From positions 1 to 36,604 of IMG/VR virus record IMGVR_UViG_3300042691_033021: a stretch of DNA of 36,604 bases; one strand, written 5' to 3'. Position numbers and translations under genes: made by a program. Every line of letters starts with the position of its first letter. Position 1 is the first letter of the stretch. Source of the DNA: a virus. The notes under the pieces are model-generated. The model searched no databases, was not told where the DNA came from, and saw nothing but the letters and a program-made list of their open reading frames with translations. Below are positions 1-36,604 of this stretch, one piece after another.

Positions 1-1015
1 AAAGTCCCACATAGGTCCACCTCGACAAGAAAATTATTAATAATCCAATTACAAGCAGACCAATTATTTCAACACCATCAGCATAATCAGGTCGCTCAAT
101 CACAATGCCGTTAAACATTGTACCTATTAGTGATGCTTGTACTTCATGCGGCCATATACTTCCTATAGCTGTAGGGACAGGGTTGCCTAAACCTGCTGCC
201 GCAACACCTACAATAACAACAGCCCCACCAAAGTCTTTTGGCAGTTCTGTCATAGAAACTGATTTTGATTTCTGACTCCAATCTATCCAAACTCGACCTA
301 ATTGGTCTGTGGTTATAGGACCAAATTTAGGTATGCGCATTTTTTCCACACCTGCTTCATTTAATTTTATTTGCGTGGTACTATCTCCTGCGGCTACTCT
401 TAGAGCTTCCATAGCTATACTAGGATAGACAATTCCGTCAACAGCAATTACCAAAGGCATTCTTCGATTAACCCCGTCAATTTCGGGTAACGTATTGACC
501 ACACCTGACCCAGCAGCACGACGTTCTACTTCTTGAACGTTTGCAATTATTCCAGGATACGAAACAATCATTTGTGAATTTTCTGCACCAATAACAGCCG
601 TACTAGGTTTTCTAGGAGTGTTTTTATTTCTATCCGAAGGCATATGAGGTACGACTATAGGAAATTCATTTAATGTTGCTGCTAAAGCTCCGTCGCCTCC
701 TTGACGATCTTTTTCAGTCATTAATACATTAAAAACTACTAATCCGGCATTACGCCTATATAAATCTTCTATAAGATTAGCGTAGATATCACGCTTGAAA
801 GGCCATTGCCCATATTTTTCTATTGCATTCTCGTCGATGTTTACGGTTACAATATTGTTTACTGTGGTGTCTTTGCTAGTTATTAATGTATCAAAATATC
901 TTAATCTTATACTTTCTACAAAGACAGGATCAGCGATTCTTATACTTAAAATAAGTGCCAACGTGATTAACGCAGTCCAGGGAGTAAGGAGGAATTTTTT
1001 AAATTGTAATTTCAT
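1..1015 (-). CDS. CHASE2-domain membrane sensor protein, 3' part cut by window edge
   Basis: The frame is open from ATG at 1015 to the left edge, about 338 codons, with no stop. Residues ~10-25 form an N-terminal membrane segment. A long extracytoplasmic region follows with CHASE2-like features (RYFDTLI, VTVNIDENAIEKYGQWPF, DGVNRRMPLVI), then a hydrophobic segment (IIGLLVIGLLIIFL) near the cut. CHASE2 is an extracellular sensory domain, in bacteria usually joined to cyclases, kinases or response domains. The cytoplasmic output part, if any, lies outside the window. The start overlaps the stop of the upstream lipoprotein as ATGA, so the two are translationally coupled. Sensor domains are unusual cargo in a phage; I infer a role in sensing or modifying the envelope. 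Family call fairly sure, function unknown. Confidence 0.75.
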   Translation of the reverse strand, partial: MKLQFKKFLLTPWTALITLALILSIRIADPVFVESIRLRYFDTLITSKDTTVNNIVTVNIDENAIEKYGQWPFKRDIYANLIEDLYRRNAGLVVFNVLMTEKDRQGGDGALAATLNEFPIVVPHMPSDRNKNTPRKPSTAVIGAENSQMIVSYPGIIANVQEVERRAAGSGVVNTLPEIDGVNRRMPLVIAVDGIVYPSIAMEALRVAAGDSTTQIKLNEAGVEKMRIPKFGPITTDQLGRVWIDWSQKSKSVSMTELPKDFGGAVVIVGVAAAGLGNPVPTAIGSIWPHEVQASLIGTMFNGIVIERPDYADGVEIIGLLVIGLLIIFLSRWTYVGL

Positions 1016-1158
1016 CTGCTTACAGCTCCAGATATTGAGGCAGGGTCCCAGGCTCTACAACCTGTTTTTTTAGGATTCTCGTCTTTGGCGCAAAAACGTA
1101 TACCCGCACATCCGCTTAAAAGTAATATCAAAGATAGAATAAAGGCTTTTCGAAACAT
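1012..1158 (-). CDS. small lipoprotein (48 aa)
   Basis: This 48-residue protein starts MFRKAFILSLILLLSGCAG, a lipoprotein signal peptide with lipobox LLSGC, so it should be lipidated at Cys17. The mature part is only about 32 residues and has two more cysteines (RFCAK, KTGCRAW). The stop TGA overlaps the CHASE2 gene start (ATGA), so the two form one leftward operon. No Shine-Dalgarno sequence is seen; a TAAATA box lies only 4 nt before the ATG. I recognise no family. It may be a partner of the CHASE2 protein. The lipobox and coupling make it likely to be real despite its size. Confidence 0.65.
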   Translation of the reverse strand: MFRKAFILSLILLLSGCAGIRFCAKDENPKKTGCRAWDPASISGAVSR

Positions 1159-1160
1159 CT

Positions 1161-1178
1161 AGTATTTAACTAAATACT
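1161..1178. promoter_or_regulatory. Palindromic divergent TAAATA promoter
   Basis: AGTATTTA-AC-TAAATACT is an 8-bp inverted repeat that places a TAAATA box on each strand. The leftward box lies 4 nt from the lipoprotein ATG. The rightward box (1171-1176) lies just before the conserved GGGGAGTAG start of the Mn riboswitch, about where a transcript from a T4-late-type box would begin. The T4 late promoter consensus is TATAAATA. The reading as two back-to-back late promoters is inferred. Confidence 0.55.
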
Positions 1179-1179
1179 T

Positions 1180-1275
1180 TTGGGGAGTAGCCATCCATAA
1201 TTGGATTTCTAAATCGTCAACACGGTAGCAATACCCGGTTTAGTAACGAAGCGGCAAGACCATTACTTAGGAGAC
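1180..1275 (+). promoter_or_regulatory. yybP-ykoY (Mn2+) riboswitch leader of the terC-like gene
   Basis: The 5' leader of the TerC-family gene contains the conserved blocks of the yybP-ykoY motif in order: GGGGAGTAG (1182-1190), a small hairpin ATCCA-TAAT-TGGAT (1193-1206), CGTCAACACGG (1215-1225) and CGGCAAGACCATTAC (1252-1266). The ribosome binding site TAGGAGA (1268-1274) follows directly. This class binds Mn2+ and typically controls manganese exporters, including Alx/TerC and MntP. The motif next to the ribosome binding site suggests Mn2+ turns on translation. The call rests on remembered consensus; a covariance-model search would settle it. Confidence 0.82.
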
Positions 1276-1279
1276 AAGT

Positions 1280-2230
1280 ATGGAAATGTTGTTTTCGGCG
1301 GCTCTGCTGCCTTGGGTTGCGTTCTTTGTGATCGTAATCGCACTTCTGGCATTCGATCTAGGAGTTCTTAATAAGAAAGATCATGAAATCTCTGTTAAAG
1401 AGAGTCTATGGCTTTCTGCATTCTACATAGCTGTAGCATTACTGTTTGGACTAGGCGTCTGGTGGTATAGGGGAGCAGATGATGCTTTACTTTACTATAC
1501 AGGCTTTCTCGTAGAGAAAAGTCTAAGTTTAGACAATGTGTTTGTATTCGCACTGATTTTCACATTTTTAGGTATACCTAGAATGTACGAGCATCGTGTA
1601 TTAGTCTGGGGCATATTATTAGCCTTGATACTAAGAGCGATATTCATAGGATTTGGTGCGGCAGCTGTCAGTGAATGGCAATGGATATTGTGGTTCTTCG
1701 GTGCCTTCTTAATCTATACAGGTGTTAAGATGTTGTTCGCCGATGACGACAATGGTCCGGATTTTGAGAACAATAAGATCTATAAATGGATGCAAAGTAA
1801 AATGAACCTAAGCAAAGAATACAGAGGTCACGACTTCTGGTTCAAGGAGAATGGTGTAAGATATTATACTCCATTGTTCGTTGCTTTGGTTTTGATTAAT
1901 TTTGCGGATATTATATTTGCCGTAGATAGCGTACCCGCTATCCTAGCGATCACACAAGATCCTTTCATAGTCTATACATCCAACATCTTTGCTATCTTAG
2001 GACTTAGAGCACTGTATTTTGCTCTCAGTGCTATGATACATAGATTTCATTATTTGAAATACGCTCTAGCACTAATCTTAGTATTGATCGGTGTTAAGAT
2101 TGTATTAATGATGATTGGTATTAAATTGCCTGCAATATTAACCTTAGGTTTAACCTTTGGTCTGTTAGCAGCAGGTGTTGCCTATAGCATGTGGAAAACT
2201 AAGGAGGTGGAAAATGAAACCGCTGTATAA
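1280..2230 (+). CDS. TerC/Alx-family integral membrane (Mn) transporter
   Basis: This 316-aa protein has the length and hydrophobic pattern of Alx/TerC proteins. Conserved acidic membrane motifs are visible: FDLGVLNKK near residue 26, EKSLSLDNVFVFALIF near residue 80, and NFADIIFAVDSVPAILAIT near residue 210. E. coli Alx is about 320 aa and is linked to Mn2+ export under a yybP-ykoY riboswitch, exactly the arrangement seen here. The start has a good ribosome binding site (TAGGAGA, 5 nt away). The gene is on the opposite strand to nearly everything else and has its own promoter, riboswitch and terminator, which looks like an acquired cassette. Mn2+ is the best guess for substrate; family assignment is secure. 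Confidence 0.9.
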   Translation: MEMLFSAALLPWVAFFVIVIALLAFDLGVLNKKDHEISVKESLWLSAFYIAVALLFGLGVWWYRGADDALLYYTGFLVEKSLSLDNVFVFALIFTFLGIPRMYEHRVLVWGILLALILRAIFIGFGAAAVSEWQWILWFFGAFLIYTGVKMLFADDDNGPDFENNKIYKWMQSKMNLSKEYRGHDFWFKENGVRYYTPLFVALVLINFADIIFAVDSVPAILAITQDPFIVYTSNIFAILGLRALYFALSAMIHRFHYLKYALALILVLIGVKIVLMMIGIKLPAILTLGLTFGLLAAGVAYSMWKTKEVENETAV

Positions 2231-2306
2231 AATAACCAAGACAGATCTCTGGATAAGAGGGATCTTTGTGGCAGTAGCAGTAGCATTAGTTATTGCGCAT
2301 GAATAA
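2214..2306 (+). CDS. 30-aa single-span membrane peptide coupled to terC-like gene
   Basis: A 30-codon frame starts inside the 3' end of the TerC gene (17 nt overlap) behind a near-perfect ribosome binding site, AAGGAGGTGGAAA. The peptide starts MKPLYKITKTDLWIRG, then has one hydrophobic span (IFVAVAVALVIA) and ends HE. The stop codon abuts the operon terminator. The position suggests a small regulator or subunit of the transporter, by analogy with other transporter-associated small proteins; that is inference. The very strong ribosome binding site and exact fit between gene and terminator are the main support. Confidence 0.6.
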   Translation: MKPLYKITKTDLWIRGIFVAVAVALVIAHE

Positions 2307-2330
2307 AAAAGCCCCGAAAGGGGCTTTTTT
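2305..2330. terminator. Bidirectional rho-independent terminator
   Basis: A-tract, GCCCC-GAAA-GGGGC hairpin, then T-tract. It lies between the plus-strand terC operon and the convergent minus-strand glycosyltransferase gene and can end both transcripts. The glycosyltransferase stop codon lies within its T-tract side. Confidence 0.9.
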
Positions 2331-3045
2331 AATTCCAGTACTTACTGTTATCTATTTTGTCCCAGTATGCTTGATTATTACGATTCCAAAAGTTTTTAAT
2401 CAAGTACCAAGCCATACCAAAATAGCCCATCTTCTTAAATCTGCGACTGTCTTGTCCAAAGTAATGATCTACGATTTTAAACTTTTTAACGCTGTATTTT
2501 CTAGATAAGAAGAAGTCCTCGGAGGTAGAAAACTGTTCAGGAAATCCGCCCAACTCTTCAAACTTGCTTCTACGAGTAAGCATGAACGCACCTACAGCAA
2601 AAGGTGAGAAATATTTCAATACATGATTGATCGCATTAAAAATCTTAAATCCAATCTGTGCTCTAATATCATCATCATAGCATTTAGCATTCAACCCAAC
2701 GAGATCTAGATCATATTGTTCCAGTTCGTTGACAGCATCCTGTATAGTGTGATGACTAAAAAATCTAACATCAGCATCTATAAACAGTATGTAAGGAGTA
2801 GTGACTAATTGGGCGGCACGATTCCTTGCCACAGACACAGGACCACCATCGATAATTTCTATATTCATCCCCAAACCGTGATCTTGAATAACTTCTCTAG
2901 TACGATCAGTAGAGCAGTCGGCTATAATAATCTTAGCTCCTCCAAGACTTTGAAATCTTAAATCATCTATTAATCGATGTATGTATAGTTCTTCGTTCTT
3001 ACAGGGAACTACGATAGTAATAAGTTCACTTAGTCTTTTAGACAT
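2329..3045 (-). CDS. Family 2 glycosyltransferase
   Basis: This 238-aa protein begins with the GT-A nucleotide-binding strand ITIVVPCKNEE (residues 9-19), followed by IIIADCSTDRT and the metal-binding DxD motif FIDADV (Asp90, Asp92). The acceptor region includes GAFMLTRRSKFEELGGF, typical of GT2 enzymes. No membrane segments are evident, so it should act on the cytoplasmic face. It is the last gene of the leftward surface-gene block, near an LpxH-like phosphoesterase, which suggests modification of LPS, glycans or a phage surface protein. Substrate cannot be told from sequence. Confidence 0.88.
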   Translation of the reverse strand: MSKRLSELITIVVPCKNEELYIHRLIDDLRFQSLGGAKIIIADCSTDRTREVIQDHGLGMNIEIIDGGPVSVARNRAAQLVTTPYILFIDADVRFFSHHTIQDAVNELEQYDLDLVGLNAKCYDDDIRAQIGFKIFNAINHVLKYFSPFAVGAFMLTRRSKFEELGGFPEQFSTSEDFFLSRKYSVKKFKIVDHYFGQDSRRFKKMGYFGMAWYLIKNFWNRNNQAYWDKIDNSKYWN

Positions 3046-3105
3046 TTGCCTTCTACCTTAAATGAATCAAACTTTAACCAATAGGTCATAGTCCTTAATG
3101 CCTGT

Positions 3106-3954
3106 TCACACTGTTGTTGTGTTTGGAACTGTAGCATTATTCTTCCTGGTACGTCTTGCGGATTGTTTATGTGTACCGCTATCAATATCATCAGCCACAT
3201 CGTCTCGCTCCTTGGTCCATGTTACGATTTCCCAACGACCGTTATGATGTTCTACCAGTGCGGTCATTGATTCTACCCAGTCGCCGTCATTCATGTATAT
3301 TATACCGTCTATGTCTTTGATCTCTGCGTGATGTATATGTCCACAGATTACACCATCGAAACCACGCTTCTTACAGTACGCGGCTAAGTTACGTTCAAAT
3401 TGAAATATAAAATCCACCGCTTTCTTAACTTTAACCTTGAGATACTTGCTTAAACTCCAGTAGCCAAATCCCATACGGTGTCGCAGCCAATTAAATTTAT
3501 TATTTAAATTAAGAACAAAATCGTAGGCCTTGTCACCTAAGAAAGATATCCACGGTGCTAGTCTAGTAATCCCGTCAAATAGGTCGCCGTGTACTACAAG
3601 ATAATGTTTGGTATCTATACCCACGTGTTCTATTTGATTGACAACTTCAATATTGCCAAAGTTAATACCGTAGGGCATTAAAGGTCTTAGAAACTCATCG
3701 TGATTGCCAGCAACATAGATAACCCGGGTACCTCGCTTGGCATGTCCCATAACCCTACGAACTACGTTGGTATGACTTTGTTTCCAACGCCATTTGTTTT
3801 GTTGAATACGCCATGCGTCTATAATGTCTCCTACTAAGTAGAGAGTTTCGCAGGTGTTGTGTTTAAGAAAGTTATTGAGTTGTTCTGCCTTACAGTCTCT
3901 AGTACCTAAGTGAACATCAGAGATAAAAATAGAGCGATAAGTCTTGGCTGTCAT
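3106..3954 (-). CDS. LpxH-like metallophosphoesterase (UDP-2,3-diacylglucosamine hydrolase family)
   Basis: A calcineurin-like phosphoesterase with all metal-site motifs: SDVHLG (Asp13, His15), VGDIID, GNHDE, VVHGD and GHIHH. Overall it resembles LpxH-type UDP-2,3-diacylglucosamine pyrophosphatases of lipid A synthesis, though homologues of other specificity are common. I chose the ATG at 3954 (MTAKTYRS, 282 aa) over one 30 nt upstream because a TAAATA box (3960-3967) lies 5 nt before it. The C-terminal ~35 residues are Ser/Thr/Arg-rich and look disordered. With the neighbouring glycosyltransferase it may alter host lipid A or other envelope glycolipids. Fold certain, substrate not. Confidence 0.82.
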   Translation of the reverse strand: MTAKTYRSIFISDVHLGTRDCKAEQLNNFLKHNTCETLYLVGDIIDAWRIQQNKWRWKQSHTNVVRRVMGHAKRGTRVIYVAGNHDEFLRPLMPYGINFGNIEVVNQIEHVGIDTKHYLVVHGDLFDGITRLAPWISFLGDKAYDFVLNLNNKFNWLRHRMGFGYWSLSKYLKVKVKKAVDFIFQFERNLAAYCKKRGFDGVICGHIHHAEIKDIDGIIYMNDGDWVESMTALVEHHNGRWEIVTWTKERDDVADDIDSGTHKQSARRTRKNNATVPNTTTV

Positions 3955-3959
3955 GCCAA

Positions 3960-3967
3960 TATTTATC
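3960..3967 (-). promoter_or_regulatory. T4-late-like TAAATA box before the phosphoesterase
   Basis: On the minus strand this reads GATAAATA, 5 nt before the chosen ATG, with no Shine-Dalgarno sequence between. Its match to the T4 late box TATAAATA suggests a late promoter with a nearly leaderless transcript. Confidence 0.5.
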
Positions 3968-4008
3968 GCTCTAAAGTGTGTCAAAGATTACAGATCAGTT
4001 ACAAGTAA

Positions 4009-4167
4009 TCAAATCTGAACTATGGTCCAACGGTGTGTAAAATGCTTACCTTCGGCCTTGCGTTTCAAGATTTTTTGGAACTCTAGTCTTTTAAGTTCTG
4101 CCATCTTCTTGGCGTCGTGGTCGAAGCAAGCCTTATACAGTTCCGCTATGAGTCGTTTCTGTTTCAT
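4009..4167 (-). CDS. Small basic hypothetical protein (52 aa)
   Basis: This 52-residue protein is rich in Lys and Arg ([21 protein letters not shown], then [14 protein letters not shown]) and probably helical. The start at 4167 is set by a perfect AAGGAGG ribosome binding site about 9 nt upstream; a longer reading to 4245 would lack one and overlap the next gene. It lies between the secreted 98-aa protein and the phosphoesterase. I recognise no domain; small basic proteins of this kind are common in T4-like phages. Confidence 0.6.
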
Positions 4168-4207
4168 AGTCTTGCCCCTCCTTGTAATGTATTTACAAAA
4201 AAGATTT

Positions 4208-4504
4208 TTATACTGAATCGAAAAGAAATTTTGATTCCTGTCCAACGCCTATGATGCAGGCAATCTCAGTGGTCATCTGCAATAGGGTCCATGAACCTTC
4301 TTTGGCATTAACGAAAAGTGCATATCGAGTATCGTCTACAGGATTTCTAGCAGTCCATACTGGTTTTTCGTTGTAGTTTTCTGTCAACCCTCTAATTATA
4401 GATTGCACGTTGTCACAGAGCACAGGTTTACTTGATTCAAATGCTTGGGCGTAGGCTATAGAGCTGGTTAGGCAGAATAGGAACGCCGCGATAACTGTAC
4501 GCAT
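4208..4504 (-). CDS. Small secreted protein (98 aa)
   Basis: An N-terminal signal peptide ([21 protein letters not shown], cleavage probably after AYA) is followed by about 77 mature residues with two cysteines (VLCDN, IACIIG) that could form a disulphide. It should be periplasmic or exported. A GTG 3 nt upstream is an alternative start; the AAGGAG ribosome binding site fits either. It follows the autotransporter gene but is separated from it by a terminator. No family recognised; the context is envelope genes. Confidence 0.65.
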
Positions 4505-4532
4505 CACAGCATACTCCTTAAAACTATATTTA

Positions 4533-4557
4533 ATAAAAAAGCCCGCCGAAGCGGGCT
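4533..4557 (-). terminator. Rho-independent terminator of the autotransporter transcript
   Basis: On the minus strand: AGCCCGC-TTCG-GCGGGCT followed by TTTTTATTAA. It is a perfect 7-bp stem with a UUCG tetraloop, 20 nt after the autotransporter stop codon. Confidence 0.92.
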
Positions 4558-4576
4558 AGTTATTTGCCTATATTGA

Positions 4577-7500
4577 TTAGAAGCCTTTTGTGATACTGAT
4601 TCCTACTGAGTTGATGTTAGGATTTTGTCCCTTTTGTTGTACGCCAACACTAATTCCAACTCTTGTAGTTTTATCTACGGCATAACTTACACCGGCACCA
4701 ATACTGGCATTAGTCGAGCCACCGTTAAGCACTGTTCCTCTAAATGTTGATAATCCACCAATTTCACTAGTGCCTCTATACTCAGTTGGCTTATCAGTAA
4801 TTTGTTGTGTCACTCCAACTGACACACTGCCTGTTAGTTTTTCTGTAAACTGTTTGGCTACGCTAATACCTGCTAGAACATCTGTTCTAGTTCTGTTTGT
4901 AGCATCTACAGTTAACGGAAATACAGCACCTGTTTCTGTGTAACCGCCTATGCGTGTTTCACTGTGACGAACACCGACATAAGGTGTAACTGTTACAGTT
5001 TCTGTGACTGGAACACTGTAACTACCTTTAACTTGATATGCAGTATTGTCGACTGAGCTGATTCCTACGCCTGTTTCTGGTCCATTCCGTGTTATAGTCA
5101 TTGTGCCTTGATTAGCGGCTGCACTGGCTGTAACTGACAATCTATCTTTACTATAGGTTACGAATCCGCCAACTGCCGGATTACTATTCATTGTTACACC
5201 ACCAATATTTGGATTGTTCGCAAATGAATTAGTGAATACACCAAATCTCCAATTGTCTGTTAATTTTTTACCTACTGTTAGACCGCCAGTATATAAATCA
5301 CCTGTGCCTGCTTTGCTACTGCCAGCGTTGACTGACACACATGCACCGTCTTTGCCAAACACTGCACAGTCGTTACCTAAAGCACCTGTAACCACACTGC
5401 CTTGCAGACTAGTCATGTTTGACACATTCTTTGCTGTGGCATCTATACTTGTCTGTGTGGCTGTGGCATCTGGTGTAATGTATAACTTAACATCAGTTAA
5501 ACTATAACGTAGGTAGTTACTGGTGCTGTTGATTGCATCATATGTACCACTTACACTGCCTGCTGACAGCACAGTGTATCTACCATAACCCGCTGGCACA
5601 TCATTAATTGTTATGCCGCCATCTAATGAGGCTAAACCAGTTACTAATATTGGTTGGTTGACACTCATTGTTGTAACACCTGGAGCAGACTGGGTGTAAG
5701 TACCTAACGTTCCACCTGACACATTTAATGTGCCGGTATTATTGACACTGGTTGTGCCACCAGTTATGTTTAATATACCAGTGTTGGTAATCAATCCTGT
5801 TGTGCCACTTGTGGTCATTGTACCTGTATTAGCCACTGTGCCAACTGTACCTGTATTAGTGTAAGTACCGTTATTTGTACCGTTAGCCATTGTGCCGCTG
5901 TTGTTGATAACACTATTATTAATCCAATCGCCTGTTGTACCAGCATTGATTAATGTGCCATTGTTAGTGTAAAGACCTGTTACTATACCACCAGCGTTGT
6001 TGTTGAATGTGCTGTTAGTAGTAACTGTGCCTGTTACAGTTCCAGTGTTATGGAATGTACCATGTGCTTCTGTGTTGTTGATACTGCCAATAGTGCCAGT
6101 ATTGTCGACAGTTCCGCCATTGTAGGTTATTGAAATGATAGTACCAGCATTATTAACCACATGATTGTTATATGCTAGTTCACTTACAGTTCCTCCGGCG
6201 TTATTATTAAACACGCCTGTGTTGGTAACAGCACCGGTAGTACCTGCGTTGTTAAATGTTCCAACGTTTGAAACTGTGCCCATAGTACCACCTGTGTTGG
6301 TAAATGTGCTGTAGTTAGTACCATTACCTAGTGTACCAGTGTTAGTGAATGTGGCTGTATTACCGTCGCCATTAAAGCCGTTAGTCCAAGCACCACCTGT
6401 GCCACTGTTAGTAAATGTACCTAGGTTAGTAATAGTTGTTACTGTGCCACTGTTGGTAAATGTACCGCCTAGGTTGTTAGTAACTGTACCTGTATTACCA
6501 GCATTAGTAAACGTTCCACTGTTAGTCACATTACCAGTCACTCCAGAAGCATTGTTAGTAAATGTTCCACTGTTGTCAACTGTGCCTGTAGTACCGTTAT
6601 TAGTGAATGTACCGCTGTTAGTCACATTACCTGTTACACCAGAAGTATTGTTAGTAAACGTTCCACTGTTATTAACATCACCAGTAGTACCGTTGTTAGT
6701 AAAGTCACCGGTGTTAGTTACTGCACCAGTAGTACCGTTGTTAGTGTAAGTGCCAGCATTGGTTACGGTTAACACAGTTGTACCACTAGCGTTGGTTCCG
6801 GTTGAACCTGCGTTGTTAGTAACTGCTACTGGTCCTGGAGGTGCTAGGTCACTTACTGCTCCTGCTGTACCTGGATTGGCAACAGTTCCTGTGCCGCCCA
6901 AAGTTGGTACTGTATAACTGGTATACGTGGTGTCATAAATGTAACTTACTTCACCGATTTGTACGCTGTCGCAGGCTAGTGTGCCTAATGCCGCTTGACA
7001 TCCTGCTACGCTACCGTATGTGTCAATAGCCTTGATGCTAGGGAAAGTGATGAAATAGTAGAAGTAAGCATTGTTATTTGTAATATTATACTGACTGCTA
7101 GTTGTATAACGACTGCTACTTAGTGCGATAGATTCTGCATTAACAATAGTTGTCCAGTTAACTCCGTCATTACTACCGTATAAACTAAACTTGCTAGGAT
7201 CTCTTGGCTCAAAATCGTTAGCAGTGGTAAATGTTACTCCACGGATAACACGTGGTGTGTCTAACTTGATAGTAAAACCAGCATTAGCTCTATCAAAGTT
7301 TAAGTATTTGGTGTTTGGATTACCGTCTACTGCCTTGGCAGCATCCTCGCCTGCAGGACTATTATTGCTGGTAGGTGTGATACTTGTTATATTAGTGTTT
7401 GTTAACACGTTAACATAGTTAGGAGTAGGTGTACTACTCCCACCACTACCACTAGAACTAGCAGTTTGACCATCTGCTAAAGGTGTTGTGCTGGCCCATG

Positions 7501-7948
7501 TATAACTAGAAAGATCTGAACTAGAAACACTGGTGTCCATGTTTGTAAATGAAGCACTGTCGCCGATACTAAATCCTTCTGCTGTAGAAATCACGTTGCC
7601 CAACCATCCGCTACCTATATAAAAGATAGCACCGTTTCCTAACGCAGTAATCTGACCTGTGCTGTGTATAGTTCTATTAAAACTACCATCACTGTTATAC
7701 AATGCTAGACCATAATCTCCACCACCATTATCCACAAATTTAAAATATTGACCAGCAGTAGTAGTAACTGTGGTAAATGTGCTGTCATATGGTGCTATAA
7801 AATTTGAAGCATTTAATGTGTTACCGCTCCAATAGTATTGTACATCGAATATTTGATTGGCGCTAAAAGCACCGTCTGTGATTGCTGCCTTTGATGATAA
7901 GGCAGTCATAGCTAAAGCCATAGCCATGGCTAGTTTTTTAAGTTTCAT
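4577..7948 (-). CDS. Giant autotransporter with discoidin-like domain and N/T/G-rich repeats
   Basis: This 1123-aa protein has a classical signal peptide (MKLKKLAMAMALAMTALSSKAA). Residues ~200-340 resemble a discoidin (F5/8 type C) fold (AAKAVDGNPNTKYLNF, SLYGSNDGVNWT). Residues ~375-750 are a long run of short repeats of the type TNTGTFTNNGTTG, expected to form a beta-helix or solenoid. From about 860 to the end is a type V autotransporter beta-barrel, closing with a terminal Phe (ITKGF) as expected for BAM-dependent insertion. It should be exported and displayed on the host surface. It follows the curli genes, shares their GGGAGCGAA leader, and ends in a strong terminator. A phage-encoded autotransporter is unusual; it could alter adhesion or block superinfection (inference). 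Confidence 0.85.
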   Translation of the reverse strand: MKLKKLAMAMALAMTALSSKAAITDGAFSANQIFDVQYYWSGNTLNASNFIAPYDSTFTTVTTTAGQYFKFVDNGGGDYGLALYNSDGSFNRTIHSTGQITALGNGAIFYIGSGWLGNVISTAEGFSIGDSASFTNMDTSVSSSDLSSYTWASTTPLADGQTASSSGSGGSSTPTPNYVNVLTNTNITSITPTSNNSPAGEDAAKAVDGNPNTKYLNFDRANAGFTIKLDTPRVIRGVTFTTANDFEPRDPSKFSLYGSNDGVNWTTIVNAESIALSSSRYTTSSQYNITNNNAYFYYFITFPSIKAIDTYGSVAGCQAALGTLACDSVQIGEVSYIYDTTYTSYTVPTLGGTGTVANPGTAGAVSDLAPPGPVAVTNNAGSTGTNASGTTVLTVTNAGTYTNNGTTGAVTNTGDFTNNGTTGDVNNSGTFTNNTSGVTGNVTNSGTFTNNGTTGTVDNSGTFTNNASGVTGNVTNSGTFTNAGNTGTVTNNLGGTFTNSGTVTTITNLGTFTNSGTGGAWTNGFNGDGNTATFTNTGTLGNGTNYSTFTNTGGTMGTVSNVGTFNNAGTTGAVTNTGVFNNNAGGTVSELAYNNHVVNNAGTIISITYNGGTVDNTGTIGSINNTEAHGTFHNTGTVTGTVTTNSTFNNNAGGIVTGLYTNNGTLINAGTTGDWINNSVINNSGTMANGTNNGTYTNTGTVGTVANTGTMTTSGTTGLITNTGILNITGGTTSVNNTGTLNVSGGTLGTYTQSAPGVTTMSVNQPILVTGLASLDGGITINDVPAGYGRYTVLSAGSVSGTYDAINSTSNYLRYSLTDVKLYITPDATATQTSIDATAKNVSNMTSLQGSVVTGALGNDCAVFGKDGACVSVNAGSSKAGTGDLYTGGLTVGKKLTDNWRFGVFTNSFANNPNIGGVTMNSNPAVGGFVTYSKDRLSVTASAAANQGTMTITRNGPETGVGISSVDNTAYQVKGSYSVPVTETVTVTPYVGVRHSETRIGGYTETGAVFPLTVDATNRTRTDVLAGISVAKQFTEKLTGSVSVGVTQQITDKPTEYRGTSEIGGLSTFRGTVLNGGSTNASIGAGVSYAVDKTTRVGISVGVQQKGQNPNINSVGISITKGF
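5700..6830 (-). repeat. Degenerate short tandem repeats in the autotransporter passenger
   Basis: Coding repeats of roughly 8-11 codons with the core (F/V)TN(S/T)GT(F/V)TNN, dozens of imperfect copies built on Asn, Thr, Gly and Ser. At DNA level the unit is rich in gttagt and accatt-type words. Such arrays often expand and contract by recombination, so copy number may vary between related phages. Confidence 0.8.
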
Positions 7949-8011
7949 CCCGATTTCGCTCCCGGTTAGTAAAAATATTTAAATTTAAATCGTTTTTAAA
8001 TAAACTCTCAG

Positions 8012-9112
8012 TTAATTCTGTGTAATAGTTATAGTTGTGGTAGAACCTTTGTTTACGTTCTGTATTATCTGCTGACCATTTTGATTTAATGTAAACGTAA
8101 CATTTTTTGTAGTGTCAAAAGTCACTGTAGCATTATGACTACCTGCTTTATACAAAGTGACTTTGGTTTGGTCGTCATTGAAGTAGTATAATAATCCTAG
8201 AGATTTATTAGCGTTATATCCAGGTAATATAGGATTATCTAATTCGTCACCTAGTAGACTAGCATTCTGTCTGTCTAATTCATTTAATGAATTGTAAGCC
8301 AACAGGTCGGCATCTAAATCATTTCGATCCAGGGAAGATTTTTTATCTAAAGCGTTTTCATCTAGTTTTGTGTATTTTAATAAATCTACATCTAGTTCAT
8401 TGAAATCTAATAAACCTTTTTCCTTTTTTACAAGTCCTGCCTTGTCTGCTTCTGTAACTTCTTTTGGTTTACTAATAATCAACATGTTGTTGATATTGGC
8501 CTGATCAATTTTAATTACTACTGGTTCACTGGGGGGTTGATAGGCGCTATTTACTAGTGTGGCCTGATAAGGTACATCGAGTATAACTACACCACCAAAG
8601 TTGCTGACTTCAATCGCGCCTGTCACACAACCTTTATCATCACAACTAGGAAGAAGCATAACGAGACTTCTTCCTAGTTCGTCTACAGTCATTGAAAAAT
8701 CTGTACCACGCACAGCAATACTAGCAGTTGGCGTTTTAATCGCTACCTGCTGAGGATTGTTTTTAGCAATCTGCCCACTAGCGTAACGTGCTGTCCCCAG
8801 CGCCATCTTCATGCCTAATTTGCCTGTGCCTTTTTTAGGATCATAGACAAAATCATCTATGACAATTTTGCTATGCTCTGTTAGTTTAACTGTGGTCTTA
8901 TCTTCAAACGTCAATTCTGCCTTAGCTCTAGCCGTGCTAACAGCATCATTCATTTCTACATCCGTATTAACCTTAGCCGAGATTGATTTCTTATCTCGGA
9001 TAATTTCTGTAGGTCCAGTCTGTTCAGTTACCTTACCGACAGCAGCGAAGGTATTAATCGGACTGAGTGATGTTAATAGTATTAGAGCTGCCGTTGCTGG
9101 TAATAACTGCAT
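8012..9112 (-). CDS. FecR-domain secreted protein
   Basis: This 366-aa protein has an N-terminal signal peptide ending near NTFAA and a FecR-type domain over residues ~25-200 (VGKVTEQTGPTEIIRD, IKTPTASIAVRGTDFSM). A C-terminal part contains acidic repeats of the form LDxNxLDxDLL (residues ~240-290) and a Thr-rich end. Stand-alone FecR-domain proteins are usually periplasmic or surface ligand-binding proteins. The start is unusual: ATG at 9112 lies inside the curlin gene, so the whole signal peptide is encoded in another frame of the last curlin repeats. An in-frame stop shortly upstream and a GGAG about 12 nt before the ATG support this start. It is part of the curli operon; exact role unknown. 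Confidence 0.82.
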   Translation of the reverse strand: MQLLPATAALILLTSLSPINTFAAVGKVTEQTGPTEIIRDKKSISAKVNTDVEMNDAVSTARAKAELTFEDKTTVKLTEHSKIVIDDFVYDPKKGTGKLGMKMALGTARYASGQIAKNNPQQVAIKTPTASIAVRGTDFSMTVDELGRSLVMLLPSCDDKGCVTGAIEVSNFGGVVILDVPYQATLVNSAYQPPSEPVVIKIDQANINNMLIISKPKEVTEADKAGLVKKEKGLLDFNELDVDLLKYTKLDENALDKKSSLDRNDLDADLLAYNSLNELDRQNASLLGDELDNPILPGYNANKSLGLLYYFNDDQTKVTLYKAGSHNATVTFDTTKNVTFTLNQNGQQIIQNVNKGSTTTITITQN

Positions 9113-9722
9113 TTTTATTAGATACTCCGCTTTGTGTTAGTGTAACTCCGGTAGGCGCACCGCTAGTGCCGCTTCCTGAAACTGTGATTTCTCCATTGTG
9201 CAAACCAACGCCGCTGGCAGTATGTGTAACGTTATTATAACTGCCATTTATATTGATTTTACTCTGGACCACACCACCACTAAGTGTTTGTACAGTATTG
9301 TTATTATTACCTACTATTTCAGATCTAATTACGCTGGCATTGCAAGTTGAGCTAAGTGCTGTGCCGCAGCCTATCGTTTGATTGTTTCCACTACCCAAAG
9401 CAGATATTACAACAGTCGAACCCGTACCGCTGGTTTCATTATTGATAATTAGACTAACTGTATTACTGGCTCCGATCTGAGAGATAGTGACATCATTTAG
9501 ATCACCTCTAATAATTGCCGCATCGTCATTATTACCGCTACCTCCTACGTTGCCATTGATTAAGTTTCCAGCTCCTGTTTGTGTTATTGAAATATTCGAA
9601 TTATCTCCGATCTGTTCCATATAAACATCATTTGCAAGACCCAATCCCGGCATTGCAGCCACGATCAGAGTTGCGAGTACTTTTCTCGACAACCCGCCAA
9701 CGCCTGTCATCCTTGTTTTCAT
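9054..9722 (-). CDS. Curlin-like amyloid subunit (CsgA/CsgB type)
   Basis: This 222-aa protein has a signal peptide (cleavage near GLGLAND) and then Asn/Gln/Ser/Gly-rich repeats with the curlin pattern of spaced polar residues (MEQIGDNSNISITQTGAGN, LNDVTISQIGASNTVSL, GVTLTQSGVSNKNAV). These are expected to fold as stacked beta-arches of a functional amyloid. It is longer than E. coli CsgA (about 150 aa) and its repeats are irregular. Adjacent csgG and csgF genes would supply its secretion channel. The ribosome binding site is GGAGCGAA, the same leader word used by csgF and the autotransporter. Whether it is nucleator or major subunit is unclear. Confidence 0.82.
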   Translation of the reverse strand: MKTRMTGVGGLSRKVLATLIVAAMPGLGLANDVYMEQIGDNSNISITQTGAGNLINGNVGGSGNNDDAAIIRGDLNDVTISQIGASNTVSLIINNETSGTGSTVVISALGSGNNQTIGCGTALSSTCNASVIRSEIVGNNNNTVQTLSGGVVQSKININGSYNNVTHTASGVGLHNGEITVSGSGTSGAPTGVTLTQSGVSNKNAVITSNGSSNTINITQSD

Positions 9723-9744
9723 TTTACTTTCGCTCCTTGGTACA

Positions 9745-10962
9745 TTATTTTTGTACCTTTATAAATTGTATTGGAATCCACCCCTCTTTAGTATTAAAGC
9801 GAACTCGAGCAAACCATTGTTCGAGTTCTAAAACTTCCACGGTGGTCCCCGGTGAAAGTTTAGCCAAGGTCTCGCTGGCTCTATATTTCTGTGTGCGTAT
9901 GTTTACCCAGTCTTGAATCACTCCTTGTTTTTTTTCTGTTTCAGATACTGGTGTATTTGCCTCGGTGCTGTGTCGGACTTCACTGACTTTTTCGTTTCCT
10001 CCATCAGTTTTTCCGTCATCGGACTGTGGTGCTGCGGGTGCAGTTTCGATTCTTCCTTGCGGTGCGGTCTGTGGTTGAACCAACTCATCTTTCTTGTCCT
10101 CCTTTTTTTCAGGAACAATAACTGGTGCTGTCTGCAAAGGTACAATAACAGGCTGTACAGTTATTGGTTCCACTATTACAGGTTTTGGTTTTTTAAATCT
10201 CCATAACCCTTTCTTTTCACCTTCTACGATCATTTCATAAACTGCTTGTTCTATGGCTACACGAACTGCGTAGGTGGTGGGTTCATTTAACGCCATTCCA
10301 TTTTCTAATTCTAAACTTTTAGTTCCAGCATCTACGAATCTCAAAACACCAACGTTATGTTGTGTGCTATAAATTGTTTTTGTCACTGCATTGGTCAGTA
10401 AAACTTCCCCACTGTTCACGCTCACTAATCTAAGACTAATTACGACCTCATCAACACGATATTGCTGACTACCACCTATACCCAAAAACCTAGCACCATT
10501 ACCACCACTGCGTATATTACTATCGTAGCCAATAATGCCGCCTTCAATCATTATACCGGCAACAGTCATTGGTCTGAGAGGTTTAGCATCTTTGCCTTCG
10601 TAAACTTCTCGTTGATTTCGGATGAGCTGTCTTTCTTTGACAAGATTATCTAACCCAACACGTTCAACTACCTTGAACCAATTTTTACTATCTTGTAAGG
10701 ATTTAATTAAAAAAACTTCAGCACCTTGTGTCACTGCTTTTGAAAACACTGCTAATCTATCATTGGGTTTCATCTGTCCGGTTTTATCAGCGAATCCATA
10801 AACTGCTATGGTCATAGAAGGACCGTCTAGTTCTGGTAGTTTTTCTATAAGATTTTCTCTAGGTTTTAGAGCAATGGGTTCTTCTCTAGATTGCTCCATT
10901 TGTATGTGAGCGCATCCAGATAAAATTGAAATTAGAAATAGTGAAATAACATATTTGGTCAA
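9745..10962 (-). CDS. csgG: CsgG curli secretion channel lipoprotein fused to a C-terminal SH3 domain
   Basis: This 405-aa protein starts with a lipoprotein signal (LISILSGCAH, lipidation at Cys17). Residues ~45-260 match CsgG, the outer-membrane curli channel: MTIAVYGFADKTGQ, NWFKVVERVGLDNLVKERQ, ITYDS-like IIGYDSNIRSGGNGAR, and VRVAIEQAVYEMI. E. coli CsgG is about 277 aa. Here about 80 residues of Pro/Val/Gln-rich linker follow, then an SH3b-like domain (DWVNIRTQKYRASE, LAKLSPGTTVEVLEL, GWIPIQFIKV) at ~345-405. SH3b domains often bind peptidoglycan or peptides, so the tail may anchor or gate the channel in the periplasm. The start overlaps csgF by 4 nt. CsgG homologues occur in some marine phages; this fusion is noteworthy. 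Confidence 0.9.
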   Translation of the reverse strand: MTKYVISLFLISILSGCAHIQMEQSREEPIALKPRENLIEKLPELDGPSMTIAVYGFADKTGQMKPNDRLAVFSKAVTQGAEVFLIKSLQDSKNWFKVVERVGLDNLVKERQLIRNQREVYEGKDAKPLRPMTVAGIMIEGGIIGYDSNIRSGGNGARFLGIGGSQQYRVDEVVISLRLVSVNSGEVLLTNAVTKTIYSTQHNVGVLRFVDAGTKSLELENGMALNEPTTYAVRVAIEQAVYEMIVEGEKKGLWRFKKPKPVIVEPITVQPVIVPLQTAPVIVPEKKEDKKDELVQPQTAPQGRIETAPAAPQSDDGKTDGGNEKVSEVRHSTEANTPVSETEKKQGVIQDWVNIRTQKYRASETLAKLSPGTTVEVLELEQWFARVRFNTKEGWIPIQFIKVQK

Positions 10963-11405
10963 AATGCAAAACTCGCAATCGGTACAACAATTTCAGTTCT
11001 ACTACCGTTGGCTTCAATAATAGTAAGGGTAACGTCTGTACCGCTCTTTACCCAACTGATACTGGTTCCTTGGAAGTTCATGCTTCCGTTGTTACCGCCA
11101 CCTTCTGCAAACATTTGGTCGGCTAATTGTTTAGATAATTGTGCGTAGATTCTAGCCTCTACGTTCACTAAAAACTTACTGAGATTAGTTTGTTTAGCAG
11201 CAGCTTCAGCTTTGGCAATAGCTGCTAGTTCTTCTGATCTTATTTCTTTTTTCTTGTTTTCTTCGAGTTGGTAGATGGAAAGGACATGCTGACTGTATCC
11301 GTTGCCTGGTATAAAGGCTGGACTTTGGAATTGATGCACAAGCTCAGCCTGAACTGAACTAGAAATCGCAATTATAGGTAGTAAAATTAATACCCGTTTT
11401 AACAT
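10959..11405 (-). CDS. csgF: CsgF curli assembly factor
   Basis: This 148-aa protein has a signal peptide ending near VQAEL and the CsgF signature: a mature N-terminus ELVHQFQSPAFIPGNG (E. coli: LVYQF...PSFGG), which in the family plugs into the CsgG pore, followed by NLSKFLVNVEARIYAQLSKQ and a beta-rich C-terminus. Length is close to E. coli CsgF (138 aa). It is the first gene of the curli operon, preceded by a TAAATA box and a GGGAGCGAA ribosome binding site, and overlaps csgG by ATGA. CsgF couples secretion to nucleation of curlin at the cell surface. Confident family call. Confidence 0.9.
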   Translation of the reverse strand: MLKRVLILLPIIAISSSVQAELVHQFQSPAFIPGNGYSQHVLSIYQLEENKKKEIRSEELAAIAKAEAAAKQTNLSKFLVNVEARIYAQLSKQLADQMFAEGGGNNGSMNFQGTSISWVKSGTDVTLTIIEANGSRTEIVVPIASFAF

Positions 11406-11406
11406 G

Positions 11407-11436
11407 ATTCGCTCCCGGTGTACCTTATTAGTATTT
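11407..11436 (-). promoter_or_regulatory. Leader of the curli operon with TAAATA box and GGGAGCGAA ribosome binding site
   Basis: On the minus strand CTCTAAATACTAATAAGG is followed by TACACCGGGAGCGAATC and the csgF ATG. The CCGGGAGCGAA word recurs before the autotransporter (7949-7965), and GGAGCGAA before curlin (9727-9735). The box is a T4-late-like promoter candidate. Confidence 0.5.
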
Positions 11437-11474
11437 AGAGCGAATTTTACAGGAATTAAATGCTGTGAGAATTT

Positions 11475-12995
11475 TTATGTAAAGACGAAACTGATTTTTT
11501 TGGAAGGTCTTGCGTTAGAAGTGTAAAAATCAGATTCTATGATAATGTTACCTGTGAAAGTCGGAGGCCAAACTACGTCAAAATCTGAGAAATAAATTCC
11601 TTTGTCATTTCTTTCTGTTTTGGTATAAACCTGTACCATAGATGATTTGTTCAATACTGCCTTGAAAAACTCAGTCATTAATTTTCTATCAGAGTTTAGC
11701 ACTTCTTTTAGACGTTTTGCTAAATTACCTAGCAAATGATAGCCTAATTGGAATTTAGGATTTTTAATATCTACTCCTCTAGCTGAAATGATATCTTTCC
11801 CTTCTTTATTTTTTATTTTAGACCCCAAGAAAATTTTAGCATTATAGATATTGGATAGATTAGGGTAGTTACTCAAATCTTGTACAGTACCAGTTCCTTT
11901 ACCGTAGATATCATAGATATATTTCGCTTCATCAGTTGTAATCATTTTGATATCAACACAGGCATCGATAACTCCCGACACCGCAGTGCCCGAGTGTAGT
12001 TTTTCTAATATTGGTAAAAACGATTTATATTTTTCATAGAACTCAGTTCCGGGTCCGAAATCACCTGGAAACTTTTCAACAGTTTCCATAGCGCCAGTTA
12101 AGCTAGCTGGAGCTCCTCCTTTTTGATTTTTACTGCTGATAATAATTTTTTGTTTTTCTCCTGCAAACAGAAAACTGTCGCCGATTTTTTCACCAAAGGA
12201 ACCGAATTCTACGCGGTCAAAACTTGCCCATGTAAGGCCCAGCGGCTGTAGTAAATTTTCTTCTGCATCTTTATAGGATCCACTTACACGTTTGTTTAAA
12301 CTTAAAGCTATCGGTGCTGCTGTTTCTCCAAAGACCACTTCAATTTGATCTTGATACGCTTCTAAATTAGGAACAGGAACAGGGCTAGCATTCTGCATTA
12401 GATCTGATAGTAATGCTGGTAATCCTGTTACTAGATTCTGAGGATACGAAGTTCCTCTTGCACTAAGATTATTTTGAATAATTCCTGGTAGAGCAGAAAT
12501 TTTATTTTTTTGTTTAGGTTGAACAAAATCGTGAGGACTAATTTTAATTTCAGCAGCCTTGGCAGTTGCTGATTTACCTTTTCCTGATTGTGTCCATTCT
12601 GTGTCTCTTTGAAAAACAGATGTCTGCCAAAATAACGGAGGATGCGAAGCACTTTTTGTTTTATAGAACTTTACAAATGCCACTTTATTTTGCTGATCCC
12701 CAAGAACAACTGCCATAGCAGCAGCACTATTCTTTCCTGGAGTAAAATACTTTATTTCTGAATTTACTCCTAGGGCAGCTAGATAAGTATCGATATCGGC
12801 TTTCATTAAATCGGTAGCAGAGTTTTCTTCGTCTGCCTCATATGCGAGTCGCTGATCTTGAGGGAATACTGCTACATCAATTAAACTATAGGTTAAATTA
12901 CCTTTTGAAAATTGTATGTTAGCGCCAGATTTTCGTTCAAGATTGCGGTCCCACATGCCGCCCATTGCTTCGGTGATAAATTCAAAAAATCGCAT
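11475..12995 (-). CDS. Predicted capsid-packaged internal protein with T4-type capsid targeting sequence
   Basis: I chose the ATG at 12995 (506 aa) because a GATAAATA box lies 7 nt upstream and the resulting N-terminus, MRFFEFITEA, matches the T4 capsid targeting sequence (IPIII begins MKTYQEFIAEA). In T4 this decamer sends proteins into the prohead, where the gp21 protease cuts after Glu at (L/I)-x-E. Here ITE-A gives a predicted cut after Glu9. The rest has no domain I recognise; it is mixed alpha/beta with Lys-rich stretches (KNQKGGAPASLTGAME, KYIYDIYGKGTGTVQDLS). By analogy it would be packed with the DNA and injected as an early effector. The CTS reading is inference from a short motif; function is unknown. 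Confidence 0.65.
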   Translation of the reverse strand: MRFFEFITEAMGGMWDRNLERKSGANIQFSKGNLTYSLIDVAVFPQDQRLAYEADEENSATDLMKADIDTYLAALGVNSEIKYFTPGKNSAAAMAVVLGDQQNKVAFVKFYKTKSASHPPLFWQTSVFQRDTEWTQSGKGKSATAKAAEIKISPHDFVQPKQKNKISALPGIIQNNLSARGTSYPQNLVTGLPALLSDLMQNASPVPVPNLEAYQDQIEVVFGETAAPIALSLNKRVSGSYKDAEENLLQPLGLTWASFDRVEFGSFGEKIGDSFLFAGEKQKIIISSKNQKGGAPASLTGAMETVEKFPGDFGPGTEFYEKYKSFLPILEKLHSGTAVSGVIDACVDIKMITTDEAKYIYDIYGKGTGTVQDLSNYPNLSNIYNAKIFLGSKIKNKEGKDIISARGVDIKNPKFQLGYHLLGNLAKRLKEVLNSDRKLMTEFFKAVLNKSSMVQVYTKTERNDKGIYFSDFDVVWPPTFTGNIIIESDFYTSNARPSKKISFVFT

Positions 12996-13002
12996 AGTAA
13001 TA

Positions 13003-13010
13003 TATTTATC
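13003..13010 (-). promoter_or_regulatory. T4-late-like GATAAATA box before the internal protein gene
   Basis: GATAAATA on the minus strand, 7 nt before the ATG at 12995, with no Shine-Dalgarno sequence. It overlaps the 3' end of the bilin reductase gene. Late expression would suit a head protein. Confidence 0.5.
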
Positions 13011-13686
13011 GTATTTCTGGGAACAAGCAATCCTGGATAAACACCCTAACATCTTCTTCATTTAAGCCCAGACTAGTCATTACCCTAGGGGTATGCGGAT
13101 TCTGCTTCTGATTTTGAGCATAAAAATTCTGCTCAAAAGTTGCATCCGCTGTCATATTATTAGTTTCACCCACGGTTTCCACGTAATGATTTACCAGGAT
13201 ATGAGCTAGACTTTCTATCTGGCTTAGTTCAGATTCATCATTTACATTTCCTGCGGCCACCATGCTAGAACTGAAAATACGCTGCGCCCAGTCCGGAAGC
13301 TCACGTTTACGGATCCATTCGTATCTGCTAACTTCTTCAGCAAAATATTGTATCATGGGGTGATTTCTATCTGTGGTAGGACTATAGTCTATAAAGCAGC
13401 CTGTGATTTTGTTTTTGCCTGCAATAACATCGAATCCAAAGATAGGAGCAGGATTATGAATATGAGGAAAGATACAGCAGTGCATCATCCATAGTCCTCT
13501 AGTATTTCTAGCATCGACTACGTCTATATGGGCTCTACGATAATTATTAGAAGTCCAAACCCTGTTAACCCAGCCAGGCTGATTAAACCTATCCATGCCG
13601 GGCTCAAAAGTTTCTACGCCAGTATTATTGAAACTCTCTTCCAGCAGTTTCTGAATACGGATCAGTGTGTCCCAAACTTGACTCAT
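13006..13686 (-). CDS. Ferredoxin-dependent bilin reductase (PcyA/PcyX/PebS family)
   Basis: This 226-aa protein has the FDBR core: RRAHIDVVDA, then MMHCCIFPHIHNPAPIFGFDVI, FIDYSP, RELPDWAQRIFSS and a C-terminal FYAQNQKQNPHT...LFPEI resembling PcyA. His69 and Asp86 are 17 residues apart, exactly as PcyA His88 and Asp105, the substrate-protonating pair; no clear equivalent of PcyA Glu76 is seen. FDBRs reduce biliverdin using ferredoxin to phycobilins. The gene overlaps the heme oxygenase gene by 62 nt, giving a two-step heme-to-bilin pathway. PcyX-type FDBRs paired with heme oxygenase are known from uncultured marine phages, and this is likely related. The exact bilin product cannot be told from sequence. 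Confidence 0.85.
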   Translation of the reverse strand: MSQVWDTLIRIQKLLEESFNNTGVETFEPGMDRFNQPGWVNRVWTSNNYRRAHIDVVDARNTRGLWMMHCCIFPHIHNPAPIFGFDVIAGKNKITGCFIDYSPTTDRNHPMIQYFAEEVSRYEWIRKRELPDWAQRIFSSSMVAAGNVNDESELSQIESLAHILVNHYVETVGETNNMTADATFEQNFYAQNQKQNPHTPRVMTSLGLNEEDVRVFIQDCLFPEIR

Positions 13687-14218
13687 TGTTTAACTCTCTC
13701 ATGATTTTTATAGCCCACTCAAAGGCTACACGAGCTTCATCGCCGAGATCGTCTGTAAGTTCTGCACGGATCTGTTCTTTGAGTTTTTCGGGGTCTTTGA
13801 ATTTATAAAAACGACCTTGCCCAGGTACACGTTTGGCTATCATCTGTCCACCATATAGATCTCCCATATGACGGCAGTAAAGGTGGGCTTTGATAAGATG
13901 TTTTCTTTGTGGATCGTTTAGTAGTTCTAGCAAATAGTTATGATATTCTATAGTACTAGGTAACCATTTATAAACGTGATTCTTACCTGCCAATTCTGTA
14001 AAATCCTGATATATAGCCCATGCACGTTCTATATCAGGAAGATTTTTAAAATTGCCTTGTATTTGATTCCCCATTTCTATGGGAGAATAGATAAGGACCA
14101 TCTGCCACAGATAGTTGGCATAATCTTCTTTACTGATGTTACCGCTTAGTAATTTTTTTGCGAACTCTGTGCGTTCTGCATCAGTATGTAAATCTTTAGT
14201 GATTTCTCTTAGACTCAT
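13625..14218 (-). CDS. Heme oxygenase (biliverdin-producing)
   Basis: This 197-aa protein matches the HO-1/HemO family: EITKDLHTDAE with the proximal heme ligand His11, an IYSPIE segment, and the distal-helix motif GDLYGGQMIAKRV (Gly119-Gly124). Heme oxygenase uses O2 and reductant to cut heme into biliverdin, Fe2+ and CO; the product is the substrate of the downstream bilin reductase. The start overlaps the clpS stop (ATGA) and the 3' end overlaps the reductase by 62 nt, so the three are co-translated. Possible roles are pigment supply, iron release, or phytochrome chromophore synthesis. Family assignment is secure. Confidence 0.9.
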   Translation of the reverse strand: MSLREITKDLHTDAERTEFAKKLLSGNISKEDYANYLWQMVLIYSPIEMGNQIQGNFKNLPDIERAWAIYQDFTELAGKNHVYKWLPSTIEYHNYLLELLNDPQRKHLIKAHLYCRHMGDLYGGQMIAKRVPGQGRFYKFKDPEKLKEQIRAELTDDLGDEARVAFEWAIKIMRELNNESSLGHTDPYSETAGREFQ

Positions 14219-14514
14219 TCTTCATCCACTATGATACGTAAAGGTGACCCATGTTGTCTTGCTACAGCAGTGGCCTCCATTCCTTTTTGTTCTGCGATTT
14301 CGAATGGATAAATTCCAGCTATTCCGCTGCCTGTTTCATGAATTTCCAAAGTAATATCTTTGGCTTTAGATTCAGTGTGTTTAAAAATACCAGTCAAAAG
14401 ATCGATAACTAGCTCCATTGGAGTAGAATCATCATTTAGAAAAACAACTTTCCATAGTCCAGGAGGTTGAAGTGAAACAACTACTTTTTCTTCTACTGTG
14501 GTTTCTGTTGACAT
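14215..14514 (-). CDS. clpS: ClpS N-degron adaptor
   Basis: This 99-aa protein is a full-length ClpS: WKVVFLNDDSTPMELVIDLL, then EIHETGSGIAGIYPFEIAEQK and HGSPLRIIVDEE. The residues that hold the N-degron are kept (Asn27-Asp28-Asp29, Met33, His59, matching E. coli Asn34/Asp35/Asp36, Met40 and His66). In bacteria ClpS binds N-end-rule substrates and hands them to ClpA. A phage copy could redirect host ClpAP toward certain proteins or protect others. It leads an operon with the bilin genes (4-nt overlap) and follows the Hsp20 gene. Confidence 0.9.
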   Translation of the reverse strand: MSTETTVEEKVVVSLQPPGLWKVVFLNDDSTPMELVIDLLTGIFKHTESKAKDITLEIHETGSGIAGIYPFEIAEQKGMEATAVARQHGSPLRIIVDEE

Positions 14515-14541
14515 ATCGTTCCTATAACTTACATATTTAAT

Positions 14542-14561
14542 AAGGGAGGTTTCCCTCCCTT
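14542..14561. terminator. Perfect hairpin between hsp20 and clpS
   Basis: AAGGGAGG-GAAA-CCTCCCTT on the minus strand, an 8-bp perfect stem with a GAAA loop, 9 nt after the Hsp20 stop. The following tract (ATTAAAT) is only weakly T-rich, so termination may be partial. A TAAATA-type box for clpS follows. Confidence 0.6.
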
Positions 14562-14569
14562 ATATTATA

Positions 14570-15004
14570 TTATTTCACATCAACGATGTCAATAACTTTA
14601 GGTTTAGCAGATTCAGGAACATTGCGAATTAATTTTACAGTTAACATGCCGTTCTTGATTTCTGCACCACTTACCTCGATATGTTCTGCCAGAGGAAATT
14701 CTTTAGAGAAATCTCTAGTAGCTAAACCGCGATGTAGATACTGCTCTGGCTGATAATCAGTGGTCATGCTTTCACCTTTAATTATTAGCACATTATCTTC
14801 AACGGTTACAGAAATTTCCGACTTATCAAAACCAGTTACTGCTAATTGAATAGCATACTCGTTTTCCTCTAACTTCAGAATATTGTGGGGAGGATAGTTA
14901 TTAGAAACGCTGTTAGCAAAACGTCGTTCCATTTGATCAAACATTGTGTCAAATCCTACAAGTGCTCTGCTTAGAGCGTCTAGTCTAGCTAATTGATTGT
15001 TCAT
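14570..15004 (-). CDS. hsp20: Hsp20/IbpA-type small heat shock protein
   Basis: This 144-aa protein starts at the ATG behind TAAGGAGA (15004). It has an N-terminal arm (LSRALVGFDTMFDQMERRF), an alpha-crystallin domain (PHNILKLEENEYAIQLAVTGF, VLIIKGE, HRGLATRDFSKEFPLAEHIEV, AEIKNGMLTVKL) and a C-terminal tail with an I-x-I/V-like element (VIDIVDV). Hsp20 proteins hold unfolding proteins for refolding by DnaK. Small heat shock genes are common in T4-like cyanophages. It lies downstream of dnaK and a 53-aa gene, and its leader is a near copy of the dnaK leader, so both are likely controlled together. Confidence 0.92.
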   Translation of the reverse strand: MNNQLARLDALSRALVGFDTMFDQMERRFANSVSNNYPPHNILKLEENEYAIQLAVTGFDKSEISVTVEDNVLIIKGESMTTDYQPEQYLHRGLATRDFSKEFPLAEHIEVSGAEIKNGMLTVKLIRNVPESAKPKVIDIVDVK

Positions 15005-15009
15005 TTTAG

Positions 15010-15046
15010 TCTCCTTATAAAGTAAGAACAATGGGCCCTATGCCCT
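15010..15046 (-). promoter_or_regulatory. Structured hsp20 leader, copy of the dnaK leader
   Basis: Contains AGGGCATAGGGCCC, able to form a GGGC/GCCC hairpin, followed by TCTTACTTTATAAGGAGA (15010-15027). The ribosome binding site AAGGAG can pair with the preceding TTCTTA as a short weak hairpin. The 18-nt block is identical before dnaK. This fits an RNA-thermometer-like leader (inference). Confidence 0.55.
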
Positions 15047-15047
15047 A

Positions 15048-15209
15048 TTACTGATCCTCTTCTGAGTGATCAATAATTTCTTCGTCTTTAGATGATTGTT
15101 CATCCTCTGACATATTTTTGTTACCAAAAATAGACTCCCAATTAGCGTCAAAAGTTTTTTGGTCAACGCTAAAAGGGCGTGGTCGAGAACCTTTGCCTGC
15201 CTCGGCCAT
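15048..15209 (-). CDS. Small acidic hypothetical protein between dnaK and hsp20 (53 aa)
   Basis: This 53-residue protein begins MAEAGKGSRPRPFSVDQKTF and continues DANWESIFGNKN, then an acidic tail (SEDEQSSKDEEIIDHSEEDQ). The ATG is 2 nt after the dnaK stop, with a purine-rich GAGAAGGAC inside the dnaK end as ribosome binding site. The N-terminal half resembles small proteins found in many T4-like marine phages (SRPRPFSVD, FxxNWDxIFG), for which I know no function. Its stop lies at the edge of the hsp20 leader hairpin. Confidence 0.6.
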   Translation of the reverse strand: MAEAGKGSRPRPFSVDQKTFDANWESIFGNKNMSEDEQSSKDEEIIDHSEEDQ

Positions 15210-15211
15210 TT

Positions 15212-17104
15212 TTAGTCCTTCTTCTCAGTAAAGGTAGCATCTACAACATCATCTTGAGCAGATTGTTGTGGTTGTTGTTCTGCCTGTGTTTTTGCCTGTT
15301 TCTTTTCTAACAATGATTTCATAGCTGGGAATACTTTAGTCAATGCTTCATTAATTTTTTCTTTATCATCGCCTTTAATAGATTCCTCTACATCTTTAAT
15401 TGCTGTTTCGATTTCAGTGATTTCTGATTCAGACAATTCGGATCTAAATTCTTCTAGATCTTTCTTGACTTCGTGAATCTGTGCTTCGGCTGAATTTTTG
15501 ACATCAATTAGTTCACGTGCTTTCTTGTCCGCTTCTGCATTTAGTTCAGCATCTTTAATCATGCGTTCAATTTCGTCTTTGCTTAGACCAGAATCAGACT
15601 TAATAGTAATCTTATTTTCTTTGCCTGTTGATTTATCTTTAGCACTTATGTGCATAATGCCATTAGCATCAATGTCAAAAGTAACTTCAATCTGAGGCAT
15701 TCCTCTACGTGCTGGTGCGATGCCTTCTAAGTTAAATTCGCCTAACAGTTTGTTATGCTGCACAAGTTCACGTTCTCCTTGAAATACCTTAATAGTAACA
15801 GCTGGCTGATTGTCTTCTGCTGTGGAGAATGTTTGTTGTCCTTTCGTAGGAATAGTTGTATTTTTCTGGATGATTTTTGTCATCACTCCGCCTAATGTTT
15901 CAATACCTAGACTTAGTGGAGTAACGTCTAATAGCAGAACGTCTTTACGATCCCCGCCTAATACTGCACCTTGGATAGCAGCACCTACTGCCACTGCTTC
16001 GTCGGGGTTAACGTCTTTACGTGGAGCCTTGCCAAAAAGTTTTTCAACTTCTTCTTGTACCTTAGGCATGCGAGTTTGACCACCAACCAGAATAACTTCG
16101 TCGATATCTGCAGGTGTGACTCCTGCATCTTGCATAGCAGTACGGCACGGTGCCAGAGAACGATTGATAAGATCTTCGACTAGGCTTTCTAATTTAGCTC
16201 TAGTAATTTTAACGTTCATGTGTTTAGGACCGCTGGCATCTGCTGTGATATAAGGCAGGTTAACATCTGTGCTACTAGAACCAGAAAGTTCAATCTTGGC
16301 TTTTTCAGCAGCATCTTTTAGTCTCTGTAAAGCCAACATGTCTTTGGTAAGATCTACTCCGTTTTCTTTCTTGAATTCATCGCACAAGAAGTCCATGATA
16401 CGCTGATCGAAATCTTCACCGCCTAGGAATGTATCTCCGTTAGTGCTTAGTACTTCGATTTGTTTTTCGCCGTCAACGTTAGCAATTTCAATAATCGATA
16501 CATCAAAAGTACCACCACCTAGATCATATACTGCGATTTTTCTGTCAGCTTTGTCAGCTTTGTCAACACCATAAGCAAGAGCTGCCGCAGTTGGTTCGTT
16601 AATAATGCGCAGTACTTCTAAACCAGCAATCTTACCAGCGTCTTTAGTGGCTTGACGTTGACTGTCGTTGAAGTAAGCAGGCACTGTGATGACAGCCTGT
16701 GTTACCTCATGGCCTAGATAATCTTCCGCAGTCTTTTTCATTTTACGAAGAACTTCTGCTGATATTTGTGGCGGCGCTAATTCTTTGCCTTGTGCTCTAA
16801 CCCACGCATCTCCATTTTTTGATTCGAAGATTTCATATGGCATTAGATCAAGATCTTTTTGTACAGCCTTTTCAGTGAATTTACGTCCAATTAAACGTTT
16901 GGCTGCATAGATAGTATTTTTAGGATTTGTAACTGCCTGTCGCTTGGCAGAGGCGCCTACAATAATTTCTTCAGGTGTGTAGGCAACAATACTAGGTGTA
17001 GTTCTAGCACCTTCTGAATTTTCAATTACTTTGGAATTTCCGTTTTCGACGATAGCCACACATGAATTGGTGGTGCCGAGGTCAATACCGATGATCTTAG
17101 ACAT
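15212..17104 (-). CDS. dnaK: DnaK (Hsp70) chaperone, full length
   Basis: This 630-aa protein is a complete Hsp70 (E. coli DnaK is 638 aa). The ATPase domain has [13 protein letters not shown] at the N-terminus, [32 protein letters not shown] near residue 195 and [11 protein letters not shown] near 340. The linker [19 protein letters not shown] leads to an intact substrate domain and helical lid, ending [13 protein letters not shown], close to betaproteobacterial DnaK tails. No dnaJ or grpE is visible in the window, so host co-chaperones would be needed. Full-length DnaK is rare in phages and looks host-derived. It heads the dnaK / 53-aa / hsp20 group and shares its leader with hsp20. Confidence 0.95.
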
Positions 17105-17109
17105 GCATA

Positions 17110-17149
17110 TCTCCTTATAAAGTAAGATCTATTTTGGGCTCTATGCCCT
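17110..17149 (-). promoter_or_regulatory. Structured dnaK leader, possible RNA thermometer
   Basis: AGGGCATAGAGCCC (17136-17149) forms a hairpin; an upstream TTGGGC can alternatively pair with GCCCAA. It is followed by the block TCTTACTTTATAAGGAGA (17110-17127), identical to that before hsp20. ATCTT can pair with GAGAT around the ribosome binding site. Weak pairing of a ribosome binding site ahead of two heat-shock genes suggests temperature-responsive translation; not proven. Confidence 0.55.
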
Positions 17150-17186
17150 GTAAATTGCCCAACTCTGGTACAGTTTACAATTTTAT

Positions 17187-18206
17187 TTATCTAAGAAACA
17201 CGTCATTTATTTGTCTATTGACCCTAATAAATGTTGTGCATTTAGATAATTGCTTTAAACTAGGGGCACCAACGTAGGTACAGGCACTACGTAAACCGCC
17301 CATGAGATCGCGAACAGTCTCCTGCACCGAACCTTTGTATTTGATTTTTACAGTTCTACCTTCTGAACTACGATATTCTGCTACGCCACCGTGATGCTTG
17401 TTCATTGCTGTGTCTGAACTCATACCATAAAAGGTTACCATACCATCTTCTACGGTGCCACCGCCTTCGTTGTGCCCGGCAAGCATACCGCCTAGCATAA
17501 CGAAGTCCGCACCTGCCCCAAAAGCCTTAGCAACATCACCAGGGCAAGTACATCCACCATCAGCAATAATATGACCGCCAAGACCATGAGCGGCATCGGC
17601 ACACTCAATAATTGCACTAAGCTGAGGGTACCCAACACCAGTTTGGATACGAGTAGTACAAACGCTGCCAGGACCAATACCAACTTTAATAATATCTGCG
17701 CCACGTAAAATTAACTCCTGTGTCATGTCTGCGGTAACAACATTACCCGCGATAATTGTGTAATTAGGAAATGCCTCACGTACTTCTTCTACATAGTCCC
17801 CGAAGTGTTCGCTATATCCGTTCGCCACATCAATACAAATAAATTTGATTTCGGGGTAAGAATTAAGAATGTTACTTAATCTTTCAAAATCCTTTTCGGA
17901 AGTCCCTGTGCTGACTGCGAAATGGTTGCCTCCTATATCTTGTACAGTTGTTTCGAAATACACCGTACTGATATTCTTAACTAGGCAAGTGAACATTCTA
18001 TGTTGATATAGGGCGTGAGCCATTTCTAGTGTACCGACACCGTCCATGTTACTAGCCATAATCGGAACTCCGGTCCACTCGTCTCGACTGTGTTTGAATC
18101 TATATGTCCTTTTTAGATCTACCTCTTTGCGACTTGAAAGAGTAGAACGTTTAGGACGAATAAGAACATCCTTAAAGTCTAGTTTAATGTCGTCTTCGAT
18201 TCTCAT
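17187..18206 (-). CDS. guaC: GMP reductase
   Basis: This 339-aa protein is in the IMPDH/GMP reductase family and, lacking the CBS domain insert and matching GuaC length (E. coli 347 aa), is best called GMP reductase. Visible motifs are [42 protein letters not shown] with the catalytic Cys183, and [28 protein letters not shown]. The enzyme converts GMP to IMP with NADPH, feeding guanine nucleotides back to the adenine branch, useful to an AT-rich phage recycling host nucleic acid. It lies 1 nt after the exonuclease gene; degraded nucleotides from the latter may be its indirect source. Confidence 0.9.
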
Positions 18207-18207
18207 T

Positions 18208-18789
18208 TTATCTCTGATTTGCCAAAGGCATTATTAGTTTACCATCTAGTCCGCTTGATGATCGTAGTTTTTTAAACACATTTTGAACACCCACTGCCTG
18301 ATTCCAAGCATCTTCAAGAGCATGATGTTTCAGTACAGGAGGTCGCTGTGGATCAATACCAATATCAAATAAAGTTCTTGTACATCTCACTTCCCAAAAC
18401 TGCCAAGGAATAGCTTTGCCTATCTTTCGAAAGAGATGTTCGCAGATAATAACGTCAAAGCCTGCACCGTGGCTCCAAACACGTTTAGCCCCCCAGCAGA
18501 ATTTATAAAGTTGATTCATAGCATCAACAATGTCTATACGTCCTTCTGGATTGAAGGCTTCTTCCTGGGCTTCTTTACTTTGATTGGACCACCAATCTAG
18601 GGTAGCTTGACTAACTGTGCAATTTAATTTGTCACAACTATCTAAATCAATCTTGACATAGAATTTGTCACAGTTAGGTTCCTTGAGTTCATCGCCAAAT
18701 GGATCAAATCTTACAGCACCGATGGTGAGAATAGTTGCGGTTGGGAGAACATCTAGTGTCTCCATATCGATCATAATGTCTGTTTTCAC
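18208..18789 (-). CDS. DEDDh-type 3'-5' exonuclease (T4 DexA-like)
   Basis: This 193-aa protein has the exonuclease motifs: Exo [12 protein letters not shown] (Asp and Glu metal ligands), Exo [18 protein letters not shown], and Exo [19 protein letters not shown] with the His and Asp of the DEDDh class. Size and sequence resemble the T4 DexA group of phage exonucleases. It probably degrades DNA, or RNA, 3' to 5'. It sits between rpsU-like and guaC with almost no spacer, suggesting nucleotide recycling. Fold is sure; exact substrate is not. Confidence 0.88.
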
Positions 18790-18799
18790 GTATCACTTT

Positions 18800-19036
18800 C
18801 TAGAACATTTTTTTAGGAAGTTCGTTTTCACGAAGTTTCTTTTTCCACCTAGCTACTGCTGCGCCTTTTTTACGTTTGCGTTCAGTGGTAGGTTTTTCAT
18901 AGAATTCTTTTTTTCGTAATGCATCTAATACACCCGAATCTTCTACTTTTTTCTTGAATCGTCTCAGAGCCTGATTGATGTTTTCATTTTCCTTAACAGT
19001 CACTGAGGTACCTTGAGTTTTATGTAATTTGTTCAT
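18800..19036 (-). CDS. rpsU: Ribosomal protein bS21 (phage-encoded)
   Basis: This 78-aa protein matches bS21: [45 protein letters not shown], then [14 protein letters not shown]. Bacterial bS21 is about 70 aa, exchangeable on the 30S platform near the anti-Shine-Dalgarno region, and helps choose start sites. Phage bS21 copies are known from pelagiphage-like and huge phages and are thought to bias ribosomes to phage mRNAs. It overlaps the preceding gene by 17 nt. This is notable here because several phage genes lack a Shine-Dalgarno sequence. Confidence 0.93.
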
Positions 19037-19424
19037 AGCGTTTTGAGATAGTCTCCAATAAATTTAAAATGTCATCAGTTGTAAATATAGCACGGTCATT
19101 GACCATATGTAAATCTCTAAGATTACCAAAATAGTAACTATTGTGCTGTGCTGCCACCCAACCTATTATAATTTCGGTCGCACCATCGGGTCGTGTGTTT
19201 GCATTGAAAATTATCATATCACACTTAGGGATTTTATCTAAAAGCCAAGCGACAGGTTCTCCCATCTTCCATGTGTAATTTATTATTGTATGAGGCAGTG
19301 TGCATTGTAGAAGTGATTTTGAAACTAAAGAATTTTGTTCTTCTGTCAATTCTACATGTAAGATACGGATACCTTGTAAAAGAGTATCGTCAGGGGAAGT
19401 AACAATTAGTATGCGGTCACTCAT
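19020..19424 (-). CDS. Hypothetical protein (134 aa)
   Basis: A soluble alpha/beta protein starting [20 protein letters not shown], with a central segment [21 protein letters not shown] and a helical C-terminus. The alternating strands and helices hint at a Rossmann-like fold, but I recognise no active site. It overlaps the membrane coiled-coil gene upstream by 4 nt (ATGA) and bS21 downstream by 17 nt, so it is co-translated with both. No function can be assigned. Confidence 0.6.
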
Positions 19425-20938
19425 TTCTTAGCGTCTTGAATTCGTTGCCAAATTGTACGCTCGCTTTGTTCTGCATTTTGCTGATAACCTTCTTTTGTCT
19501 TTTTAATTTGATTGCCTTGATCGTCATGTTCCATCCAGGTAATGTCGTCTGTGTTAGTAGTTATTCTCTCATCAGCCCATTCCTTGGCTTTTTCGGCTTC
19601 TTCTGTTTCGGGATTTTCATCAGCCCATTTTTTCGCTTCAACTGCGGCTTCATCTACAAAATCTGCCTGCGGTTTGATATATTCTAGCCAAGGCAGAGTT
19701 TTAATAATACCTTTGTCTAGAAGTTGTCTCTGTAATTTTAAGCTGCTATCTGGATTGTCTTTTTTCCATAACGTCATTGCTTCTTGTTCGTTATGAGCAG
19801 CCTCTTCAAAAATCTGTGCCTCTTCTTTTTCTTTTTCTTTTTCGACTGCCTTTTCAGCTTCAGCAATCATTTCGTTCCATTCATCTAATGGTTTCTTCTC
19901 ATCAAATTTTGGATCTTCGTGTTTAAGTTCAGGATAATCTTCTAATGTAGATCCCATGCCGTCATGTCCGTCGCCCTTGAATTCTTGATTATCTTCTTCT
20001 TTCTTACCAAGATGAGATGGGAAAGGCCATAGGGCGGTTGGCATAGGCCAATCATGTTTTGTTGTATGCTGTTCCAATTCAGCGATGTCGCTGGCCATTT
20101 CCTTAGGCTCTTCTGCCTCTTCTTTGTCGATGGATTTCTCGTCGGTGGGATTTTCTTTTTGTTCGCGGAACCATGCAAAACTATATTGGCTGGCTAACAA
20201 CAATATAACTGCTAACGGATCAAATACTAAAACTATAACAATGATAACCCAACGAACTGCCGATTCTAATAAGTTAGCATCTGGATTATCTCCGTAGATA
20301 AGAGCAGCGATATACTTAATAGGACCCACCTCTGCTTCTACCTTACGTAGTTCAGCGGCTATAGGAGCACGTTCTTCATTTAGTTTAGCAATACGAGCCT
20401 GTGCATCGGCAATGTCTTTTTGTAGACGTCCACGTTCTGCCTGTTGTTGTCTACGTATTTGAACTGCACGTTCTGCACCTTTCTCATCGTCACTACGGCT
20501 AAGTCTGGCATCAACCTGCGCATCCATTTGCTTTAATGCTGTGCGAGCAGTTTCGATATTGTCTCGCTCTGTCTTTATCTTTTCATCTAGCAAGGCTACT
20601 TTGGCTGCAACATCGCCTGTAGGCACTGCTTGATCTAAATGTGCTTTTGAAAGATAACCAAAGATACCCATTGATGTTAGTAACATCAAAGCTGTAATAG
20701 CGATAAGAAGATAAGATTTTAAAAATCTGGGAGCTCTCTGCCAGTTTTGTTTGAGCCACACTGTAGCAGCCAACTTGCCTATCTCTAGAACAATGCCCAT
20801 AATCATGATAGGGATCAAGGCAGCAGCAAAAATGGCCATCAATCCTGCTACGCTATAATAAATGGCGACAGCGGATATAGACAATCCGCTGAGCAAAGCC
20901 AGATAAGCAATTAATTTGTCACTAATATTATATCTCAT
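19421..20938 (-). CDS. Membrane protein with coiled coil and acidic cytoplasmic tail (505 aa)
   Basis: Hydrophobic segments occur at about residues 8-30, 33-57, 75-95 and 228-252. Between the third and fourth lies a heptad-rich coiled coil (KIKTERDNIETARTALKQMD, LQKDIADAQARIAKLNEERA). The C-terminal half is very acidic and Glu/Lys-rich (KAVEKEKEKEEAQIFEEAAH) and probably disordered or helical. Topology suggests an inner-membrane protein with a coiled-coil loop. The ATG has no Shine-Dalgarno sequence but a TAAATA box 6 nt upstream. Similar large membrane proteins occur in T4-like marine phages without known role; superinfection control or structural use are guesses. Confidence 0.6.
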   Translation of the reverse strand: MRYNISDKLIAYLALLSGLSISAVAIYYSVAGLMAIFAAALIPIMIMGIVLEIGKLAATVWLKQNWQRAPRFLKSYLLIAITALMLLTSMGIFGYLSKAHLDQAVPTGDVAAKVALLDEKIKTERDNIETARTALKQMDAQVDARLSRSDDEKGAERAVQIRRQQQAERGRLQKDIADAQARIAKLNEERAPIAAELRKVEAEVGPIKYIAALIYGDNPDANLLESAVRWVIIVIVLVFDPLAVILLLASQYSFAWFREQKENPTDEKSIDKEEAEEPKEMASDIAELEQHTTKHDWPMPTALWPFPSHLGKKEEDNQEFKGDGHDGMGSTLEDYPELKHEDPKFDEKKPLDEWNEMIAEAEKAVEKEKEKEEAQIFEEAAHNEQEAMTLWKKDNPDSSLKLQRQLLDKGIIKTLPWLEYIKPQADFVDEAAVEAKKWADENPETEEAEKAKEWADERITTNTDDITWMEHDDQGNQIKKTKEGYQQNAEQSERTIWQRIQDAKK

Positions 20939-20944
20939 AAGAAA

Positions 20945-20950
20945 TATTTA
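20945..20950 (-). promoter_or_regulatory. TAAATA box before the membrane coiled-coil gene
   Basis: ACTAAATA on the minus strand, 6 nt before the ATG at 20938, with no Shine-Dalgarno sequence; same layout as at 3960, 13003 and 29231. Confidence 0.45.
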
Positions 20951-21424
20951 GTTGTACCATTCCCATCTATTATCTGTGCCGTTAAAACACGCAGTGGTTT
21001 GAATATTTTTTTCAGTGTCATATGCAATTAGGGAAACATGAAGTCTCTTACAGAGATAACCATTTCTCGGATATTGCCAGACTACTCGCACAACACCACT
21101 TGCATTGTTTTTATACCATCTAGAAAACTGTCCAGGTTGTACTTCTTCTAATGCCAAAATCAAAGAACTGTAATATGCGATCTTTTGTTCGTTATCAAAT
21201 CCCTTGAACCAACCAAAAGAAACATTTATGATTCTTTCTAACATTGAACCGCTGACATTTTCATAGAATTTAGGATTTTCTATGTTGACAGTATTCGCAT
21301 TAGTTGACGTACTCATAACCAATAACGTTGCCGCTATGGTCAAGGATTTGACAACTTTTAACTTGAACGTTGACAAGTCTTTCTCCCGATTGAACTGTAC
21401 GATTACTAATTCCGCAGTGGTCAC
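20948..21424 (-). CDS. Exported 17-kDa surface-antigen-like protein
   Basis: The reading frame runs from ATG at 21424, but that start overlaps the upstream lipoprotein gene by 125 nt. A shorter start near TTG 21343 (giving TIAATLLVMSTSTNA) would leave a signal peptide ending about NANT; the true start is unresolved. The C-terminal half (VVRVVWQYPRNGYLCKRLHV, IQTTACFNGTDNRWEW) resembles the C-terminal domain of rickettsial 17-kDa-type surface antigens, with a paired Cys. It is the last gene of an envelope-protein cluster. Likely periplasmic or outer-membrane associated; role unknown. Confidence 0.6.
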   Translation of the reverse strand: MTTAELVIVQFNREKDLSTFKLKVVKSLTIAATLLVMSTSTNANTVNIENPKFYENVSGSMLERIINVSFGWFKGFDNEQKIAYYSSLILALEEVQPGQFSRWYKNNASGVVRVVWQYPRNGYLCKRLHVSLIAYDTEKNIQTTACFNGTDNRWEWYN

Positions 21425-21626
21425 TCATTCCCATTCTTACAGAAGTCAAACGTTTAAACTGATCATCTGTGCATTCTACCACAGTCTTGCTTTGCACTTT
21501 TTCACCATCTTTAGTGATGATAGTCTGACTAGTGTAACAGTATTGAGGTTTCTCTGCAGAGACCTTAGGTGCCGAAGAACAACCAACTGTCAGAAGCACA
21601 GTGGTTGCAGCTAATATCAATTTCAT
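21300..21626 (-). CDS. Lipoprotein (108 aa)
   Basis: A lipoprotein signal (MKLILAATTVLLTVGCSS, lipidation at Cys16) leads to a 93-residue mature part with several Cys (YCYTS, VVECTDD, DHCGIS, KSCQIL) that could form two disulphides. It starts with an ATGA overlap after the preceding lipoprotein gene. Its end overlaps the likely signal peptide of the next gene. No family recognised. Being small, lipidated and next to a lysin-like gene it could be an outer-membrane spanin, but no inner-membrane spanin partner is obvious. Confidence 0.65.
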   Translation of the reverse strand: MKLILAATTVLLTVGCSSAPKVSAEKPQYCYTSQTIITKDGEKVQSKTVVECTDDQFKRLTSVRMGMSDHCGISNRTVQSGERLVNVQVKSCQILDHSGNVIGYEYVN

Positions 21627-22108
21627 TGACGTTGAGCTTTCTGCTCTTTGGCTTCGGCAATTAGTTGATCAAATACAGGTTTAGGCATTTTCAATCGAAC
21701 AAAGGTATAGTGACGACCGTTCATTGTAAAATGACCTACCTCACGTTGCAGATGTTCACGAATTGTGGTATCTCGGACTACGTAAGAAATCTTAGTATAG
21801 GTTGATTTCTTTTCATCCTTGAACTCGATACGAGTTTCACTGTTAACTTCACTGTTAATACGTTTAGCAAAGTTATTCATTGCAATAGCATACATCTGCT
21901 CTTCAGCGGCCTGTGCATGAATAGATTCACCTGCGCCGCATGAATATGCCATCTCCTTGCTCCACCAGAACCAACCTTCAGTTCCAGCCTGAGCGCATGA
22001 TTGATACCAACCAGGCTGTGCATAAGTTTTTCGTTCCTCAATTTCCTTCATAGAAGAACAACCTGTAATTGCCGCAGCCAAAATGCCTACTGCAAGTGCC
22101 TTTTTCAT
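21623..22108 (-). CDS. LPP20-like lipoprotein (161 aa)
   Basis: The signal MKKALAVGILAAAITGCSS ends in a lipobox (lipidated Cys17). The mature part has PGWYQSCAQ, ALAMNNFAKRI-like AIAMNNFAKRINSEVNS and VRDTTIREHLQREVGH, resembling the LPP20 family of outer-membrane lipoproteins. It is driven by a consensus sigma70 promoter (22144-22172) and heads the three-gene envelope cluster. Host-like lipoproteins in phages may aid superinfection exclusion or envelope stability during infection; that is speculation. Confidence 0.65.
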   Translation of the reverse strand: MKKALAVGILAAAITGCSSMKEIEERKTYAQPGWYQSCAQAGTEGWFWWSKEMAYSCGAGESIHAQAAEEQMYAIAMNNFAKRINSEVNSETRIEFKDEKKSTYTKISYVVRDTTIREHLQREVGHFTMNGRHYTFVRLKMPKPVFDQLIAEAKEQKAQRQ

Positions 22109-22143
22109 ATAATGCCTTTCTGTGTGTGAATTAAGACAGTATT

Positions 22144-22172
22144 AGTATAACACCGCCACCGATCAAAGTCAA
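22144..22172 (-). promoter_or_regulatory. Consensus sigma70 promoter for the lipoprotein cluster
   Basis: Minus-strand TTGACT, 17-nt spacer, TATACT. About 35 nt of leader precede the ATG at 22108. Confidence 0.8.
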
Positions 22173-22189
22173 TGACGATGTCTACCAAA

Positions 22190-22489
22190 TTACTTGAAGA
22201 AAATCAAAGCCATTAAAACGGCCTGAACAATAAAGCCAAAACCAATTGTTACAATGTTCAGCATATCCTTTTGAATAGCTGCTTTGATAAACAACAATGT
22301 AAGACCAGTCCAAACTAGCAGCACTAGGTCCACCCCAGGCAATCTATCTGTCAAACCGGCCCCAACAGCTAACAGACTAGGCACTGTAGATGCGTGTAGA
22401 ACGATAGCTGCTAACCAACCGAATGTTTCTGCTGAGATAACAGAAATTTTAGTTTGAACAAATGTTTTAATTTGATTTAGGTCGATCAT
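22190..22489 (-). CDS. Three-span membrane protein, candidate holin
   Basis: This 99-aa protein has a short polar N-terminus (MIDLNQIKTFVQTK) and three hydrophobic spans at about 21-43, 50-70 and 77-98 with a charged loop between spans 2 and 3 (KAAIQKDML). It overlaps the SleB hydrolase gene by 4 nt (ATGA). Size, number of spans and the pairing with a cell-wall hydrolase fit a class I holin, but holins lack a diagnostic sequence, so this is an inference from context. It might instead be an unrelated small membrane protein. Confidence 0.55.
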   Translation of the reverse strand: MIDLNQIKTFVQTKISVISAETFGWLAAIVLHASTVPSLLAVGAGLTDRLPGVDLVLLVWTGLTLLFIKAAIQKDMLNIVTIGFGFIVQAVLMALIFFK

Positions 22490-23040
22490 ATTTTCCCTTC
22501 TTTAGGTTTGTAAAAAATGTGCTGTCCGATTACGCCTATCTTTTCCAACGGCCAACGTGGGTTGACGTAGGTGGCATGATAGTATAAAGCATCTTTGAGA
22601 ATGTCCAATCTGAAGTTTTCCAAAAGAACTTTTTTAGCAACTCTGTAACTTTCATTGTAGGCTTCCTTGTTAATTGGTCTATTTTTATGTACATGATCGC
22701 AAGCCCATGAGAATTGGCAAACGACTTTGTCCATTATTACATTTTTTTGATACACAACGCCGCAGACGTCTTTACCAAATTTTCCAGTAGCCACCCTATT
22801 CATAGTAACCTGTGCCACTGCTACCTTGCCCTCGAATGGTTCATATCCTGCTTCGCGGTAGATATTAATAGCTAAACACTCTAGCTGCTGTTCGCGTGTT
22901 TTGATCGTAACAACATCTTGACTGTATAAACTATTTGCCTGCTTAAGGTTGTTAAATTTGGCGGTAGTCAAATTTGCAACCAAATAGACCACTGCGAATA
23001 ATCCTATCACATAGGATATAATTTTTAATGACTTTTCCAT
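22486..23040 (-). CDS. SleB/CwlJ-type cell wall hydrolase with N-terminal membrane anchor
   Basis: The start at 23040 (184 aa) is fixed by a perfect AAAGGAGG ribosome binding site. Residues ~5-25 (IISYVIGLFAVVYLVANL) form a signal anchor. The catalytic domain begins LECLAINIYREAGYEPFEGK, with the conserved Glu of the SleB fold, then VAQVTMNRVATGKFGKDVC, CQFSWACD and ALYYHATYVNPRW. These enzymes cut peptidoglycan glycan strands. A membrane-tethered export signal fits a signal-anchor-release type endolysin. With the overlapping three-span protein it makes a plausible lysis pair. Confidence 0.85.
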   Translation of the reverse strand: MEKSLKIISYVIGLFAVVYLVANLTTAKFNNLKQANSLYSQDVVTIKTREQQLECLAINIYREAGYEPFEGKVAVAQVTMNRVATGKFGKDVCGVVYQKNVIMDKVVCQFSWACDHVHKNRPINKEAYNESYRVAKKVLLENFRLDILKDALYYHATYVNPRWPLEKIGVIGQHIFYKPKEGKI

Positions 23041-23082
23041 AAGTCCTCCTTTAACTTGGTGTGACTCAAAAATCAAATCACA

Positions 23083-23253
23083 TTACATAAAGGGAGTAAA
23101 CTTCACGAGGCTCTTGAAAGAACCCTGGGTTCGTGTAGTTGTCTCCATTGGACGCATGATCTCATAACTCATGTGCCTTTGGAGCCTTGACCGCCCGAAT
23201 CTCACGGGTTTCTCATAGGCCAAGACTCGCGGATCCTTTTCAGCTTTTGACAT
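23083..23253 (-). CDS. Small basic hypothetical protein (56 aa)
   Basis: An uninterrupted 56-codon frame fills what otherwise would be an empty stretch. It begins MSKAEKDPRVLAYEKPVRFG and is rich in Arg and Met (RSRLQRHMSYEIMRPMETTT), ending KSLVKFTPFM. The ribosome binding site is weak (TAGG). The base composition is richer in GC than its flanks, as for real genes here. It lies between the 129-aa gene and the hydrolase. No family recognised; moderate belief that it is coding. Confidence 0.5.
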   Translation of the reverse strand: MSKAEKDPRVLAYEKPVRFGRSRLQRHMSYEIMRPMETTTRTQGSFKSLVKFTPFM

Positions 23254-23336
23254 ACTTTGGACCTACTATCTTAGTTTCTTTGCGAAACGTATTTTTATAT
23301 AGCATACTTTGTCTATAATAGCATGAAAACCGGTGA

Positions 23337-23726
23337 TTATCGACGCATTTTGGCAATATCCACTGCCTGTTCATCCGAAAAAATTGGAACAGCATTGCTC
23401 TTATGCATGGTGCCGATGCCTTTGATCATAGTACCAGTGTAGACTTTATCTGGCGCTTTTAAACAAGGAGACATGTTTGTAGGATCCAAACTGGGAATGT
23501 GAGGAGTCTCTCTACGATATGGCTCTGACTTTGGAGAATAGGTTCCAGATTCCAGAGCACGTTTTCGTTTTCTATTTTCTTGTTCAATGCCGTGACGCTT
23601 GAGTAGATTTTTCCAATCTTCGTCCAATTGTCGTGCCTTTCTTGCCTGTTCGGCATTACGAAATTTCTGTTTGCCTTTCTTCTTGCCTGTGGTGCTGAGC
23701 CACGGGCCTTCCAAATGCATACTCAA
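23337..23726 (-). CDS. Basic hypothetical phage protein (129 aa)
   Basis: This highly basic protein starts HLEGPWLSTTGKKKGKQKF and continues with a Lys/Arg-rich helix (AEQARKARQLDEDWKNLLKRH), then a Pro-rich and looser C-terminal half. A TTG at 23726 is 7 nt after AGGAG; an ATG two codons later is the alternative start. It has a perfect sigma70-type promoter, so early expression is likely. Proteins beginning in this way occur in T4-like marine phages, without known function. Possible nucleic-acid or ribosome binding given the charge. Confidence 0.65.
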   Translation of the reverse strand: MSMHLEGPWLSTTGKKKGKQKFRNAEQARKARQLDEDWKNLLKRHGIEQENRKRKRALESGTYSPKSEPYRRETPHIPSLDPTNMSPCLKAPDKVYTGTMIKGIGTMHKSNAVPIFSDEQAVDIAKMRR

Positions 23727-23756
23727 AATCGTTCTCCTAAAAATTTACTGTAACTT

Positions 23757-23785
23757 AGTATAACTTATTGCTCAGTGTTTGTCAA
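23757..23785 (-). promoter_or_regulatory. Perfect sigma70 promoter for the 129-aa gene
   Basis: Minus-strand TTGACA, 17-nt spacer, TATACT. It overlaps the 3' end of the epimerase gene; AGGAG and the start codon follow. Confidence 0.85.
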
Positions 23786-24740
23786 GACCAAAATAGGAAT
23801 CATTTTTGAGCCAATCATAGTAAATTTGGAATCCTTCATCTACATCTATTTTTGGATTGAATCCAAAATCATTTCTAGCTCTTGTAATGTCTAGGGCTCC
23901 GCGGCTAGGAAAGTCAGCATCTTTGTCGCGGACTTCTATGTTACCCTTTCCAGCTAATTTTACTGCGAGTTCGGCGGCACTTAGCAACGTTTTACTGTGA
24001 CTTTTGGTGATGTTGTATGTGCCGTTGGCAGCTCGATCTGCAAGGGTGGCAGCAACGAATCCTTCGGCTGCATCGTCAACATAAGTAAAATCTAGAGTTT
24101 CATTTCTACCATTTACTCTGAGAGTCTCACCCTTCATAGCAGTGAGCAGAAATTTTGATATAACACGATCCTCTACATCCAAAGGACCGTAAACGGCACT
24201 TGGCCTTAGAATGGTATGTTCAATGCCATATTTACGGCTGTAATCTTTGACTAACCATTCTCCTGCCAATTTCAAAATACCGTATTGACCCTGAGGGCGA
24301 CAGACAGCATCTTCGGTCACATAGTCTTCGAAATCTCCATAGACCATACTGGAACTGGCATAAGTGAATCTACGAACTTTGTGTTGGACAGCTTTTTCTA
24401 ATAATATCAATAATCCAGTGCTCATTACTGTACTGCCCAAAACTGGATCAGCGTTTACAACTTTTTGTCTAGGAAAACTAGCCAGATGTATTATCGAATC
24501 TATTTGATATTTTGGCAAGACATAATCAAACATACTGGCTTGAAGAATGTCTACCTCAAATACATGAGAAGTAGATATCAATTTTTTTCTTTCTCGGATG
24601 AGATGATCTATCTGGGTTTGAGGGATAATACCGTAATTGGTCATGTTATCAAACACAACCACAGTATGACCTTTTTGCTCTAGTTTTCTTACAATATTAT
24701 GTCCTATTAGACCGAGACCGCCTGTTACTAAAATATTCAA
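23772..24740 (-). CDS. NAD-dependent sugar epimerase/dehydratase (extended SDR)
   Basis: This 322-aa extended short-chain dehydrogenase has the NAD-binding TGGLGLIG (residues 6-13), the Ser of YASSSMVYG (~129-131) and the catalytic pair Tyr153/Lys157 (YGILK). Also typical are DILQ, LASFPRQ and DFTYVDDAAEGFV. Closest in feel are UDP-glucose 4-epimerase or dTDP-glucose 4,6-dehydratase relatives that make nucleotide sugars. It overlaps the upstream SGNH hydrolase by 4 nt. Likely modifies a host or phage surface glycan along with the distant glycosyltransferase; the substrate is not determined. Confidence 0.88.
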   Translation of the reverse strand: MNILVTGGLGLIGHNIVRKLEQKGHTVVVFDNMTNYGIIPQTQIDHLIRERKKLISTSHVFEVDILQASMFDYVLPKYQIDSIIHLASFPRQKVVNADPVLGSTVMSTGLLILLEKAVQHKVRRFTYASSSMVYGDFEDYVTEDAVCRPQGQYGILKLAGEWLVKDYSRKYGIEHTILRPSAVYGPLDVEDRVISKFLLTAMKGETLRVNGRNETLDFTYVDDAAEGFVAATLADRAANGTYNITKSHSKTLLSAAELAVKLAGKGNIEVRDKDADFPSRGALDITRARNDFGFNPKIDVDEGFQIYYDWLKNDSYFGLDKH

Positions 24741-25150
24741 CGTGTCTGCTCCGCTAATACCTTATATCCTCGACCGGTTGGATGAATACCGTCGGCACTC
24801 ATGTGATTTTTAGGTCTTGGTAAGATGATATCACCGTATTCTTTGGCAATACGCACTATTGCATCATGCGGTATAGGTTTACGATCTTGACCAGGGTCGA
24901 TCCAGAACACTCTATCACCTTTGATAATAGATCGCATCTGGCGAAGTTCTTTTTCAGTTTTTACACCCTTATGGTCATTGGCACCCAAACTAATGATAAT
25001 TGTTTTGGCTGGCTTTTCGGAGGCCTTGAGCAAATAGTCTTTATTCCATTGCCAACTATTCCATCCGCCTTTAGAAAAACTTACACATTCTGGACGAGCC
25101 ATAGCAGTCCCTACGGCTATGCTGTCACCTAAGATCAGACATTCTAACAT
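24737..25150 (-). CDS. SGNH/GDSL hydrolase (esterase-like)
   Basis: This 137-aa protein has the SGNH blocks: GDS (Ser10 nucleophile), Gly in KGGWNSWQW, GAND (Asn58) and DGIHP (Asp120, His123). It is shorter than typical GDSL lipases, without signal peptide, so it should act in the cytoplasm or on virions. Such small SGNH proteins are frequent in T4-like marine phages; deacylation or deacetylation of glycans is a plausible role. It is first in an operon with the epimerase, under a consensus sigma70 promoter and a good AAGGAGA ribosome binding site. Confidence 0.87.
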   Translation of the reverse strand: MLECLILGDSIAVGTAMARPECVSFSKGGWNSWQWNKDYLLKASEKPAKTIIISLGANDHKGVKTEKELRQMRSIIKGDRVFWIDPGQDRKPIPHDAIVRIAKEYGDIILPRPKNHMSADGIHPTGRGYKVLAEQTR

Positions 25151-25167
25151 AATATCTCCTTTCGTGT

Positions 25168-25196
25168 ATTATAGCATCTCTATTTACGACGGTCAA
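25168..25196 (-). promoter_or_regulatory. Consensus sigma70 promoter for SGNH-epimerase operon
   Basis: Minus-strand TTGACC, 17-nt spacer, TATAAT. It begins immediately after the pqqA terminator hairpin. Confidence 0.85.
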
Positions 25197-25224
25197 TAAA
25201 AAGCTCACCGTAGTGAGCTTTTTT
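25197..25224. terminator. Terminator after pqqA
   Basis: AAGCTCAC-TACG-GTGAGCTT on the minus strand, an 8-bp stem, followed by TTTATTG; the A-tract on the other side makes it bidirectional. It ends the short pqqA transcript. Confidence 0.88.
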
Positions 25225-25239
25225 AGATTTATCTATGTA

Positions 25240-25311
25240 TTATCGGTTAGCGATGTACATAGTGATCTCAAAACCGAAACGCATTTCAGTTGCTTCTGGC
25301 TTGGTCCACAT
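25240..25311 (-). CDS. pqqA: PqqA, precursor peptide of the cofactor PQQ (23 aa)
   Basis: A 23-codon frame reads [15 protein letters not shown] (1-15) then ITMYIANR (16-23). It matches PqqA of Klebsiella in length and pattern (MWKKP at the start, G-x-E-V-T-x-Y then NR at the end). The two residues that PqqE cross-links, Glu15 and Tyr19 in E-x-x-x-Y, are exactly in place. PqqA is the ribosomal peptide from which PQQ is cut, the cofactor of methanol and glucose dehydrogenases. There is a strong ribosome binding site (AAGGAG, 8 nt spacing), a TATAAT promoter and its own terminator, so it is a full expression unit. No pqqBCDE are visible; host enzymes would process it. I am not aware of phage pqqA as a common gene. 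Confidence 0.88.
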
Positions 25312-25340
25312 AATGCTTCTCCTTTTTAACAACAATAAAA

Positions 25341-25374
25341 ACATACTATTGCACAAGTATGTATCTGTATTATA
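25341..25374 (-). promoter_or_regulatory. pqqA promoter and leader hairpin
   Basis: A perfect TATAAT (25369-25374) on the minus strand, with no good -35 box, is followed at the predicted transcript start by a 7-bp inverted repeat ACATACT...AGTATGT (25341-25362) that would form a hairpin at the 5' end of the mRNA, which often stabilises short transcripts. Confidence 0.65.
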
Positions 25375-25428
25375 TGATAAAAACTACCAGAAAACCATAC
25401 TGAAAATCATTAATTTTGCCTAGTTAGA

Positions 25429-25935
25429 TTAACTATTCAAAACCTTAGCAACACTATTCATTACTGCGGCAATACGACCAATGTCACGAAGATTCTCGAC
25501 TGAGTAGCCTTCCTTCTTGAGTGTGTCGTAGTGTGCCTTAACGCAGAAGTGACACTTACCAACAATACTTGCGGCAAGACTAAATGCCTCAAAGTTTGCC
25601 TTTGTGGTTCCGCCATGACTAGCAATAGCGTTCATGCGTAACTGTGCGGGCAAGCCCTTTAACTGTTCGTCATCTGCCATTTCAACGTAGGGATACCAAA
25701 CGTTGTTCTGTGCCATAATACTAGCGGCAGTCATTGCTGATTCTGCATGTACAGGAGCATCTCCTAACATAACGGCTAAAACTTTGCCATTACCAGTTGC
25801 GGCGAGTGCGGCTACAGCACAACCCATAGCCACATCAGCATCTAATGTACTACGCAAAAGGACAGCGTCCAAGTTTAACTTGGTGTCCTTTGCATAGTCT
25901 GGCAACGCTTCTTTGATAGCGTCGATAAATGCCAT
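25429..25935 (-). CDS. ahpD: AhpD alkylhydroperoxidase
   Basis: This 168-aa all-helical protein carries the AhpD active site CHFCVKAHYDTL (CxxC plus His, residues ~130-137). In mycobacteria and others AhpD reduces oxidised AhpC using lipoamide. Here its start overlaps the ahpC stop by 1 nt (TAATG), so the pair is co-expressed. Together they would detoxify peroxides during infection. Assignment is secure by motif and partner gene. Confidence 0.9.
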   Translation of the reverse strand: MAFIDAIKEALPDYAKDTKLNLDAVLLRSTLDADVAMGCAVAALAATGNGKVLAVMLGDAPVHAESAMTAASIMAQNNVWYPYVEMADDEQLKGLPAQLRMNAIASHGGTTKANFEAFSLAASIVGKCHFCVKAHYDTLKKEGYSVENLRDIGRIAAVMNSVAKVLNS

Positions 25936-26501
25936 TACAGAGTCTCCCCACCTACTGTACGGTTACAGGCACATAGCTCTCCAGTCTGTAGTGCATCTAG
26001 CACACGCAGTGTTTCTTCTGGGCTTCGACCCACATTCAAGTTGTTGACAGTAACGTGCTGAATCACATTGTCTGGGTCAACGATGAATGTTGCGCGAAGT
26101 GCCGCACCTGCTGGTGTATAGAACACACCTAACTGCTCAATTAGGCTTAGGTTATGATAATCACCGTGTCCGTCTACAAAGCCACGCTGTGTGTCAGCGA
26201 ATTGATTATGCTTGATATTTTTTAGATCAGCATGAGCATTCTGCCAGCTAACTTTACAAAACTCATTGTCTGTTGAACCTGTTAAAAGAATAGCATCACG
26301 ATCTTCAAATTCTTGTGCTAACTTGTCATAGGCTACGATTTCTGTTGGACATACAAATGTAAAGTCCTTTGGATAGTAAACTATTACTTTCCACTTGCCT
26401 TCCCAAGACTTTTCTGTAATGTCAAAAAATGCATCTTTTGGTTGTCCTGGTCGAACGCCAGTCACTACGAACGGTTCTAATTTATCACCAACTGTTTTCA
26501 T
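25935..26501 (-). CDS. ahpC: AhpC-type 2-Cys peroxiredoxin
   Basis: This 188-aa peroxiredoxin has the peroxidatic Cys51 in DFTFVCPTEIVAYD and C-terminal cysteines in GELCACNRTV, as in AhpC enzymes that pair with AhpD. It reduces H2O2 and organic peroxides. Under a sigma70-type promoter with good ribosome binding site (AAGGAGA). Peroxide defence may support host respiration or protect the oxygen-using heme oxygenase and RNR radical chemistry during infection (inference). Confidence 0.92.
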   Translation of the reverse strand: MKTVGDKLEPFVVTGVRPGQPKDAFFDITEKSWEGKWKVIVYYPKDFTFVCPTEIVAYDKLAQEFEDRDAILLTGSTDNEFCKVSWQNAHADLKNIKHNQFADTQRGFVDGHGDYHNLSLIEQLGVFYTPAGAALRATFIVDPDNVIQHVTVNNLNVGRSPEETLRVLDALQTGELCACNRTVGGETL

Positions 26502-26552
26502 GTTATCTCCTTGTGTGTGTTGAAAACTTTACAACCTCTGTTGTATGTGTAT

Positions 26553-26582
26553 ATTATATATCCTATTAAAAAGCAAAATCAA
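26553..26582 (-). promoter_or_regulatory. sigma70-type promoter for ahpCD
   Basis: Minus-strand TTGATT, 18-nt spacer, TATAAT. The leader includes an inverted repeat ACAAC-AGAG-GTTGT (26531-26544) that could be an operator or hairpin. Confidence 0.7.
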
Positions 26583-26639
26583 TAGGTTTTTTCTAAATAT
26601 TTTTCAATGGCCTTAATAGAAAAAAACAATAACCACTAA

Positions 26640-26664
26640 AATAGAAAAGGCCCCTAAGGGCCTT
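26640..26664 (-). terminator. Terminator of the outer-membrane barrel gene
   Basis: AAGGCCC-TTAG-GGGCCTT then TTCTATTTT on the minus strand, about 20 nt after the stop. Confidence 0.85.
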
Positions 26665-26682
26665 ATTAGAATCTAAATTGAA

Positions 26683-27144
26683 TTAGAAACTTACTTTGAC
26701 ACCGCCACTGATAACATTGCCATCAAAGTTTTCTACGCGAGTTTGCAATCTGCTTTGATAACGATAATCAGCTGTTAGGGCAACATTCTTAGTAACGGCA
26801 TAACTTACACCAGCACCAACTGATGCCTGCCAACCGTTTTGTGTAGTTTGCGGATTAAGATAAGCAACACCGATTTTTGGTGTGAATGTGAGATTACCAA
26901 TTTTGGCAACATCGTAACCACCAACTAGGCTAAAACGATCTAGATCATTTGCGTTTTTAGTATAACGCTCAAAACCTGCAGTGACTCCAACTTTGTCATA
27001 TTTCTGACCAATGGTAATACCAAAACCGTTACGGTCTTGATCCTGTGAGTAATCACGGTTCGCTGTAACTCCAATTTCTACAGCAGAGGCCACGCTGGTA
27101 ACTAATGCCAATACTGTTGCTAATGCAATTTTCTTCATTTTCAA
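26683..27144 (-). CDS. Small outer-membrane beta-barrel protein (153 aa)
   Basis: A signal peptide (MKMKKIALATVLALVTSVASA) is followed by about eight amphipathic strands (EIGVTANRDYSQD, GFGITIGQKYDKVGVTAGFE, FTPKIGVAYL, SVGAGVSYAVTKNVALTADYRY) and a terminal Phe (GGVKVSF), the BAM signal of outer-membrane proteins. It resembles small OmpA/OmpX-like barrels. Perfect sigma70 promoter and terminator make it a separate unit. Phage-encoded outer-membrane barrels may mask receptors against superinfection or alter permeability (inference). Confidence 0.82.
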   Translation of the reverse strand: MKMKKIALATVLALVTSVASAVEIGVTANRDYSQDQDRNGFGITIGQKYDKVGVTAGFERYTKNANDLDRFSLVGGYDVAKIGNLTFTPKIGVAYLNPQTTQNGWQASVGAGVSYAVTKNVALTADYRYQSRLQTRVENFDGNVISGGVKVSF

Positions 27145-27224
27145 TTTCCTTTAAGAATAGTGTGTTTACTGTGTCTGTAAATTAAACGACACTAAATGTT
27201 CAGTGATTTCACTGATCATCAGTT

Positions 27225-27253
27225 AGTATATAGCGATTAGATATAGAAGTCAA
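27225..27253 (-). promoter_or_regulatory. Perfect sigma70 promoter for the outer-membrane barrel gene
   Basis: Minus-strand TTGACT, 17-nt spacer, TATACT. The ~80-nt leader includes a palindrome TCAGTG-AAAT-CACTGA and a GTGTC...GACAC pair, possible operators. Confidence 0.85.
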
Positions 27254-27280
27254 TAAAAAAGTGGCCCGTAGGCCACTTTT
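27254..27280 (-). terminator. Terminator of the tmRNA transcript
   Basis: AAAAGTGGCC-TACG-GGCCACTTTT followed by TTATTG on the minus strand; 10-bp stem. It abuts the barrel-gene promoter. Confidence 0.92.
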
Positions 27281-27680
27281 ACTATTTTTGGTAACAAGGT
27301 ATAGCTACCCCGGACGGCAGTTTTTAGGCTGCAAGTGCAAATCTGCTGTCATTAGCAACAGAGTTGCCAGTGAAGCTGATTGCGCTAACGTCAAATGAAT
27401 CGTCGTTTGCGATTACTTGTTTTGCTTGATTTAGGGTCATCGCCTACCCTGCTGTCCACTCTGTTACTCTTTGCCCTGTCGAAACCAGGTCCGGCCCATC
27501 AGAAGAAAACTTAACAATGTCCGAAATGTCTTGCTCGGATAAATGCTACAATAGACTTAGCAGTCTGTATATACATTTCTCTAAGTTTTAGTTCAGTCTC
27601 GTTCATAAGTTCTCTTTTGGTGGACCGGGCGGGAATCGAACCCGCGTCCAGAACACTTTTCTCTTTGCTTCATACAGCAA
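27281..27680 (-). ncRNA. ssrA: Circularly permuted (two-piece) tmRNA
   Basis: Transcribed leftward, the acceptor piece comes first: GGACGCGGGTTCGATTCC, then CGC and CGGTCC, with encoded 3' ACCA at 27618. The coding piece follows, starting GGGCCGG (27497) and the conserved GGTTTCGAC. GGGCCGG pairs with CCGGTCC over 7 bp including the G3-U70 wobble that marks an alanine tRNA. A P2 pairing (CAGAGTG with GTGTTCTG) is plausible. The tag frame starts at the GCA of ATCGCAAACGACGA (27410) and ends at TAA 27324: 28 codons, ANDDSFDVSAISFTGNSV then ANDSRFALAA. tmRNA with SmpB rescues stalled ribosomes and tags proteins for ClpXP. Acceptor before coding piece means permuted, as known in alphaproteobacteria, some cyanobacteria and some betaproteobacteria. 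Exact ends of the mature pieces are estimates. Confidence 0.92.
27511..27606 (-). CDS. Possible 31-aa peptide in the tmRNA intervening segment
   Basis: The segment between acceptor ACCA end and coding-piece 5' end holds an open frame from ATG 27606 to TAA 27511. It starts MNETELKLREMYIQTAKSIV and ends AFIRARHFGHC, an amphipathic helix pattern. A purine-rich AAAAGAGAA lies before the ATG. It fills most of the spacer, which in known permuted tmRNAs is removed and discarded. Coding could be chance at this length; stated as possible. Confidence 0.35.
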   Translation of the reverse strand: MNETELKLREMYIQTAKSIVAFIRARHFGHC

Positions 27681-27686
27681 TTCTAG

Positions 27687-27716
27687 TATTTAAACAGAAA
27701 AAAATAAAAATGTCAA
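27687..27716 (-). promoter_or_regulatory. sigma70 promoter for the tmRNA
   Basis: Minus-strand TTGACA (27711-27716), 18-nt spacer, TAAATA (27687-27692). The predicted start is near 27680, about 60 nt before the acceptor CCA end. The TGA in TTGACA is also the stop of the upstream 37-aa peptide. Confidence 0.7.
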
Positions 27717-27826
27717 TAAATGATACCGTATAAAAAACACCAAATTTCAAGACCAAATTTGTATAGTAGAAAAGAACCCAAAACGAAAGAGGCAAATGTT
27801 AAATTTATTAACATCAACTTATTCAT
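27713..27826 (-). CDS. 37-aa membrane peptide coupled to the YbaN-like gene
   Basis: The ATG overlaps the stop of the YbaN-like gene (ATGA). The peptide starts MNKLMLINLTFASFVLGSFL and continues LYKFGLEIWCFLYGIIY, so it is almost wholly hydrophobic with one or two short spans. The tight coupling suggests a real partner peptide for the neighbouring membrane protein, but at this size chance cannot be ruled out. The segment between its end and the tmRNA promoter holds nothing else. Confidence 0.45.
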   Translation of the reverse strand: MNKLMLINLTFASFVLGSFLLYKFGLEIWCFLYGIIY

Positions 27827-28233
27827 TTCCACCATCCAATTCTTTTATTTTCTAATTTTCTTTGATCATGCTCTTCTGGTGTTGCAGGATATCTCCATGC
27901 CCAAACTGCAACTAAAAGCATGAATATTGCTGTGCTGATTATCCCTATGGGCTTAACTCCTCCCGTCCACATCAGCACCAAACTCAGACTCATCATAGCT
28001 AACATGAGATATCTTAGTTTGGTTGGGAATACACGTTTCTCTGTCCAATTGGTTAAGAATGGTCCGAAGATTTTGTGATTATAGATCCAGCGATGCATAC
28101 GTTCTGAACCTTTTGAGAAACAATATGCTGAGAATACAATAAATGGTGAATAAGGAATTCCCGGTGTTACTACACCTATGTAGGCCATTCCTAGACTAAT
28201 AAATCCTAAAACGTTCCAAAATAATTTTTTCAT
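27823..28233 (-). CDS. YbaN/DUF454-family inner membrane protein
   Basis: This 136-aa protein matches the DUF454 (YbaN) pattern: WNVLGFISLGMAYIGVVTPG, PYSPFIVFSAYCFSKGSERM, then HRWIYNHKIFGPFLTNW, and two more spans (YLMLAMMSLSLVLMW, IISTAIFMLLVAVWAW). About four membrane segments in all. Function of the family is unknown. It overlaps the peptidase gene upstream by 1 nt and a 37-aa peptide downstream by 4 nt. Confidence 0.85.
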   Translation of the reverse strand: MKKLFWNVLGFISLGMAYIGVVTPGIPYSPFIVFSAYCFSKGSERMHRWIYNHKIFGPFLTNWTEKRVFPTKLRYLMLAMMSLSLVLMWTGGVKPIGIISTAIFMLLVAVWAWRYPATPEEHDQRKLENKRIGWWK

Positions 28234-29225
28234 TACGCTGCCACCACTCTGTTAGGTACTGATGCTACGATAATTTCTTCATGTAAGTTTACTGTAAACT
28301 TACCACCAGCTGCACCATTCAATGTTGCTAGCCTATTGATAGGTTTGCTAGCCCTCACTGACTGGCCGCCGTATGGTATACCTGGAATCGCATAACTGAT
28401 ATGTATCCACACCGTTTGTCCTGGTAGATATTCCAATAATAATTGATCGTATGGGATATTCTTTTCTATCCATACCGCTATTTCATAGTATTTGTGTGCA
28501 GGCACACCTCTAAACTGTAGATCAGCCGCCTGACCGGTACCATGTTGAGCCTGACCAGGACCATGCCTATATGTGTTGGTTATCAGCATGTTTGGGTATT
28601 TGGCCTTCACCGGTTCGAGAATGTTAAGGGCTAATGCTGCTAGATTATTAATTATGTTTTGTACAGGAAGGCCTCGTACATTATCGGCCAGCTGAGGTAT
28701 GGTTCTAGGAAACGTGACATTCTTAATGGCCTGTCCTAGCGTGAATCCGTTAGGAGTTAATTTCAAGCCGTAGGTGATATCGCCTGATACTGGAGGGACA
28801 TCTCTACCTGGGACAGGAGCAGAAGGTTTAGTACCCGGACCTTTAGGTACAGGTGTATTGGTAATTTCCCTATGACGCTCTTTAGTGATTCTTCCTTCTG
28901 CTAAGAATCTATCTGCTTCTCTTTTTCCAGCGGTGTTATCTTCGTCACCCTCAACATTTTGAACAGCCTGCACAACAGTTACCTTAGGAACAGCAGTAGC
29001 AGCAAAGCTTCCTTCTGTCGATGCAGCATTGTAAAGTGCAATAATGCTACCATTTGCATAAACATTTGCGGCATCGTAGACAGGCTCAACTCTACCATTT
29101 GTCCCAAATCTTAAACCCGTGATAGCTGTAAACGGATGCGTGTGAGCTGTAGGTGTGAATGGTCCACTAGGGCTATTTGCTGCACTAGGGCTAGGACTGA
29201 TTGTTGGGGTCGTCGATAATGCCAT
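28233..29225 (-). CDS. Virion-associated M15-type peptidase (tail/baseplate)
   Basis: This 330-aa protein has a Pro/Ser/Thr-rich N-terminal part (TPTISPSPSAANSPSGPF, with HTHPFTAITG), a linker, and a C-terminal domain at ~195-285. The latter has NTYRHGPGQAQHGTGQAADL, giving the H-x6-D zinc motif, and VWIHISY, the third zinc His, of M15/DD-carboxypeptidase-like enzymes. In T4-like phages such domains sit in tail or neck proteins to open peptidoglycan during injection. A TAAATA box 5 nt before the ATG supports late expression. Role inferred. Confidence 0.72.
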   Translation of the reverse strand: MALSTTPTISPSPSAANSPSGPFTPTAHTHPFTAITGLRFGTNGRVEPVYDAANVYANGSIIALYNAASTEGSFAATAVPKVTVVQAVQNVEGDEDNTAGKREADRFLAEGRITKERHREITNTPVPKGPGTKPSAPVPGRDVPPVSGDITYGLKLTPNGFTLGQAIKNVTFPRTIPQLADNVRGLPVQNIINNLAALALNILEPVKAKYPNMLITNTYRHGPGQAQHGTGQAADLQFRGVPAHKYYEIAVWIEKNIPYDQLLLEYLPGQTVWIHISYAIPGIPYGGQSVRASKPINRLATLNGAAGGKFTVNLHEEIIVASVPNRVVAA

Positions 29226-29230
29226 AATAC

Positions 29231-29236
29231 TATTTA
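29231..29236 (-). promoter_or_regulatory. TAAATA box before the M15 peptidase gene
   Basis: CTTAAATA on the minus strand 5 nt before the ATG at 29225, without a Shine-Dalgarno sequence. Confidence 0.45.
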
Positions 29237-29524
29237 AGCCATGGCTATACCGGTAACTTGTTGGAGATATTGATCAGCAAACATTTTATCAGTGGCTTCA
29301 GTGACCGTGATAACGCTTTTAGATAACTTAATTTCTTTGCTAGGATCTACGGTAAACAAATATGGCATCAAAGCTGGCCCTTTAGGACTCATAGCAATTA
29401 CCATGGGATGAGATATCTTGTAGTGCATTACCTGATCATCCACTAGTTTTGCAACAATTTCTTCTCCGCTGGTAAGTTTAATAGTTATTACCTCACCTAC
29501 TGTTACGCCTTTATCGATTAGCAT
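29234..29524 (-). CDS. Sm/LSm-like small beta-barrel protein (96 aa)
   Basis: The pattern VGEVITIKLTSGEEIVAKLV followed by YKISHPMVIAM resembles the strand 1-3 hairpin of Sm-like folds, with a second beta-rich part and a helical C-terminus (TEATDKMFADQYLQQ). LSm-like proteins occur in T4-like cyanophages and related phages; RNA binding is the family role but not shown here. It overlaps the glutaredoxin gene by 1 nt. Could also be an unrelated beta-barrel. Confidence 0.55.
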   Translation of the reverse strand: MLIDKGVTVGEVITIKLTSGEEIVAKLVDDQVMHYKISHPMVIAMSPKGPALMPYLFTVDPSKEIKLSKSVITVTEATDKMFADQYLQQVTGIAMA

Positions 29525-29778
29525 TAAATCATTCCTTTGCCGTATCCGCCGGCAGTTTCTTCTAAGTACTTTCTTAATTCTGTGAAACCACCAATCAATT
29601 TATCATTTATAAAAATCTGGGGCACAGTTCTAGCTGTCGGTACAGCTTCTAATAAGTCTTCTTTGGTGTAACCGTCTCCGATTTTCTTTTCTTCAAATTG
29701 CAGTCCCTTTTGTGTTAATAATGCTTTAGCTTGATCACAATAAGGACAATTATATTTGCTCCATATAATTGCTTTCAT
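29524..29778 (-). CDS. Glutaredoxin
   Basis: This 84-aa protein has the CPYC active site (Cys11, Cys14), the TVPQIFI cis-proline loop and GGFTEL glutathione-binding motif: a canonical dithiol glutaredoxin. It is near nrdB and nrdA and should supply electrons to the ribonucleotide reductase, as in T4 (NrdC). It could also feed AhpC-type enzymes. Confident. Confidence 0.93.
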   Translation of the reverse strand: MKAIIWSKYNCPYCDQAKALLTQKGLQFEEKKIGDGYTKEDLLEAVPTARTVPQIFINDKLIGGFTELRKYLEETAGGYGKGMI

Positions 29779-29790
29779 TTCTTTCCTTTC

Positions 29791-29958
29791 TTAGTTCGAG
29801 TATATTACAGCGCCTTTTTTATCCGTCACTCTTACTAACACGGCGCCCTTGCGTTTATATTGGAGAGCTGCACTAATAGCAGATTGTTCACTGCTGTACG
29901 TGCCAATTACTATCCAACTTTCATACGGTGAATTACGTTTATATTGTGCTTTAAACAT
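29791..29958 (-). CDS. Small hypothetical protein (55 aa)
   Basis: A 55-codon frame lies between nrdB and glutaredoxin: MFKAQYKRNSPYESWIVIGT, then SSEQSAISAALQYKRKGAVL, ending VRVTDKKGAVIYSN. The fold looks beta-alpha-beta. The ATG is 3 nt after the nrdB stop; upstream bases are weak as a ribosome binding site (ATAAGAT). The regular hydrophobic pattern and snug fit support coding. Function unknown, maybe accessory to RNR. Confidence 0.6.
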   Translation of the reverse strand: MFKAQYKRNSPYESWIVIGTYSSEQSAISAALQYKRKGAVLVRVTDKKGAVIYSN

Positions 29959-29961
29959 ATC

Positions 29962-31062
29962 TTATATAGCAGGTAATGCGTCATAGTCGAGATTTTCACT
30001 CATGACGCCAATAACATAATTTGTACTTTCATTTTCCTGCAGAGCAGTTTGTTTTTTACTAGTATCGCTATGTTTGTTAAACCAAGGTATTGGAGTGGTC
30101 TTAGGTGCTGGCATCCAGTACTTAATACCAATATCTTTCAATGCTGAGGCAGCGGTGTAATCTACAAATTCTTTTAGAATATTTGCGTTCAATCCAATAA
30201 CAGGACCTTTCTTAAACAAATAATCAGCCCAGGCTTTTTCTTCTGCAATAACATCTTTATAAATTTGCAATACTTCGTCTTCGCAGTCTTTAGCGGCTTT
30301 AGCGAACCTTTCATCTTCCTTGACTACTTGATTAATGATCCAAGCAGTCCAACCCTTATGCAGTAACTCGTCCTGTAAGATCAGACTGATGATGTTGCCG
30401 TTGCCAATGAAGATCTTGTTTTCTACCATCGCCAAGCTGGTAGCAAAGGACACCATAAAGCGGAACGCTTCCAGTGCATAGCTGGCGTGTAATGCTAGGT
30501 AGATCGCCTTAACATGTTCTCTTTCTGGTATTGTTTCGCCAAGCTCTTTGCGGCAATTGATGAGATGGAGAGCATCGTAATAACGTCCCACGCTTGACGC
30601 CATGTCAACAATCTCTTTGGTGTCATGGATCGTATTAAAAACTTCTTTAGGGACATTGTAGATATTCCTTATAATATGGCTATAACTTTTACTATGAATG
30701 TTCGTTTCATAAAAAGTCCAATTATAGACCAATGCCTCTAGTTCAGGAAGGCTTACGACCGGAGTAAAGATTTGACTTGGGCCGCGACCTTGCAGACTGT
30801 CAAGAGCGGTTTGACGAAGTAAATTACTAGTAAAGATATGTTTAACCGCATCTGAAGCTTCCTTAAAATCGTTGGCATCTTTAGTAAGACTGATCTCCTC
30901 AGGTTGCCAAAAGAAACCCCGTGCGGTAGATTCAAAATCTGCTATTTTTTTATACTTAACTTCTTCAAAACGTTGGATAGTGACTGGCCCTGCTGGGTCT
31001 AGGAACATCTTGCGACTTAGATAGTCTGTTTTTGTGTGTAGGTTATATTGTTTTTGGCTCAT
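29962..31062 (-). CDS. nrdB: Class I ribonucleotide reductase beta subunit
   Basis: This 366-aa protein aligns with E. coli NrdB through FFWQPEEISL, QTALDSLQGR (Asp84 equivalent), SYALEAFRFMVSF (Glu204) and LQDELLHKGW (Glu238, His241), plus the radical Tyr in SKSYSHIIRNI (Tyr122). It supplies the metal-tyrosyl radical to NrdA. An oddity: the first ligand helix reads YETNIHSKSY, so Glu and His are spaced E-x3-H where E. coli has E-x2-H (SETIHSRSY), an apparent one-residue insertion. The start overlaps the preceding gene by ATGA. Function likely retained. Confidence 0.93.
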   Translation of the reverse strand: MSQKQYNLHTKTDYLSRKMFLDPAGPVTIQRFEEVKYKKIADFESTARGFFWQPEEISLTKDANDFKEASDAVKHIFTSNLLRQTALDSLQGRGPSQIFTPVVSLPELEALVYNWTFYETNIHSKSYSHIIRNIYNVPKEVFNTIHDTKEIVDMASSVGRYYDALHLINCRKELGETIPEREHVKAIYLALHASYALEAFRFMVSFATSLAMVENKIFIGNGNIISLILQDELLHKGWTAWIINQVVKEDERFAKAAKDCEDEVLQIYKDVIAEEKAWADYLFKKGPVIGLNANILKEFVDYTAASALKDIGIKYWMPAPKTTPIPWFNKHSDTSKKQTALQENESTNYVIGVMSENLDYDALPAI

Positions 31063-31514
31063 ATTATATTTTCTGTGTTATAGGTTTTGTTAAAAATATC
31101 TTTCTTTACGACGCCATAATCATCTTCACCATGGCGCACAATGTAATCCTCACCGGCTTTGTAATTCAGTACTTCGCCCCAGCTGGTATTTACAGACCCG
31201 TCGTGATCAGCCAGTTTGGCTAATTTAATTATTTTTTTGGGGCTCGCTGTTCCGTCGCCGTTGTCTGTTTTTAATTCATTGAACTTTTCAGGCGGGATTG
31301 GATATTTTTCTCCCTTGGGTCCAGTTACGATATAGTAACCTTTTTTGTATTTGACTGGGCCTTCAAGTGTTTCAATTTCACCATCTTCTTTTGCAACTTC
31401 AAAAGGTTCCTTAGCCGGTACTTTGAAAGTTTTGAAAGAGCCTTTTTGAAACCAGGTGTCGTCTATCTTTCCTGCAGATTCTACAATAGAAATATATTCT
31501 CTCAGAGTTTTCAT
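31059..31514 (-). CDS. Predicted capsid-targeted protein inside the RNR operon (151 aa)
   Basis: The start at 31514 overlaps the nrdA stop (ATGA); an in-frame start 18 nt upstream is less likely. The N-terminus MKTLREYISIVESAG resembles the T4 capsid targeting sequence (MKTYQEFIAEA), with a gp21-type cleavage site IVE-S after Glu12. The rest contains two similar modules (GPVKYKKGYYIVTGPKGEKY and VLNYKAGEDYIVRHGEDDYG) of about 45 residues, reminiscent of small repeated domains in marine T4-like phages. It is coupled at both ends (nrdA and nrdB) by ATGA overlaps. Predicted to be packaged in the head; effector function unknown. Confidence 0.65.
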   Translation of the reverse strand: MKTLREYISIVESAGKIDDTWFQKGSFKTFKVPAKEPFEVAKEDGEIETLEGPVKYKKGYYIVTGPKGEKYPIPPEKFNELKTDNGDGTASPKKIIKLAKLADHDGSVNTSWGEVLNYKAGEDYIVRHGEDDYGVVKKDIFNKTYNTENII

Positions 31515-33844
31515 AGTTTGCAGGCCTCGCAATCTTCTTCTATGCTTGTCTCAACTTCTCTTTCATGGAATCCGTTGTAATGTACTTCAGGAGTTTTATC
31601 TTCATGTTTGGCTCCTTGTTTATTGATTAAACTGTAATAAAAAGTTTTAATGCCCCAAACATGAGATTGCATAAGATTTTTAGCGATCAGTGTTGTTGGT
31701 ACTTTACGATCCGGAAAATGAGCAGGATTATAAAAAGTATTAGTGCTAATTGATTGATCAACATACGCTGCCAAGACCGCAGCAGTCTTTAAATATCCGT
31801 CACAGTCTTTCTGTTCCCACATTAACTGATATTTGTTTTTTAATCTATTATATTCTGGCACTACTTGAGTAAACGATCCGGCTTTTGATTCTTTGGTCGT
31901 AATTAAACTCATTGGCATCTCTATTCCATTTGTAGAATTAATAACAACACTACTAGACTCAACTGGAGCAATAGCCATAAGAGTAGCATTTCGTACACCA
32001 TGTTGCTTCATCTCCTCTCTCAGTGATTCCCAGTCTAGTTCCGGGGTGAAGTCGGTGAGTTCGTTAACTCCTGGTGCTCGTCGCTCCCAGGGGAACTGTC
32101 CTTGTCCATACCTTGTTCTGTCTGAGTCTTTGCACTTTCCTCTTTCTTTGGCGAGTTCAACCGTCGCTTCCGTAAGGTAAAAGGCCTGATGCTCCATCCA
32201 AACTTTAACTTCTGCCAATGCGTCCTTGTCGCCATATTTGATCCCCCGTCTGGCATGCCAATAGGCTAAATTGGTTACTCCAATACCTAATGGCTGTATT
32301 TCGTCATTGCTTAACTTAGATTGAATAGATAAGAAATCCTGATAATCTAAAATATTGCAAAGACTACGTTGTAGAATGCGACAGGCTCTACGCATGTCTT
32401 CTGGGTTACGGAACGCACCCCAGTTAATGGATCCCAGTGTACATAACGCTATGCGTCCCTCCTCGTCGTCTAATCTCTTAAATGGACGGGTTGGTAATAA
32501 GATCTCACAGCACAGGTTACTTTGATAGATGGTATGATATTCAGGATCAAAAGGGCCTTGATTCATAACATTATCAATAAACACCAAATAGATGCGACCT
32601 GTGTCTGTACGCTCCTTAAGTATGCCCGACCTAAATACTTCTTCGGCGGACATTGTTTTTTTGCGTAAATCTTTACGCCTCTCATACTTCACATATAGCT
32701 CTTCAAACTTCTGTGTGTCTCTATAGAAAGCTTCATATAGATCCGGAACTTCATTAGGATCAAAGAAAGTAATATCTTCTTTGTTTTTAAAACGACGCCA
32801 AAAGAACGCTGATAGTACAACTCCGTAGTCCATGTGTCTAACGCGAGTTTCTTCAGTTCCTTGATTGTTTTTAAGAACAATAAGATCGTCAAACTGATGA
32901 TGCCAAATAGGATAGAACACTGTAGCACTAGCATTTCTAATGCCACCTTGTGAACATGAACGTAGATCACCGAACCATTTCTTTAGGAACGGGATCATAC
33001 CTGTGTGCATGATCTCGCCGCCACGTATGGGACTGCCTAATGGTCGTAGGCGTCCAATCTCTAGACCAATGCCTGCACGTTTGCTGGCATACTTGGCCAT
33101 CATCTCCCCACTAGCAAATATGCTATCCAGATCGTCGTCACTGCGGATAAGAACACAACTGCTAAACTGCTTTGTTGGAGTGCCAAGACCAGCCAACACA
33201 GGTGTAGCAAGAGTAAAGAGACCATCTGAAGCCGCGTTGTAATACTCTCTGATGTAACGCATACGGGCTGCATTAGGTTCTTCTTTATGGAATACAGTCG
33301 CGGCAGCAACCATATAACGAACTTGTGGTGTTTCATAGATCTCCTTTGTAGCTCGGTTACGCACGAGATACTTTTCGATCAATTGTTCAATTGCTGCGTA
33401 ACTGTATTGCTCATCCTTTTCGTGGTCAAGCATATCGTTCATCTTGTTCCAGTCTTCCTCAGTGTACCATTCAAGAAGCTCTGGCGTATATAAGCCAACA
33501 GAAACATTTTTCTTTACGATGTCATAGAGGTGGGGAGGTTCATATTGGCCGTATACATCTTTTCGCAACATGCTAAGGCGTTGCTTGCCTGCCACATATT
33601 GATAGTTCGTATGTCCAATATCGGGATTATGTTCGATATCGATGAGATCAACGATAGCTCTCAATGTTATACCGTCAATTTCTTCTGTGGTGATACCATC
33701 GTAAAAATGAGGTTGGGCTTTGATTTCGATCATTGACTGACTGACGTCTGCGATACCTTTACAAACCTTGGCAACCTGTGCCTGCCACTTTTCAACCGCT
33801 AACGGTTCTCTATTTCCACTTCTTTTGATAACTGTGATGCTCAT
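31511..33844 (-). CDS. nrdA: Class Ia ribonucleotide reductase alpha subunit
   Basis: This 777-aa protein aligns end to end with E. coli NrdA (761 aa). It has an N-terminal ATP-cone-like region (TVIKRSGNREPLAVEKWQ), QFSSCVLI (Cys225 equivalent), SNLCCEILLPT (Asn437, Cys439, Glu441), LCTLGSINWGA (Cys462), KTFYYSL (Tyr730/731 relay) and a C-terminal CEAC redox pair. It makes dNDPs for phage DNA synthesis with NrdB and glutaredoxin. Upstream are both a TAAATA-type box and a TATAAT-like sequence. Secure assignment. Confidence 0.96.
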   Translation of the reverse strand: MSITVIKRSGNREPLAVEKWQAQVAKVCKGIADVSQSMIEIKAQPHFYDGITTEEIDGITLRAIVDLIDIEHNPDIGHTNYQYVAGKQRLSMLRKDVYGQYEPPHLYDIVKKNVSVGLYTPELLEWYTEEDWNKMNDMLDHEKDEQYSYAAIEQLIEKYLVRNRATKEIYETPQVRYMVAAATVFHKEEPNAARMRYIREYYNAASDGLFTLATPVLAGLGTPTKQFSSCVLIRSDDDLDSIFASGEMMAKYASKRAGIGLEIGRLRPLGSPIRGGEIMHTGMIPFLKKWFGDLRSCSQGGIRNASATVFYPIWHHQFDDLIVLKNNQGTEETRVRHMDYGVVLSAFFWRRFKNKEDITFFDPNEVPDLYEAFYRDTQKFEELYVKYERRKDLRKKTMSAEEVFRSGILKERTDTGRIYLVFIDNVMNQGPFDPEYHTIYQSNLCCEILLPTRPFKRLDDEEGRIALCTLGSINWGAFRNPEDMRRACRILQRSLCNILDYQDFLSIQSKLSNDEIQPLGIGVTNLAYWHARRGIKYGDKDALAEVKVWMEHQAFYLTEATVELAKERGKCKDSDRTRYGQGQFPWERRAPGVNELTDFTPELDWESLREEMKQHGVRNATLMAIAPVESSSVVINSTNGIEMPMSLITTKESKAGSFTQVVPEYNRLKNKYQLMWEQKDCDGYLKTAAVLAAYVDQSISTNTFYNPAHFPDRKVPTTLIAKNLMQSHVWGIKTFYYSLINKQGAKHEDKTPEVHYNGFHEREVETSIEEDCEACKL

Positions 33845-33879
33845 CTATATGTCTCTCTATTTTTATTATAATGGGATAT

Positions 33880-34317
33880 TTATTGTAATCTAGATACAGA
33901 GTAAATTCTTTTCGTATCTACATTATTCAGTTGGTCAACGTCTACTACGGCGCCGTAAACAAGATTAAGAACGTGTTTATTATCGACAACTAGCATGTAT
34001 AAAGGTTCTTTTTTCTCTGGGGACATAGACATATGTATCTCACATTCGGTATCAATAAACCGCTGTGTTAACTTGATAGTATACAGCATGCCTAGCACGA
34101 GTGCAAGATCGTCCAAACGGAGATCTAGCATTAAATGCCAGGGATCAGGCCAATCTGTAGGAATTTTGGGATCTAGATAGGGACTAACAAAAGGAGCATG
34201 TGCCCAAAGTTTTGCTACGTCTTCCAGTGGTGTTTCACTGGTTTCTAAACTATCTCTAAACTGTCTCCAGGCTGCTAATCTTTTGGTCCCGTATTCGTTA
34301 AACACCGTAGGCAACAT
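33880..34317 (-). CDS. Hypothetical T4-like phage protein (145 aa)
   Basis: The N-terminal part MLPTVFNEYGTKRLAAWRQF is followed by WAHAPFVSPYLDPKIPTDWP and a beta-rich end (EPLYMLVVDNKHVLNLVYGA). The Trp/Pro-rich middle and the position just after the tail fibre (20-nt overlap) suggest a virion or assembly protein, conserved in marine T4-like phages to my impression. No motif allows a function. Confidence 0.6.
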   Translation of the reverse strand: MLPTVFNEYGTKRLAAWRQFRDSLETSETPLEDVAKLWAHAPFVSPYLDPKIPTDWPDPWHLMLDLRLDDLALVLGMLYTIKLTQRFIDTECEIHMSMSPEKKEPLYMLVVDNKHVLNLVYGAVVDVDQLNNVDTKRIYSVSRLQ

Positions 34318-35896
34318 CGAAGGAAATTGACCCTGTTGCGCCTGTAGCGATTGGATTCTTGTAAGTCAATATCAATGTATCAACTACTGCCGCCGTAGAA
34401 TCATCTAGTGCAGTATTACTTGACTTAGAAATATTGAATTCAAAATTGGTCATAAGGGTTCCTCCTGGCGATGTTAGATAATTGGGTGAATAAGCAAAAT
34501 TATCAGTTAAAGAAACTTCTGAACCATGAGACAATGGACTAAGGTCATCACCTATGGTAATCGTCAAGGTTCCGAATCTAGTATGTTCACCTAATCTTAA
34601 ACAATAATTTATTTGTGTAAATTTATTTTGTGCAGAAAAGGCCGCTACTGGAGTAAAACTATCTGACAGATAAATTAACGCATAATTTTTATCGACAAAA
34701 CTGACTCCAGCTGCGTTATAAACTTCCGTAAATGCAGGAGTCGACCCTGACACTGCTACTGCTGCGGCTTGTTGTCTGTCGCTGCTACAATCAATCAGTG
34801 TGTTTCCTACCTTCTCTCCGAAGTACACCATGTAGTCGTTTGGATTGGCGCTGGTTCCGGTATTGTTACCTACATTTTTAAATTTTGAACGTTGTATTAG
34901 TGTTCCTCTACCAGCAGTTGATCTAAATGCTTGGTTGGCAATCTCTTCGAACTCGCAGTCATTGATCTGCCATCTATTCCCTTGTGATGTTACACCTTCT
35001 ATATAGATAGCGGTATCATTAACAAAGAATCTACAACTTTCAAATCTAATGTTAGTTTCAAATGTATCTGACTGAAGGCATTTTACAGCAACAGCATCTT
35101 CCTGAAACACACAATTTTTAAAAGTAATATGTTCAACTTTTGTTCCTACTAGAGTATTCTGCCAGAATACTGCTGCACTTGCAGTGCTGATGTTTACAGA
35201 TTCGCCTAATTGATATTCACCTTGAAACTTAACAGAATCAACTTTGGAGTTTGCCACTCCAGAGAAAATTACTTGGCCGGTAGTTCTTTTGATTGTAAAA
35301 TTAGAAAAATTTATGTTTTGCGGACGATTAGTGCTGTTGAAATCTAATAACTCTAATCCTGTGCCAGTGATAAATCTAATGTTATTGCTGCCTATGTTCA
35401 ACACAGCACCAGTCTGTGTTTCGCCTTTTAAAATTACACCGCTGGGCACAGCTAATTCTTTGGTAAACAGATATTCGCCGTTAGGTATTAATAATTCTTT
35501 TTTATAATTTTCATTGGCGTTTCTAAACAGTTCTGTAAATGCAGTTTCAAAAGCATCTGTACAATCTGTGCTGCCATCTCCTACTGCGCCAAAATCAACT
35601 ACACTAACAGTTTCATCTTCTTTGCTTTGCAGACTTCGCGAGACGCTTAAACTTATTGATGTATCATTGTTGGCAAATTTATAACTAGACGCTAGGTCTA
35701 AAATGTTATCGTGTTCAGTGAGTATTTTAGTATTACCCACATAAGGTGCGCCTTCTAAAACACTGCCGTTTCCTATGAACAATTCCTGAGTATCTACCGC
35801 CCAGGCAAATTCGGCAGAACTTAATTGGGGCACACCGCTATTGGAATTTCGTTGTCCTCTGCGGACCTGTATTTTAGATATCTGTACGACAGCCAT
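34298..35896 (-). CDS. Tail fibre / spike with right-handed beta-helix
   Basis: The first ~60 residues (VVQISKIQVRRGQRNSNSG, LSSAEFAWAVDTQELFIGNG) form the RRGQ-type attachment segment found at the base of many phage fibres. After a linker, the pectate-lyase-like entry SVVDFGAVGDGSTDCTDAF starts a right-handed beta-helix running to ~450 (IRFESCRFFVNDTAIYIEGV). A beta-rich C-terminal domain follows, possibly a trimerisation or receptor-binding tip. It should bind or degrade a host surface glycan. A late-like box lies 21 nt upstream. Confident as a fibre/spike; enzymatic activity unproven. Confidence 0.85.
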   Translation of the reverse strand: MAVVQISKIQVRRGQRNSNSGVPQLSSAEFAWAVDTQELFIGNGSVLEGAPYVGNTKILTEHDNILDLASSYKFANNDTSISLSVSRSLQSKEDETVSVVDFGAVGDGSTDCTDAFETAFTELFRNANENYKKELLIPNGEYLFTKELAVPSGVILKGETQTGAVLNIGSNNIRFITGTGLELLDFNSTNRPQNINFSNFTIKRTTGQVIFSGVANSKVDSVKFQGEYQLGESVNISTASAAVFWQNTLVGTKVEHITFKNCVFQEDAVAVKCLQSDTFETNIRFESCRFFVNDTAIYIEGVTSQGNRWQINDCEFEEIANQAFRSTAGRGTLIQRSKFKNVGNNTGTSANPNDYMVYFGEKVGNTLIDCSSDRQQAAAVAVSGSTPAFTEVYNAAGVSFVDKNYALIYLSDSFTPVAAFSAQNKFTQINYCLRLGEHTRFGTLTITIGDDLSPLSHGSEVSLTDNFAYSPNYLTSPGGTLMTNFEFNISKSSNTALDDSTAAVVDTLILTYKNPIATGATGSISFDVAYGV

Positions 35897-35917
35897 AGAT
35901 AATTTCCCGTTATAGGG

Positions 35918-35925
35918 TATTTATC
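35918..35925 (-). promoter_or_regulatory. T4-late-like GATAAATA box for the tail fibre
   Basis: GATAAATA on the minus strand, overlapping the exonuclease stop codon and 21 nt before the fibre ATG. It is the box with a normal leader length, on a clearly late gene. Confidence 0.6.
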
Positions 35926-36604
35926 TTAAACTGTTATAGTATTCCTCTACCTTATCTAACCAAAGATCTTGATACTTGTTGAAATCGCTGGGCCATAGAT
36001 CAAACTGCTGATATTCACAGTTTCTAGAACACATAAACACATGTCCTTCTTTTATGTCAGTTCCGTAGACTTCATTATGTGCTAATATATATGCTACTAA
36101 CTGCATCTTATAATCTTCAACCCATTCTTCTTTCTTAGGCTTGTTGGTTTGCTTGTAGTCGCATACTGAAGGATTGCCCTTATATACAGCAACTAAATCA
36201 GTAGTTCCGGAATACAAACCGGGAAAGTACAAGCTCTGTTCCATCGCCCATACTTCATTTACATCTGCTAGCCCATATTTGATAATTTCATCGGCCATTT
36301 TATTGGCCTGGATATGAACTGGGTTATTTCCGGGCTGACGTTGAATACCTGCAATAAAACGTTCTAAATTGCTGTGCATAGCTGTGCCAACACCTGCAGC
36401 CTCTGTAGTTATTTGTTTGGCCTTTTCTTCTCCTATACGTTTTTTCCATTCATTGAGATGAGTCATGTCTTTGGTAGCTGACAGAATGGTGGTAACTGAA
36501 GGGAGACTTTCGCCGTCTGGAGTTAGATAAACTCTCTTACGGGTAACAGGATCATTTATCTGTTGACAATTTTTATATTGAAAGCGTTCAACGAACGGTG
36601 GGGG
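35921..36604 (-). CDS. PD-(D/E)XK phage exonuclease, 5' end beyond window
   Basis: The frame stays open through the right edge (228 codons), so an apparent ATG at 36466 is not the true start. Upstream of it the protein reads LTPDGESLPSVTTILSATKD, a signature continued by NEWKKRIGEEKAKQI and GVGTAMHSNLE. The nuclease core is SGTTDLVAVYK...VCDYKQTNK, giving the Asp and D-x-K catalytic residues, followed by YKMQLVAYILAHN with the conserved Gln. This is the Cas4/RecB-like exonuclease of T4-like marine phages, likely in DNA recombination or degradation. Confidence 0.85.
   Translation of the reverse strand, partial: PPPFVERFQYKNCQQINDPVTRKRVYLTPDGESLPSVTTILSATKDMTHLNEWKKRIGEEKAKQITTEAAGVGTAMHSNLERFIAGIQRQPGNNPVHIQANKMADEIIKYGLADVNEVWAMEQSLYFPGLYSGTTDLVAVYKGNPSVCDYKQTNKPKKEEWVEDYKMQLVAYILAHNEVYGTDIKEGHVFMCSRNCEYQQFDLWPSDFNKYQDLWLDKVEEYYNSLR

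Follow-up and report, generated by a model that had tools for sequence, protein, structure and literature searches.

Morons are small genes that sit between phage genes and have a promoter and a terminator of their own; the classic examples were described for temperate phages. Viral pqqA, the gene for the PQQ precursor peptide, is already known as such (PMC7678222, PMC13188868): in the accessible part of the VP_266 report it is described for this Lake Baikal methylotroph phage (PMC7678222), and pqqA, pqqD and pqqE are listed among the viral genes of reservoir sediments (PMC13188868). One methylotroph has five pqqA copies, with a stand-alone copy among the two most transcribed (PMC9851590). As regards control sites, predicted phage Pho boxes are unreliable without binding tests (PMC10976474).

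The stretch of DNA analysed here (the window) is a virus record from IMG/VR that spans 36,604 bases and may be a fragment. The following features were located at and around its pqqA gene:

24737 to 25150, minus strand: SGNH/GDSL-like hydrolase, the downstream neighbour (Pfam PF13472, E 5.2e-7, bits just under the cut-off)
25151 to 25428, minus strand: 278-bp gap between the AhpD and SGNH genes, holding the cassette (from comparison with relatives)
25195 to 25230, minus strand: intrinsic terminator AAAAAGCTCAC-TACG-GTGAGCTTTTT 3′ of pqqA (predicted fold −13.8 kcal/mol; equivalent in relative L386)
25240 to 25311, minus strand: pqqA, encoding the 23-aa PQQ precursor peptide with Glu15 and Tyr19 (Pfam PF08042, NCBIfam TIGR02107, purifying selection in the family)
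25319 to 25324, minus strand: Shine–Dalgarno sequence AAGGAG, 7 nt 5′ of the ATG
25341 to 25362, minus strand: 7-bp hairpin ACATACT-loop-AGTATGT at the predicted mRNA 5′ end (predicted fold −5.9 kcal/mol)
25369 to 25374, minus strand: −10 box TATAAT
25396 to 25413, minus strand: pqq box TTAATGATTTTCAGTATG, a putative control site covering the region from about −50 to −34, where a −35 element would normally lie (motif score)
25429 to 25935, minus strand: AhpD-like protein of the CMD family, the upstream neighbour (Pfam PF02627, E 1.5e-9)

The pqqA frame spans 72 nt including the stop codon. Its peptide scored above the curated cut-offs over the whole profile of both PqqA models, namely PF08042 (E 1.6e-10; 41.1 bits against a cut-off of 21.1; profile positions 1–19 fully covered) and the NCBIfam equivalog TIGR02107 (E 4.7e-11; 42.2 bits against a cut-off of 20). 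The original prediction of a PqqA match with its Glu15/Tyr19 cross-link pair is thereby borne out, and by these two curated models the identity of the peptide is established at the sequence level. The pair, spaced E-x-x-x-Y, was present in all matches; it was forced by the search pattern used for IMG/VR and was not forced in the tblastn matches from cultured phages. The phage setting is established from the virus record and from the genes that share it, which include ribonucleotide reductase subunits, an exonuclease, a tail spike and an endolysin-like protein. There is no complete pqqABCDE operon: pqqB-E were found neither beside the window pqqA nor at the other phage loci of the set, two bacterial operons aside (see below), and the gene is stand-alone, as predicted. 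Across 50 whole records, no PqqE match exceeded the cut-off; the weak radical-SAM matches returned all fell far short of it. The interval first proposed, 25240–25374, extends from the stop codon as far as the −10 box and so leaves outside both the terminator and the control box (25396–25413).

The promoter, leader hairpin, ribosome binding site and terminator that had been claimed from the letters alone were all seen in the sequence or in predicted folds. A Shine–Dalgarno-like site lies within 16 nt of the start in 118 of 124 phage pqqA genes. Of 91 phage leaders, 35% have a stem of at least 7 bp at the 5′ end, compared with 3.2% after shuffling, and among leader hairpins with stems of at least 6 bp, 37 of 40 differ in sequence; these figures suggest that the hairpin protects the mRNA. 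Searches of Rfam around pqqA gave weak sub-threshold matches and nothing above threshold. The hairpin at 25195–25230 was not listed by a simple terminator scan of the window, probably as its T-run forms part of the paired stem. The SGNH gene has a promoter-like site of its own (TTGACC-17-TATAAT, 25196–25168).

A tblastn search with the 23-aa peptide against 50,697 phage records gave 12 matches. Ten were stand-alone, the only ones among these records: nine in phages of Methylophilales or Methylophilaceae (Methylophilales phages MEP301, MEP401, MEP402, Venkman and four Melnitz strains; Methylophilaceae phage P19250A) and one in an uncultured virus, the Manatee Spring podovirus. pqqA is thus a host-type metabolic gene lying inside phage genomes, including complete genomes of cultured phages. 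As had been anticipated of a gene short enough to escape gene callers, none of the ten carriers has a PqqA annotation: nothing is annotated at the site in MEP301, MEP401, MEP402, Venkman and P19250A, and in Melnitz and the Manatee Spring virus the site is overlapped by a hypothetical protein annotated on the other strand. The accessible portions of the open-access literature on these isolates make no mention of a phage pqqA. This tally does not include MEP431–434 and some other listed methylophages, and because not every listed isolate was covered we claim no carriage rate. The remaining two matches, both labelled ‘Acinetobacter phage’ (L008, L009; MD-2021a), contain a full bacterial pqqABCDE operon and look like bacterial contigs; they were set aside. 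Methylobacterium-type and Pseudomonas-type PqqA probes added no phage carriers by tblastn.

A DNA pattern scan of IMG/VR found at least 120 contigs with pqqA, the counts being lower bounds biased by the search pattern, and in every IMG/VR contig among the matches listed the peptide has 23–25 aa. The phage contigs are not independent; when linked by two shared proteins they form 28 groups, with 62 contigs in the largest, and pqqA is present in several phage groups. Four loci (L025, L041, L076, L095) carry a differing type of PqqA (EIRLGMEITAY), perhaps from another host group, and L025 and L076 still have a scoring box.

The box emerged from motif discovery on 124 phage upstream regions as TTMATGRTTTTC-nn-TAK, with a log likelihood of 737 against 88 for shuffled sequences. 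Scores of at least 12 were reached by 78% of phage upstream regions and by 0.3% of shuffled ones, and 21 of 22 phage copies outside the training set scored at least 14. Sites scoring at least 14 in the phage loci numbered 83 within 250 nt 5′ of pqqA and 11 elsewhere (2.2 million positions); the whole window holds one site that scores at least 11, at 25412. In phage copies the distance from the start of the box to the start of the −10 box is most often about 37 nt (36–38). Its place at about −50 to −34 means that an activator could replace the −35 element.

Host upstream regions contain related sites. Among 126 host pqqA upstream regions of mixed taxa, 47% scored at least 12 (0.8% when shuffled). 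A separate search in Methylophilaceae-like hosts returned the palindrome TCATGAnnnTCATKAG, with 97 sites near pqqA and 2 elsewhere, and eight whole Methylophilaceae genomes yielded 30 distinct box sites, 26 of them about 100–150 nt ahead of a pqqA match and one upstream of what was read as pqqB (L428). In Methylophaga the pqqA upstream element is TCAGGAAAATCCTGAG. Judged by motif score and position, the same PQQ-specific box precedes phage pqqA and host Methylophilaceae pqqA; we found no published account of it in the open-access literature.

We propose that the window carries a substrate-supply auxiliary metabolic gene, a self-contained pqqA cassette in a tailed phage of Methylophilaceae methylotrophs that is wired to host PQQ regulation, and we give this reading a probability of roughly 0.8. 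The cassette would comprise the box, the −10 box, the 5′ hairpin, the ribosome site, 23 codons and the terminator. We infer that transcription would be switched on in infected cells by a host regulator that binds the box, that the hairpin would stabilize the short message, and that the expressed peptide would be cross-linked at Glu15–Tyr19 and processed by host PqqD/E, PqqB and PqqC. The resulting rise in PQQ could benefit the phage by keeping methanol dehydrogenase supplied with cofactor after shutdown of host expression. PqqA is the sole PQQ component consumed one-for-one, and a phage copy could therefore sustain cofactor supply. On the part played by the box, the evidence tips somewhat towards an operator of a Methylophilaceae regulator dedicated to the PQQ precursor, with the related palindrome TCAGGAAAATCCTGA in Methylophaga; unrelated phages would then have converged on box plus pqqA, so that host demand sensing would drive viral production of the PQQ precursor. 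Methanol dehydrogenase itself was not recognized in the window, and as a regular partner of pqqA it was rejected: of the 50 records searched, all of them related or bearing pqqA, 1 encodes it, so the two do not generally go together. The phage contig with both (L410; G017, 72 kb; pqqA at L056) resembles the Baikal phages in combining pqqA with a PQQ-dependent alcohol dehydrogenase.

The hosts possess the rest of the pathway: pqqA was found in 149 of 150 Methylophilaceae genomes, usually in 2–12 copies, and PqqE scored above its cut-off in 39 of 41. The peptide is identical to a host peptide in 40 of the 124 phage copies; that of the window differs at 2 of 23 residues from its closest host counterpart in the compared set. 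The 103 distinct phage coding sequences encode 46 peptides, with pS 0.59, pN 0.10 and pN/pS 0.18. Because the search pattern forces some residues, free positions were also counted alone, giving a pN/pS of 0.34 at pattern-free positions and 0.20 for codons 18 and 20–23. These codon statistics show purifying selection on the phage pqqA family. Together with the growth of the cultured carriers on Methylophilales or Methylophilaceae and the box shared with Methylophilaceae pqqA, the shared peptides support the methylotrophic host that had been predicted; for uncultured contigs the host is assigned from pqqA and the box and not independently.

It is conceivable that the peptide instead counters the host PQQ pathway, for example by occupying PqqD/PqqE, or that the phage box diverts the regulator. 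A short peptide with an operator could in principle titrate either protein, and hosts already have many copies. We nevertheless judge this improbable: the cross-link pair and the NK/NR ending at the C-terminus are conserved, and peptides identical to host ones are frequent, as expected of a working substrate, and as a decoy one extra box against 2–12 host boxes would be weak until the phage genome had replicated.

Comparison with relatives showed how the gene comes and goes. Where relatives join the AhpD and SGNH genes directly without pqqA the gap is 3–88 bp, and where pqqA is present it is 251–308 bp (L295, L321, L342). In the relatives of the window pqqA behaves as a cassette of about 200 bp that is repeatedly gained or lost; of 50 long related contigs, 16 carry it, among them a record of 364 kb. 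L386, whose AhpD is 95% identical, has no pqqA in its whole 128-kb record and keeps the equivalent terminator. In L308 and L314 (the same contigs as L336 and L337) the box, the −10 box and the start of the leader run straight into a terminator with no gene between them, an arrangement that in its sequence is a deletion scar of pqqA (near 3115 in L308). On the AhpD tree the best fit requires 19 changes in pqqA presence, at least six of them forced by well-supported branches, although most branches are weakly supported and L267, scored as lacking pqqA, is a contig cut inside the gene. Most relatives with AhpD and SGNH genes lack pqqA, which is therefore dispensable to that group; those relatives perhaps infect other hosts. 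Absence from close relatives with conserved flanks had been named in the original prediction as evidence against the gene. Here pqqA occupies the same spot in some relatives and is cleanly absent from others, a pattern that looks like an accessory cassette and does not refute the gene.

The frequent changes on the tree, and scars that retain box and promoter after the gene has gone, are also what would be seen of a host fragment that was picked up by chance, hitch-hikes without benefit and is on its way out. This is distinctly unlikely, since purifying selection acts over 103 distinct copies, the box and its spacing are conserved, and several phage groups carry pqqA.

The neighbouring genes raise another use for the cofactor. 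The order AhpC-AhpD-pqqA, which places pqqA beside peroxide-defence genes in the window and its relatives, could mean that PQQ is wanted as an antioxidant during infection and not as a dehydrogenase cofactor; the pqqA neighbourhoods of the cultured methylophages are quite different, without such annotated genes, and make this very unlikely. That the ORF arose by chance or that the contig is contaminated with bacterial DNA, for which one could cite a length of only 23 aa and unremarkable simple promoter and terminator scans, is refuted by curated-model E-values of about 1e-10, by complete cultured-phage genomes that carry pqqA and by the phage genes that flank it.

Other parts of the window also hold distinctive genes. 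Positions 9054–11405 encode the curli proteins CsgG (E 8e-54) and CsgF (E 9e-15) and a curlin-repeat protein (E 4.5e-6), the last a possible fibre subunit that is said to be absent from Melnitz and pelagimyophages. At 13006–14218 a heme oxygenase (E 2e-22) adjoins a protein resembling ferredoxin oxidoreductases (phrog_7278); as a pair the two might make bilins, in a phage that probably infects a non-photosynthetic host. Unusually for a phage, positions 2–9112 encode a CHASE2 domain protein that is truncated by the contig end, a repetitive protein of 1123 aa carrying an F5/8 type C domain, a FecR-domain protein and, from the opposite strand, a TerC membrane protein.

A metabolic gene very common among methylotroph phages has been missed by gene callers, even in isolates that were published without it. 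Supplying PqqA would be an economical move, in which the phage gives a single consumable substrate and the host keeps the enzymes. The common box offers a handle on the regulation of the methylotroph PQQ precursor, as well as a host marker for uncultured phages, and since cultured OM43 phage–host pairs carry the gene (Venkman, Melnitz, MEP301, MEP401/402) these ideas are testable.

Set beside the known systems, the presence of pqqA in published isolates, the box, the scar and the cassette behaviour appear to be unreported. In build, with its own promoter and terminator and its presence or absence between conserved flanks, the pqqA cassette is a moron, to which it adds a host-type control box. 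As here, the accessible part of the VP_266 report proposes phage PqqA as an auxiliary gene for PQQ and methanol oxidation in Methylophilaceae; that case concerns one viral population that also encodes methanol dehydrogenase, and the same text describes no operator, cassette structure, gain or loss, or presence in cultured phages (PMC7678222). The sediment viruses likewise have pqqA in viral contigs, but there it is a list entry without anatomy, read as phosphate solubilization (PMC13188868). Methylotrophs with multiple pqqA genes also have several copies per genome, some away from pqqBCDE and differently expressed, although these are chromosomal (PMC9851590, citing Ge et al, 2015), and the host boxes found here mostly lie farther from the ATG than phage boxes. 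Closest in its regulation is the cyanophage system, where pstS and other genes are under host PhoB via Pho boxes: in both, a phage auxiliary gene has a host-type operator, but for the Pho boxes the regulator is named and its binding shown (PMC10976474), whereas the regulator of the phage pqq box is putative.
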